This document shows, one piece after another, positions 1 through 43,204 of a stretch of DNA of 43,204 bases. Origin of the DNA: a virus. Location: IMG/VR virus record IMGVR_UViG_3300005843_000005, positions 1 through 43,204 of that record. One strand, 5' to 3'. Position 1 is the stretch's first letter, and each line of letters opens with the position of its first letter. The notes under the pieces were generated by a model. That model did no database searches, had not been told where the DNA came from, and saw only the letters and a program-made list of their open reading frames with translations. The translations under genes were made by a program, and so were the position numbers.

Positions 1-90
1 GGCCGTTCCTTTGACCGCCGCACCCGGAAGTCCTGCGGCTGCGCGAACCTCGCTGGCAGTCTTCGTGCCGGTCAGCTCGCGGGCGATCTG
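1..90. repeat. Left copy of 90-bp terminal overlap
   Basis: These 90 bases are identical to 43115-43204. The same reading frame runs through both copies, so this is best read as the overlap left when a circular molecule is assembled linearly. A true short terminal repeat in the virion is less likely because the repeat lies in the middle of a gene. Confidence 0.95.
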
Positions 91-828
91 CTTTTCGACA
101 TCCTTTTTACCTGCCTGCTTCGCCCCGCTTCGCAGGAGTCCAGAGCCGGTGCGTTGCGCGAGTTTCGTATCAGCCCGGGTAACCGCCGAAGCGACCTTGC
201 TTGGAGTCGTCGCCACCTTCACCGGCTTCAGAGCCTTCGATACTGCCGAGCCACCGATCTGCTGGCCTGCAGTCTCTACCCCTCGCAGGCCGATGTTCGT
301 CGCCTCCATCGCCGCTTTCAGCTCCGGACCAGCGGTGAGGACGGTGGGTCCCCATTCTGCGACCTTGTCGTAGATCTGCTGCCCGAGGGTCTTGTGTTTC
401 GGGAGTTTGCCCGTCTCCTGGAGTGGCTGGATCACATCGCGCTGAACGGCGAGGTCTACCGGGCTGGGCGTGTAGCCGGAGCGGTTGCCGGGGTCGCGGG
501 TAGTCAGCGTCGGGACCTTGGGGGCGCTGGGACGAACACGGGTAACCCCGGGGACCTGGAGACCAGCCCGAGGCTTAATCCGCTGCGTGCGCCTGCGTTG
601 CTCTTTGCTGCCCAACTTCGGTACGTCGAGCCCGACCTCTGCCGGCGTTGGCGCCTTCTTGACAACCTTGACCTTGCGGTGTTCGTGCGGAGTCGCCTGC
701 TTGCGAACTGAGGGAACCGAGGACTGCGAGCGATAGGGGCCGGCGACTTCCTCTTTGGGAGGCGCCTTCGGCTTGACCTTCTTCTTGCCGGCGTAGCCCT
801 TCGAGAATTTCGTCGCCGAGGTAGCCAT
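1..828 (-). CDS. Giant internal virion/ejection protein, N-terminal 276 codons (gene split by linearisation)
   Basis: This is the start of a gene that continues at 43114 and ends at 39527. Joining 828-1 to 43114-39527 gives 4,416 bases, exactly 1,472 codons, with no stop in the frame I translated. The ATG at 826-828 directly follows the TAG of the upstream gene. Residues 1-110 are rich in Lys, Arg and Pro (opening MATSATKFSKGYAGKK) and look disordered. The segment from about residue 130 is more helical. A protein of about 1,470 residues late in a short-tailed phage structural operon is typically an internal virion protein ejected into the cell. That role is inferred from size, composition and position. 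Confidence 0.8.
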   Translation of the reverse strand, partial: MATSATKFSKGYAGKKKVKPKAPPKEEVAGPYRSQSSVPSVRKQATPHEHRKVKVVKKAPTPAEVGLDVPKLGSKEQRRRTQRIKPRAGLQVPGVTRVRPSAPKVPTLTTRDPGNRSGYTPSPVDLAVQRDVIQPLQETGKLPKHKTLGQQIYDKVAEWGPTVLTAGPELKAAMEATNIGLRGVETAGQQIGGSAVSKALKPVKVATTPSKVASAVTRADTKLAQRTGSGLLRSGAKQAGKKDVEKQIARELTGTKTASEVRAAAGLPGAAVKGTA

Positions 829-1995
829 CTAGAACGGGTTTTCAATCCCGAGGTTGTTGCCTGACTTCATCCGCTTGACGATCTTGGCCGCGATCGTGCC
901 GCGAACGTGGTACTTGGTGACGAGGAGCTGCTGGAAGAGATTCCAGCCGGGGAAGGCCTTCTGTTCCTGGAGGGTCTGGTAGGCGTTCTGGGCGACGTTC
1001 TGGGCGTCCTGCCAGTCCTGCTTGTCTTCCCGTTTCTGGCTCGGAGTGCGGCCCTTGTTTGCCGACGCCGGCTTGGAATTGATCGAACCAGTGCCGTGCT
1101 TCTGTTCGTATTCGTATTCTTCCTGTTCGCGCTGGGCCTTCTGGGCAGCGATCTGAGCGTTGGTGGCCGAGACTCCGGTAGAGGCCGCTGAGCTGGCTGC
1201 GGTGCGCTTTGAGTTGGCGACAGAGGCCCGGGTCCCCGCAAGGGAGGCTGCGACCGAGGCGGCGTCGTGCTTGGCCTTCTCTGCGGCTTCTGAGGTTTCG
1301 AGGCCGAATGCCTGTTTGTCGAGAGCCGACTGCCCAGCTTCTTTGCGGAGACCCTGGAGGTGGCCGACGTAGGCCTGTCCCTTCTGCTTCTTGGCGGCCT
1401 GGAGGTCTTGGAGGATCTTGTTGCGGCGCGAGTGCTCGGCCTGCCTTGCTTCGATTCCCCCGTAGCGGGTAGCGGTTCCCACTCTTCCGAGGAGTCGGGT
1501 GTTCGAGGCGTCCGCTGCGGTGATTGGAGCACGCATCGAGACGAGCTGCTGTTGGCGGGTGGCATCCCCAGCGGCGATCTGGGAGAGACCCTGAGCGTTG
1601 GTCGGGCCTCCTACGAGGGCAGCAAATTCGTTGTTCTTCTGCGCGGCTCCCTGGAGGTTTGCGGCGTCCTGAGCTCCCGCAGTCTGAATAGCTGCCTGGG
1701 TACCCGCTGCGTCCTGAGCGCCAGCCTGGAGGCTTCTCTGGGCGTTTGCGGCCTGATCTGCGGCTAGCTGGTCGTACCAGCCTCCGACCTGCTTTTCGCG
1801 GTTGGCAGAGGCCTTGGCTTCGCCACGGATCTGGCGGATGACCGGGGAGTATTCAGCGCCGGCTTCGGCCTTCGCAATGTGACGAGCTCGTTTCCCCGTG
1901 AGGGGCGCAACAAAGTTTTCTTGTTCTTTTGCAAGTCTCTTTTCCTTACGCAACGTCTGCGCTTCCACCTTGCCACGCTTCCTTGGCTTAGCCAT
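829..1995 (-). CDS. Ala/Gln-rich helical internal virion protein (putative)
   Basis: A 388-residue protein that is strongly basic at the N terminus (MAKPRKRGKVEAQTLRKEKR) and then rich in Ala, Gln and Lys. It has long amphipathic helical stretches (about residues 60-330), no membrane segment and no catalytic motif. Its stop abuts the start of the giant virion protein, and its own ATG lies inside the 3' end of the HNH gene. Composition and position between tail genes and the giant protein suggest a small ejection protein, like the internal core proteins of podoviruses. I recognise no specific family. Confidence 0.7.
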   Translation of the reverse strand: MAKPRKRGKVEAQTLRKEKRLAKEQENFVAPLTGKRARHIAKAEAGAEYSPVIRQIRGEAKASANREKQVGGWYDQLAADQAANAQRSLQAGAQDAAGTQAAIQTAGAQDAANLQGAAQKNNEFAALVGGPTNAQGLSQIAAGDATRQQQLVSMRAPITAADASNTRLLGRVGTATRYGGIEARQAEHSRRNKILQDLQAAKKQKGQAYVGHLQGLRKEAGQSALDKQAFGLETSEAAEKAKHDAASVAASLAGTRASVANSKRTAASSAASTGVSATNAQIAAQKAQREQEEYEYEQKHGTGSINSKPASANKGRTPSQKREDKQDWQDAQNVAQNAYQTLQEQKAFPGWNLFQQLLVTKYHVRGTIAAKIVKRMKSGNNLGIENPF

Positions 1996-2434
1996 CCGTT
2001 CGATGCCTCTCTACGTGGCAGGACCGGCAGACCCATTCCACGTCGTAGGGTTTTGAATAGTCCTCATGGTGGCCGTGAAGATCGACCATTTCGACCTTCT
2101 CCCCGCAGTCTTCGCAAGCTTCGGGCTTCTGCAAACGGCCTTGGTAGACAGCCACCAGAACGTAGTTGCGAGCTTTCGCTTTCTCCGGATGGCGTTCTGC
2201 GTGACGCCGCTGTTTCTCTCGCTCGTATCCAGGGTTTTCAGTCCGACGTTTCCGGTCACGCTGCGTTCGCCTAGCCCGCACGTCAGACCTTTCGCCGATC
2301 CGCTTGACGAGCGCCCCGTGGCAAACCTTGCAGTCGTTGCGTCGGCCATCTGGCCTCGCAGAATCTCGGTGGAACTCGTCGAGCGGTTTCGTCTCGCCGC
2401 ACTTCGTGCACCGCTTGTAGGCTTGCTCTGGCAT
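1988..2434 (-). CDS. HNH endonuclease with N-terminal zinc ribbon
   Basis: A 148-residue protein. Residues 9-38 hold a CxxC...CxxC zinc ribbon (C9, C12, C35, C38, around KCGETKP). The C terminus has C107/C110, HGHHEDY (about 120-126) and C136/C139 with following His residues, the treble-clef HNH layout. I chose the ATG at 2434 because GGGAGGT precedes it by 8 nt. A GTG at 2524, overlapping the previous stop, is the alternative. The gene sits inside the virion operon and overlaps the next ATG, as expected of a free-standing homing endonuclease. It is clearly paralogous to the plus-strand gene at 8112-8534: both share KCGETKP, ERHP, CEDCG and HHxDYSKP. Confidence 0.85.
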   Translation of the reverse strand: MPEQAYKRCTKCGETKPLDEFHRDSARPDGRRNDCKVCHGALVKRIGERSDVRARRTQRDRKRRTENPGYEREKQRRHAERHPEKAKARNYVLVAVYQGRLQKPEACEDCGEKVEMVDLHGHHEDYSKPYDVEWVCRSCHVERHRTDG

Positions 2435-2520
2435 CGGGGTTACCTCCCGTTGTCCGGCCCCCGGACGTTCCACCGTCGCGGGGGCGCTTTCTTGAAGCTC
2501 CATTATCCCACTTACCGCGG

Positions 2521-3258
2521 TCACTTCTTGCCTTTCTTCCCGAATGCTTTGGCGTTCTGCGGGTGTTTCTTCGTGGCCTTGGCTTCATCGACGTAGGGAT
2601 TGCCGGTTTGGCTCCCGCCGCCCGTGGGTGCGGGTTCGAGCTCTGCACCGGCAGCCCGTTCGATCGCCGCTTCCTGGGCTTCGCGTTCTTCCTGTTCACG
2701 CTGGCGTTCCGCCGCCCGTTCTTCTTCTTTCCACTGGGCCTGTTCGGCGTGCAGGGATTCGGTCAGCGAGTTGAAGGCGAGGGCGTTGCGGCGCGTCTCG
2801 TTGCGTTCGTTGTTGATCGTCGCGCCGGAGTAGAGCTGGTTGCCCTGACCGCCTTCTCTGACTCCGCTTTCGCCCACTTTGTGCTGATGCTGGAGAAGGG
2901 CAGCTTGGGAGTAGGGGTTGGCCTTCCAGTCGTTGTAGCCCGGTTCGAGGCCGTAGTAGCGTTCGCGCTGTTCTCTGGTTGAGCCGATGCCTGCGTTGGC
3001 GTCTTCCCAGCGTTTCTGTGCCGTGCCGCTCTGGAGTTCGGCAGGGCGGTCCCAAGGAAGCGCAGTGCTCTGCGTGCCAGCGGGAGGAGGAGCGACAGCG
3101 GGACCTCCGCTCGGTTTGGGTTTCGGAGCCGTAGAGCGGATGCCAGAAATCCCCCCGACCCCGGTCAGGTTCCGGTTCTGACCGATACCCGTGCCGGTGG
3201 GCGCAACTCTGGCGTTCGCGATAGCCCCTCGGACCGTCGCTGAGTGGTCTCGGGCCAC
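2521..3258 (-). CDS. Virion-operon protein of unknown function, Glu/Arg-rich coiled coil
   Basis: A 245-residue protein starting at GTG 3258, immediately after the upstream TAG. The first 70 residues are rich in Pro, Gly and Ala. Residues about 165-205 are a highly charged coiled coil (EEERAAERQREQEEREAQEA). The C terminus is Lys-rich. No enzyme motif is present. Its position between tail and internal virion genes suggests a minor virion protein, possibly another ejected component. Confidence 0.65.
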   Translation of the reverse strand: MARDHSATVRGAIANARVAPTGTGIGQNRNLTGVGGISGIRSTAPKPKPSGGPAVAPPPAGTQSTALPWDRPAELQSGTAQKRWEDANAGIGSTREQRERYYGLEPGYNDWKANPYSQAALLQHQHKVGESGVREGGQGNQLYSGATINNERNETRRNALAFNSLTESLHAEQAQWKEEERAAERQREQEEREAQEAAIERAAGAELEPAPTGGGSQTGNPYVDEAKATKKHPQNAKAFGKKGKK

Positions 3259-3729
3259 CTACCGCCCCAGCTTTTCAAGCGCTGCCTGGAGCATCCGCTG
3301 GCGCTCCTCCATCAACTGTTTGCGGAAGGCTTCGGCCTGTGGGTGCTCTCCTGGCCCAGCGAGGGCTTTGCGGTTCGCCTGCACGATCCCCCGCCCTCCG
3401 TAGACCTTCGTGCGCCAATCGGGGCCGTAGGCTTCCTCGAAGACCCTCCGCTGGTGGGCGGTCTGCTCAGCCTGTCCCTGGTCGATCGCGCCGGAGTTGA
3501 CGCGGGAGGTGAGCTGCTTGCCGAGACCCGGGATTTCCGCTCCGCTGATCCCGGCCTGTGGAGCTTGCGCTGGGACAGCTTGGTCGATTGCGGGCGAAGC
3601 CGGAGGCGCGGCTCTCATCGCTCGCCCGAAGGCTTTCGCCTGCATCCCCTGAGCCACTCCGGGACGACGTTTGCGGGCCTGTTCTTCCTCCAGCCCGAAG
3701 GCTTTGGCGGCGATTCCTTTGCGAGGCAT
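3259..3729 (-). CDS. Small basic virion-operon protein, unknown function
   Basis: A 156-residue protein with ATG at 3729, preceded by AGGAG at a 4-nt spacing; a longer start at 3750 lacks a ribosome site. Two copies of an AKAFG motif occur in the N-terminal 45 residues. An Ala/Pro-rich linker follows, then a C-terminal helical segment (EAFRKQLMEERQRMLQAALEKLG). The adjoining gene at 2521 also ends in an AKAFG segment, so the two may contact the same partner. I assign no function. Confidence 0.65.
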   Translation of the reverse strand: MPRKGIAAKAFGLEEEQARKRRPGVAQGMQAKAFGRAMRAAPPASPAIDQAVPAQAPQAGISGAEIPGLGKQLTSRVNSGAIDQGQAEQTAHQRRVFEEAYGPDWRTKVYGGRGIVQANRKALAGPGEHPQAEAFRKQLMEERQRMLQAALEKLGR

Positions 3730-3736
3730 GTTTCTC

Positions 3737-4201
3737 CTATCTAGGGCCAATGGCCACGAATTCGATGAGACCTGCAGTCGCGGCGCCCGTCGTCGAGTTG
3801 AATGCGACGAGGGTCACTTCCGATTTGGAGGGAGTGCTGCCACCGAGTACCTTCACCGCGAGGGCCGCACTCGTAGCGCCACCGGAGGCAACCACGGTCG
3901 GGGTTGATGCGAAAGCTGGTGAGAAGGTGATCTTGACTTCGCCGGTTCCGATGGCAGTCAGGGAGAAACCGGTTCCGACCGAAGTAGCCCCGGACGTGCT
4001 GATCGTCCCGCGTACAACCCGGAGTGCTTCGCTTCCTCGAACGATCTTTGGATCACCTATCGCTCCCCCCTGTAGCGGAAAGAGCCCGGCCAGATAGTCG
4101 TAGTTCTGCTGGATGCCAGCAAACAGTTCCGCCAGCCTTTGGGGGGTCGGTTCCTCTCCTGGTTTGAGGAGGAGGTTGTTTGACGGGAACTTCAGTGCCA
4201 T
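3737..4201 (-). CDS. Putative tail fibre tip / receptor-binding protein
   Basis: A 154-residue protein with ATG at 4201 behind GAGGACCCG. The N-terminal 60 residues are helical and could trimerise. The C-terminal 90 residues alternate Gly, Thr, Ser and Val in a beta-rich pattern (VKITFSPAFASTPTVV). This resembles C-terminal beta-sandwich knobs of phage fibres and H-type lectin-like tips. It follows the nozzle-like gene on the same strand, but the plus-strand protease gene is inserted between them. Function is inferred from composition and position only. Confidence 0.55.
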   Translation of the reverse strand: MALKFPSNNLLLKPGEEPTPQRLAELFAGIQQNYDYLAGLFPLQGGAIGDPKIVRGSEALRVVRGTISTSGATSVGTGFSLTAIGTGEVKITFSPAFASTPTVVASGGATSAALAVKVLGGSTPSKSEVTLVAFNSTTGAATAGLIEFVAIGPR

Positions 4202-4223
4202 CGGGTCCTCAACGTTTGTGGGG

Positions 4224-4252
4224 TTGCGGGGGAGGGAAGGGGCACCTAGGCT
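4224..4252 (+). promoter_or_regulatory. Promoter for plus-strand metzincin-like gene (leaderless)
   Basis: A -35 TTGCGG (4224-4229), a 17-bp spacer and a -10 TAGGCT (4247-4252) put the transcription start at about 4259, the A of the ATG. The gene therefore appears to have its own leaderless promoter inside a minus-strand operon. Confidence 0.6.
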
Positions 4253-4258
4253 CCTTGC

Positions 4259-4879
4259 ATGAAGAGGGTCTTATTGCTCGGGATGGTCCTGGCCGTGGGT
4301 CTGGCGGGAACCGCGCAGGCTGCGCCCTTCACCCCGGAACTCGAAGCCGACTACAGCGCGGCGCTTGCGTGGTGGGGCGTCACGTCGCCGCCCTTGTGCT
4401 CCAGCGTGACGCGTGAAGTCGAACCGACCGACTTTCAAGGCGAACATGCGGTAGCGCGATCAACCCAACCCGACCCAGCGGGGTGGGGTGGGGCCTGCTC
4501 GATGACCGTTTTCGAAGACGGCCTCGCCAATCTACGTGCGATATACGGATCGGGGGCCAGCTGCGCTATCGCCATCACCATCAGGCATGAGGTCGGGCAT
4601 CTCCTTGGCTATGGTCGCAGCGAAGACCCCACCAACATCATGCACGAGCCATCGCCAAAGACAGAGTGCATTCCGGCCCTCCCGCCAGCTCCCGCCGCTA
4701 CCCAACCGAAGGGGACGGTCGAAGAAGAGCGGGAACGGATTGGCCAGTATTGGGCGGAATGGCGTAAGGACCGTTTTCGTTGCAAGCGGCGACTTCGGCG
4801 TCACCCTAAGTCGATATGTATGCGCTTTGTGAAAGCTCAGGCCGCACAGCTACGAGAATTGTCTAGCGAGTCTTCGTAG
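4259..4879 (+). CDS. Secreted metzincin-like zinc metalloprotease homologue (moron)
   Basis: A 206-residue protein with a clear Sec signal peptide (residues 1-21, ending AQA). The core is IRHEVGHLLGYGRSEDPTNIMHE (about 109-130, split here as IRHEVGHLLG and YGRSEDPTNIM). H110, E111 and H114 match HExxH, and M128 fits the Met-turn of metzincins, but the usual third zinc ligand His is Arg at 120. Six cysteines (47, 80, 102, 137, 175, 187) could form disulphides in the exported protein, and the tail is basic. It lies on the opposite strand to its neighbours and overlaps the 3' end of the 4863-6944 gene by 17 bp. It probably acts outside the lysogen; whether it is an active protease is uncertain. 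Confidence 0.8.
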   Translation: MKRVLLLGMVLAVGLAGTAQAAPFTPELEADYSAALAWWGVTSPPLCSSVTREVEPTDFQGEHAVARSTQPDPAGWGGACSMTVFEDGLANLRAIYGSGASCAIAITIRHEVGHLLGYGRSEDPTNIMHEPSPKTECIPALPPAPAATQPKGTVEEERERIGQYWAEWRKDRFRCKRRLRRHPKSICMRFVKAQAAQLRELSSESS

Positions 4880-6944
4880 CAGCGACTCGGGTCTCACGCA
4901 GGTAGCGGATGAAACGCTGGATGCTCCACGGTCCGGCGCCTGAAAAGCGGTGGCTAAACATGCTCGCCGTCTGGGACTTGTTCCCCGAACCCTGGGCTAT
5001 TGCCGGCGAGGTCCCAAGCGTCACTTCCGTCGCTTCCCCTGGTTCCCCGAAGTCCTTCGCAACCTGGAGTTTCACCGCCCCGGTTCCCCACACCTTGAAG
5101 TGCTCAAGCGTCTTCTCGTCTTGCGATTCGAGGTCATAGAAGCCGCTTTCATATTCCGGGGTGCGGGTGCCGGCTTCTTCCGTGACTTCAGGAGCCGTGT
5201 AGAAAATCGACTTGCTCTGAGTACAGAAAAGGCGGGGTCGAATCCCGGTCCCTGATGCGGGCAACGTGTAGAAGACATAGATCCCGACTACGTTGACCAA
5301 CGCTTCCCGCGATCCGCTGGATTCAGCGCGGACTCGCAAGGCAAATCCAAAGCCTTCTTCATTGATCTGCGCTGGGGTCCAGGTCGTGCCCCATAGGTCT
5401 TCGCTCCCTCCGTAGAAAACGTCCGCTTCGATCGATTTCCACGCTTCGGGGAGGCTCTTGTCCGTCCCTGCGACGGCTCCAGCCTTCAAAAGGCTGGCCT
5501 CAAAGTCTTTGATTTCGCCTGAGAGTTCGGTGGCTTTCCTCGCCAGCTCGACTTTGATCCCCACGATAGTGGCTTCGGTGGGCACTGCAAATCCAAATTT
5601 CTTCGCGATAAGGCGCTGGCTGCTTCGGGACGTGAGGAAGTTGGGTGCGCAGCTCGCGTAGGAGGAATCGAATGCTTTGATGTTTTCCGGGTTACTCCAC
5701 GCCGCTTCGCCAACCGCAGCCGAATTTTCGCCTTTCCCAGCCGCCTTTTCCGAAACTTCGGCGCCCCCGCCCGTCAACCCTGTCCAAACCGCAAGTGAGA
5801 CGTTGGGCATCTTCCAGCAGAGCCATTCTTGGGTCGGGATGTCGTAGATGAAGAGGTATTCGTAGCGCTTGACGAACACTCTGGTTCCGAGGACCACGAT
5901 ACCCGCAGCGGGCCAGCGACAGGATTCCGTAGAGCCGTTCAGGAAGGTGGCCATCGGGCCGGCGAAGGGAGAGGCCTCCTCGAGCGGGCGGAGGGCCTGG
6001 GAGATCTTCGTAGGCGCCCCGCCGGCCGTGACGTAGACACCGTCAGTGGTCGCGAAGTAAACGCCGTCAGGTCCGGGAGCGCAGATCTGATCGGAGGTCT
6101 CGGCGAGTTCGGTCTGAGCGGCTCGTTTCATCCGCGAGCCCTCGCCCATCGAGACTTCGCGGAAGTTGAATTCGGGCTGGGCCGATTCGTTTAGGGAGAC
6201 GCTGTAGAAGACGAAGAACTTGGTCTCCTTGAAGACAAAGATCTGACCGCCGTAGAGGCACATGCCGACGATTTCCTCACCATCCCCCACCCCCAAGTCA
6301 ACGAATGCCGTGGTTTCGAATTCCTCGGCCGAGCCGGCTTTGGAGAACCAGATGCGGGAGTTGTTGGACGCCGCTCCGTTGGGTCCCCCGGTGGCTCCCA
6401 TGTTGGCGAAGGCCATCCGGTTCCTCTGGTCGGGCCATGCCTGCATGAAGTTGGCACGGGGCATTTCTTTGCCCGAGCCGGTTTCGGTAGTGCCTTCGAA
6501 GATTTTGCAGGTGGGTTCGGTGAAAGTCGTTCCGTCGAAACGGATCGGTTTCATCGACGTGACTGCCCCCCGCCCGTAGGTGTAGGAGGCAGTGGGGATG
6601 CCGTAGTGAGCGAAGTTGGCCTTGCAGACTTCTTTCGTCCAGGTGGCTTCCGTTTTCTCGGTGCCTTCGCGGTCGATCGCAACGAGTTTCACCGATTCAG
6701 CGGTGACCCTTTTGGTGGCCAAGAGCCGAAGGGAGGAATGCGGGAAGAGGGCTTTGTAGGTGCCGGTGGCTTCAGCCGCTTTCAGTTTCTTGAAGCCGTC
6801 CCGCGAGCGGAGTTTCCCCAGCGACCCGTCCCAATCAACGTCACGAAGGAAGATCGCGCCGCCTGCCCCCACCTCGTCTAGGCCCTGGTCGAGCCTCAGG
6901 CCTGGGAAGTTCGGAAAGGGGATCGCCTTGAGTTCCTGGGCCAC
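4863..6944 (-). CDS. Tail nozzle / tubular protein B-like hub (putative)
   Basis: A 693-residue beta-rich protein. The N terminus (FPNFPGLRLDQGLDEV...FLRDVDWDGSLGKLRSRDGFKKL) has the layout seen at the start of short-tail nozzle proteins, which list variables and then build a beta-propeller. Repeated segments such as GDGEEIVGMCLYGGQIFVFKE and DGVYFATTDGVYVTAGG (about 215-310) look like propeller blades. It directly follows the adaptor gene, sharing one base at 6944, in the conserved adaptor-nozzle order of podoviruses. It would form the tail tube end through which DNA leaves. The family assignment is by architecture, not a definite match. Confidence 0.7.
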   Translation of the reverse strand: MAQELKAIPFPNFPGLRLDQGLDEVGAGGAIFLRDVDWDGSLGKLRSRDGFKKLKAAEATGTYKALFPHSSLRLLATKRVTAESVKLVAIDREGTEKTEATWTKEVCKANFAHYGIPTASYTYGRGAVTSMKPIRFDGTTFTEPTCKIFEGTTETGSGKEMPRANFMQAWPDQRNRMAFANMGATGGPNGAASNNSRIWFSKAGSAEEFETTAFVDLGVGDGEEIVGMCLYGGQIFVFKETKFFVFYSVSLNESAQPEFNFREVSMGEGSRMKRAAQTELAETSDQICAPGPDGVYFATTDGVYVTAGGAPTKISQALRPLEEASPFAGPMATFLNGSTESCRWPAAGIVVLGTRVFVKRYEYLFIYDIPTQEWLCWKMPNVSLAVWTGLTGGGAEVSEKAAGKGENSAAVGEAAWSNPENIKAFDSSYASCAPNFLTSRSSQRLIAKKFGFAVPTEATIVGIKVELARKATELSGEIKDFEASLLKAGAVAGTDKSLPEAWKSIEADVFYGGSEDLWGTTWTPAQINEEGFGFALRVRAESSGSREALVNVVGIYVFYTLPASGTGIRPRLFCTQSKSIFYTAPEVTEEAGTRTPEYESGFYDLESQDEKTLEHFKVWGTGAVKLQVAKDFGEPGEATEVTLGTSPAIAQGSGNKSQTASMFSHRFSGAGPWSIQRFIRYLRETRVAATKTR

Positions 6945-7564
6945 TAGACGTAGTCCTGGGGCCAGCCAGTGCGGAGCACCTTGCGCTCAACATCCATGTT
7001 CCGTTTGACCAGTGCCTTGTTCATGAGTTCCATGCCAAGGCGCCATTCTTCGCGTACCAGCTTTGCCGCGTCGTAGTTGTCGCGATTGCGATAGGCCCGG
7101 ATCACGGCTCCCTCAACGATCAGCTCCTGGTAGTTGGTCGGGATGATCGGGGTGTCTGACGCCGCGCTGAGGTCGGTAACCACCTTCACGTAGCGGACGA
7201 GGAATTTGGAGGAGGTATCGGCTGGGTAGACCTTCAGCGTGCCTTCGCCCTCCATGTACCAGCGTTCGGCTGCGCCTACGGCTGAGAGGTTGGGGTCGTA
7301 GCCGATCAGCTCCCGCCGGTCTGCGTAGGTGAGCTGTTCGTCATGGGCAAGGTCGGTGACCGAGAGGACATGGCCGAGGTCCGTGAAGGTGATCGGAGCG
7401 GTGCTTTCTTTGTTGGCTTCAAGAAAGGGCCACGGCGCGTAGTCGGCGATCTCCCGCTGGGCGTAGTTCAGCCAGCGTTTAACCCGCGCTTCTTCAGTCG
7501 CGTTGCCACGGAGATCATCGAAGCCGCGGCCGTAGACCTCGCTCATCAGTTCTTCCAGAGTCAT
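6944..7564 (-). CDS. Head-to-tail adaptor (tail tubular protein A-like)
   Basis: A 206-residue protein beginning MTLEELMSEVYGRGFDD, with WLNYAQREIADYAPWPFL at about 31-48. This is the typical N-terminal helical pattern of phage adaptor proteins that dock under the portal. A beta region follows (YVKVVTDLSAASDTPIIPTNYQELIVEGAVIRAYR), with a C-terminal helix that in this family packs on the portal ring. Downstream is the nozzle-like gene. The start overlaps the previous stop (ATGA). Confidence 0.8.
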   Translation of the reverse strand: MTLEELMSEVYGRGFDDLRGNATEEARVKRWLNYAQREIADYAPWPFLEANKESTAPITFTDLGHVLSVTDLAHDEQLTYADRRELIGYDPNLSAVGAAERWYMEGEGTLKVYPADTSSKFLVRYVKVVTDLSAASDTPIIPTNYQELIVEGAVIRAYRNRDNYDAAKLVREEWRLGMELMNKALVKRNMDVERKVLRTGWPQDYV

Positions 7565-8076
7565 CGTTCTCTGCGCCGGCCCTCAAAGGATTTTTCGATT
7601 CCGCCATCGCCGCGGACACGCTTCATCGCTTCGTAGTTGTGACGCACTTCATCGACGCGCTGTTCCTTGGCAAGCTCCTCCGCAGCGGCCTTCGCTTTGC
7701 CGTCTCTTTCCTGGCGCTGCCTGAGCTCCAAGAGGGCTCCGTTGCGCCAGAGATCGGCTCTCTTCATGCCCTCCGCGACCGCTGACTCAGGGTCCCGGTA
7801 TTCGCCGTTTGGACCCATGATCGGGAAGTAAGCATCCGGACCCTTGGGGTTGCGGCGAACGACGTGCCAACGTCCGGGGACGACGCCAACCCCCCGCTCC
7901 GATGGCGGGAGGTTGACTACGTCGCCCTCTACGTAGATCACTTCGAGGAACGGGTCCACGTCACGGAGTTCCCGTTCAAGCGCCTTCTTCTGCTTGTCGG
8001 TCCGCGACCACTCGGCGATCATCCGGTCCCGGGTCATGTCGAGTCGCGTCTTAGGCGACAGGATCAGTTCGGTCAC
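7561..8076 (-). CDS. Structural-operon protein of unknown function
   Basis: A 171-residue protein. I chose the GTG at 8076 (VTELILSPKTRL), which has GGAGAAAGG upstream; a TTG at 8097 is possible but has no site. Residues about 55-85 contain GVGVVPGRWHVVRRNPKGPDAYFPIMGP, a conserved-looking beta segment. The C-terminal third is a charged helix. The gene sits between a small capsid-side gene and the adaptor, a place usually held by head-completion or decoration-related genes. The plus-strand HNH gene is inserted just upstream. Confidence 0.65.
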   Translation of the reverse strand: MTELILSPKTRLDMTRDRMIAEWSRTDKQKKALERELRDVDPFLEVIYVEGDVVNLPPSERGVGVVPGRWHVVRRNPKGPDAYFPIMGPNGEYRDPESAVAEGMKRADLWRNGALLELRQRQERDGKAKAAAEELAKEQRVDEVRHNYEAMKRVRGDGGIEKSFEGRRRER

Positions 8077-8105
8077 TGCGGAGTGTCCTTTCTCCAAAGT
8101 ACAAT
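8076..8105 (+). promoter_or_regulatory. Promoter for plus-strand HNH gene (leaderless)
   Basis: A near-consensus -10 TACAAT (8100-8105) ends 6 nt before the ATG at 8112, so transcription should begin at the start codon. A weak -35 CTGCGG lies 18 bp upstream (8076-8081). No Shine-Dalgarno sequence is present, which fits leaderless expression. Confidence 0.55.
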
Positions 8106-8111
8106 TGGGCG

Positions 8112-8534
8112 ATGCATAAGAGGTGTTCCAAGTGCGGAGAGACGAAGCCCGTCAGCGACTTCGGGCGGCGGAAGGCGTCAAAGGACGGTCTTCAGATTTG
8201 GTGCAAGAAATGCACGAATGGCTACGCTCGTAAGTGGGGCCGAGAAAATGCCGACCACGTCTCGAAGACCCACCGCGCTTACTACCGCGCGAACCGCGAG
8301 AAGTGGGTAGAAGACCGAGAGACCTATCGTGAGCGGCATCCCGACAAAATCAGTGCCCGCAATACGGTGAACAATGCCCTCTATCGAGGCGAGATAGCAA
8401 AGCCCGATAGCTGCGAAGACTGCGGGCGCCTGACCGAGAGCCGGCGGCTTCACGCCCACCATGACGACTACTCCAAGCCGCTGGAGGTCAAGTGGAAATG
8501 CCTACGATGCCACTGGGACGAGCACCGTCAATAG
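8112..8534 (+). CDS. HNH endonuclease, plus-strand homing insertion
   Basis: A 140-residue protein with an N-terminal zinc ribbon (C5, C8, C31, C34; KCGETKP) and a C-terminal HNH treble clef (C101/C104, HAHHDDYSKP at about 114-123, C130/C133, H134). It runs against the structural operon and overlaps the 3' end of the 8528-8860 gene by 7 bp. It has its own -10 box. It is a paralogue of the minus-strand gene at 1988-2434, so two members of one homing family colonise the same virion operon in opposite orientations. Confidence 0.85.
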   Translation: MHKRCSKCGETKPVSDFGRRKASKDGLQIWCKKCTNGYARKWGRENADHVSKTHRAYYRANREKWVEDRETYRERHPDKISARNTVNNALYRGEIAKPDSCEDCGRLTESRRLHAHHDDYSKPLEVKWKCLRCHWDEHRQ

Positions 8535-8860
8535 CCCCAGGCTTGGACTTCCACTTTAAGTTTCGACATGTCTTTGGTCGCTTCCATCTCTTTCCCCGTG
8601 GCCGAGTCGATGAGATGGAGCTTTCCGGCTTCCGAGCTGGTCGCGGGCGTGTAGTAGCAATTGGTCGGCCGCAGGGTGGCCGATTCAGAGCCGGCGATGA
8701 TGTTGCAGTCCGCGAAGACCACGCGCCGCAAACCGAGTTCGCCTGCCGTGCAGGGCTCGCCGCCCGAGGCATAGGAGTTGTCGAAGGTGACGTTGGTGAT
8801 CGCGAGGCGCAGCGTGCCGGGGACACGCCCCTTCCTGACGCGAGAGGCTGAGACAGCCAT
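8528..8860 (-). CDS. Small capsid-region protein, possible head decoration protein
   Basis: A 110-residue beta-rich protein directly downstream of the major capsid gene, with ATG at 8860 behind AAAGGA. The sequence alternates Thr, Val, Asn and Gly (TLRLAITNVTFDNSYASGG), with four cysteines. Small beta proteins beside the capsid gene are often decoration or cement proteins; here that is inference from position and length. Confidence 0.5.
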   Translation of the reverse strand: MAVSASRVRKGRVPGTLRLAITNVTFDNSYASGGEPCTAGELGLRRVVFADCNIIAGSESATLRPTNCYYTPATSSEAGKLHLIDSATGKEMEATKDMSKLKVEVQAWGY

Positions 8861-8898
8861 GAGGAGTCCTTTCCCGTTGTATTGGAGACGGAGGCTGG

Positions 8899-8929
8899 AA
8901 GGGCCGACCCCCGGAAGGAGCCGGCCCTT
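8899..8929 (-). terminator. Hairpin after the major capsid gene
   Basis: AAGGGCCG (8899-8906) pairs perfectly with CGGCCCTT (8922-8929) around a 15-nt loop, five bases after the capsid stop codon. No long U tract follows, so it may be a leaky terminator or an mRNA-stabilising 3' hairpin that sets high capsid expression relative to downstream genes. Confidence 0.5.
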
Positions 8930-8933
8930 GGTC

Positions 8934-10163
8934 CTACGCCGTGAGTTCGGTCAGGCCGGCGTGCGAGTCGCGCCGTTTGAGGCCCGTCTGCATCCGGTAG
9001 ACCAGCGCGCCCTTGACCTTCGTGGTGCCAGGCACGTACTGGACGGGCTTGTTGGTCCCGCCGTACTTTTCATCCGCCCACTCGGGACCGTTGGCGCGAA
9101 TTGCGATCAGGTCCCCCTTGGTGAGCAGCCAGAAATGTTTGTCCGGGCAGTCGGGCTGTTTCTCGACAGCCGTGACGCCGAGCATGAGCTTGCTCATGTC
9201 GCCGCCCTGGAGGCCGCCGTCGCCGTTGAACCGGACCTGGTTCTGGAGTTCCAGGTAGTAGTTGCGGTACTGCTTGGTGCCGGTAAGGCCCCAATCCGCT
9301 TCCTCGCCCGTCGCCTGGAAGATGGCGTCCTGCCGTTCGAGCAGGGCTTCCAGGGAGAGTGAGGTGGTCGTGCTGTCGATATTGGCTTTCCACGTCGGGA
9401 AGGCGGATGGTTCGATCCCGCCCAGCGTCGTGGTTTCGCTGATCATGTTCAGCAACCCGTTCATCTCGTTGCTGGTGGTGCCGGCGCGCGCGTTGGCGAT
9501 CGACACGAACTGCGTGGTTCCGGGTTCCACTGCGGCGCCCGAGATGGTGATCGTGGGTTCCGTTTTCGATTTCGAGACGGCCGTGATTTCACGATCGGCG
9601 GCGATTGACGTCTCAGAACCCGTGGTCCCGATGTCGATGATCAGCCCCGGATAGAGCCAACCGCGGACAATGGCTTCGTAGCCGTAGCCCGTGGTATCGA
9701 GTTTGACCGTGGTCGAGCTGGCCGTGGTCGTGGTTTTGGCGATCAGCGCGTCCCCGTTCATGAAGCCCTGACGGGTGAGCTGGCGCCTGATGCCCTTGAC
9801 CGCACCGGACATCTCGTACTCGACCGCCTCAGCGACAGCCAGCGGCTGCCCAGAGGTTTCGTCGATTACGGCGGTCTCCAGTTCGACCTGGAACCAGTGG
9901 TGCGTGTAGTTGTATTCCGCGCGTTTGACCTGGCGGTTCCCGGCCGCGTTCAGGGCGTTTGAGCCCGTACGCGGGACGGCTGAATACCCACCGGCCAGCA
10001 CGCCTTCGACAGCGACGATTGCCTTGTCGCCGACTTCTTTTTGCGGTTTCACTCGCTCAAACGCTTCGAGGAGCGGGCTTTTGGTGTAGATCTGTTCCTC
10101 GATTCGGTCCGTGATCCACACCTGTTTCATCGCTGCAATGAATGAGGTTGAGTCCTGTGCCAT
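8934..10163 (-). CDS. Major capsid protein (HK97-fold, putative)
   Basis: A 409-residue protein starting MAQDSTSFIAAMKQVWITDR at an ATG with AAGGAG 7 nt upstream. The N-terminal arm, RIEEQIYTKSPLLEAFERV, then a beta stretch and a Gly-rich loop (about 60-85), is the pattern of phage major capsid proteins. KRAEYNYTHHWFQVELETAVIDET and the following helix EYEMSGAVKGIRRQLTRQGFMNG (split by a few residues) match the spine-helix region seen in this class. The preceding gene is acidic and scaffold-like, and the portal lies one gene further upstream, which is the standard order. This would be the most abundant virion protein. Confidence 0.85.
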   Translation of the reverse strand: MAQDSTSFIAAMKQVWITDRIEEQIYTKSPLLEAFERVKPQKEVGDKAIVAVEGVLAGGYSAVPRTGSNALNAAGNRQVKRAEYNYTHHWFQVELETAVIDETSGQPLAVAEAVEYEMSGAVKGIRRQLTRQGFMNGDALIAKTTTTASSTTVKLDTTGYGYEAIVRGWLYPGLIIDIGTTGSETSIAADREITAVSKSKTEPTITISGAAVEPGTTQFVSIANARAGTTSNEMNGLLNMISETTTLGGIEPSAFPTWKANIDSTTTSLSLEALLERQDAIFQATGEEADWGLTGTKQYRNYYLELQNQVRFNGDGGLQGGDMSKLMLGVTAVEKQPDCPDKHFWLLTKGDLIAIRANGPEWADEKYGGTNKPVQYVPGTTKVKGALVYRMQTGLKRRDSHAGLTELTA

Positions 10164-10180
10164 CTAGGCACTCCTTGGTT

Positions 10181-10972
10181 TTACTGAGGAGTGGCCCCTT
10201 CAGCGGCTTCCATCGCCATCTGAATGCGGCCCTCTCGGGTTGACGGGTCAACCGTCTTTGAGCCCGGAACGCCCCCAGTTGCGCCCGCCGGAGTAGCCCC
10301 TTTACGGGACTCAATCCACTCCTGCTGGCGGCGATCGATCGCACCTTTCAGGACCTTGTAAGCCTTCCTGACATCAGGCTGGCCTAGCTTGTCCGGGTGG
10401 GTGCGGGCATACGTCGTGAGGATTTCCGCGTCCTCGTCAGAGAACTCGACGTTGCCTTTGTTTTCGATGTCCTGCAACTCCGATTCGATGTGGTTGGCTT
10501 CCCCCTGGAGCTGTTGAAGCTCCTGGTGTTCTGCCTCTTCCTGCTGCCGCTGTTGCAGCAACTGGTCCACCCGGGGATCGCGGAATTGCTCCTCCTCGAA
10601 CTCCGGCTCCTCCGGTTCGGCCATCTCGAGGCCAAACGCTTGAAGGAGATCGTCCTGGGTCAGCCCAAGTAGCTGGGCGTATTGCAGGCGCGTATTGGGG
10701 TCACGCAGGCCGTCAAAAATGGCCTGGTTCTGTTCCGCCTCTCGACGGGTTTCCGCGATGTCCTGCGTCTTGCGGGTGTAGTCGGCTTGGAGCGCTTTGG
10801 CGCGCTCGATAAGCCACTGCGGGTCCGCATCTGCGGGGACCTTCTCGGGATCGAAGGAATCGAGCGTGATGCTCTCCTCCTCCTGCGCCTGCCCCTGCTG
10901 GTCCGCTGACTCCTCGGGTGCCGGGGTGCTGGCGTCAACCTCTTGCTCAGAGGTCTCGGTTACGTCACTCAT
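10181..10972 (-). CDS. Capsid scaffolding protein (putative)
   Basis: A 263-residue, very acidic, Gln/Glu-rich protein. Residues 1-45 are disordered and acidic. Residues about 65-175 are predicted coiled coil (EEFEEEQFRDPRVDQLLQQRQQEE region). The C terminus is short and more basic. This profile, lying between portal and major capsid genes, is typical of scaffolding proteins that nucleate procapsid assembly and leave before packaging. AGGAG precedes the ATG. Confidence 0.8.
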   Translation of the reverse strand: MSDVTETSEQEVDASTPAPEESADQQGQAQEEESITLDSFDPEKVPADADPQWLIERAKALQADYTRKTQDIAETRREAEQNQAIFDGLRDPNTRLQYAQLLGLTQDDLLQAFGLEMAEPEEPEFEEEQFRDPRVDQLLQQRQQEEAEHQELQQLQGEANHIESELQDIENKGNVEFSDEDAEILTTYARTHPDKLGQPDVRKAYKVLKGAIDRRQQEWIESRKGATPAGATGGVPGSKTVDPSTREGRIQMAMEAAEGATPQ

Positions 10973-11064
10973 TGCGAGTGCTCCTTACTGTGGGGCGAGT
11001 GGCCGAGGCCGGGTTCGCCAATGGCGCCGAGGGATTGCCCGAGGGCAGTCTCGGCTCGAAAGCT

Positions 11065-13374
11065 CTAGGGCGCGCCTTCTTCGAGCGTTAGCTGCGAAGG
11101 CGGCGAGGGAAGCGGCTTGGCGGGAGTGGGCTTGGATGCGTTTTCACGCCCGAGCGATTCCGCCTGTTCGGTCTGGAGCTGGGCTTTGCGCTGAGCCGCT
11201 TTCATCTCCAGGTCGGAGATCCCGGCGTAGACGAGCATCGCTGCTTTGTCTTCCTCCTCGCCGAGGTTTTCGAAGTCCTGGGTCTTCATCCACCCCTCCA
11301 AGACGGAGCGGTAGATATCGACGTTGTCGAAGGGGCGAGGCATCCAGCCCGGAAGCTCGGTGAGCATCACCGGTTTGCCGGGGAAGGCAGGCTCGATTTC
11401 TTCGGGCGGCAGTTCTTCGCCCAGTTCGTTGATCGCAGGCTGGCTGAAGACTGCTTCGCGGGGAGGTATTTCCCAGATCGGTTCCCCGGTTTCGGGATTG
11501 AGTTCCGGGCCTGCTTCCTCGCCCGGCATGACTGGTCTCGGGGGGAGGTTCCAGATCTCGCCCGTTTTGATCATGCTGATGATCCGGTGGGCTCGGGCTT
11601 CGTCCTTTTCGTAGCTTTCGATCAGCTTGTCCGGGTTGGCCGAGTTCATCGCCGAGATCACGACCGGCGGTGGGAAGTAGCCGGGGAACATGTTGTTGAT
11701 CTGGGCGATGCGGCTTTCGATCGAGGCGCGGGTGCGCGGTTCGAGGGAGCCGGGAGAGACACGGACGTCGGTCTGGTTCCGGATGTCAGCTCCACGAAAG
11801 TCGAGGATGTTCTCCCAGCCAGTTGAGCCCCGGAACTGGATCATCCGTTCTTCGGAGTACTTGTTCTGGACGATCGTCAGGCAGTCGCGCATCACCCGCG
11901 CGTGAACCTCAGCGAGGTCGTAGATGAAGTCCTGCCAGGCAAGCTGCGCCTGTTCGGCGTAAGCGGTAAGGCCTTTGGCGGATTCGATCCCGGTCGGGGC
12001 CTGGGAGTCGAAGGAGATTTCCCCCAGCTCGGCTTTGGAGCGTTCCTGCCAGGTGAAGAGCTCGGGCGGGACGTTCTCGATTGCGCGTGGGGTTGGTTGA
12101 GCTCCAGCCGCGTTCGTCACGTCGTACTCAATGACCAATCCTGGCTCGTCGCTGGGTGGGGTGAGGATCGATCCCTCCGGTGCGGCCCACTGGGGGACGA
12201 GCATGATCTGAATCCACTCCGCGACCTTGTTGATCGACATGTCGTAGGAGCGCATCGCGTCGATCAGCGAGGGGACCAAGCCTTTGTCGCGGTCTGAGGA
12301 ACCGTCGATCGCGTAGGAGAGGCGGTGAATGCAGGGCGCGTCTACGACTCGGCCCTTATGATCCGTAAGTGGGTAGCTGTCGGCCGGGAAGATTTCGCGA
12401 TCGTTGGCGAAGATCAGCCGCCGTCCCTGCGGCCACTTGGGGCACGGACGCTCGAGGTATTCGGTGACCATGACGAGGTTCTGGCCATTCTTGGTCGGCT
12501 TGGGGCCGGAGACGTTTGAGGTTTCGGCGTCGGGCCGAAGCTTCAAGTCATCGCCGCCGATGAAGCCTTCTTCCTCTTCGACCACGTCGCAGGGGCGGGC
12601 GGATTCGATCGCGTACCAGCGCGACTTCTCGAATTCGACGCCGGGCTCCCAGAGAACCTCCAAGCCTCCCCAGACCGATACGTCGATCTCCCCCATGCCG
12701 ACCCATTGGGGATTCTCTGGGTCTGGCTGGCCGGCGTAGGGATTCGGGATTTCCTGGCCGGGGACTTCCTCGCCGGTCTCGGGGTCAATCGTCGCCTCGG
12801 TGTACTCCGGCTCCGCGTCGGCGAGGGGGTGCCTCGATACGTCGATGAAGGGACCGACCGAAGAATCCCAACGGGGCATGATGAAGGCTTCCTCAGTGAC
12901 CAGCGCGTTCCAGACGAGCTTTTTGGCGGCTCGTTTCAGGTGCCAGATTTCGTAACCGGCGAGAGCTACGTTTTCAGCGACCTTGGCGGCGGCGAAGTCT
13001 TCGGGGTCCGGAGTCGCTGCGATGACTTCATAGCTCGGGACGCGCTGGGTGGCGGCGGAGATTTTTTTCTTGACGATCGGGCCGATCAGGTCATGGGAGC
13101 GCCTGACCCTGTGGTCGGGCTTGTCTCCTCCCTCGGAGATCGCTATGAGGCTCTGCGCAACCAGCTTCGTCGAGTCCGCGTTGAGATTGACGAAGTGGTT
13201 GTTGTTGGCGAATTCGATTGACTCCCGCCTACGGGCGGAGAGCTGACGGAGCCGGTCCTTGCCTCGCTTCAGCCGTTTCTTGACGTCAGGAGGGGTCTCC
13301 TGCGGCTTGGCCGGGTTCAGCTTTTCGAGCCCCGTCTCCACCGCATCTCCGACTTTGTTCAGCAAGCTAGCCAC
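11065..13374 (-). CDS. Portal protein
   Basis: A 769-residue protein of portal size, starting at GTG 13374 and overlapping the upstream stop by 8 bp. Recognisable segments include IVKKKISAATQRVPSYEV (about 90-107), ALVTEEAFIMPRWD, the long helical region AYEQAQLAWQDFIYDL-like (about 490-510) and LTIVQNKYSEERMIQFRG. Together they fit the portal fold of P22-like and related large portals. It forms the dodecameric ring at the packaging vertex, binding terminase during packaging and the adaptor afterwards. The C-terminal 60 residues are a Gln/Ala-rich extension resembling a barrel helix. Confidence 0.85.
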   Translation of the reverse strand: MASLLNKVGDAVETGLEKLNPAKPQETPPDVKKRLKRGKDRLRQLSARRRESIEFANNNHFVNLNADSTKLVAQSLIAISEGGDKPDHRVRRSHDLIGPIVKKKISAATQRVPSYEVIAATPDPEDFAAAKVAENVALAGYEIWHLKRAAKKLVWNALVTEEAFIMPRWDSSVGPFIDVSRHPLADAEPEYTEATIDPETGEEVPGQEIPNPYAGQPDPENPQWVGMGEIDVSVWGGLEVLWEPGVEFEKSRWYAIESARPCDVVEEEEGFIGGDDLKLRPDAETSNVSGPKPTKNGQNLVMVTEYLERPCPKWPQGRRLIFANDREIFPADSYPLTDHKGRVVDAPCIHRLSYAIDGSSDRDKGLVPSLIDAMRSYDMSINKVAEWIQIMLVPQWAAPEGSILTPPSDEPGLVIEYDVTNAAGAQPTPRAIENVPPELFTWQERSKAELGEISFDSQAPTGIESAKGLTAYAEQAQLAWQDFIYDLAEVHARVMRDCLTIVQNKYSEERMIQFRGSTGWENILDFRGADIRNQTDVRVSPGSLEPRTRASIESRIAQINNMFPGYFPPPVVISAMNSANPDKLIESYEKDEARAHRIISMIKTGEIWNLPPRPVMPGEEAGPELNPETGEPIWEIPPREAVFSQPAINELGEELPPEEIEPAFPGKPVMLTELPGWMPRPFDNVDIYRSVLEGWMKTQDFENLGEEEDKAAMLVYAGISDLEMKAAQRKAQLQTEQAESLGRENASKPTPAKPLPSPPSQLTLEEGAP

Positions 13375-13573
13375 GGCTCTCGTTCAATTCCTTCCATGCC
13401 TCGTCGCTGTCCACCGGGATAGGCGGAGGGGTCTTGCGCTTCGGCTTAGGGGTAGCTTCGGCTATCGCCTGATGGGGCGCCTGGAGACGCTGGAGGAGTT
13501 CCTTGCGCTCGCTTCTCCACGTCAGCTCGCGGTAGACGCAGTAAGCGATAAGAGCTAGGGCGACGAAGGTCAT
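13367..13573 (-). CDS. Small single-helix membrane protein
   Basis: A 68-residue protein with an N-terminal membrane helix (FVALALIAYCVYREL), then a Lys/Pro-rich cytosolic tail (PKPKRKTPPPIPVD). It overlaps both neighbours (ATGA start, and 8 bp into the portal gene), so it belongs to the late operon. A membrane peptide between fibre and portal genes is unusual. It could help entry-channel or lysis functions, but there is no direct evidence. Confidence 0.6.
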   Translation of the reverse strand: MTFVALALIAYCVYRELTWRSERKELLQRLQAPHQAIAEATPKPKRKTPPPIPVDSDEAWKELNESRG

Positions 13574-14928
13574 CTACCCACCCCCATCAGAGCGAGGGAG
13601 CCGATCGGTGGACCCGATACAACTGCTTCTTCTTGGGCTGAGACCAGCTTTACTTCAGAGCCTTTGCGGAAGAGAACGTCGCTGGTTGCACCCGTGGCTT
13701 TACCGGTGATCTGCCAGGCGATCTGAAGACCTAGGTATTCGTTAGAGAGTGAGAAGGCTCCGGGGGAGAGGGTGCCTTCCGTTTTTTGCGAAGCCCCGGT
13801 GGCGAGGTCCGTGACCGTGGAGAGAGCAACGGCTTCGGTCAAGGCGGTAAAGGCGACTTTGTCCGGGGACTTCCAGAGCCGGACCCGTGCTTTGCCGTCC
13901 TGGGTGCCCCCGAGCGTGACCGCAATTGCCTTGAGGACGAGAGTCCAAGCTTCTGCTTTGAAGGTTTTCGTAAGTTTTTCGGCGGACCAAAGCGTGTCGC
14001 TGGAAGCCACGCCGGGATTGGCGTTGGGAAGCGGGGTGCCTCCCCAGCCGGTCGCTCCCCTCTCTTCCCCGGTACCCATCGTCTTGTAGGGGACGGATGC
14101 GGGGTCGTTTTCCCCTACCGTCCATCCAGTCGCGGTGGTCGCCTCCGCGCCGGGATCAGATAGCGCCATCGCCGCGGTGTCGAAGGTCGGCCAGAGTTCT
14201 AGGCCCACGGGTTTGAGTTCTCCTGGGTCTGAGTCGAAGAGGCGAGTACCGCCGTGGTAGACGACGCCTTCGCCGGTCCCTTCTTTGGACCCGAGAAGCC
14301 CGACCTTGTCGTAGACTTTTTTGGCCGTTTTGCCAACGGCAACGCTGGAAGCATCAAGAGTGTTCTGTCCTTCGTATTTCTGAAGGCCGTTCTGGAGGGT
14401 CTGTTTGACGCCGTTTTTCCAGACTTCGATGATGCCTTCGGAGTGGTGGACGTAAATGTGGATTTTGACGTGGAAGGGAACGTCGAGTTCATGCGGGGAG
14501 ATCCACCAACTTGATCCCACTCCCGCCTTGAGCTTGAGTTCGGTTCCTTCGAGATAGAGCCCCACCGCGACGCCAGTTGGTTCTTCCTCTTCGTGGAACT
14601 GACGAACCACCATGTACGGTTCGAGCTTTTTTTCGATGCGAATCCATTCATCGATCCAGACATGGGAACCCGGTTCGATGAAGGGACTTGGGCGCTGCAG
14701 CTCAGCCCGCTGCCCGGCGCCGGCTGGAACCTGCGCGTCACCCGGTTTGTAGATGTGCTTACAGGTGTATTCGAGACCTGAGCCGGGGAAGATCGTCGAA
14801 GCGTTTTTCGCAACTACGACGCTGGTGCTACCTGCCGAGGGTGGAACGTGTTCTTCGGGCGGGGCCTGTTCGATCTGGTACTGGCTCTTGTCCCCGGTAG
14901 ACCAGTCCCCTTTGAAGAATTCCGCCAT
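13570..14928 (-). CDS. Tail fibre/tailspike candidate with polysaccharide-lyase-like lectin fold
   Basis: A 452-residue protein. Residues about 1-230 (FFKGDWSTGDKSQYQIEQ; HVWIDEWIRIEKKLEPYMVV; WWISPHELDVPFHVKIHIYV; IIEVWKNGVKQTL) resemble the concanavalin-like jelly roll of heparin-lyase-I-type and alginate-lyase-type enzymes. The C-terminal half (about 235-450) is a second beta domain rich in Thr, Ala and Gly. Tandem placement with another lyase-like gene suggests receptor-binding spikes that grip or cut a host glycan. I infer the fold; catalytic residues cannot be assigned with confidence. Confidence 0.6.
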   Translation of the reverse strand: MAEFFKGDWSTGDKSQYQIEQAPPEEHVPPSAGSTSVVVAKNASTIFPGSGLEYTCKHIYKPGDAQVPAGAGQRAELQRPSPFIEPGSHVWIDEWIRIEKKLEPYMVVRQFHEEEEPTGVAVGLYLEGTELKLKAGVGSSWWISPHELDVPFHVKIHIYVHHSEGIIEVWKNGVKQTLQNGLQKYEGQNTLDASSVAVGKTAKKVYDKVGLLGSKEGTGEGVVYHGGTRLFDSDPGELKPVGLELWPTFDTAAMALSDPGAEATTATGWTVGENDPASVPYKTMGTGEERGATGWGGTPLPNANPGVASSDTLWSAEKLTKTFKAEAWTLVLKAIAVTLGGTQDGKARVRLWKSPDKVAFTALTEAVALSTVTDLATGASQKTEGTLSPGAFSLSNEYLGLQIAWQITGKATGATSDVLFRKGSEVKLVSAQEEAVVSGPPIGSLALMGVGR

Positions 14929-14931
14929 GCG

Positions 14932-15765
14932 CTACGCCGCGAGGGCGGCGGCCCTTGAGGTCGCCACTGCGAACTTGCGGTGTTCGGTCGCGCTGGTTCC
15001 GCTCGAGCCCCGAGCCCTATAGCAGCCCAGCTTTAGATAGGACTTGCCGGTATTCGTGGTGAGGCCCTTGAAGTCAGCGACGAGCTGGCCATTCCAGTAC
15101 GCCTCTATTTCTCCAGCTTTCGTATCGAAGAGGACGCGATAAAGAAGCTGGTTCCACGTGCCCTTCGTGACCTGAGGACCGCTCCAGTAGCTCGGGCTTC
15201 CCTTTCCGTTGCGGAATGAGAGCTGGCCGTTATAGCGGAATAGCGCTACCGCGGGTGAGTAGGAAGCGCCGTCCAAGCCGTTGTTATCGGCGTCGTGCCA
15301 CTCATGGACGGTTTCCCATGAAGGATTCGCCGAGTCGTCGGTGGGCCACATGAACTCATGACAAATCCAGAGGTTGGAGCCGGCGGAGTAGTTCTGGCCT
15401 GAAAGCTCAGCCATCTCCAGCTTGGTATCGCTCTCAACGTCCCCCTGCCGGATTTCAAAGCGAGCGCCGTTAGTAACGACTTTGCTCCGTTCAGGGTTCG
15501 ACTGGTTGTACCACCCTCCGCCCGATTTATGGGCCTGCGGGAGGGACTTGAACTTGTCTACGAACAGGACTTTTCCGTCAGCCGGTTCGGTGGGCGGTTC
15601 TTCAGCCGGAGGTTCTTCGGGTTGCGTCTCCAAGTCGCCGACTCGCTTTTCAAGCGCATCGAGCCGCGTTTCGCAGGCGAGAATCCGCATGCCCTGAGAG
15701 GTGATGCGTTCGTTCAGGGCCTTCTTGGCTTCGGCCAGTTCAGCTTTGGTCACGTAGGTCGGCAT
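14932..15765 (-). CDS. Tail spike candidate: coiled coil plus heparin-lyase-I-like domain
   Basis: A 277-residue protein. Residues 1-50 form a trimeric-type coiled coil (KAELAEAKKALNERITSQ; CETRLDALEKRVGDLE), then a PEEPPAEEPP linker. A jelly-roll domain follows (about 68-265) containing NLWICHEFMWPTDDS, WETVHEWHDADNNG, WNQLLYRVLFDTKAGEIEAYWNG and TGKSYLKLGCYRA, a pattern typical of the heparin lyase I / polysaccharide lyase superfamily. The N-terminal coil would trimerise and attach to the tail. Likely role: host glycan recognition or depolymerisation. Confidence 0.7.
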   Translation of the reverse strand: MPTYVTKAELAEAKKALNERITSQGMRILACETRLDALEKRVGDLETQPEEPPAEEPPTEPADGKVLFVDKFKSLPQAHKSGGGWYNQSNPERSKVVTNGARFEIRQGDVESDTKLEMAELSGQNYSAGSNLWICHEFMWPTDDSANPSWETVHEWHDADNNGLDGASYSPAVALFRYNGQLSFRNGKGSPSYWSGPQVTKGTWNQLLYRVLFDTKAGEIEAYWNGQLVADFKGLTTNTGKSYLKLGCYRARGSSGTSATEHRKFAVATSRAAALAA

Positions 15766-16098
15766 CTAGGTCAGGACGTAGGTGAGATGGCCGAAGACTT
15801 TGGTGGCCGCAGGCGTGACGAGGACGAGGGCTTTCCCTTCGGCGCATTCGAAGGCGGGAGACTCGGGACCGCCCGCGTAGGACACGCCGCCTTGTTTGGC
15901 GCAGTTGAAGCTCGCGTGCGTGGCCGATGAGGTTTTGAATTCGACCGTACCTTCTGCGGTGGGCGTGAAGACGTAGCCGACCGGGATGATCTTGCGGCCT
16001 TCAACCGCTGCGACGATCGTGTTTTCCCCGCCTTCCGTCGTCGCGTTGATGCGGGCGTAACGCAAAGTCTCCTTCGCCAGCTTGGCCGCGCTCGGCAT
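15766..16098 (-). CDS. Small beta-rich structural protein (decoration or fibre-associated)
   Basis: A 110-residue protein with a short helical start, then alternating beta segments (KIIPVGYVFTPTAEGTVEFK; GKALVLVTPAATKVFGHLTY) and two cysteines. It matches in size, but not obviously in sequence, the capsid-side protein at 8528-8860. It lies between a small gene with a DNA-binding-like C-terminal motif and the spikes. Likely a virion surface component; function not established. Confidence 0.5.
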   Translation of the reverse strand: MPSAAKLAKETLRYARINATTEGGENTIVAAVEGRKIIPVGYVFTPTAEGTVEFKTSSATHASFNCAKQGGVSYAGGPESPAFECAEGKALVLVTPAATKVFGHLTYVLT

Positions 16099-16535
16099 CA
16101 GCCAGCCCTCAGCGCGTCGATCAGCTCATCCTTGGTCATGCCCGAGCGGCCCTTGACCTTGCGGTCCTTGGCAAGCTCCTGAAGCTCCTCAACGGTGCGC
16201 GACTCATAGGAGCCGGTGTTTCCTCCGGAGTCGCCTCTCTCTGCCCGGTGGCTGATGCCCTTGCTGATCTCCGAGCGAGTCGGGGCAGTGGCGGTGTCGA
16301 GGACGTACGTGATGTTGACCGAGGAGCCGGTGACGGAATGCAGGACGATCGACGGGGAGCCCGCGCAGTCGTGGACTACGGCGTCCGTATCGTCTGACGC
16401 AGCGTCTACGAGATCTGAGACGGGCGGATCGGCGGAGGTGTCGGTGACGAGCACCTGGCCTACCTGAACCTCCACGGAATCGACTCGCCCCGAAAGAGGC
16501 AGCGTCTCTCCTACGTTAAGCGACAAGACTGGCAT
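16098..16535 (-). CDS. Structural-operon protein with C-terminal SAP/Rho-N-like helix pair
   Basis: A 145-residue protein with ATG at 16535; a TTG just before it is less likely. The N-terminal 85 residues are beta-rich (LNVGETLPLSGRVDSVEVQV). The C-terminal 35 (RTVEELQELAKDRKVKGRSG...KDELIDALRAG) match the helix-extended-helix of SAP and Rho N-terminal domains, often found at the ends of phage head proteins. The gene overlaps the upstream one by 20 bp. It may be a decoration or head-completion protein that contacts DNA. Confidence 0.55.
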   Translation of the reverse strand: MPVLSLNVGETLPLSGRVDSVEVQVGQVLVTDTSADPPVSDLVDAASDDTDAVVHDCAGSPSIVLHSVTGSSVNITYVLDTATAPTRSEISKGISHRAERGDSGGNTGSYESRTVEELQELAKDRKVKGRSGMTKDELIDALRAG

Positions 16536-16851
16536 CAACGGCCTCCTTCAACTCGGTTTCAGCTTCTTCTATTGCTTGAAGTGGTTTGGCGATCGCACTT
16601 AGCGACTGAAGCTCCGACTCCATTTCGGCGAGACGCTGATGCATCTCTTCCACGTCGCTCTTGGGGACCATGTCGAGAAGCACCGCGGCCTCTTCGACCA
16701 CCTCGGATTTGATGTAGATGTGGGGTTCGGGACCGGGGACCATGCAATCAGTCCCGAAGTCCACGATCCGCCCATCGGCTCGTCCGGTTACCAGGCACTT
16801 CTTTGGAGCCTTGGTGAGTGGCTTTTCAACGATTGAGATTCGGGACTTCAT
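16516..16851 (-). CDS. Conserved-looking small protein downstream of large terminase
   Basis: A 111-residue protein starting at ATG 16851. Residues 18-60 (KCLVTGRADGRIVDFGTDCMV; HIYIKSEVVEEAAVLLDMV) contain two cysteines and a compact alpha/beta pattern seen in small proteins beside actinophage terminases. The rest is a coiled coil (SDVEEMHQRLAEMESELQSL). I know no function. It is expressed with the terminase. Confidence 0.6.
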   Translation of the reverse strand: MKSRISIVEKPLTKAPKKCLVTGRADGRIVDFGTDCMVPGPEPHIYIKSEVVEEAAVLLDMVPKSDVEEMHQRLAEMESELQSLSAIAKPLQAIEEAETELKEAVDASLVA

Positions 16852-16859
16852 GAAGCTCC

Positions 16860-18416
16860 TTAGCTGTAGCGACCCATGACGGTCTGTTCTCTGGGCTTGG
16901 AGGGTTTGAAGGCCGGGGCGGTGCCGGGAACCCAGCGCTGAGGTGCTACGCGGTTTGGCTTAGTGCGGCGGCTTGGAGCCGTGGGACGTGCCATGGCGAG
17001 GTAGCGCATGACATCTACGAAGTGGTCGTCCTTCTTGACCACGTCAAAGGTCCCGTCCTCTTTGGGGTTCAGGCGGTAGCGGGGGATCTCGCGGAGGAGT
17101 TCCTTGCAGCGAGAGGAGATGCGGAGGAGGGGAAAAGGCTCGCCGTCCTCGTCGCGGTGCTCCATCCGGCGCATCACCTCGAAGACACCGGATTCACGCT
17201 CGTTCTGAGCGGGGAGGACTTTGATCCCGGCCCGTTTATAGGCCCAGTCCACTCGCTCCCCAGAGGTCAGCTCATGGGAGCGGCCGGCCGGGTCGATGAG
17301 GCAGTACTTCGGACGCTCCGGCAGTCCCCATCTATTTCGGGTGGCGCGGATGTCCTCGGCGACATTCTCGGGGATCGTGGCGGGCGTGCCGTGTCTTCCA
17401 AGCTCGTCGTAGATCGTTAGGACGTTGTCTCGGTCCCAGCCGGCGAAAAGAACAGCGGTGGTCTTGTAGCCGGGGTCGATGCCGTCGATCTGTTCGAGCC
17501 CCTTGACGAAATCCTCGTCAATCTCTTTCTCATCGATGACGTGGATCTCGGGATCGAAGTCTGGATAGACAAGACCCTTGAAGTGGGTGTAGTTGCCCGA
17601 TTCGTAGGACGCCCGGACCGCCTCGGGGATTTTCTCCAGGGCTGAGGCGATGCCCTCTTTGGAGAGGTGGGGGTTGTCGTAGATCGAAGCCCGGACGACG
17701 ATCAGTTCCTCATTCAGCCAGACTTCCTTAGCTACTTCGGGTCCCTTTTTGTCCTCGAACTCGTCGTGGGTCCAACCGAGGCCGTGGATCGGCGAGTAGG
17801 TGAAGAGTTCGTCGCCGTTTACCTCAGCCAGGCGCATCGCTCCCTGCCAGCGGATTTCCTCGCCCTTGTCCCCTTTGGGTTCCTCGTCGTAGTGAATCCT
17901 GTGGCGGGTGACGCCGCCGAACTTGTTGACCTCCTGTTCGAGCGTCAAGAAATCAACGAGGGAGCCGTTGGCGAAGTGGAGGATGTGGTCCTTCTCGCGG
18001 AATGCCTTTTCCCAGGACCCCCCTTTCAGTTGGCTTTCAGGGGTCCATTTGCGGAAGGTCTCTAAGACCGAGGCGAAGGAGTGCCCGTAGTCCGGGGTGA
18101 CGATCCTGCAAAGAAAGGGGGGCTCCCAGATCTTCCAGGGCAGGAGGTGCTCGGGGACGATCTCGCGGTCGCAGAGCTGGATCAGGTCATCGCAGACCCC
18201 TGCGGTGGACTTCCCCGCTCTGGTTCCTCCCAAGTAGACGCGGCACTTCAGCGGGTTTTCGTGGAAAGGCCTCTGCTTGCCGTGGGGGAAATACCGCTGC
18301 AGGGGGTTGCGGTCGAGGGATTCAACCGCTTCCTGGAGAAGCTTCTTGACCTCTGGGTCTTCGAGGATGGCGGGATCATCGACCTCGATTGAGAGGCCGG
18401 GAGCTAGCTCGGTCAT
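16860..18416 (-). CDS. terL: Terminase large subunit
   Basis: A 518-residue packaging motor. The ATPase Walker A is GGTRAGKS (63-70), and Walker B is RIHYDEEP (about 173-180), with D177 and E178 as the acid pair. The C-terminal RNase-H-like nuclease shows acidic sites at GIDPGYKTTAVLF (about 305), YCLIDPAGR (about 362) and DDHFVDVMRYLAMA (about 470). It pumps DNA through the portal and cuts concatemers. It starts 3 bp after the upstream stop. It is separated from the small terminase by five genes and 3 kb, which is more than usual. Confidence 0.95.
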   Translation of the reverse strand: MTELAPGLSIEVDDPAILEDPEVKKLLQEAVESLDRNPLQRYFPHGKQRPFHENPLKCRVYLGGTRAGKSTAGVCDDLIQLCDREIVPEHLLPWKIWEPPFLCRIVTPDYGHSFASVLETFRKWTPESQLKGGSWEKAFREKDHILHFANGSLVDFLTLEQEVNKFGGVTRHRIHYDEEPKGDKGEEIRWQGAMRLAEVNGDELFTYSPIHGLGWTHDEFEDKKGPEVAKEVWLNEELIVVRASIYDNPHLSKEGIASALEKIPEAVRASYESGNYTHFKGLVYPDFDPEIHVIDEKEIDEDFVKGLEQIDGIDPGYKTTAVLFAGWDRDNVLTIYDELGRHGTPATIPENVAEDIRATRNRWGLPERPKYCLIDPAGRSHELTSGERVDWAYKRAGIKVLPAQNERESGVFEVMRRMEHRDEDGEPFPLLRISSRCKELLREIPRYRLNPKEDGTFDVVKKDDHFVDVMRYLAMARPTAPSRRTKPNRVAPQRWVPGTAPAFKPSKPREQTVMGRYS

Positions 18417-18419
18417 GGC

Positions 18420-20282
18420 TCAGACGGCGGGTTTGCCGTACTTGGCTTCTAGGGCGGCGAGGGAGGTCCTTAGCGGGTTCCCCTTGGTCGCCTTCGGTTC
18501 TTGGCCGGGTTGGCGAACATTGGCGCCGAGCGAACGCAGCTTCTTAATCCGTTGGTTTCGTTCCTGGCGCACCGTTAGATCCCGACGCCGTTGGACTTTG
18601 CCCTGCTTTCCTTCCTTCGCAGTTCCGGTGCTTGGGGCCGCGACGAGACCGACCGAGGCTGGCGCCGTAGAGGTCGAGGGGGTTGCAGTGGGGCTGGTAG
18701 AGCCCGGAAGAGGGGCGGTTTCCTTGACCTTGATCCAGCCGCCTTTGTACTTCGGCCGGATTACTCCCCAGAGGTCGGAATCGACGGGGTTGCGGTTGAC
18801 CGCGTCGGAGGAGTTGCCAGAGATGTATTCACCGTTACCGACGTAGACGCCGATGTGGCGGTTGCCCCCGTCGCCAAAGGTCAGAAGATCCCCTGGCTTT
18901 GCATCGGCGAGTCCGCCCGAGACAATCGTCGCGTACTTCCCTTCTTCGCCCCAGGTCTGATAGCCAGGAGAGGAGGTGCCGGTGAAGTTCGGGTTCGCGG
19001 GCAATTCGGTGTCGGAAAAGCCACGCCGGATCAATCCGTTGGAGACGAAGTTCGCGCACCAGGGGGTGGTATTGGAGTCTCCGAGGGCAAAGCGCGCGGC
19101 CCAGCGTTCGACTTTCGGCGTTCCCTCTTGAGTGCCAAGAGCCGACTCGGCCCACTTGACCATGCCCTTGGCGTCGGCGCGGACTTTGACCGTCCTTGCA
19201 CCCCCCGGGGCTACGTCGCCCGCCGAGCGGCCCGGACGAAGGCCGAGCTTCTGAGCCTCTTTGACGGCCTGTTTGAGCTGGGCCTTGGCCTTGGGGTTCC
19301 GCTTTTCCCCGACAAGCTCGGAGGTGGCGGCCAGGGCGGGGGCATAGTCGCTCGTAGCCCATCCCGAGTTGCCAATGATCTCCAACTGCTCGGCGACCGA
19401 TTTCCCCTTAGCTTGGGGGAGGATCGCCTTGATGCCCTCGGAAGGGCCGTATTTCTGGCCCTTGAAGAATTCAGCCGTTGCCTTCGCCGCGGACCTCGGG
19501 TTGCTCCAAGTCGGGTCCTGCGTCAGCTCGCCTGGGCCAGAGTCGAAGTAGCCGATATTCAGGGTGTTGAAGTTCCTTTCGGCGTCCCGCTGCGCTGCAT
19601 GCTCGCCGCTCATCTCCTGAAGCTCCTGGGTGGCGACGGTGCGGGGCTTCAGGACGCCGCCCGTTTCCTTGGAGACAAGCTTCGCGATCTTCTTCTGCGA
19701 AGGCGTAAGAGGCCCGGTGACGCCCGTGGTCTTGGCGACGACCCTGCGGGCCTGCTTCACGGCCCTTGAGGCCTGCCGAACCGCTGGAGTCGTCACTGCC
19801 CCCGCTTTATTCACCTTCAGAGCCCCAGCCTGTTTGGCGGTCCGAAGTTCTCCAAGGGTCGGAGTACCGGCGGTTGGTTTGCCCTGGAACTTCGGAGGCT
19901 TGTAGGAAGGTGGTTTCGGTAGCTCGACCGGCTTCACCGTGGGGGCTTTAGGGAGCTTCGGAGGCGCTTCGGCTCTCTGCCGCTTTACGGTCCTAACGAT
20001 CTGCTTTACTCGCCTCTCAGAGCGCTTCTGCTGCCTCACAGCGGCCTTGGCGGCTCTTTCCTTACGAAACCCCGAGGTCGAGACTTTTCCCGTAGGGGAG
20101 ACGGTGACGGTCGGCGCGGTTTCGGCGGTGACTTCCGGCTGCTTCACCGCCCCGGCAGGTGCCGGTCCTTTCCCCTGGAAGGTCTTCTTGACTTCGACCT
20201 TCCCCGAGGGCTGGACCTTTTCCTTGACGGTGGTCGCACCCTTCCCAGGGACATAGGTCGTGTGGCCGGTCCTAGCTGCCAT
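18420..20282 (-). CDS. Virion-associated peptidoglycan hydrolase (CHAP/NlpC-P60-type, possible lysozyme-like second domain)
   Basis: A 620-residue protein. The first 200 residues are basic, Pro- and Lys-rich and disordered. Residues about 200-320 (GEHAAQRDAERNFNTLNIGY; NPRSAAKATAEFF; GNSGWATSDYA) resemble a transglycosylase/lysozyme-type fold, which I hold loosely. Residues about 373-515 form a cysteine peptidase/amidase domain with NTTPWCANFVSNG (C409), AKPGDLLTFGDGGNRHIGVYV (H476 near the end) and GNGEYISGN. The C terminus is again basic. A separate endolysin exists at 37349-38179, so this one likely cuts wall during infection. It sits immediately upstream of terL. Confidence 0.8.
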   Translation of the reverse strand: MAARTGHTTYVPGKGATTVKEKVQPSGKVEVKKTFQGKGPAPAGAVKQPEVTAETAPTVTVSPTGKVSTSGFRKERAAKAAVRQQKRSERRVKQIVRTVKRQRAEAPPKLPKAPTVKPVELPKPPSYKPPKFQGKPTAGTPTLGELRTAKQAGALKVNKAGAVTTPAVRQASRAVKQARRVVAKTTGVTGPLTPSQKKIAKLVSKETGGVLKPRTVATQELQEMSGEHAAQRDAERNFNTLNIGYFDSGPGELTQDPTWSNPRSAAKATAEFFKGQKYGPSEGIKAILPQAKGKSVAEQLEIIGNSGWATSDYAPALAATSELVGEKRNPKAKAQLKQAVKEAQKLGLRPGRSAGDVAPGGARTVKVRADAKGMVKWAESALGTQEGTPKVERWAARFALGDSNTTPWCANFVSNGLIRRGFSDTELPANPNFTGTSSPGYQTWGEEGKYATIVSGGLADAKPGDLLTFGDGGNRHIGVYVGNGEYISGNSSDAVNRNPVDSDLWGVIRPKYKGGWIKVKETAPLPGSTSPTATPSTSTAPASVGLVAAPSTGTAKEGKQGKVQRRRDLTVRQERNQRIKKLRSLGANVRQPGQEPKATKGNPLRTSLAALEAKYGKPAV

Positions 20283-20504
20283 CTAACTAAGGGTCGAGTC
20301 GTAGGTGCTGGGCGGGTACCAGATGACCTGACCGCCCGTGAGATTGCGTTTGGGTTTCCAGTCGCCTTCTCGCAAAATGTTGGATGCGCGCTTCGGCCCG
20401 GCGTTGTCGATCAGACCCGAAGAGATCGGCCGTTCTTGGTCGTAGCGGTGCTCGAAGCGCTGCCACGCCGGGCGAACCGTCCGAGTCTGGCGGCGGACCT
20501 TCAT
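20283..20504 (-). CDS. Small basic protein of unknown function
   Basis: A 73-residue, Arg-rich protein with the start overlapping the upstream stop (ATGA at 20501-20504). Arg, Trp and Tyr are frequent (VRPAWQRFEHRYDQERP). It ends one base before the ATG of the large hydrolase and so is co-translated with it. I recognise no family. Confidence 0.55.
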   Translation of the reverse strand: MKVRRQTRTVRPAWQRFEHRYDQERPISSGLIDNAGPKRASNILREGDWKPKRNLTGGQVIWYPPSTYDSTLS

Positions 20505-20647
20505 GCCTTCCTCGCTTTCCGTTTCTTAGGACGCACCCGCTGGACGTTGGGGACTGCCTTGCCGCCGTACTCGCGGTCCCAGCGCTTTGCCAAAGCTGGC
20601 TCATGGATATGCAGGTAGGCGCGCTGCTTGGCGGACTTGTAGGGCAT
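20501..20647 (-). CDS. Small basic phage protein of the MPYKS...KRWDREYGG type
   Basis: A 48-residue protein starting MPYKSAKQRAYLHIHEPALA and continuing KRWDREYGG, with a Lys/Arg-rich tail. This pattern is common in many phages as a short basic protein near structural or packaging genes; its function is unknown to me. The start overlaps the upstream stop (TGATG) and the end overlaps the next start (ATGA), so it is strongly coupled. Confidence 0.7.
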   Translation of the reverse strand: MPYKSAKQRAYLHIHEPALAKRWDREYGGKAVPNVQRVRPKKRKARKA

Positions 20648-20946
20648 CAGGCTTTCGTTGGGCCGCCGTTGAAGTTGTAGCCGCCGCCTGGGAAACGTTC
20701 CCGTTCACGCTGCCTTTCGCGTTCCCGCTTCCGCTGTTCGCGTTCTTCGCTCGGCGATAGCGGCGTGGCGGGATGATGTTTGGTGCCGTTGTAGCCGTGA
20801 GGCGGGTAGTCCGGCAGTTCCTCGCCACGATAGGTCGGGTTGCCTCGGGCGAGCAGCTTGGGTCCCTTCGCTCCAAGGGTCGGCTTAGGTTCCCGGTGAG
20901 GCTGGGGAAGCGGATACAACTTGACGGGCTGTCGTTTCGCTGGCAC
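20647..20946 (-). CDS. Arg/Glu-rich disordered protein, unknown function
   Basis: A 99-residue protein starting at GTG 20946, with AGGAGG 7 nt upstream and a one-base overlap with the preceding TAG. The first 55 residues are Pro-rich (KLYPLPQPHREPKP). Residues about 68-88 are dense in Arg and Glu (SEEREQRKRERERQRERER) and would form a single charged helix. It ends with a Gly-rich tail. No domain is recognised. Confidence 0.55.
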   Translation of the reverse strand: MPAKRQPVKLYPLPQPHREPKPTLGAKGPKLLARGNPTYRGEELPDYPPHGYNGTKHHPATPLSPSEEREQRKRERERQRERERFPGGGYNFNGGPTKA

Positions 20947-21227
20947 TACGCTGCCTCCTCGCGAGCGGCTGCTTCCGCCCTCTTTGTGGTCATGCCCTCC
21001 GAGTACTTGAAGTGGTTGACGCGCTGGCGGAAGTCGGATGAGAGGGGCTCGGGCGCTACACGTGGTGCTTCTGCCGTTCTGGTGACTACCGGCTGCGCGC
21101 GATGCGCAGAGTCCCGGAGACAACGGTGGCGCAGGAGGTCGGAGAGGCTGATCCCCTCAGCTTTCGCTTCAGCCAGAAGACGCGCTTTCTCCTCAGGCTC
21201 TACTCGCATCTGTATTACAGGCTTCAT
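20946..21227 (-). CDS. Ribbon-helix-helix DNA-binding protein
   Basis: A 93-residue protein with ATG at 21227 behind AAGGAAGAA. Residues 1-40 (KPVIQMRVEPEEKARLLAEA then EGISLSDLLRHRCL) have the strand, helix, Gly-turn, helix of Arc/MetJ/CopG-type ribbon-helix-helix proteins. The C-terminal half is a basic, Ala-rich tail. Upstream are three copies of a TGTATKACAGG repeat (21211-21259), a good candidate operator for self-control. As the first gene after the terminase-side gap, it may govern the late virion operon. Confidence 0.7.
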   Translation of the reverse strand: MKPVIQMRVEPEEKARLLAEAKAEGISLSDLLRHRCLRDSAHRAQPVVTRTAEAPRVAPEPLSSDFRQRVNHFKYSEGMTTKRAEAAAREEAA

Positions 21228-21259
21228 TTCTTCCTTGTATGACAGGGCTGTATGACAGG
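21211..21259. repeat. Three direct repeats TGTATKACAGG: candidate RHH operator
   Basis: TGTATTACAGG (21211-21221), TGTATGACAGG (21236-21246) and TGTATGACAGG (21249-21259) are direct repeats at 25- and 13-bp steps, about two turns and just over one turn of helix. They flank the start codon of the RHH gene. Tandem sites on one face are typical for ribbon-helix-helix dimers. Confidence 0.6.
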
Positions 21260-21519
21260 CGCATTTGTTTCTGAGTTTGTGGTTCAGCGAGGTATATGAG
21301 TACAAGCGCAGCCGCGAGAGTCCGGCCCCTCCTCCCCCCCTCGAACGAATTCCTTTTAGGGCCTTGCGGCCTTCCCGTGTTCGCGATTCGTTCGGGCTGT
21401 GACGCGCTCAGTGACGCAGGCGCTAGGCAAAGGGCTTGAACAAGCCAAAGAGATGCAACGCATCTGGTTGGTGAGCGCGAGCTTGAAGGGCTCGAGGTCG
21501 CTGTCGTACGTGCGTGCGT
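21228..21519. other. Noncoding gap between small terminase and RHH gene, with inverted repeats (possible packaging site)
   Basis: No convincing gene is seen in 292 bp. It holds the RHH operator repeats and a perfect 9-bp inverted repeat, CGAACGAAT (21342-21350) with ATTCGTTCG (21386-21394). Inside that lies a GGCC-GCAA-GGCC hairpin (minus strand, about 21361-21372). There is also a near-palindrome GGCTTGAACAAGCC (about 21434-21447) and a C-rich tract (about 21325-21341). Packaging sites usually lie near the small-terminase gene, so this is the best candidate region for cos/pac; that role is inferred. Confidence 0.4.
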
Positions 21520-22116
21520 TTAGGTTCTGTGCGCGTCTGTCTCGGGCGGTACAGCGCCAGTTACAGCGCCAGTCCCTGAGCCCACACCTAAAGCATCTAC
21601 AGCTTCCTCACCTACGCCAGCCTTATCTGGCAGCACTAAGCCAATCCCACGCTGTTCCAGTGCACGCTTGAGGTTCCCGAAGTCGTTATGCACGATTGAC
21701 GTGGGCTTGCCTGCGAGCACCTGGCTCTTATCCGTATGCACTCCGCCAGCTATGGCTGCTGACTTCAGGATGTTCGCTAGATCCTTGGCGTCTAGCTGCT
21801 CTTCGTCGAGCCTGTTGTGGAGCTGGGTGACAGCCTTGGCCTCTAGCTCTGATGCGGCGTGAGCGAGGGAGAGATGCGTGTCGGCGAGACGGGCGCGCAC
21901 ATGCTGGTCCACTTCGCCTTTGACGCGCTGATAGTCCTCGCGGCGAGATCGATAGGCCCACTCGCGGACAGTGTCTAGGGGGACGTGGCCGAGCCCTTGT
22001 TCCTGAAGCATCGGCTCGACCTTCGCCGCAGCGCCTGACATGAGCGCGTAGATGGCGAGACCCTTGAGGACTTCTTCATCCGTGTATCGCCTAGGGCGCT
22101 TCTGTACTGCGGTCAT
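21520..22116 (-). CDS. terS: Terminase small subunit (putative)
   Basis: A 198-residue protein. Residues 10-65 (RRYTDEEVLKGLAIYALMSG; VPLDTVREWAYRSRREDYQRV) look like a helix-turn-helix that selects DNA. Residues about 70-125 are helical and likely oligomerise (LSLAHAASELEAKAVTQLHN). The C-terminal tail is disordered and carries a 12-bp tandem duplication (ACAGCGCCAGT at 21551 and 21563) encoding TGAV twice. Size and layout fit small terminases of actinophages. It is separated from terL by small genes and the hydrolase. Confidence 0.7.
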   Translation of the reverse strand: MTAVQKRPRRYTDEEVLKGLAIYALMSGAAAKVEPMLQEQGLGHVPLDTVREWAYRSRREDYQRVKGEVDQHVRARLADTHLSLAHAASELEAKAVTQLHNRLDEEQLDAKDLANILKSAAIAGGVHTDKSQVLAGKPTSIVHNDFGNLKRALEQRGIGLVLPDKAGVGEEAVDALGVGSGTGAVTGAVPPETDAHRT

Positions 22117-22325
22117 GGCTGCTCCGGAGAGCAGTAGGCGATTCCAGGGGGCTTAAGGCCACGCTGAGCGTCGCGCTCTTCGGCGGCGATGAAGTACTCG
22201 AAGTCCTTTCGCAACTCAGGGTCTTCAGTGAAGGGTGGGCGGTCGAGGGACGCACGGAGGTCGCTCAAGCGCCTTAGGTGTTCGTGGAACTCGCCTGCTC
22301 CGCATTCCCAATACTCACGGCTCAT
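22113..22325 (-). CDS. Small early/late-junction protein, unknown function
   Basis: A 70-residue acidic protein (MSREYWECGAGEFHEHLRRL, later EDPELRKDFEYFIAAEERDA). The start overlaps the upstream stop as TGATG and the stop overlaps the small terminase start (ATGA). A mostly helical fold is likely. No family is recognised. Confidence 0.6.
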   Translation of the reverse strand: MSREYWECGAGEFHEHLRRLSDLRASLDRPPFTEDPELRKDFEYFIAAEERDAQRGLKPPGIAYCSPEQP

Positions 22326-22537
22326 CACTTCTGCGCTCTCTTAGTCGCTAGGGCTTCGTTCCAGGCTCGCTCGGCTGCTTGCTCCATGATGGAGGCGTTG
22401 TGGTCATCGAGGGAGGTCAATTCCCGAAAGGCGTGCATCGCGGACTCGGGCGGGAAGGGGTTGGGGCGAGAGCACGCCGAGCAGTCACAGCCTGCGGTGG
22501 GCTTGGGCATCCCTGAGGAGCGGCAGAAGCGCGTCAT
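22325..22537 (-). CDS. Small protein with CxCxxC motif, unknown function
   Basis: A 70-residue protein. An N-terminal Cys-rich segment (GCDCSACSRP, about 16-25) could bind zinc. The C-terminal half is a helix (IMEQAAERAWNEALATKRAQ). It is coupled to both neighbours by overlapping stop and start codons. Function unknown. Confidence 0.55.
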   Translation of the reverse strand: MTRFCRSSGMPKPTAGCDCSACSRPNPFPPESAMHAFRELTSLDDHNASIMEQAAERAWNEALATKRAQK

Positions 22538-22719
22538 GCCGTAAGCCTCCCACCAAACTTAGAAGCCAGAACCGAAGTAGGGACAGAGCCCTTGTGGTTC
22601 AGCTTGCAGTTGCTCAAGACCTCTCGGATCTGTTCCTGGGTGTAGGCGGAGTCGTAGACCTTCTTGGTGCCGCCTTGCGTGTAGAGCACGATTCGCTGTT
22701 CTAGGGTCTCTTCGCTCAT
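22534..22719 (-). CDS. Small protein of unknown function
   Basis: A 61-residue protein with a beta start (RIVLYTQGGTKKVYDSAY), then a helix (TQEQIREVLSNCKLN) and a Lys/Ser segment. It resembles small modulators found in actinophage early operons but has no diagnostic motif. It starts at ATG 22719, overlapping the upstream stop (ATGA). Confidence 0.55.
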   Translation of the reverse strand: MSEETLEQRIVLYTQGGTKKVYDSAYTQEQIREVLSNCKLNHKGSVPTSVLASKFGGRLTA

Positions 22720-22934
22720 GGCGCTTCCTCAAGGAGCTCGGCGAACGAGACGGTTCCGAAGACGAATTCCTCATCCCTTGCCTTGATGCAGGCGAAGCAG
22801 CGCTTTGAACCGTTGTAGACGCTCAGTTCCTTGCGGCAGGTAGAGCAGCGCCGGCCCTCTGGAAAGCGCTCGGGCGTCTCTCCGTAGCGAGGGTGCGTTT
22901 CGATTGGCTGGGCTACTGCGAGTTTCGTCTGCAT
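22716..22934 (-). CDS. Zinc-ribbon protein
   Basis: A 72-residue protein with CSTC (about 30-33) and CFAC (about 46-49) separated by a basic turn (RKELSVYNGSKR), the layout of a small zinc ribbon. The C-terminal end is acidic. It is the first gene of a five-gene coupled block ending at the small terminase. The 86-bp gap upstream (22935-23020) has no gene and may hold a promoter, although I see no strong box. Confidence 0.6.
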   Translation of the reverse strand: MQTKLAVAQPIETHPRYGETPERFPEGRRCSTCRKELSVYNGSKRCFACIKARDEEFVFGTVSFAELLEEAP

Positions 22935-23020
22935 GATTCATCGCCGAGGCCGTTAGGGCATGCTGCGGCTGAGGTTCAGGGCTCCAGCGATTTGTATTCG
23001 CCAGTGGGCCTGCGGGAAGT

Positions 23021-23542
23021 CTAGACCGGCGTCTCGGACGAACTTTTGGCCTTTTCGCAGAGACGCTTGAACTCGCCCAGCCATTCGTTGCGCGCCTCGG
23101 GCTTCATGGTCTTCAGCGTCTCGGTGAGTTCGGAGCGTGCCGCTCTCTCCTGGGCGTGCTCAGCTTCGATGCTTCGTTCGTTGCTTTCTGCCATTGAGAG
23201 CCTGCTTTCGATTGCGTAGCGAGTACATGCGTCAGGGTCGAGCACAGGGGCTTGCCAGTCGAGCGAGGAGGCTGCTGAGCGGGTGTAGCCGGCCCCTTTT
23301 GCCATGTAGAGGCCGCGATCGTCTTTAACGGCGTAGAGGGCTTCCCAGTGCTTCGGGTCCTTGCGATGCTTCCCGGTGATGCGGATCGAGATGATCGGCA
23401 CTCGGCCGCCTTGGACTTTCTGCTGACGGACGGGGAGAATTTCGCCGACCTTGAAGGGGCAGCCAGCGGGGCTATGGGGACGCACGATCGTCGGGAACTC
23501 GCCTCGGACTATCGCGCCTCGCTCTTTGGGCTTGAGGTTCAT
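23021..23542 (-). CDS. ASCH/PUA-like protein (tentative)
   Basis: A 173-residue protein. Residues 8-60 (GAIVRGEFPTIVRPHSPAGC; FKVGEILPVRQQKVQ; RVPIISIRITGKHRK) have the beta-barrel order of ASCH/PUA-like RNA-binding domains, where a G-x-K/R motif grips nucleic acid. The C-terminal half is a long helix (SNERSIEAEHAQERAARSEL). It starts at ATG 23542, overlapping the upstream stop by 4 bp. Tentative, as only the fold pattern is visible. Confidence 0.45.
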   Translation of the reverse strand: MNLKPKERGAIVRGEFPTIVRPHSPAGCPFKVGEILPVRQQKVQGGRVPIISIRITGKHRKDPKHWEALYAVKDDRGLYMAKGAGYTRSAASSLDWQAPVLDPDACTRYAIESRLSMAESNERSIEAEHAQERAARSELTETLKTMKPEARNEWLGEFKRLCEKAKSSSETPV

Positions 23543-23880
23543 CGGCGTGCTTTGTTCATCGCGCCTACTTGGAGTTCGTGGGCGGTTGAGGCTCGGGGGT
23601 CTTCGTCGGAGTCATAGGGGTCCACAATGAGGATCACGCGCTCAGGGACCTTCCACGGTGCTCCAGCAACAAGCCGCTCAATATCGCTGGAAAGCCAATG
23701 GTTGAACGCGCCAGCCCAGACTTCCCCGCAGAAGACCTTGCTCCCCGGCGGGTCCATCTCGACCTTGTGGAAGTGCTGCTGGCGCTCCTCGTCGTGCCTT
23801 TCCATGCTTCGATTGAGCACGGCAAGTGCCCGGGGCTCCTCCAAGGTCAGGTAGAGCAGGGCGTCAACGATGTGGCTCAC
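23539..23880 (-). CDS. Early-region protein of unknown function
   Basis: A 113-residue protein starting at GTG 23880 with GGAGCC upstream, overlapping the previous stop (GTGA). It has an N-terminal helix (VSHIVDALLYLTLEEPRALA), then HDEERQQHFHKVE. A central Trp-rich segment follows (GEVWAGAFNHWLSSDIERLV), then a beta strand ERVILIVDPYDSDEDP. I recognise no family. Confidence 0.55.
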   Translation of the reverse strand: MSHIVDALLYLTLEEPRALAVLNRSMERHDEERQQHFHKVEMDPPGSKVFCGEVWAGAFNHWLSSDIERLVAGAPWKVPERVILIVDPYDSDEDPRASTAHELQVGAMNKARR

Positions 23881-24242
23881 TTTGGCTCCTTTCGAGCGTG
23901 GTTGTCCGGCCAAGGCGTGATACCCGGGAGATAGAACCGGCCCGGGCTGATTTCGTGGACGCGGTTCTTCTTTGGCACATCGGGCCATTGATGGGCCTGT
24001 TCGATGAGATAGAGGGCGATCCCGTCCATCGTCTCCGCCAAGAACCTCGCTTCCTTCGGCAGGCCCGGGAAGGCTTGGAAGAAATAGCGGCACTTGGAGC
24101 GAGCCTTGAGAACGAACCACGGTCCATCACCCTCGTCAAAGATCCCGATCTCGGCTTCGGGCAGGCCCTTGCTCTCCAACCACGCTGACGTATAGATCTG
24201 GCGCGCCACCGCTTTCAGAGACTTAACGATTGGCTGCGTCAC
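23877..24242 (-). CDS. Early-region protein of unknown function
   Basis: A 121-residue protein with GTG at 24242, preceded by GGAGGG at 7 nt. Residues 30-70 form a beta-rich core (AEIGIFDEGDGPWFVLKARS; CRYFFQAF). The C terminus has a Trp/Pro-rich tail. It is the first gene after the attP region on this strand and is coupled to the next two genes. Not recognised. Confidence 0.55.
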   Translation of the reverse strand: MTQPIVKSLKAVARQIYTSAWLESKGLPEAEIGIFDEGDGPWFVLKARSKCRYFFQAFPGLPKEARFLAETMDGIALYLIEQAHQWPDVPKKNRVHEISPGRFYLPGITPWPDNHARKEPK

Positions 24243-24389
24243 TGGGCTGCCCTCCGAATCCCGAACAGATTCCGAACATCTGGCTGACAATCAGGGAGAA
24301 ACGCAGGCCAGCGAGGGGGACGCGGGCGAGGTCGTTTGGCTTGAGAGGGCGCATTGCTTCGCCTCTGTTCGCCTGGATTCTCAGCGGAT

Positions 24390-24432
24390 CGAGCTTGGGA
24401 AGCTCGCGCTCTACCAGCTGAGCTACGTCCGC
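24390..24432 (-). other. attP: attP core candidate: 5' half of tRNA-Gly(CCC)
   Basis: Read on the minus strand, 24432-24390 is a flawless tRNA 5' half: acceptor strand GCGGACG, TA, D stem GCTC/GAGC with loop AGCTGGTA, G, and anticodon stem CGAGC/GCTCG around loop TTCCCAA (anticodon CCC, glycine). No variable loop, T arm or matching acceptor strand follows. A tRNA fragment beginning 31 bp beyond the integrase stop is the classic signature of an attachment core. The gap 24243-24462 around it carries no gene. Confidence 0.8.
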
Positions 24433-24462
24433 GCAGAGCCAAATCTAACGCTTTGCTCGCGC

Positions 24463-25596
24463 TCATTGCGCCTCCGCTCCGAACAGATCCCGAACACCCC
24501 GAGCCTCTGCGATGTAGTCCTCGATGCTTCGGCGCTCTGCGGGGTTGGAGTCGATGAGGTGCTGATAGGTCCGCATGGACTCCTGCGGGGAGTGACCGAG
24601 CTGCTGGGCTATCTCGATGTGATTCCAGCCGGCGGCGGCGCAGAGGGTCGCGCAGGTGTGGCGGAGGTCGTAAGGCTTTAGCGTCGAACCGAGCCCCACA
24701 TCTTCGGCGGCCTGCTTGAAGCTGTAGCCCCGCGATCCGTCCGGCCGGATTCGAGAGCGCCAGTTGTCCCAATCGTTCTTCGTCCAAGGCCGGCCGTCTC
24801 TCTTGCCGAAGACGAGTCCAGACGTAAGCGCGGTGTCTTCCCAGGCGCTTAGATCGCCGCTCACGGGCTCGGGAAGGTAGACCGTCCGCTTATATCGGTC
24901 TCCGGTCTTAGATCCAGGGCGAATCTCTCCTCCTGAGTTCTTCTGGATGATCGTCAGGCGCTCTCCGACGTGGGTCCACTCCAGAGCGAGGGCGTCCTGC
25001 GGGCGAATTCCTACGTAGCCAAGCACCGAAATCAGCGTGGCTGAGCCGATGTCCTCTCGCTCAAGAAACCAGACCCGGAGCGCCTCTACCTCGGCTGCCG
25101 TGAGCCAGCGATGATCGCGCTTGCGGTAGCTCGGGCGCCCAAGGGCTAGGGCTGGGTTTACATCGAGATATTCATACGGGAGAACGGCTCGTTTGAGGAT
25201 CTGCGAGAGAAGGGATTGGGCCTTGCCTAGAACCGCCGGCCCTGCGCCTTCTGCAAGCCTCTGGTCTTGCCATTCCTGCAAACGCCGAGGCTTCAGTTCA
25301 GCAACTGAGAGATGCCCTAGCTCGGGGAGGATGTGAACTTCCAGCCACTCCTGATACTTGGCGCGCGTCGAAGCTTCGAGGTCGTTTCGTCCCGCGAGCC
25401 ACTGAGCGGAGAAGATCTCCAGCGTCGGCGCATCCTGGCCCCGGACGAATCCCCTCCCCGCTGCTAGTCGGCGCTCGACCTCAACCTTGAGCGACTGCGC
25501 CTCTGACTTCGTCTTGCAGCTCTTGGACTTCGGCTTCTTGTTCTCCCGCCACTTGACCTCGTAGGTCCCGTGCCTCGTCGGGTGGATTGACGCCAT
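24463..25596 (-). CDS. int: Tyrosine integrase
   Basis: A 377-residue site-specific recombinase. The N-terminal arm-binding domain (1-58) is followed by a SAM-like core-binding domain (about 58-140) and the catalytic domain (about 160-350). The catalytic set is R198 (GIRPQDALAL), a lysine near 230-236 (GSKTGDRYKRTV), Y309..R312 (PYDLRHTCATL, with the first His of HxxR replaced by Tyr, as in many actinophages), H335 (LGHS) and nucleophile Y344 (TYQHL). The start overlaps the stop of the excisionase-like gene (ATGA). The adjacent tRNA-Gly fragment is the probable attP. Confidence 0.95.
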   Translation of the reverse strand: MASIHPTRHGTYEVKWRENKKPKSKSCKTKSEAQSLKVEVERRLAAGRGFVRGQDAPTLEIFSAQWLAGRNDLEASTRAKYQEWLEVHILPELGHLSVAELKPRRLQEWQDQRLAEGAGPAVLGKAQSLLSQILKRAVLPYEYLDVNPALALGRPSYRKRDHRWLTAAEVEALRVWFLEREDIGSATLISVLGYVGIRPQDALALEWTHVGERLTIIQKNSGGEIRPGSKTGDRYKRTVYLPEPVSGDLSAWEDTALTSGLVFGKRDGRPWTKNDWDNWRSRIRPDGSRGYSFKQAAEDVGLGSTLKPYDLRHTCATLCAAAGWNHIEIAQQLGHSPQESMRTYQHLIDSNPAERRSIEDYIAEARGVRDLFGAEAQ

Positions 25597-25883
25597 CAGG
25601 CGCTCCTTTCAAATTGAAGGACTTTGGCGCCGAAGCTACTTTGCCGGCGGGAGCGGGGTCTAGGCATCGGGGACTCGGCTTTCGCTCGTCGCGGCTTTGG
25701 CCCGCTTTCAACCCAGGCGACAAGAGCGGCCTGCGTGGTCACCCAGCGGCCTCCGAGCTTGTGGAAGGGGCTATCGGGCTGAGGGGCGATTCGGTAGAGC
25801 GTGGACTTGCTCCAGGGCGTGCATTCGGCGACCTCCTCAATCGAGAGAATCGCTTCCTCGAGCTGTCTCTCTATCCCCTTCAA
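25596..25883 (-). CDS. xis: Excisionase-like helix-turn-helix protein
   Basis: A 95-residue protein, best started at TTG 25883, which overlaps the preceding TGA and has GAGG upstream. Residues 12-60 (LSIEEVAECTPWSKSTLYRI; FHKLGGRWVTTQAALVAWVE) are a winged helix-turn-helix of the MerR/AlpA/excisionase type. The tail is basic. Position immediately before int in a coupled pair supports a recombination directionality factor. Confidence 0.7.
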   Translation of the reverse strand: MKGIERQLEEAILSIEEVAECTPWSKSTLYRIAPQPDSPFHKLGGRWVTTQAALVAWVESGPKPRRAKAESPMPRPRSRRQSSFGAKVLQFERSA

Positions 25884-26158
25884 GGGTCTGAATCCTCTTG
25901 AGGCTGGGTGGAAAGAGAGGCGAATTGGTCGCGCGCGGCTCGCAGGAGACGGCGCCCTTCGCGGGAGGTCTCGCACTCCTCAGCACTTCGGACCTCGAGC
26001 CAGTACATGCCTCGGAAGTCGCCGTAGAGGCGCGTGAACTCCTCCATCGCCTGCTCGCTGCCAGCAGCGACAACAAGGCCGGGCGTGCTCGGTTCGTCGG
26101 CGTAGCCCTCGCCTTCGTCGTGCCAAGGCTGAACGACCCACTCCCTCTCTTGGGTCAT
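25880..26158 (-). CDS. Early-region protein of unknown function
   Basis: A 92-residue acidic protein. It opens with an aromatic segment (REWVVQPWHDEGEGYADEPS), then a helix (EQAMEEFTRLYGDFRGMYWL) and a charged end. It overlaps the excisionase-like start, so the two are co-translated. No motif permits a functional call. Confidence 0.5.
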   Translation of the reverse strand: MTQEREWVVQPWHDEGEGYADEPSTPGLVVAAGSEQAMEEFTRLYGDFRGMYWLEVRSAEECETSREGRRLLRAARDQFASLSTQPQEDSDP

Positions 26159-26415
26159 GAGTCCTCCTCAACCAGCGGAACGCCGAAAGCCTCAGCTACT
26201 TCATCGGCTTGAGCGCGGGTGACGAGGTACTTGCGCCACTCCGGCTCGCCTGGACCTTTCAGCTTCACGTAGCCGGGCCGCTCGGATGCCTGGATGACAA
26301 CGGGAGGGACCGCTGGCGGGTTGTCCCGCGCACCGCTGGCCCTAGGGCTGCGATGCCCAAGCGAAGCAGCTTCCCTCCCGTTCTCGCCCAGCTTCTCTCG
26401 CTCGCTCGTATCCAT
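26155..26415 (-). CDS. Early-region protein of unknown function
   Basis: An 86-residue protein with ATG 26415 behind GAGGAGACCTGAG, 2 nt after the upstream stop. The first 40 residues look disordered. The C-terminal part (RPGYVKLKGPGEPEWRKYLV then TRAQADEVAEAFGVPL) is a compact beta-helix unit. Coupled to 25880 by ATGA. Unknown. Confidence 0.5.
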   Translation of the reverse strand: MDTSEREKLGENGREAASLGHRSPRASGARDNPPAVPPVVIQASERPGYVKLKGPGEPEWRKYLVTRAQADEVAEAFGVPLVEEDS

Positions 26416-26416
26416 C

Positions 26417-26788
26417 TCAGGTCTCCTCGTTCAGTTGGGAGCAGATGTGAGCAATCACGCTCTCGTAAGCAGCGAGCGCGCCTTCGTCCGTCTCGTTCGC
26501 CAGCCCTTCGTGCGGTTTCTCGTCTTCGCAGAACCGAAGCAGCTCTCTAAGCGCTCCTTCTCCTTCGATTACCTGCTGGGTCAACTCCTCGACGCGCTTC
26601 CGCCATCCCGGGATAGCGGCTTCGAGCTGAGCGACCCTCTCCTCCGGGGTCATGAGACCCGGCCCCTGTCCTTCTACTTTGTGGGCGGCTTCGAGGGCGA
26701 GGCGCACCCAGGCGGGCTCAACCGCCGGCAAGTACTTGAGAAGCTCGTAAGTCGCGGCTCCTACTTGCTCATCCGAGATTTCAGCCAC
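26417..26788 (-). CDS. Early-region helical protein of unknown function
   Basis: About 123 residues from GTG 26788, overlapping the HNH gene end by 8 bp; GTG 26797 is an alternative, since AGGAGG lies 12 or 3 nt away respectively. Mostly helical (EERVAQLEAAIPGWRKRVEE; ALAAYESVIAHICSQLNEE), with a coiled-coil centre. No family is recognised. The long upstream reading to 26938 is only a shadow of the HNH gene. Confidence 0.55.
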   Translation of the reverse strand: MAEISDEQVGAATYELLKYLPAVEPAWVRLALEAAHKVEGQGPGLMTPEERVAQLEAAIPGWRKRVEELTQQVIEGEGALRELLRFCEDEKPHEGLANETDEGALAAYESVIAHICSQLNEET

Positions 26789-27215
26789 GGTAACCACCGG
26801 CCTCCTCGATGGCGACGACTGCTTCGCTCTCGGCTTTGAACCGGCCCAAGAGCTGACGCTTGCCGTTGCGTTTGACCCATGCCGAGTACTTCCCGATGGA
26901 GCCTTCCCAGCTGACGCCGAGATGCGGAGACGCACCATGGCTGCTGATGTGGTCCTCTTTCGACAGGGCTTCTAGGTGCTCCGGGTTGACACAGAGCCTG
27001 TTTTCGCAGCGGTGGTGGACCTCGTGCCCTCTCGGGATCGGACCAACGTGGTGTTCGTAGTAGACGCGGTGCGCTCGCAGGTAGCCACCTCCGGTCGTGC
27101 AGATTCGCCCATACCCTCCGGTTACCAAGGACTTCAGCCAGATCCAGCAGCCCGTCTCCGGATCGACGGCGTAGTCCGGCTTCCGTTTCTTAGCTGGCAG
27201 CTCACTCACTGGCAT
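26781..27215 (-). CDS. HNH endonuclease with AP2-like DNA-binding tail
   Basis: A 144-residue protein with ATG 27215 behind GGAGGACCCAC. The HNH_3-type core is YLRAHRVYYEHHVGPIPRGH (46-65), then EVHHRCENRLCVNPEHLEAL (about 65-84), with H67/H68, N77 and H80. Residues 99-137 (LGVSWEGSIGKYSAWVKRNG; RQLLGRFKAESEAVVAIEE) match the AP2-domain pattern often fused to homing HNH nucleases. It sits in an early operon and overlaps both neighbours. Third of four HNH genes here. Confidence 0.85.
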   Translation of the reverse strand: MPVSELPAKKRKPDYAVDPETGCWIWLKSLVTGGYGRICTTGGGYLRAHRVYYEHHVGPIPRGHEVHHRCENRLCVNPEHLEALSKEDHISSHGASPHLGVSWEGSIGKYSAWVKRNGKRQLLGRFKAESEAVVAIEEAGGYRG

Positions 27216-27414
27216 GTGGGTCCTCCAGGATGGCTTGCAGGCGGTCGGAGGCATCAGCGAGAAGCTGCGCCGCGTCGCCCTCGTCTCGTATGTAGAGACA
27301 GCAAAGGTCGTCCAGTAGCTCCACCTCAGCCCGCAGACGGTCTTCTAGGGCTTCCCGTTTGGCAATCTCGGCGTTCCCTTGGCGTAGCAGCCACTCAATT
27401 CGGTCGTCAGCCAT
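27202..27414 (-). CDS. Small coiled-coil protein
   Basis: A 70-residue protein with ATG 27414 behind GGGAGGCTCCG. Nearly all helical and acidic (RIEWLLRQGNAEIAKREALE; ELLDDLCCLYIRDEGDAAQL). Its start lies inside the end of the 48-residue zinc-finger gene (8-bp overlap) and its stop inside the HNH gene start. No known family. Confidence 0.55.
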   Translation of the reverse strand: MADDRIEWLLRQGNAEIAKREALEDRLRAEVELLDDLCCLYIRDEGDAAQLLADASDRLQAILEDPHASE

Positions 27415-27553
27415 CGGAGCCTCCCTTCCCCTCCAGGATCTCGTCGGTGTGGCGCCGGCAGTAGAACGAGTAGCCAACACAGGGGCGACCGCACGTCCTG
27501 CACGGCAGGCGCCCGAACCAGAGCCCGAACCACAGAGCGCGCAGTCTCTTCAT
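27407..27553 (-). CDS. Small zinc-finger peptide (48 aa)
   Basis: A short gene from ATG 27553 to TGA 27407, coupled at both ends (ATGA with 27550, 8-bp overlap with 27414). It starts MKRLRALWFGLWFGRLPC and has C18, C21, C26 and C32 in a CxxCxxxxC...C layout with following H35, likely a zinc knuckle. The overlaps and clean Cys spacing make it a believable gene despite its size. Confidence 0.6.
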   Translation of the reverse strand: MKRLRALWFGLWFGRLPCRTCGRPCVGYSFYCRRHTDEILEGKGGSDG

Positions 27554-28194
27554 CGCTTCCCCTCCTCGCTCTCGACCGGCTTCTCTCCGCAGGCCCAGCA
27601 GATGCGGTCAACGGGTCGCTGATACTCGTCGTCTTCTTCGAGAATCCCGGTGCCGTTGCACTCCTCGCAGACCGGCTTCTCTCCGGAACAATCGGGGCAG
27701 GGGGATAGCGGGCCGTCGGGGTGGCCGCTCGATTTGCGCGGCTCGTTGACGACTTGGCCTTTGTCGCCACACCGCTCGCAAGCCGGCTTCTCTTCGGTGC
27801 CGTAGATCTGGGCGTTGTGCTCCGCAACGACTGCCTCACCGCTTAGCTCGCACTCCTCCCCCTCACCGCTCCCGGGCTGGGTGGCTAGCTCAGCGTCGAG
27901 CACGTAATCCGCGGCGTTCCTAAAAGCTGCAGCGGTCGCCCGGACCTTTGCCTTTTCGCAGCCGTGCAGCGGGACCGACTCGGCATATCGCGTATCGGCC
28001 CAGCGGTTGAAGGTCGCGCTGAGTTGAAGCCGCAGCTCCCCCTCACCGCTGCACCCATGCTCTGCGAGGTCTCGAAGGAAGGCCGCATCATCGTCGGGAA
28101 GCTGGGGCATCGTCGCGATGCGGCTCGCGATTTCGAGCAAGACTGATTCCTGCGTCGTGCGGAGCTTGGAGCGAAGACCCCGAACCTTGGTCAT
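27550..28194 (-). CDS. Protein with C-terminal DnaJ-type cysteine-rich zinc domain
   Basis: A 214-residue protein. I use ATG 28194 (MTKVRGLRSKL). Residues 1-120 are helical. The C-terminal 80 hold repeated CxxC units (CERCGDKGQ, CPDCSGEKP, CEECNGTGI, CWACGEK), very like the DnaJ zinc-binding domain. Phage proteins with this module often bind nucleic acid or act as small assembly helpers. Function is not determined. Confidence 0.6.
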   Translation of the reverse strand: MTKVRGLRSKLRTTQESVLLEIASRIATMPQLPDDDAAFLRDLAEHGCSGEGELRLQLSATFNRWADTRYAESVPLHGCEKAKVRATAAAFRNAADYVLDAELATQPGSGEGEECELSGEAVVAEHNAQIYGTEEKPACERCGDKGQVVNEPRKSSGHPDGPLSPCPDCSGEKPVCEECNGTGILEEDDEYQRPVDRICWACGEKPVESEEGKR

Positions 28195-28448
28195 CGGGAC
28201 TCGACTCCGTCCCACCTGCGGTAATCGCTCGCGACCGCGCGCAGAGCATCGCTCGGGCGGCCCGCATCCGGGGACATGTTCACGAACCGCTGGGCAGCCA
28301 TGGTCGCCTCAAGGCGGTCGTCCGGGTGGATTGACAGAAGGACTTCGTCGTAGCGAACGGGGAGGTCCACTGCGCGCTTCTCAGCGATCGTGGCGCGGAT
28401 CGACTCGTCGGTGAACGCCGGGGTTATACGCTTCGTGCTGCTGCTCAT
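28191..28448 (-). CDS. Early-region protein of unknown function (first gene after the 28.5-kb dyad)
   Basis: An 85-residue protein, ATG 28448 behind GGAAGGTGATCCG. Basic N terminus, then RAVDLPVRYDEVLLSIHPDD and helix DRLEATMAAQRFVNM. It is the first minus-strand gene downstream of the 42-bp dyad and its minus-strand -10 TATACT (28516-28521), so it likely heads the operon that ends at int. Confidence 0.6.
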   Translation of the reverse strand: MSSSTKRITPAFTDESIRATIAEKRAVDLPVRYDEVLLSIHPDDRLEATMAAQRFVNMSPDAGRPSDALRAVASDYRRWDGVESR

Positions 28449-28506
28449 CGGATCACCTTCCGTGAGTAGAGGGCTGGGTGGTGAGACACCGCGAGCCCGT
28501 TTGTTG

Positions 28507-28548
28507 ATAGCGCGGAGTATAGCACGTCTCTGCTATCGTGGGCGCTAT
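28507..28548. promoter_or_regulatory. Nested 42-bp dyad: candidate RHH operator over divergent promoters
   Basis: ATAGCGC (28507-28513) and GCGCTAT (28542-28548) enclose ATAGCA (28519-28524) and TGCTAT (28531-28536), all sharing one centre (28527.5). The four half-sites read ATAGCR, spaced 12 bp on each side. The dyad covers a minus-strand -10 TATACT (28516-28521), a plus-strand TATCGT (28534-28539) and the ATG of the RHH gene at 28547. Confidence 0.7.
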
Positions 28549-28690
28549 GGCCGACCAAGCGAAGCACCTCACCCGCATGCCCCGCGACCTGTACAAAGCC
28601 GTTCAGGCCGAGGCCGCAAAGCAGGGCGTCAGCGCCAACGCGCTCATCGTGGCGATCATTGCCGGCGCGCTCGGCTACCGAAAGAAGTAG
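28547..28690 (+). CDS. Arc-like ribbon-helix-helix repressor (47 aa)
   Basis: A 47-residue protein. A short strand (KHLTRMP) is followed by helix A (RDLYKAVQAEAAKQG) and helix B (SANALIVAIIAGALGYR). This is the minimal Arc/CopG-type ribbon-helix-helix fold. It runs opposite to its neighbours, 6 bp from the next stop, and its ATG overlaps a symmetric 42-bp operator candidate. It probably represses itself and the minus-strand operon leading to the integrase, making it a second lysogeny switch besides the 35.1-kb pair. Confidence 0.75.
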   Translation: MADQAKHLTRMPRDLYKAVQAEAAKQGVSANALIVAIIAGALGYRKK

Positions 28691-28695
28691 CGCGC

Positions 28696-29058
28696 TCATC
28701 CCCCACACCTCGGAGCCTCTGAGGCTGTATCGGGCTGGGTCCACACCAGAGCAGGTTGGAGAACTTCGAGGACGCGGCGACCAACGCCAGTAGGGTGCTC
28801 GTCGGCTGCGCGAACGGCGGCCCTAGCCGCCTCTCGTAGCTCCTCTAGCTGCTTCTCTGCCTGCTCGGCGCGGTCCTCTTCCTGAGTGAAGTATTCGTGC
28901 GTCTGGCCGTGGCTAATCCGCTCTTCACGCAGTTCGCCTTCTACTGCCTGCAGGGCGGCCCGGTGGTCGTCGTAGCGGACGTAGGGACCAGCCGGATGCT
29001 TGACGAGTACTCCGGGGAAAGCTCCCGGACCTCCGGTGTAGCGCTCTATCTCAGCCAT
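28696..29058 (-). CDS. Early-region coiled-coil protein of unknown function
   Basis: A 120-residue protein, ATG 29058 with AGGAGG 8 nt upstream. N-terminal segment EIERYTGGPGAFPGVLVKHP, then a coiled coil (about 33-90; EEDRAEQAEKQLEELREAAR). This arrangement is common in actinophage early operons but has no assigned role that I know. Confidence 0.6.
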   Translation of the reverse strand: MAEIERYTGGPGAFPGVLVKHPAGPYVRYDDHRAALQAVEGELREERISHGQTHEYFTQEEDRAEQAEKQLEELREAARAAVRAADEHPTGVGRRVLEVLQPALVWTQPDTASEAPRCGG

Positions 29059-29590
29059 CCTCTGAACCTCCTAGCTGGGTGAAATGCGAGGTACCGGCCG
29101 CAACCTCAAGTTGCTCGCGTGCTCCCCGGAGCCAAAGGCCGCGATGACCCTCGGACTCGCCCTCCCAATCCTCTGGGTGGTCCTTTTCGTAGACGTGCTT
29201 GGCGTAGTTGAACTTCGCCAGCCGCTCGACAGCCTCATCAGTTATGGAGAATTTGCTCTCAGGTGAAACGTCGGAGAGATGTTTGCCATAACGCTGCCGC
29301 CCAGCGTCGAACGGAGGGCACGTCGTGCCGAGCTGTGCGAGAGCGAGGCCGTAGAGAATTCCGCAGCGGACGGGGTTAGTGTTGCCGTGCCAATCGAGCA
29401 GCCAGCGGCAAGCAGGGTGAGGGTCGCCACCGAGGACGGCGCAGGCCTTGCAGCTCTCTCCGGGAAGCGGCCCTTGAGCTAGCCTCCGAATCGCCATCTT
29501 CGGAAGCACCGCGACCACACTCGCCACTTCTTCCAAGGCCTTCTGGTCGTCGTTCCCGGGGTAACCGGAGGGAAGGCTTACCTCAGCCAC
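29051..29590 (-). CDS. Early-region Cys/His-containing protein of unknown function
   Basis: A 179-residue protein. GTG 29590 has a strong GGAGG 8 nt upstream, so I prefer it to ATG 29635. A middle region with several Cys and His (SCKACAVLGGDPHPACRWLL; TNPVRCGILYG) could bind a metal. A charged end follows. No confident family; nucleic-acid binding is possible. Confidence 0.55.
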   Translation of the reverse strand: MAEVSLPSGYPGNDDQKALEEVASVVAVLPKMAIRRLAQGPLPGESCKACAVLGGDPHPACRWLLDWHGNTNPVRCGILYGLALAQLGTTCPPFDAGRQRYGKHLSDVSPESKFSITDEAVERLAKFNYAKHVYEKDHPEDWEGESEGHRGLWLRGAREQLEVAAGTSHFTQLGGSEDG

Positions 29591-29948
29591 CGTATGGTCC
29601 TCCCTCAGTCGGGAGCCGTGTACGCAGACGCTCATTTCTCACCGGCTGTGCGGAGAAACGGCGTGCAACATCGGCGGCACGGTTCCAACAATCGCGAAGC
29701 TGCCTGCTCGTTGACATGGAGCCGTAGCGTTCGAGTTCCTGGGCGATCAGCTCGGCCGGGTGCTCGACCAACCTTGCGCGCTCGTGCTCCCGGATGAACG
29801 GCTCCACGTCCTGTAGGTCGCGTCTGATTGCTTCGCGCAGCGAGGTGTAGGCCGGGTCCTTTGGTGAGCGCACCCAGCGCTTTTCGTCGCGATTCGCAAT
29901 TAGCTCGACCGCCTTGTCGAGATAGCTGCTCACTGGCTCGCTAGGCAT
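29583..29948 (-). CDS. Early-region helical protein of unknown function
   Basis: A 121-residue protein, ATG 29948 behind GGGAGACCAAG. It is helical and charged (SYLDKAVELIANRDEKRWVR; PFIREHERARLVEHPAELIA). Its start region duplicates that of the 29941-30198 gene (identical 17 bases over the ribosome site and ATG). Function unknown. Confidence 0.55.
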   Translation of the reverse strand: MPSEPVSSYLDKAVELIANRDEKRWVRSPKDPAYTSLREAIRRDLQDVEPFIREHERARLVEHPAELIAQELERYGSMSTSRQLRDCWNRAADVARRFSAQPVRNERLRTRLPTEGGPYGG

Positions 29949-30198
29949 CTTGGTCTCCCGTTGCGGCGATTTCGTAAATGGCAATGACAGCGGGGGCGAC
30001 GAACTCGGGGCGGGTCGAGCGGAGTTCGATTTCGGCGATGCGAGCGATGTGCGCCAGCTTCTCCTCGGCGGTGCCTCCGACCTTCGGCCTGACTTCCCAC
30101 TCGCGAGACTCGGCGCAGTGCGCGACACAACCGAAGGCGTTCACTGGCCCGCCGCAGCCTCCGCAAGTCGCTCCATCCTTCACCGGGAAGTCAGGCAT
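29941..30198 (-). CDS. Small zinc-ribbon-like early protein
   Basis: An 85-residue protein from ATG 30198, behind GGGAGACCAAG. C10, C13, C22 and C26 sit near the start (GATCGGCGGPVNAFGCVAHC), followed by a helix (EEKLAHIARIAEIELRSTRP). It ends GDQDA, as does the preceding gene, because both stop inside the same 17-base junction sequence. Confidence 0.55.
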   Translation of the reverse strand: MPDFPVKDGATCGGCGGPVNAFGCVAHCAESREWEVRPKVGGTAEEKLAHIARIAEIELRSTRPEFVAPAVIAIYEIAATGDQDA

Positions 30199-30472
30199 CT
30201 TGGTCTCCCTTGAAGGCGGTGAGGGCTGCACGGGCGACTCGCGAGAGCGTGATGTCGGGCGCGTATTTGGCCTTGGCGATTTTCTCCAGCGCCTTTACCA
30301 GTCCCTCTACTCGCCCTCGCGGGACATAGGTTTCGTGCGTCGTGTTGTAGTGCTCGTCGCAGGGTTCATCCCACGGGCGGTCGGCACTCATGCCGATCAC
30401 GTTCAGGCACTCGTTGCAACGCTCTACGTGCGCCTCCGGCCACTGCTCTACCTGCTGACTCTCGCTAGGCAC
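30191..30472 (-). CDS. Small CxxC early protein of unknown function
   Basis: A 93-residue protein. GTG 30472 overlaps the upstream TAG and has GAGGGG 5 nt away, so I prefer it to 30532. CNECLNVIG and PCDEHYNTTHE suggest a zinc site, followed by a basic helix (RGRVEGLVKALEKIAKAKY). Ends GDQDA within a duplicated gene junction. Unknown function. Confidence 0.55.
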   Translation of the reverse strand: MPSESQQVEQWPEAHVERCNECLNVIGMSADRPWDEPCDEHYNTTHETYVPRGRVEGLVKALEKIAKAKYAPDITLSRVARAALTAFKGDQDA

Positions 30473-30677
30473 TGGGACCCCTCTCAGGGTGGGTGGAACC
30501 GCGGCCGATAGCGACGATTGCGCAGCCGACACCGGGGAGCTGGAAGACGATCGTGCGGCGTCCCCACTCGTCTCCTCCGAACCAGACGGGCGGGCGACAA
30601 CCCGGAATACCGAGCCACGGCCCCTCCAACGCGGATGCCCGGTAGAACCAGATTCGCTTCTTCTCAGGTGGTCCCAT
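30465..30677 (-). CDS. Small beta-rich early protein of unknown function
   Basis: A 70-residue protein, Trp- and Gly-rich (KRIWFYRASALEGPWLGIPG; VWFGGDEWGRRTIVFQLPGV), likely a small beta barrel. Coupled to the next gene by a 7-bp overlap. No family is recognised. Confidence 0.5.
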   Translation of the reverse strand: MGPPEKKRIWFYRASALEGPWLGIPGCRPPVWFGGDEWGRRTIVFQLPGVGCAIVAIGRGSTHPERGPSA

Positions 30678-30711
30678 TAGCTATCAGCCCCCTCTCTTTC
30701 TCTCTCGTAGG

Positions 30712-31395
30712 TCATGCTCGGGCTTCCCGTTCTTCCCGAATGAAGCGCCGCGCCTGTTCAGCGGATTCGGCTCCGGTCTCGGGATAGCGTTCGTCAAGCC
30801 AGCCGGGAGTGGCGAGGGAGGAGACGCATTCCCACTCGACCTCGGTCATAAGCTCGCGGGGGATGGCAATGCCTCGACGGTGCCAGCTCATATGGCAGGA
30901 GTTGCAGAGCGGCATCCCGTTATTGATGTCGTCGCGCCCCTTGATTGCTTTCGAGCGCGGGACCATGTGATGGAGGTGAAGTTCTCGGTTCGTCTCGCAG
31001 ACCCGGCAGCATTCCTCGCCCTTTACCTTCAGCGAGAATTTGCTGCGGCGGGCGCGATTTCCGTAGAGACCGCCCTTGAAGTTCGGGTTGCCGTTGCCTC
31101 GCCGGCTAGTGCTCCATTCATTCGACTTCGCTTCTTTCGGCCCCCTCTCAACTGCTGGATCAGCGTGGTAGCACTCCGGTGAGCAGTATTTCTGGCCTCG
31201 CCCCATGCGGGATGGTCGAATAGCAAGCTCCTTACCGCAAACCCGGCACTTCAGCCTTGGCCGCTTGTCGAGCTTCGCTTCGTAGCCGCATTTGCGAGAG
31301 CAGAACAACTGCGTGTACGTCTTGTGATCATGGAGAGCGACAAAGACTTCTCTGCACCACGCGCACTCCCGCTCGATTCCCTTGACCCGTGGCAT
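30712..31395 (-). CDS. HNH endonuclease with zinc fingers
   Basis: A 227-residue protein from ATG 31395. Two N-terminal Cys pairs (CAWC..CSRKC; CRVCG..CSPEC) form zinc fingers (about 12-80). A NUMOD3-like stretch, GNGNPNFKGGLYG, follows at about 100-112. The HNH core ECCRVCETNRELHLHHMVPR and NNGMPLCNSCHMSWH lies at about 128-175, with the paired His and terminal CxxCH. It is a free-standing homing-type nuclease in an early operon. Its start overlaps the 29-residue peptide stop (TAATG). Confidence 0.85.
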   Translation of the reverse strand: MPRVKGIERECAWCREVFVALHDHKTYTQLFCSRKCGYEAKLDKRPRLKCRVCGKELAIRPSRMGRGQKYCSPECYHADPAVERGPKEAKSNEWSTSRRGNGNPNFKGGLYGNRARRSKFSLKVKGEECCRVCETNRELHLHHMVPRSKAIKGRDDINNGMPLCNSCHMSWHRRGIAIPRELMTEVEWECVSSLATPGWLDERYPETGAESAEQARRFIREEREARA

Positions 31396-31484
31396 TACTG
31401 CTCCACTCCAAAGGTTCCGCAGACCACGCACCTCTGTTCCTTCTTGGCCAGCGTCTCTTCGGGCCAGATGCGTTCCTTAGCCAT
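31395..31484 (-). CDS. 29-aa CxxC peptide
   Basis: ATG 31484 to TAA 31395. It carries CVVCG near its end and a Lys/Glu-rich helix before it. It is linked by one-base overlaps to the mIHF-like gene (TGATG) and to the HNH gene (TAATG), so it would be translated by coupling. A real gene is plausible but unproven. Confidence 0.4.
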   Translation of the reverse strand: MAKERIWPEETLAKKEQRCVVCGTFGVEQ

Positions 31485-31804
31485 CAGACCGTGACCTTGA
31501 AAGTCCGCTGCAAGTAGATGAGCAACTGTTCCCTGCGTACCTCGGTGAGGTCTCGGAGGACGACGTTGTCGCCAATCCTCAAAGCACGCTGGGTATGGAT
31601 GACCCGGCTCTCACCCATCCTCGGCACTGCTCGAACCAAGTCCTTGACCTTCATGCCGTAGAGCCAGACCTTGTCCTGCTCCATGACCTGAGAGAGCGTC
31701 ACGTCGCCGGCTTTCATCGCTTTTTTCAGGCTGGCACGGCGGATGCGGATTCGGTTGCCAAGCTCAAGCGCTTCAAGGGACTGCTCGCGGGTAGCGGTCG
31801 TCAT
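31484..31804 (-). CDS. Actinobacterial integration-host-factor-like protein (mIHF type)
   Basis: A 106-residue protein starting at ATG 31804, overlapping the upstream stop (ATGA). Helical N terminus LELGNRIRIRRASLKKAMKA, the GDVTLSQVME turn, then MKVKDLVRAVPRMGESRVIH and ALRIGDNVVLRDLTEVRREQ. This matches mIHF order: an N-terminal helix, then a helix-two-turn-helix ending in a GIxxxxRVRGL-like zone. mIHF bends DNA and is needed for some actinophage integrases, so a phage copy may support its own integration or nucleoid control. Confidence 0.75.
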   Translation of the reverse strand: MTTATREQSLEALELGNRIRIRRASLKKAMKAGDVTLSQVMEQDKVWLYGMKVKDLVRAVPRMGESRVIHTQRALRIGDNVVLRDLTEVRREQLLIYLQRTFKVTV

Positions 31805-32043
31805 GAAAGCTCCCTCAGCTTCTTTGCGAATAGCCCGGTGATGTTCGGGGCGCGGTCCTGAGCAAGGACGATTTCCCTTGCTTCCCAAGCCGCCTTCATC
31901 GTGTCGTCCAAAGACTCGTCAGCAGTGAGGGATTGGATATCCGCCAACCTTGGCTCAGGCCATCTCTTCGAGAGACCTTCAATTCCACCCATCATCACCG
32001 ACCAGGCTTTAAGGGCTATAGGGCTGTAAGTAAGTTTCTTCAT
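31801..32043 (-). CDS. Early-region protein of unknown function
   Basis: About 80 residues from ATG 32043 (MKKLTYSPIALKAW); ATG 32088 would add 15 residues that lie over an AGGGCTRTA repeat array and repeat the YSP..ALK peptide. No strong ribosome site marks either. The later part is helical (RWPEPRLADIQSLTADESLD). Coupled to the mIHF-like gene. Confidence 0.5.
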   Translation of the reverse strand: MKKLTYSPIALKAWSVMMGGIEGLSKRWPEPRLADIQSLTADESLDDTMKAAWEAREIVLAQDRAPNITGLFAKKLRELS

Positions 32044-32080
32044 TACGTCTTTAAGGGCTATACATCTAGGGCTGTAAATA
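32007..32080. repeat. AGGGCTRTA repeat array (four copies in two blocks)
   Basis: Two blocks share CTTTAAGGGCTATA (32007-32020 and 32049-32062), each followed by AGGGCTGTA (32020-32028 and 32068-32076). The second block has six extra bases between halves. The array straddles the start of the gene at 31801, so it is an operator or iteron candidate. Confidence 0.55.
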
Positions 32081-32088
32081 CATTCCAT

Positions 32089-32393
32089 CGTCTAGATTGC
32101 AGGGCAGAGCCTTCCGTACTGCCTCAGAAAGACAGTAGGTACGGAAGGTTTCCCATCGCTGAGTTGCGTGGGCGTCACCTTCGCTTGCACCTCACCCCGC
32201 CACGCACTTCGGCCGATTCTCGCTCACCAGCTCCGGGGCTTCCTGTTCATCGGTGCAACACGATTCCGCCGAGGGAAAGGTCGCCCCTCGAACCGTGGTC
32301 GGGTTTGACCTCAGCGGTCTGCGATATCAACCCCGTGTTTGGCTGCTTGGGCGGAGCGGGCCACGCTCTCTACCGGGCTACCGGGCGTAGCGT
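32089..32393. other. Noncoding gap with a 10-bp inverted repeat
   Basis: No convincing gene in 305 bp. CCTTCCGTAC (32110-32119) is perfectly inverted at 32139-32148 (GTACGGAAGG) around a 19-nt loop. No U tract flanks it on either strand, so an operator or replication element is as likely as a terminator. With the nearby AGGGCTRTA array it is the most complex noncoding stretch of the early region and the best candidate for an origin. Confidence 0.4.
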
Positions 32394-32516
32394 TTATTCA
32401 TCGCCCTCCAGTTCCAGTTCCAGGAGAACCTGAGCCTCCAATTCGGCCTCTTCAACTTCAGCCGTGAAGGTCTGCTCTTCTGCTCCGAGAGAAGAGAAAA
32501 TCTCTGGCTCGATCAT
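32394..32516 (-). CDS. 40-aa acidic peptide
   Basis: ATG 32516 behind GGGAGGCAGC (strong site), TAA at 32394. The start overlaps the upstream stop (ATGA). The sequence is strongly acidic and amphipathic (AEVEEAELEAQVLLELELEG). Small acidic early phage proteins often block host nucleic-acid-binding proteins; that is inference. Confidence 0.55.
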   Translation of the reverse strand: MIEPEIFSSLGAEEQTFTAEVEEAELEAQVLLELELEGDE

Positions 32517-32965
32517 GCTGCCTCCCACTCAACGTCCGGGTCAAAGCAGCTAGGGACCGAGCGTTGCGCGGTGCCGACGGTGGGTTCTCCCAACGCCCCT
32601 GGGCTTTCGCCTGGAGTGCATTCGTTCATCGGCACCGCGCTCTCGCTCGAAGCAGTGCTGGCGGCGGAGGCGTGGGCGGCCGCAGTAGCAAGGGGCCGCC
32701 GGCCTCCATCACTCGGGCCGGGTGCTACTGCCTCGACCGGTTCTCCCGCAGCTTTGCCAGCGCTGCTTCCAACGAGCTTGTAACGAACGCCTATGGCGTC
32801 TCCCTCGCCTCTCTCGGGCTCTGAGGAGATCTCGTAGCCGTCTTGGTGGATCAGCTCATGGATTCGAGCTGCGTAGCGAGGGGTGATTGAGAGAAGCTGG
32901 AAGGAGTGAATGCCTCGCTTGCCGGCGACCTCGAGCGCGTGAAGGATTTCGGCCTTGTTGCTCAC
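32513..32965 (-). CDS. Winged-helix DNA-binding early protein
   Basis: A 150-residue protein. Residues 4-65 (KAEILHALEVAGKRGIHSFQ; SITPRYAARIHELIHQDGYE; VRYKLVG) are a winged helix-turn-helix with the usual recognition helix and C-terminal wing. The rest is disordered and Ser/Ala/Pro-rich. Similar proteins occur in early regions of many phages, sometimes with replication genes. Overlaps both neighbours by 4 bp. Confidence 0.65.
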   Translation of the reverse strand: MSNKAEILHALEVAGKRGIHSFQLLSITPRYAARIHELIHQDGYEISSEPERGEGDAIGVRYKLVGSSAGKAAGEPVEAVAPGPSDGGRRPLATAAAHASAASTASSESAVPMNECTPGESPGALGEPTVGTAQRSVPSCFDPDVEWEAA

Positions 32966-33159
32966 GCCGCGTAGCCCCCATCGTGGAAGCGGGCGTTGTC
33001 ATCCCCGTCGTCCCACATGAGCCAGTAAGCGGTCTCCCAGGGCTCGTTCTCGCTGAAGGGAGCTACCGGCTTGAACTCAACCCAGTCAGGCTCAGGGGCG
33101 GGGTAGCGCTTGCCTTCGCGCTCCTCATAGAGCTCGTCTTCGGTGCGCGGGCGGAACAT
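32962..33159 (-). CDS. Small acidic early protein of unknown function
   Basis: A 65-residue protein rich in Glu, Trp, Tyr and Asp (RTEDELYEEREGKRYPAPEP; WETAYWLMWDDGDDNARFHD). It lies between the OB-like and winged-helix genes and is coupled to the latter. Possibly a DNA mimic given its charge, but no family is known to me. Confidence 0.5.
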   Translation of the reverse strand: MFRPRTEDELYEEREGKRYPAPEPDWVEFKPVAPFSENEPWETAYWLMWDDGDDNARFHDGGYAA

Positions 33160-33161
33160 GA

Positions 33162-34013
33162 CTAGAAGATGGGCTCGCTTGCCGGTGGAAGGTCCTGGAA
33201 GTCCTCATCGCCAGCCACCGGCACAAGCCGCCCGGTAGCGCGTTCTGCTTCGGCTCTGAGGGCTTGGAGGGTTTCTCCCTGAAGCTGGGTGTCCTGCCCT
33301 ACGAGGTTCCCGACAGCTCGCTTGATGCGCTCCGGAGGAAGACCCTTGTCCGGGTCGAGCATCCAGTCCGCCACGAACGTCTGAGCGCCCGCGTAGGTGA
33401 GCCCTGCGGTATCGAGGGCTTCGCAGATATGACGGTGTTCGACTGAGCCCTGGTCAGACGCAGGGAAGGCGCCGAGGGGAGGCGCGCCGCCTACCTGGGT
33501 CGTGGACCCCGATGAACCCTGCGCCTGACGAGAACTCTGGCCGAGTACGTCTTGGTCGAACCAGTCGGCCCAGTCGGTGAGGGCTTGGTCCAAGTCCTTC
33601 TCCAGCTTCCCGCCGTTGCGGATCTTCAGATCAATGGCGCGAATCGCCATCTCCTGCGAGTGCTGCCGAAGGATGCGAGCGGCCCTCTCCGGGTCTCTCT
33701 CGCTCTCGGGCTGCCAACCGCCCGTGGAACCCGTGGAAGTTTCTTGGGAGCCGGTTTGGAGGGTCGGCTGGCTGAGTTCCTTGGTGCGGTCGAAGTCGAG
33801 CTTGGCCTTGGTGCCGTAGTTCGTTTCCTCCAAGTCCAGTGCAAGGAGTTCGCCGACCGCAGGGGCGCGACTCTCCGGCTTCCGGTTGAGCTCCACCTGC
33901 CGCTCTAGGACCCCGTTGTTATCCAGGTCGAGCTTGTAGGAGAGCATCGGGCCGTGAGACCCTTGCCATTCCTTGGGGCCGGAGACGTGCTTTACCTCGT
34001 AGACTTCGCTCAT
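33162..34013 (-). CDS. OB-fold-like early protein (possible ssDNA-binding or recombination accessory)
   Basis: A 283-residue protein, ATG 34013 behind GGGAAGGAAGCG. Residues 1-75 (YEVKHVSGPKEWQGSHGPML; YKLDLDNNGVLERQVELNRK; GTKAKLDFDRT) form a beta pattern resembling an OB fold or a small barrel. A disordered Ser/Gly/Gln linker follows (about 80-110). Residues about 115-150 and 195-265 are helical (EMAIRAIDLKIRNGGKLEKD). This is the largest early gene other than int. Role in DNA replication or repair is inferred. Confidence 0.45.
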   Translation of the reverse strand: MSEVYEVKHVSGPKEWQGSHGPMLSYKLDLDNNGVLERQVELNRKPESRAPAVGELLALDLEETNYGTKAKLDFDRTKELSQPTLQTGSQETSTGSTGGWQPESERDPERAARILRQHSQEMAIRAIDLKIRNGGKLEKDLDQALTDWADWFDQDVLGQSSRQAQGSSGSTTQVGGAPPLGAFPASDQGSVEHRHICEALDTAGLTYAGAQTFVADWMLDPDKGLPPERIKRAVGNLVGQDTQLQGETLQALRAEAERATGRLVPVAGDEDFQDLPPASEPIF

Positions 34014-34282
34014 CGCTTCCTTCCCATCAAGTAGTCGCGTGCGTCCTGTATGGCCTCTTCTGCCGCCTCCAGTGCTTGAGCAGCTTTGGGCTCCCGCAGT
34101 CCGTGTGCTTCGTTAGAGGCGGCCTCTAGGAGCTGCTGAGGGGCGGAGAGGTTCTTGGCCAGCAAGGCACAACGGAACGGCACAATCACCTGACGCTCAG
34201 TAAGCGTTTTGCTCAGATGCTCCGCGGCCGCCATGCCGGGGTCCTCTCCGAATGGATAGACACCGTTTTTCCAGCCGGCCAT
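34010..34282 (-). CDS. Early-region helical protein of unknown function
   Basis: A 90-residue protein, ATG 34282 overlapping the previous stop as TGATG. It has an N-terminal WKNGVYPFGEDPGMAAAEHL segment, then helices (APQQLLEAASNEAHGLREPK; ALEAAEEAIQDARDYLMGRK). It is in the same coupled set as the cro-like gene. Unknown. Confidence 0.5.
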   Translation of the reverse strand: MAGWKNGVYPFGEDPGMAAAEHLSKTLTERQVIVPFRCALLAKNLSAPQQLLEAASNEAHGLREPKAAQALEAAEEAIQDARDYLMGRKR

Positions 34283-34467
34283 CAGTTCCACACCGCTTCG
34301 ATGTGCTCGGCGCGTTCTTCAAGCTTGATTTGCGCGGCGACGAGAGCCTCAACGTCTTTCGGCCAGGGGACCTCGGCCATCACGGCCTCACGGATGGCGC
34401 TGGCAGCACTCCGGGCGAGTCGAAGGCGCTTCATATCCCGAGCGTTGTCCTCGGCCATGGTGTTCAT
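34282..34467 (-). CDS. Small helical early protein of unknown function
   Basis: A 61-residue protein that is basic in its first half and acidic later (DMKRLRLARSAASAIREAVM; EVPWPKDVEALVAAQIKLEE). Start overlaps the membrane-protein stop (ATGA). No motif. Confidence 0.5.
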   Translation of the reverse strand: MNTMAEDNARDMKRLRLARSAASAIREAVMAEVPWPKDVEALVAAQIKLEERAEHIEAVWN

Positions 34468-34733
34468 GCCGCCCTCCGGGTCGTAATGACTCTTTCCGGA
34501 GAAGCCTCAGTGGAGAAGGAAGCGACCTCATGCTGGTCGTCCCAGCGCTTGCGTGCCTTGGTGAATCCCTCCCAAGCGTCCTCGCGTTCTGCGTCTCGGT
34601 GAGTCCGGATTTCGTCGTTGATGGAGATCCGGGGGTCTTTGGCGATACGGGCGAGGCAGAGGGCAAGCAGGACGATGCAGGCGAAGATGACTACGAGTAG
34701 CCCTCCGACGATGTAAGGGGCGGCAGTGCTCAT
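34464..34733 (-). CDS. Small membrane protein with one N-terminal helix
   Basis: An 89-residue protein. Residues 7-29 are a clear membrane helix (IVGGLLVVIFACIVLLALCL), with a soluble basic/helical tail. Start ATG 34733 follows AAGGAGAAGC. A membrane protein in the immunity-proximal operon could act in superinfection exclusion; that is speculation. Confidence 0.6.
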   Translation of the reverse strand: MSTAAPYIVGGLLVVIFACIVLLALCLARIAKDPRISINDEIRTHRDAEREDAWEGFTKARKRWDDQHEVASFSTEASPERVITTRRAA

Positions 34734-34870
34734 CGCTTCTCCTTAAGCCAGTTGACTTGTGCGAGAGGAAGGCGTTTGACGTTGCCCTTTGCCTCAAGGC
34801 GGAGGGTCAGTCCCTTGAAGCCGGCTGGCGTATGGGTCGGGGGGCCGCTGTACTGGCGGGGGCGGCTCAC
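34730..34870 (-). CDS. 46-aa basic early peptide
   Basis: GTG 34870 overlaps the cro-like stop (GTGA), and TGA 34730 overlaps the membrane-gene ATG. The peptide is basic (RPRQYSGPPTHTPAGFKGLT; KGNVKRLPLAQVNWLKEK). Double coupling supports a true gene. No function is known. Confidence 0.55.
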   Translation of the reverse strand: MSRPRQYSGPPTHTPAGFKGLTLRLEAKGNVKRLPLAQVNWLKEKR

Positions 34871-35109
34871 GCGGCCGTTTCCGTTTCAGGCTCGCGGTAA
34901 AGGGCGGAGAGGTCGCCTTCGAACAGGACCTCGGCGAGCTTCTGTTGATTCAAGGCGTCGGGTTTGACCCGCCCCCGCTCCCAGCGAGAGATGTAGATGC
35001 TGGGAACGTCCAGTGCGATTGCTAGTTCTCTCTGGGTTGTCTCGCCGCGGGCGGCCTTGATGTTGGAGCCGATAGTGGCGGCGATCTGTCTAGCGGGCTG
35101 TCTCGACAT
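34867..35109 (-). CDS. Cro-like HTH regulator
   Basis: An 80-residue protein from ATG 35109. Residues 6-62 (ARQIAATIGSNIKAARGETT; QRELAIALDVPSIYISRWER; NQQKLAEVLFEGDLSALYRE) are a classic XRE/Cro helix-turn-helix. It faces the repressor gene across 22 bp. It heads the early minus-strand operon (to about 32.4 kb), so it likely favours lytic growth by repressing the divergent repressor. Confidence 0.8.
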   Translation of the reverse strand: MSRQPARQIAATIGSNIKAARGETTQRELAIALDVPSIYISRWERGRVKPDALNQQKLAEVLFEGDLSALYREPETETAA

Positions 35110-35113
35110 CGTG

Positions 35114-35125
35114 TGTATAGTTGTA
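35114..35125. promoter_or_regulatory. Overlapping divergent promoters between cro-like and repressor genes
   Basis: On plus, TATAGT (35116-35121) sits 10 nt before the repressor ATG. On minus, TACAAC (35125-35120) has TTGTGT (35148-35143) 17 bp upstream and lies about 10 nt before the cro-like ATG. The -10 boxes overlap, so the two polymerases cannot both start, an exclusive switch. Confidence 0.5.
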
Positions 35126-35131
35126 GCACAG

Positions 35132-35647
35132 ATGACGGCTAGACACAAGGTGCCCACGACAAAAGCCACGACAGATCGTGTCGCGCTCCTTAGGTTCCAA
35201 GCGCAGATGGCAGATATGGCGCGGAAAGTTGGAGCCCGGATCGGCGAGCTACGCGAGCGGAAAAAGCTCTCGGACCCGCGCTGGACGCAGGACTACCTAG
35301 CTCGTCAGGTAGCGCAGCACCTCAGCGGAACGCAGATGTCCCGCTATGAGCGCGGCGAGAACATGCCCGGCGAAAAACGCCTCGAACGAATCGCCGAGGT
35401 CCTAGAAACGACCGTCTCGGATCTCTACGCCGGCCCTGAGATCGAGCGAGTGACCGCGGGCGGCACCGACCTCATGGGTGAGCTAAGCGAGGCTGAGGAG
35501 GCTCCGAGCTTGAAACGAGTCGAAGACCAGATCGCGGCTCTGCGGGTCGAGCTACTCGCAGCGGTGGCGTCGGCGCATAAAGAGCTAGGAGATCGCCTGT
35601 CGCAGCTAGAGCGTGATGGGCGTAAACGGAAAGGCTCTCGCAGCTAG
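35132..35647 (+). CDS. HTH repressor (CI-like, no protease domain)
   Basis: A 171-residue protein. I start it at ATG 35132, next to the TATAGT box; ATG 35207 is a later alternative, and neither has a ribosome site, so leaderless translation fits 35132. Residues about 33-95 (VGARIGELRERKKLSDPRWT; DYLARQVAQHLSGTQMSRYE; KRLERIAEVLETTVSDLYAG) are an XRE helix-turn-helix. The C-terminal 45 are a coiled coil (SLKRVEDQIAALRVELLAAV), probably for dimerisation. No S24 autocleavage domain is seen, so RecA-driven induction would be indirect. Confidence 0.8.
   Translation: MTARHKVPTTKATTDRVALLRFQAQMADMARKVGARIGELRERKKLSDPRWTQDYLARQVAQHLSGTQMSRYERGENMPGEKRLERIAEVLETTVSDLYAGPEIERVTAGGTDLMGELSEAEEAPSLKRVEDQIAALRVELLAAVASAHKELGDRLSQLERDGRKRKGSRS
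35155..35180. promoter_or_regulatory. CACGA operator cluster at the immunity switch
   Basis: CACGACA occurs at 35155-35161 and 35167-35173, 12 bp apart. The second half-site pairs with an inverted TCGTG at 35176-35180, forming CACGA-caga-TCGTG. A fourth TCGTG lies at 35109-35113 over the cro-like start. They could be the repressor or Cro binding sites. Confidence 0.5.
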
Positions 35648-35708
35648 TCGCTTGCCGTACGGCTTCAAGGGCGAGCGTCAGTATCTCCGCTTCCTGCTCC
35701 GCGGTCAT
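35472..35708 (-). CDS. Possible small gene antisense to the repressor end
   Basis: A 78-codon reading frame from ATG 35708, with GGGAGCAGGGA just upstream. The first 20 residues look like a natural amphipathic helix (TAEQEAEILTLALEAVRQAT), followed by CESLSVYAHHALAATGDLLA. It overlaps the repressor gene by 176 bp on the opposite strand, and its codon third positions become less GC-rich in that overlap. It may be a gene with a dispensable tail, or chance. Confidence 0.3.
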   Translation of the reverse strand: MTAEQEAEILTLALEAVRQATSCESLSVYAHHALAATGDLLALYAPTPPLRVARPAEPRSGLRLVSSSEPPQPRLAHP

Positions 35709-35896
35709 TCCCTGCTCCCTTGTCCCGGCGCTCCCAAAGGGGGCTGAGCGCACGTCTTTAGAAACCGAGGCTGAGACTGAAGCTCTGCAACAACTCTGTC
35801 AAGGCTTGGAAACAGAAAATTGTTCTGATCTAAGCAAATGGCTCCCGAAACTGAGGTTGACGGCGTCTGAGGTCGGGCAGGCAGACCAAAGCGGGG

Positions 35897-35926
35897 TTGC
35901 CGAGATGTTCCCCTAGCGGTTAGGGT
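35897..35926 (+). promoter_or_regulatory. Promoter for secreted cysteine-rich gene
   Basis: -35 TTGCCG (35897-35902), 18-bp spacer, -10 TAGGGT (35921-35926). A short leader with GGAGGGGAG precedes the ATG at 35958. It resembles the TTGCGG/TAGGCT promoter at 4224. Confidence 0.55.
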
Positions 35927-35957
35927 GGCGCCTCGCAATCTTCGGAGGGGAGAAGCC

Positions 35958-36302
35958 ATGAAACGCGTCGTCGTCGTCCTAGTCCTTGTTCTCGCCGGGC
36001 TCTTTGCTGCAACCAGCGCCCAGGCGTTCGTCTGGCATCTCGCGATCCCGAAGGCGCGGGCTGAAAACGAAAGATTCGCCCGTGACCTCTGCGAATCGGA
36101 TCGCGAATGCACTTACTGGGCGGGGTCGAAGTGCCAGCGCGTGACCGAAAGCCGCGTGGACTGCATCGCCGCAACCTGGTATCCGGAAGAACCCGGCTAC
36201 GAAACTCAGTGCTGGACCGTCACCCATTGGGGCGTCAACTACTCGGGGTACATCGTCCTGAAAAACCGTGGGCCTGTGCATTGCGAACTGGAACGGGCAT
36301 AA
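35958..36302 (+). CDS. Secreted cysteine-rich protein (moron)
   Basis: A 114-residue protein with ATG after GGAGGGGAGAAGCC. Residues 1-23 form a Sec signal peptide (MKRVVVVLVLVLAGLFAATS, ending AQA). The mature part has six Cys (45, 51, 59, 69, 85, 109), three possible disulphides, and is rich in Tyr and Trp. Opposite in strand to neighbours, with its own promoter, next to the repressor, so it is probably transcribed in the lysogen. No known family; likely acts outside the cell. Confidence 0.75.
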   Translation: MKRVVVVLVLVLAGLFAATSAQAFVWHLAIPKARAENERFARDLCESDRECTYWAGSKCQRVTESRVDCIAATWYPEEPGYETQCWTVTHWGVNYSGYIVLKNRGPVHCELERA

Positions 36303-36335
36303 AAAAACCCGCCGACTCCGAAGAGACGACGGGTT
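36303..36335 (-). terminator. Intrinsic terminator at the end of the minus-strand lysis operon
   Basis: On minus, AACCCGTCG and CGGCGGGTT form a hairpin (36306-36335), with one mismatch and a CUUCGG-containing loop, followed directly by seven U (plus-strand A run 36301-36307). It would stop transcripts from 36375-36716 and shield the secreted gene from antisense reading. The plus-strand gene also ends at this hairpin. Confidence 0.85.
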
Positions 36336-36374
36336 GCAGGGCGCCCTCCTGCTGGGGGGCTATGTGAGCCTATC

Positions 36375-36716
36375 TCAGGCTTTGGCTTCTGGCCACTGGT
36401 CTGCGCCGACCCATTCGATCTGGCGTTCCTTGACTGGGCCGTGGACCCTTGCCAACCAGCGGGTGGCGAATTCGGGAAGCGGCGTCTCGCGCATCTCCTG
36501 GCGCTGTTCGCGGGAGAAGTAGCCACCTCCGAAGACGGCTCCGCGGGTAGAACAGGTCTTTACCTCGACCAGTTGGATATGGCCTTTGACCGGGTGGATG
36601 GCGAGAAGGTCTCCCCCGCCTTTGCGGTGCCGGCGAGAGGCAACGGTCCAGCCTTCGGCCTCGAGCTTCGCGGCGACCAAGTTCTCTGAAGCATTCCCTC
36701 GATGAACCGTTCCCAC
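36375..36716 (-). CDS. Holliday junction resolvase-like PD-(D/E)xK nuclease
   Basis: A 113-residue protein. RGNASENLVAAKLEAEGW (E11), then KGGGDLLAI (D36), then IQLVEVKT (E51-V-K53) give the PD-(D/E)xK catalytic set in the spacing of archaeal Hjc-type resolvases. It would cut branched phage DNA before packaging. It is the last gene before the terminator, 90 bp downstream of the 24-residue membrane peptide. Confidence 0.75.
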   Translation of the reverse strand: MGTVHRGNASENLVAAKLEAEGWTVASRRHRKGGGDLLAIHPVKGHIQLVEVKTCSTRGAVFGGGYFSREQRQEMRETPLPEFATRWLARVHGPVKERQIEWVGADQWPEAKA

Positions 36717-36806
36717 CCAGCCATTTTCTCAGGCCAAGCGGTCGCTAATCCGCTCTCCTGGCTATCCAGCGCAGGATGGGAGCAAAGAGCCATCGGAGGA
36801 AGCGCT

Positions 36807-36881
36807 TCACCGCCGGAGGATGAAGATCAGCAGGGCGATGACAAGCAGCACGCCAACGATGGTCCAAAGCAGCCCATTCAT
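36807..36881 (-). CDS. 24-aa single-helix membrane peptide
   Basis: ATG 36881 overlaps the upstream stop (ATGA). Residues 3-22 (GLLWTIVGVLLVIALLIFIL) are one hydrophobic helix, ending in two Arg. Short peptides like this are common in phage lysis regions and might act as small holins or antiholins. Confidence 0.55.
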   Translation of the reverse strand: MNGLLWTIVGVLLVIALLIFILRR

Positions 36882-37039
36882 TTCGCTTCCAGTCCTTTCA
36901 GCTCGCCTTCTAATTCAGAGGTGCTGCGAACATCCGTGTACTCGACCAGGAAGTCACTCCCGTAGAAGTCGCCAGGGAGGAACGTGGGTATGGAGTCAAG
37001 CTCCTGCTTGATCTCTTCGATGCGCTCCTGGACGGTCAT
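36878..37039 (-). CDS. 53-aa acidic helical protein in the lysis operon
   Basis: ATG 37039 overlaps the holin-like stop. The sequence is a charged helix (TVQERIEEIKQELDSIPTFL), then LPGDFYGSDFLVEYTDVRST and a final helix. No membrane segment. Coupled at both ends. Function unknown. Confidence 0.55.
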   Translation of the reverse strand: MTVQERIEEIKQELDSIPTFLPGDFYGSDFLVEYTDVRSTSELEGELKGLEAK

Positions 37040-37188
37040 TCTGCGTTGGGGACAAGGAAGACCAGGATCGAAGAGATGGCACCCTCAACGGCGGCCACGG
37101 CGGTGGTGTCGACGTGGAAGCCGAGAGCAACTCCAACAGCAACGACGGCGGTACCAATGGCTGCGAGAGCCTTGTTGTAGCGGGTCAT
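37036..37188 (-). CDS. Holin-like small membrane protein
   Basis: A 50-residue protein with two short hydrophobic stretches (LAAIGTAVVAVGVALGFHVD; AVEGAISSILVFLVP) split by a polar turn, and a basic N terminus (MTRYNKAL). This is the pattern of small holins in mycobacteriophage-like lysis cassettes. Located two genes after the endolysin, with overlap into the next gene (ATGA). Confidence 0.65.
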   Translation of the reverse strand: MTRYNKALAAIGTAVVAVGVALGFHVDTTAVAAVEGAISSILVFLVPNAE

Positions 37189-37349
37189 GACTTCTCCTTC
37201 GGCATGTAGACGACTGCTAGGACGGTGCCCACGGGTAGCTCCCATGGGCCGGCGTAGGTCTCGGGGGTGATCTCGTAGGTCTTCTGCGAGGTGGCGTCGA
37301 TCGCGTGGCGCGTGCCGGTGATCCGGACTCGCGGGCGCTTGCGGAACAT
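37185..37349 (-). CDS. Small basic lysis-operon protein
   Basis: A 54-residue protein, ATG 37349 overlapping the endolysin stop as TGATG. It is basic at first (FRKRPRVRITGTRHAIDATS), then TYEITPETYAGPWELPVG and VLAVVYMPKEKS, a small beta fold. Function unknown. Confidence 0.55.
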   Translation of the reverse strand: MFRKRPRVRITGTRHAIDATSQKTYEITPETYAGPWELPVGTVLAVVYMPKEKS

Positions 37350-38179
37350 CAGGTCCACGCAGGGCGCGCGGCGATACCCCTGTCCACATCGCCGATCGAT
37401 CGTTCCTTCAGAGCCACGCAGCCGCCGTTTGACTGGCTCCCGTCTCCTGAGGAGGTGTTCCCCTCGATGGTCTTGATGTAGGCCGCTCCGGGCTCCACGT
37501 CCTCCCTGAGCGTCACGACGTGCTCTCCCCCCCAGAGACAGACAACGTCCCCTGCTCTGCCCTTGGAGATTGGGACTGCGGTGAAGCCGTTGCGACCCGC
37601 TATCGCGTCTTCGGTGATGTAGGGCGCGTAGCCCATCCGAATCCGTGAGGGGATGTTTGCGCCGCCGAGTTTCACGACCACCCAACAGGCGAAGCAGCCG
37701 CACCAAAAGACCGGACCCGTATAGCCGGTGAAGGTGATGAACTTCGAGACCTCGGGTCCCCAGTTCGATCCCGCGGGGTGCTCGGTGACGCCGACGTAGG
37801 GCATCGCCCGTTCGATCGCCTTCTCGCCCGCACCCTTCGCGTAGCGCTTCCTCAGGGCCTCCCTGTAGGGCTTGCGGAGCGTTCCGGCGATCTTCTCCGC
37901 GGCGGTCCTCTCCCTGCCCCTGATGAGCCTCTGAGCGCCTTCAGAGATCGTATGGCGCTTGAACTTAGACATCGTCGGGCCGACCGCCCCGAGCGAGCGG
38001 GCAACCTGTTTCGCAGCGTCGAAGGTCTCCAGCCCGAGGTCATCGTCAACCGTGATCTCGCGGTCGATCTTGAGGTGAGCAAACTGCTTGTTGATCTGGC
38101 CCTGGAGGGCTTTAACGTCGGCGCCCTTCTGATGGGGGCTGGCGACATTCAGGGGCCGATGCACGGCTTTGTCAGCCAT
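37349..38179 (-). CDS. Endolysin with CHAP-type amidase/endopeptidase domain
   Basis: A 276-residue protein. The first 110 residues look like a peptidoglycan-binding unit (PHQKGADVKALQGQINKQFA) with a helical linker. Residues about 125-265 are the CHAP-type core: GPVFWCGCFACWVV (catalytic C160), AGDVVCLWGGEHVVTL (H220) and KTIEGNTSSG (E239, N241). It digests the host wall at the end of infection. AAAGGAAGTC precedes its ATG. A distinct virion hydrolase is at 18420-20282. Confidence 0.85.
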   Translation of the reverse strand: MADKAVHRPLNVASPHQKGADVKALQGQINKQFAHLKIDREITVDDDLGLETFDAAKQVARSLGAVGPTMSKFKRHTISEGAQRLIRGRERTAAEKIAGTLRKPYREALRKRYAKGAGEKAIERAMPYVGVTEHPAGSNWGPEVSKFITFTGYTGPVFWCGCFACWVVVKLGGANIPSRIRMGYAPYITEDAIAGRNGFTAVPISKGRAGDVVCLWGGEHVVTLREDVEPGAAYIKTIEGNTSSGDGSQSNGGCVALKERSIGDVDRGIAARPAWT

Positions 38180-38213
38180 GACTTCCTTTCGTTATGGAGG
38201 CCCGCTAGGGGCG

Positions 38214-38582
38214 TCAGTGAAACTGGGTGATGAGCGCGACGACCACGGCCGCCGCTCCGATGCCGTAGGCGATCAGCTTGTCGAAGCCGGCACTGCGCCC
38301 GCCGCCTTCTGCTTGAGCGGTGACCAATTGGCCGACCACCTTCTGGAGATCTTCATGACGCCGGTCGTACTCCTCCTTGGTGAGGAGTTTCGACTCGCGT
38401 TCGCGCGCTTCGATTCGTTCCTGGGCGATCTGCTCGCGCAGCCGGTTGGCCTGCTCGTCGCGGTAGGTCTGACCCTCTCGAGCGAGGGCGAGCGCCTGTT
38501 CGTCGGCCCGTTGTTTGATCTCCAGTGCACGCTGATCGGCTGCTCGGAGCGCTTCGAGGTGCTTGCGGGTCGAGACAGGCAT
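38214..38582 (-). CDS. Coiled-coil protein with C-terminal membrane helix
   Basis: A 122-residue protein, ATG after AAAAGGAGGCGCT. Residues 5-90 are a long coiled coil. The C-terminal 20 (IAYGIGAAAVVVALITQ) form a membrane helix. Phages of this type often carry such a protein next to the endolysin, perhaps spanning like a spanin or tuning the holin. Inference by layout. Confidence 0.6.
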   Translation of the reverse strand: MPVSTRKHLEALRAADQRALEIKQRADEQALALAREGQTYRDEQANRLREQIAQERIEARERESKLLTKEEYDRRHEDLQKVVGQLVTAQAEGGGRSAGFDKLIAYGIGAAAVVVALITQFH

Positions 38583-38594
38583 AGCGCCTCCTTT

Positions 38595-38996
38595 TCAGCC
38601 CGGCGGTAGTTGAGCTCGCAGTTCTTCGGCCTGCCGGTGGCAGTTGGGTAGGGGGATGATTTCGATCCGTGCCGTCAATGGGCCGAACCGCTTGACGAAC
38701 CGCTCCGAGACACCAGTCGGGTCTTCTCCTTCCGCAACCGCTTTGCGTGCGAGGCCGAGGAAGACAATGAGTAGCGCTTTCTCTGCTTCGCCACGTACTT
38801 TGATCTGCTGGTTGCGCTTGGCTTCTCGGTGGCAGGTCTCTTCGGCTACGCCGATCAAGTCGCTGAGCGAGGCGGACGTCTTGGCTTGGGTGTTGATCCG
38901 GGTACCGACGTTCCAAGCCGTAGACGCGACGAACAGGGCGACAGCAAAGACGAGGATCGCGGTCACTCGCTTGTCGCGCCGGAATACTCCGATCAC
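38595..38996 (-). CDS. Membrane-anchored lysis-region protein
   Basis: A 133-residue protein. The N-terminal helix (AILVFAVALFVASTAWNVG) follows a basic RRDKR, so the tail points outward. The rest is helical with two Cys (EETCHREAKRNQQIKV; PLPNCHRQAEELR). Shape is reminiscent of a Type II membrane protein such as an inner-membrane spanin, although the host has no outer membrane. Overlaps its neighbour by 4 bp. Confidence 0.6.
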   Translation of the reverse strand: MIGVFRRDKRVTAILVFAVALFVASTAWNVGTRINTQAKTSASLSDLIGVAEETCHREAKRNQQIKVRGEAEKALLIVFLGLARKAVAEGEDPTGVSERFVKRFGPLTARIEIIPLPNCHRQAEELRAQLPPG

Positions 38997-39292
38997 GGGT
39001 GGCCGCCGAGGGTCAGAGCTACCGTGATCGCGCTACCAGCTGCTGAGAGGGAGAGCCCAACAAGCGCCCAGACCACTCGGTTGTTGGAGGCACGGTTGCG
39101 CTTGCCTTCCTCTTCGACCACCTTCTTGATCTCTGCCACGTCCTCTCGGGTTTCGCGAAGCTCGGTCGTGATAACGGAGATCCGGGTCTCGTGATTGGCC
39201 GAGACGTCGCGCAGTCTCGAGACGGAGTCGTGGTTTGCAGCTAGCCGTTCCTCATGCTGGCGGAGCCGTATCTCTATGGCCGAGGCCTCCAT
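38993..39292 (-). CDS. Coiled-coil protein with C-terminal membrane helix (XhlA-like layout)
   Basis: A 99-residue protein. N-terminal coiled coil (EIRLRQHEERLAANHDSVSR through EIKKVVEEEGKRN) and C-terminal helix (VVWALVGLSLSAAGSAITVA). This resembles the layout of haemolysin XhlA-type holin partners. First gene of the lysis cassette after the giant protein. Confidence 0.6.
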   Translation of the reverse strand: MEASAIEIRLRQHEERLAANHDSVSRLRDVSANHETRISVITTELRETREDVAEIKKVVEEEGKRNRASNNRVVWALVGLSLSAAGSAITVALTLGGHP

Positions 39293-39365
39293 CAGCCTTG
39301 ACCGTGGGATCTATCCGGATTTAGGTTCAGATCGGGCACGGAGGGCTGTATCCCTTTCGTGTCTA

Positions 39366-39395
39366 GGCTCGGCGTCGCTGCCTGGGCGCCGAGCC
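39366..39395. terminator. 9-bp perfect hairpin between giant gene and lysis cassette
   Basis: GGCTCGGCG (39366-39374) and CGCCGAGCC (39387-39395) pair around a 12-nt loop, in the 234-bp gap 39293-39526. The plus side is followed by a GT-rich run (GCTGGTTGGTTATTT). A weak terminator or attenuator is possible; it would tune lysis genes relative to the giant gene. Confidence 0.45.
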
Positions 39396-39400
39396 GCTGG

Positions 39401-39428
39401 TTGGTTATTTGACCGCTAGTGGTAGCGT
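39401..39428 (+). promoter_or_regulatory. Promoter for small plus-strand membrane peptide (leaderless)
   Basis: -35 TTGGTT (39401-39406), 16-bp spacer, -10 TAGCGT (39423-39428). The start GTG at 39435 is 6 nt beyond, giving the same leaderless geometry as at 4259 and 8112. Confidence 0.45.
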
Positions 39429-39434
39429 GGCGAC

Positions 39435-39524
39435 GTGGAAACCAGATGGGAACTCATCAAGGCGATCCTTGTGGCGATCGGCTTTGTGCTCCTGGTCGTG
39501 GCACACACGCTGCACGTCTTCTAG
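39435..39524 (+). CDS. 29-aa plus-strand membrane peptide
   Basis: GTG 39435 to TAG 39522-39524, ending 2 bp from the giant gene's stop. Residues 8-26 (IKAILVAIGFVLLVVAHTLH) are one hydrophobic helix after a charged METRWEL-type start. Its own leaderless promoter supports a real gene. Possible lysis or exclusion peptide. Confidence 0.5.
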   Translation: METRWELIKAILVAIGFVLLVVAHTLHVF

Positions 39525-39526
39525 GT

Positions 39527-42500
39527 TCATTCGAGACCCAGCGCTTTTTCGGCTTTTTCAAGAGCGGGGTTCTTGGCGCCATCAAGGGCTTCTTCGGCTT
39601 TCTTCAGTTTCGGATTGGTCTTGCCCTCAAGGATTGATTCGGCTCGTTGTAGCGGGGTCTGTGGGCCGATCTTGCGTTCTTCTTCAAAGCGTTCGTATTC
39701 GGCATCTTCTTTGCGGGTGTCGATGCCGTACTTCTTGAAGAGCTTGTCGAGGCCCTTATTCGCTTTGTCGTATTCGTGCCAGAGCTTCTCTTCGGCTCGA
39801 GCTGCTTCGACGCCGGATTTGCCTTCTTCGCGGTAGCGGTCTTTCAGCTCGTTGTGGGCGTCTTCTCCCGTTTCACCGAGCTTGGTGAGAATGCGGCTGA
39901 GGTGGCCTGAGTCGCGTTCTAGCTCAATCGAGCTGGGCACGCCAGGAAAGACCGTTGAGCGGATCACCGAGGACGTGAGAGGCCCGCGCAGTTTCGCGAA
40001 GAGCCGATCCAGGGAGGTCTGGCGCTTCGTCGCTCCGAAGAGGTTGGGCGCGCCCTCCGCCGGGGTGGTACCCGTGAGCGCCTCCTTGACCTTCTCTCCG
40101 GCTCTCGAAAGGGAGGAGAGGCCGATGACTTCATTCAGTGCACCGACTCCCGAGTGGGGTTCCTGTTCGCCCGTGAACTTGTTGAGCCCCGTGATCCCCC
40201 TGACCCCTGCGGTGATCGCCGGCTGGGTGACGGAGAGAGCGAGCGCAGCCAGCGGCGGTCCCTCGGTGTTTTCGAGGCTCCCTCCCAGCGCTTCTACGAG
40301 GGCGTTACCGGAGAGCCCCAAACGAGCCAAGGGCAGCTCCATCGTCGGGTGTTCGCTCGTATAGAGCGGGACGTTCCCCCAGTAGCCGAAGAAGGACGGG
40401 TCGCCTTTGAGGAGGTGATGCAGTTCGTTGGCGTTCTGCTGTGCTACCCAGTAGCTCGCCGCTGCGCGGATCGGGTGGTTCTTCGGGAACGTGTTGAACG
40501 TCCACTTCAGGCTCATCCTCAAGAAGGGGTAGAAGATGACGAGCTGGGAGAGGGTCTGCTCGCGCTTCGACAGAGCGGTCCAGTTGCCCATCATGTCGTC
40601 CAGATAGGTCCGGTAGCGCTCCTGAAGGGCCGGGTTCCGGGTGACGAACTCAGCGATCTCGGCTGGGGATTTGCCCCGCAGTTTCGAGGAGTACTCCTTC
40701 TGAAGGCGATACATCTTCCCCGAGCCGAGCAGGAACTGGTTCAGGTGGCCGTTGAAGTCCTTGTCCATTTTCGCCAGCGCGGAGAGCGTGCGGATGCGAC
40801 TTCCCTTCCACTGGTCCACGGTGCGAAGGGTGGTTGGGATGCCTCGGAAGAACCTCCCGTAGGGGGTCCGGTCGAGCACCTTGTAGGCGTCGTCGGCGCC
40901 TTTCATCGAAAGCGGCTCTCTGCTGGCCCAGTCGAGGTCCCGCTTGGTCGCTCCGACCCACGTATCGAATTCCCGCCTGACGACCGGGTCCATCGCCTTG
41001 TAGGCCTTGGCGAGCTTGCGGGCGTAGAGAGGGTTCAGAAGCTTTGGATTGGCGATCGCTGCCTGGGCATACTCAGCTCCAAACTGGGTGATTGCCCATG
41101 CCGGGGAGGTGTTCAGGATCAGGTAGTTGGAGGTCTTGTTGAGCGCTCGTCCTACCTGCTGGGCTCTGCTATCGGCGGGACGGAAGGATTCAAAGACCTC
41201 CTTCATCCACTCCTTGGGGACGATTCGATAGGTCCGGCCCTGGGTAGCCTTTCCTTTGGACCACTCCACGTCCGGAGAATGGACCAGGTTGGCGAGTTCG
41301 GAGACAAGCTGCTCAGCGCTCACATAGTCCTGCTGATCGCGTTTGGCTCCGCGCTCTCGCCAGTCATCGATCCGCTTCACTAGCTGATCGGGGACGATGT
41401 CGAAATTCTGGTAGTTCAGATGGGAATCTGAGCCTTTGAAGCGGGCTTCGACCTCGGGCATCGTGAACTTGACCTTGTCGCCCTCCTTGTACTGGAGGCG
41501 ATCGAGGTCTTGGCCGATCGATCCGTAGATGTGCTTGCGATGGACCGGGACCGTGATCGAGTGCTGCAAGTAGGAGTGGAGCCCCTCCTCCGGTGACCCG
41601 AGACGCACCGCATCCCCGCTTCGGGTTTTGATCCCTCCCGGCATTTTGGCTCCCGCCACCCCCTGCATCGGCCGATCGGTCTGGCGGTAGATTTCGCTGG
41701 TCCACTCCGGTTCGGCGTTCCTCACCGGGTGGGCTTCTGCTGCCGCCTTGGTCTCGGCGATCATCTCGGCCTCAAGTTCCGGGTCGGCGTGGCGGTTGCC
41801 TCGGTCCATGCCCCTTCGGACTTCGCGACGACGGGCTTTGAGCACGTCACCCATCTTCTGCACTCGTCTCTGGTAGTCAAGTGCGCGGTCGTAGAACTCT
41901 TTGGTAACAGGATCACCGGAGATCAATCGCGACTTAGCGACTCGGACCTCTTCTTTGGCCCGTCCGACAAGACGCTTGTGCTCTTGCAGATCTTTGGCGA
42001 GATTGATCGACGCTTCGTCCCACGTTTTCGCCCCACCGAACCGAGCGCGCTCCGGAATGGGAACACGCTCATGGCGAGTAGGGACGCCGAGGTCGATCGC
42101 CGAGGGTTCCCACCGGGCCGCCTCGGAGTGGTCCTTGTTTGCTCTGTCGAGCCGGCTTTCCTTCTCTTGCTCTCGCGCCGCTTTAACGATGCGTTTGAGG
42201 CTGTCGCGCTTCAGCCACTCGGGGTGCTGGTCGAGGGCGTTGAAGATGTCCTCGGTGTCGAGCGTGTCGCGCTTCTCTTTGGCGCTCCGCTGCTTGGGAA
42301 GGCCCATCGCCTCCCGGTCACTCTCCAACTTCTTCTTCAGCCGCCGGATCTCTCCGATGACAAGCTCATGGGGAGCATCTAGGTTGATGTCATGGGCAAC
42401 GAGGAAGCGGACGGCATCCCGTGGCTGGACGTGTAGATCCGTCTCAGCGGCGGTCTGGCGCCCCGTGGGGTGGACGGGTTCATCTCGCGCAGCGCGGCTG

Positions 42501-43204
42501 GCCTCATGCCTGATCCCGGCAATGCGGTCGCCTTCCTCGATTTCGGCGCCGCGTTTTGCTCGGTCAACCGTGTGGGCGCCCTGTTTGCGGTAGTTGCTAC
42601 CGGCGAAGACCTTGGCCCCCTCACCTCTCGCATCGAGTCCGAGTCGGCCGTTCGCGCGCTTGCGGGTCTTCTCTGCGACCTTGCGGACCTGGCTGACGAT
42701 TGAATCCGCAATCGAAGCGTCTCCCTTGCCGAGGCGGTCAGCCAGGGCTTTCCCCCCGAGACCGAGGGTGATCGGAATGATCAGGCCCAGTTCGTTTTCA
42801 ACCGCCTTCTGAACGGCGTCTGAATCCCCCGAGGTGACGACGTGGCCGACCTCTCGAGCAAAGTCGAGCTGGCTCTTGCCGACGTACTTGACGGGAGCCA
42901 GGATCTCCTTCCCGGAATACTCTTTGAAGCCCGGGACTCCGATGTCATGGAGGCCCGTAGAGGCCGCACGGCCGGGCGTAAGGGCGACGTTGACTCCAAG
43001 GCCCACGGGAACCGTCACGAAGCCGGGGAGGGCGCGAGCGGTAGTCCCCAGCGTTTTGCCCGGGTTCTCGGTCAGCGCCTTCTCATGGCCCCTGACAACG
43101 GCAGTCGCTTGGGCGGCCGTTCCTTTGACCGCCGCACCCGGAAGTCCTGCGGCTGCGCGAACCTCGCTGGCAGTCTTCGTGCCGGTCAGCTCGCGGGCGA
43201 TCTG
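39527..43204 (-). CDS. Giant internal virion/ejection protein, C-terminal part (residues 277-1471 across the circle)
   Basis: Runs on from 1-828 through the duplicated end. In the joined protein, residues about 300-325 are hydrophobic (GFVTVPVGLGVNVAL). Residues about 330-760 are helical and charged. Residues about 930-1300 contain well-defined stretches (NTSPAWAITQFGAEYAQAAI; RTVDQWKGSRIRTLSALAKM; YPFLRMSLKWTFNTFPKN; HPIRAAASYWVAQQNANELH) typical of one large folded ejection protein. The C-terminal 100 residues are coiled coil. No lysozyme or polymerase motif was found. It takes about a tenth of the genome. Confidence 0.75.
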   Translation of the reverse strand, partial: QIARELTGTKTASEVRAAAGLPGAAVKGTAAQATAVVRGHEKALTENPGKTLGTTARALPGFVTVPVGLGVNVALTPGRAASTGLHDIGVPGFKEYSGKEILAPVKYVGKSQLDFAREVGHVVTSGDSDAVQKAVENELGLIIPITLGLGGKALADRLGKGDASIADSIVSQVRKVAEKTRKRANGRLGLDARGEGAKVFAGSNYRKQGAHTVDRAKRGAEIEEGDRIAGIRHEASRAARDEPVHPTGRQTAAETDLHVQPRDAVRFLVAHDINLDAPHELVIGEIRRLKKKLESDREAMGLPKQRSAKEKRDTLDTEDIFNALDQHPEWLKRDSLKRIVKAAREQEKESRLDRANKDHSEAARWEPSAIDLGVPTRHERVPIPERARFGGAKTWDEASINLAKDLQEHKRLVGRAKEEVRVAKSRLISGDPVTKEFYDRALDYQRRVQKMGDVLKARRREVRRGMDRGNRHADPELEAEMIAETKAAAEAHPVRNAEPEWTSEIYRQTDRPMQGVAGAKMPGGIKTRSGDAVRLGSPEEGLHSYLQHSITVPVHRKHIYGSIGQDLDRLQYKEGDKVKFTMPEVEARFKGSDSHLNYQNFDIVPDQLVKRIDDWRERGAKRDQQDYVSAEQLVSELANLVHSPDVEWSKGKATQGRTYRIVPKEWMKEVFESFRPADSRAQQVGRALNKTSNYLILNTSPAWAITQFGAEYAQAAIANPKLLNPLYARKLAKAYKAMDPVVRREFDTWVGATKRDLDWASREPLSMKGADDAYKVLDRTPYGRFFRGIPTTLRTVDQWKGSRIRTLSALAKMDKDFNGHLNQFLLGSGKMYRLQKEYSSKLRGKSPAEIAEFVTRNPALQERYRTYLDDMMGNWTALSKREQTLSQLVIFYPFLRMSLKWTFNTFPKNHPIRAAASYWVAQQNANELHHLLKGDPSFFGYWGNVPLYTSEHPTMELPLARLGLSGNALVEALGGSLENTEGPPLAALALSVTQPAITAGVRGITGLNKFTGEQEPHSGVGALNEVIGLSSLSRAGEKVKEALTGTTPAEGAPNLFGATKRQTSLDRLFAKLRGPLTSSVIRSTVFPGVPSSIELERDSGHLSRILTKLGETGEDAHNELKDRYREEGKSGVEAARAEEKLWHEYDKANKGLDKLFKKYGIDTRKEDAEYERFEEERKIGPQTPLQRAESILEGKTNPKLKKAEEALDGAKNPALEKAEKALGLE
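43115..43204. repeat. Right copy of 90-bp terminal overlap
   Basis: Identical to 1-90 and in frame within the giant virion gene. It should be removed once when the sequence is circularised, giving 43,114 bp. Confidence 0.95.

What the first reader, a model, noticed from the sequence alone, without database searches (positions are those of the whole stretch)
24390..24462. attP core is the 5' half, not the 3' half, of a tRNA-Gly(CCC)
Seen: perfect acceptor, D arm and anticodon arm, with nothing resembling a T arm after it, 31 bp from the integrase stop. Known: most tRNA-using phages carry the 3' half to restore the gene. A 5'-half attP would make the prophage supply the tRNA's 5' end and its promoter. 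This also names the host target site.
Basis: partly seen in the sequence, partly recalled or inferred. Interest (0 to 1): 0.8.

Follow-up and report, generated by a model that had tools for sequence, protein, structure and literature searches.

The report
Phage attP carrying a tRNA 5' half
This soil-actinobacterium phage inserts into a glycine tRNA gene and rebuilds it by supplying the front half and what looks like its promoter, the reverse of the usual arrangement in which the phage supplies the back half; the arrangement is rare but already known, and close relatives of its integrase use the opposite polarity.

Summary
Window 24432-24390 (minus) is exactly nt 1-43 of an actinobacterial tRNA-Gly(CCC), 30 bp beyond the integrase stop. 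The phage has no full tRNA and no 3' half. The window is a circular phage genome (90-bp terminal repeat), so this is attP. The 43-mer identifies hosts: 39 genome contigs, nearly all Solirubrobacterales/Thermoleophilia, 38 with a complete tRNA-Gly(CCC). Relatives show integrase plus complete tRNA-Gly(CCC) plus host genes (L007), a half-tRNA junction (L002), and a decayed remnant with both ends (L023). Another relative gives a clean pair in one genome (G043, tRNA-Val GAC): host promoter, 43-nt 5' half, phage at one end; integrase, complete tRNA, host at the other. Alignments to an empty site stop at the edges of those 43 nt. Paired TGTTCGG repeats flank the core at conserved distances from the anticodon. 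A -10-like box sits where host tRNA promoters have theirs. The 5'-half class is known but rare (Islander: 159 of 3919 islands; archaeal pTN3). New here: a 52%-identical integrase (L086) carries the opposite, 3'-half core with the same arm geometry, so core polarity has flipped at least once. Recombination and promoter activity are inferred.

The parts
24390..24432 (-). attP core: nt 1-43 of tRNA-Gly(CCC) (5' acceptor strand, D arm, whole anticodon arm)
24395..24401 (-). anticodon loop TTCCCAA, the inferred 7-bp strand-exchange region
   Evidence: sequence; inferred from the 38- to 40-nt cores of L087 and L023 and from the arm geometry
24402..24406 (-). 5' strand of the anticodon stem (CGAGC), inferred left core-type integrase site
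   Evidence: sequence; inference
24390..24394 (-). 3' strand of the anticodon stem (GCTCG), inferred right core-type integrase site
   Evidence: sequence; inference
24442..24447 (-). -10-like hexamer TAGATT, 15 nt before the tRNA start: inferred promoter supplied to the rebuilt tRNA
24479..24496 (-). P-arm pair of TGTTCGG sites, 11 bp apart, inside the 3' end of the integrase gene
24261..24278 (-). P'-arm pair of TGTTCGG sites, 11 bp apart
24463..25596 (-). tyrosine integrase, 377 aa
   Evidence: Pfam PF00589 E=1.7e-10; PHROG 1 integrase E=1e-51
25596..25976 (-). HTH protein, probable excisionase, directly upstream of and overlapping the integrase
   Evidence: PHROG 66 excisionase E=8.8e-8; homologues beside the relatives' integrases
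1..90 (.). direct terminal repeat, left copy (assembly overlap of a circular genome)
43115..43204 (.). direct terminal repeat, right copy

Best explanation
The feature is the attP core of a temperate tailed phage of Solirubrobacterales-type actinobacteria. The phage integrase exchanges strands in the anticodon loop of the single-copy host tRNA-Gly(CCC) gene, using the two halves of the anticodon stem as core sites and paired TGTTCGG repeats as arm sites. After integration the integrase side carries phage 5' half plus host 3' half, a complete tRNA gene now read from phage DNA. The far side keeps the host promoter and an orphan host 5' half that runs into the prophage. Shown by sequence: attP identity, the target gene, attL/attR/empty-site anatomy in relatives, and the arm repeats. 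Inferred: the crossover position, arm-site function, promoter use, and that this particular phage integrates as its relatives do.
For: Exact 43-mer in a circular phage genome with no 3' half. Three related phages, L005 and L006 (integrase 94%) and L085 (60%), carry the matching 43-nt half with diverged flanks. L007 (70%): integrase, complete tRNA-Gly(CCC), host genes. L002: 5' half then phage with the P' arm pair. L023: 40-nt half, 2.8 kb, decayed integrase, complete tRNA. G043: attL and attR of tRNA-Val(GAC), whose alignments to the empty site G046 end at the 43-nt core edges, while the joined flanks align throughout; the DNA beyond attL encodes terminase, portal, head and tape-measure proteins. 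Identity runs 26 nt past the anticodon stem on the 5' side and 0 on the 3' side, as expected if the phage must restore the 5' part. All four minus-strand TGTTCGG sites of the window lie at -98/-87 and +120/+131 from the anticodon.
Against: No integrated copy of this exact phage or its 94% relatives was found. The clean two-ended case is tRNA-Val on two contigs of one metagenome-assembled genome. In L002 the host flank lies inverted relative to L023. No experiment was done. The -10-like box is missing in the tRNA-Val relatives.
Confidence: 0.93

Rival explanations
1. The half tRNA is a relic (a captured or decaying tRNA gene, or a source of a tRNA-derived RNA) and is not the attachment site.
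For: No experiment shows recombination here; tRNA fragments do occur in phages.
Against: The 43 nt are conserved in related phages whose flanks have diverged, lie in the usual att position by the integrase, are flanked by arm-type repeats at conserved spacing, and the equivalent halves mark the real prophage ends in G043 and L023.
Confidence: 0.03
2. The phage disrupts the tRNA and complements it with its own complete tRNA (tRNA-dependent lysogeny, as in Fionnbharth).
For: Actinobacteriophages do this (PMC10865867).
Against: No complete tRNA in the window; the core is 43 nt, not about 10; L007 and G043 have a rebuilt tRNA.
Confidence: 0.01
3. Integration is as described, but the rebuilt tRNA is read through from the integrase promoter rather than from a promoter next to the core (a variant of the best explanation, not exclusive of it).
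For: The core lies 30 bp behind the integrase stop on the same strand; archaeal pTN3 tRNAs are described as expressed from the integrase promoter (PMC8371274); the tRNA-Val relatives lack a TANNNT box.
Against: A -10-like hexamer lies at -15/-14 in all four Gly-CCC cases, inside the range of host tRNA promoters (-14 to -21 in 32 of 36 hosts); integrase is usually silent in a lysogen (general knowledge).
Confidence: 0.3

Closest known systems
tDNA-integrated islands with a displaced 5' tDNA fragment (Islander: 159 of 3919 islands; PMC4383910)
   Same: Tyrosine integrase, complete tRNA at one end and a 5' fragment in the same orientation at the other; anticodon-centred crossover is one of the two site classes there.
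   Different: A complete free phage with its attP, in uncultured Solirubrobacterales; this study also shows the arm repeats, the probable carried -10 box and relatives of opposite polarity.
pTN3-like integrases of Thermococcales (PMC8371274, PMC5495485)
   Different: pTN3 integration splits the integrase gene; here attP lies 30 bp outside the integrase reading frame. Archaea, not bacteria.
Classical 3'-half tRNA phages of actinobacteria (for example Omega, 44-bp core; PMC10865867) and the 3'-half relatives found here (L086, L056, L089)
   Same: Tyrosine integrase beside attP; core of about 44 bp; in L086 the same arm repeats and spacing.
   Different: The other half of the tRNA is supplied and the host promoter is kept.
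tRNA-dependent lysogeny (Fionnbharth, LeBron; PMC10865867)
   Same: Integration at an actinobacterial tRNA gene by a tyrosine integrase.
   Different: That system does not rebuild the tRNA and supplies a complete one; neither applies here.

Membership tests
5'-fragment tDNA islands (Islander class) | Tyrosine integrase in the element | tested here: met
   PF00589 and PHROG 1
5'-fragment tDNA islands (Islander class) | Element carries a terminal 5' fragment of the target tRNA gene | tested here: met
   nt 1-43, exact
5'-fragment tDNA islands (Islander class) | Integrated form: complete tRNA at one end, 5' fragment in the same orientation upstream at the other | tested here: met
   Met in relatives G043 and L023; no integrated copy of the window phage itself was found
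pTN3-like 5'-half integrases | attP lies within the integrase gene, which integration splits | tested here: not met
   Core is 30 bp beyond the stop codon; the integrase stays whole in L007 and G043
[quoted passage not shown]
   No 3' half in the window at up to 3 mismatches
tRNA-dependent lysogeny | Phage encodes a complete cognate tRNA and shares only a short core | tested here: not met
   No tRNA gene; 43-bp core
Tyrosine-integrase attP with arm-type sites | Arm-type repeats on both sides of the core that bind integrase | tested here: inconclusive
   Repeats present at conserved spacing on both sides; binding not testable here

The most novel reading that the evidence does not exclude
One integrase family switches which half of a tRNA its phages carry by inverting the core about the anticodon centre while integrase and arm sites stay in place. 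The anticodon stem-loop is nearly its own reverse complement (Y-U-N-N-N-R-A loop, palindromic stem), so the enzyme need not change. L086 (3' half of tRNA-Thr CGT) has arms at -109/-98, -64 and +121/+132 from the anticodon; G043 (5' half of tRNA-Val GAC) has them at -109/-98, -62 and +122/+133. A consequence is that in 5'-half lysogens an orphaned host tRNA promoter reads a half tRNA straight into the prophage's left-end genes.
Probability: 0.55. Interest if true: 0.6.

Novelty: new member of a known kind. Interest (0 to 1): 0.45.

Why it matters
It names a target gene and host group for a group of uncultured soil phages and gives an attP with mapped probable arm sites. It also gives a natural comparison, 52% identical integrases with mirror-image tRNA cores and the same arm spacing, that would let one test how an integrase module sets polarity. 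Host tRNA genes that pass through such phages would exchange their promoter as well as half their sequence.

Tried and rejected
Rfam tRNA hit: sub-threshold, with a chance 3' acceptor match and no T arm. RNA folding of the region: no better than shuffles, z -0.93. tblastx between phages: too noisy to use. Integrase search in the 37 genomes that hold the tRNA gave nothing at 1e-50, so the order and class were searched instead. Annotated phages: integrase relatives only at about 28% identity or less among those listed, and no close DNA match for 16860-24900. A single origin of 5'-half use is disfavoured by the tree (at least 2 changes; L086 groups with L085 at 91/91) but not rejected by the AU test, p = 0.074, so a second flip is stated as probable only. 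L002's flank could not be aligned to explain its inverted order. The GGCTCT motif before the core was first taken for part of a promoter; it also precedes 3'-half cores, so it is more likely an att element.

Full report
What is there. Window 24432-24390, minus strand, is the 43-mer GCGGACGTAGCTCAGCTGGTAGAGCGCGAGCTTCCCAAGCTCG, present once. It is the 5' acceptor strand, D arm and complete anticodon arm of a tRNA-Gly(CCC). It begins 30 nt beyond the stop of a 377-aa tyrosine integrase at 24463-25596; an excisionase-like HTH gene at 25596-25976 precedes the integrase. ARAGORN finds no tRNA in the window and no tRNA-Gly(CCC) 3' half is present. The window ends in a 90-bp direct repeat, so it is a circular phage genome of about 43.1 kb and the site is attP, not an integrated junction. 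It has terminase, portal, head and endolysin genes.

Which gene it comes from. A two-fold degenerate form of the 43-mer was found in 39 genome contigs, nearly all titled Solirubrobacterales, Thermoleophilaceae or Thermoleophilia. In 38 of them it is the start of a complete tRNA-Gly(CCC); in L040 the contig ends within the gene. The exact window sequence is in L042, L045 and L048. In 232 genomes of the order, 61 have a match at up to 2 mismatches and each has exactly one, so the gene is single copy by this test.

Integrated relatives. L007 (IMG/VR 3300043481_000001, integrase 70% identical) reads: integrase stop, 42 nt, complete tRNA-Gly(CCC), then a winged-helix gene on the other strand and a 955-aa exported-looking protein. 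The same order of tRNA, winged-helix gene and that protein is found without an integrase in L027, L034 and L015, so these are host genes. L002 (3300005539_000186) shows the other junction: a host-like TAGAAT box, the 43-nt half, then phage DNA with a terminase further on. L023, a Solirubrobacterales contig, has both ends of a decayed element: 5' half of 40 nt at 4466-4505, integrase fragments at about 6674-7224, complete tRNA from 7267.

The cleanest case uses another tRNA. G043 has an integrase 52% identical, followed by a complete tRNA-Val(GAC) on contig C30. Its contig C46 has a 43-nt 5' half of the same tRNA after a host-like promoter. BLAST of each junction against the undisturbed locus of G046 stops at the core: the attL alignment ends at base 1543, where the core spans 1501-1543, and the attR alignment begins at base 1500. 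The two flanks joined align to the empty site over 1.4 kb. C46 beyond the half encodes methyltransferase, terminase, portal, head and tape-measure proteins. Its portal and head proteins fall in other PHROG families than the window's, so the integration module is shared by different tailed phages.

Anatomy and mechanism. Each half of the anticodon stem is an obvious core-type site around a 7-bp loop, the normal layout for tyrosine integrases at tRNA genes (described in PMC8371274). Shared sequence extends 26 nt past the stem on the 5' side and none on the 3' side. In L087 and L023 identity stops at 38 and 40 nt, so the crossover must lie at or before the loop end. Pairs of TGTTCGG, 11 bp apart, flank the core: -98/-87 and +120/+131 from the middle anticodon base in the window, L005 and L006, with one-base variants at the same places in L085; -110/-99 and -63 in L007; -109/-98, -62 and +122/+133 in G043; +120/+131 in L002. 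All four minus-strand copies of the motif in the window are these. They are probably integrase arm sites; that is inference.

Promoter. 32 of 36 host genes have TANNNT starting 14-21 nt before the tRNA. The window (TAGATT), L085 (TAGTTT) and the remnant L023 (TAAAAT) have one at -15 and L007 (TAGGAT) at -14; the chance per case, measured on the phage genome, is about 1.5%. The two tRNA-Val relatives lack it there. So for the Gly-CCC phages a carried -10 box is likely; read-through from integrase is the rival.

Polarity. Among relatives, the window group, L007, L085, L087 (tRNA-Val TAC; its 38 nt match host genes with 1 mismatch) and G043 carry 5' halves. L086 (52%), L056 (49%) and the more distant integrases with a neighbouring tRNA have the tRNA reversed, 3' end towards the integrase. 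L086 is a free attP with the 3' half of tRNA-Thr(CGT) and arms at -109/-98, -64 and +121/+132, the same geometry as G043 and L007 with the core turned round. On the integrase tree 3'-half use is outside and 5'-half use inside; L086 sits beside L085 at 91/91, which needs at least two changes, but a single-origin tree is not rejected (p-AU 0.074). At least one flip is therefore well supported and a second is probable.

Comparison with the known. Islander counted 159 of 3919 islands with a 5' fragment (PMC4383910). Archaeal pTN3 carries a 5' half and rebuilds the tRNA away from its promoter, and a similar situation is called seldom encountered in bacteria (PMC8371274, PMC5495485). So the kind is known. 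The phage differs from pTN3 in keeping its integrase whole. It is not a case of tRNA-dependent lysogeny (PMC10865867).

Verdict. The observation and its interpretation are right, with small corrections. It is a new member of a rare known class. The mirror-image relatives are the more interesting lead.

Noticed in passing
L012 5870-5930: This host has no integrase here, but its tRNA-Gly(CCC) is preceded by GTTCGGGATGGCTCTAGGATTGGCCCAC, nearly the L007 phage sequence (19 of the last 20 bases). It may be the scar of a lost prophage that left its promoter behind.
   Followed up: partly
L051 530-1090 (contig of L002): The winged-helix gene and exported-protein gene lie upstream of the 5' half and inverted, whereas in L023 and L007 they lie downstream of the tRNA. 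A local inversion at the tRNA, a different host order or a misassembly are all possible.
   Followed up: partly
window 24433-24445 and the matching place in L007, L085, L087, L086, L056, L089: A TGGCTCT-like motif lies next to the core on the integrase side (as its reverse complement in L089), whatever the core's polarity; it is probably an att element.
   Followed up: partly
L086 2760-2840: The phage DNA beyond the 3'-half core is itself tRNA-like enough for ARAGORN to call a 79-nt tRNA-Thr(CGT); it may be a decayed old half or chance.
   Followed up: no
G043 C46 23425 onward (L165) and window 24389 downwards: After integration an orphan host tRNA promoter and half tRNA would read into the prophage's left-end genes; in G043 these are two small genes and a DNA methyltransferase.
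   Followed up: no
window 1988-2524, 26781-27254, 30712-31431: Three proteins with HNH-like Cys/His motifs (by eye, no family search done), suggesting several homing-type endonucleases in one phage.
   Followed up: no
L080 2747-3763 (G046 C79): An integrase 59% identical over 301 residues that lacks the N-terminal part and has no tRNA or tRNA half nearby; it is probably a remnant.
   Followed up: no
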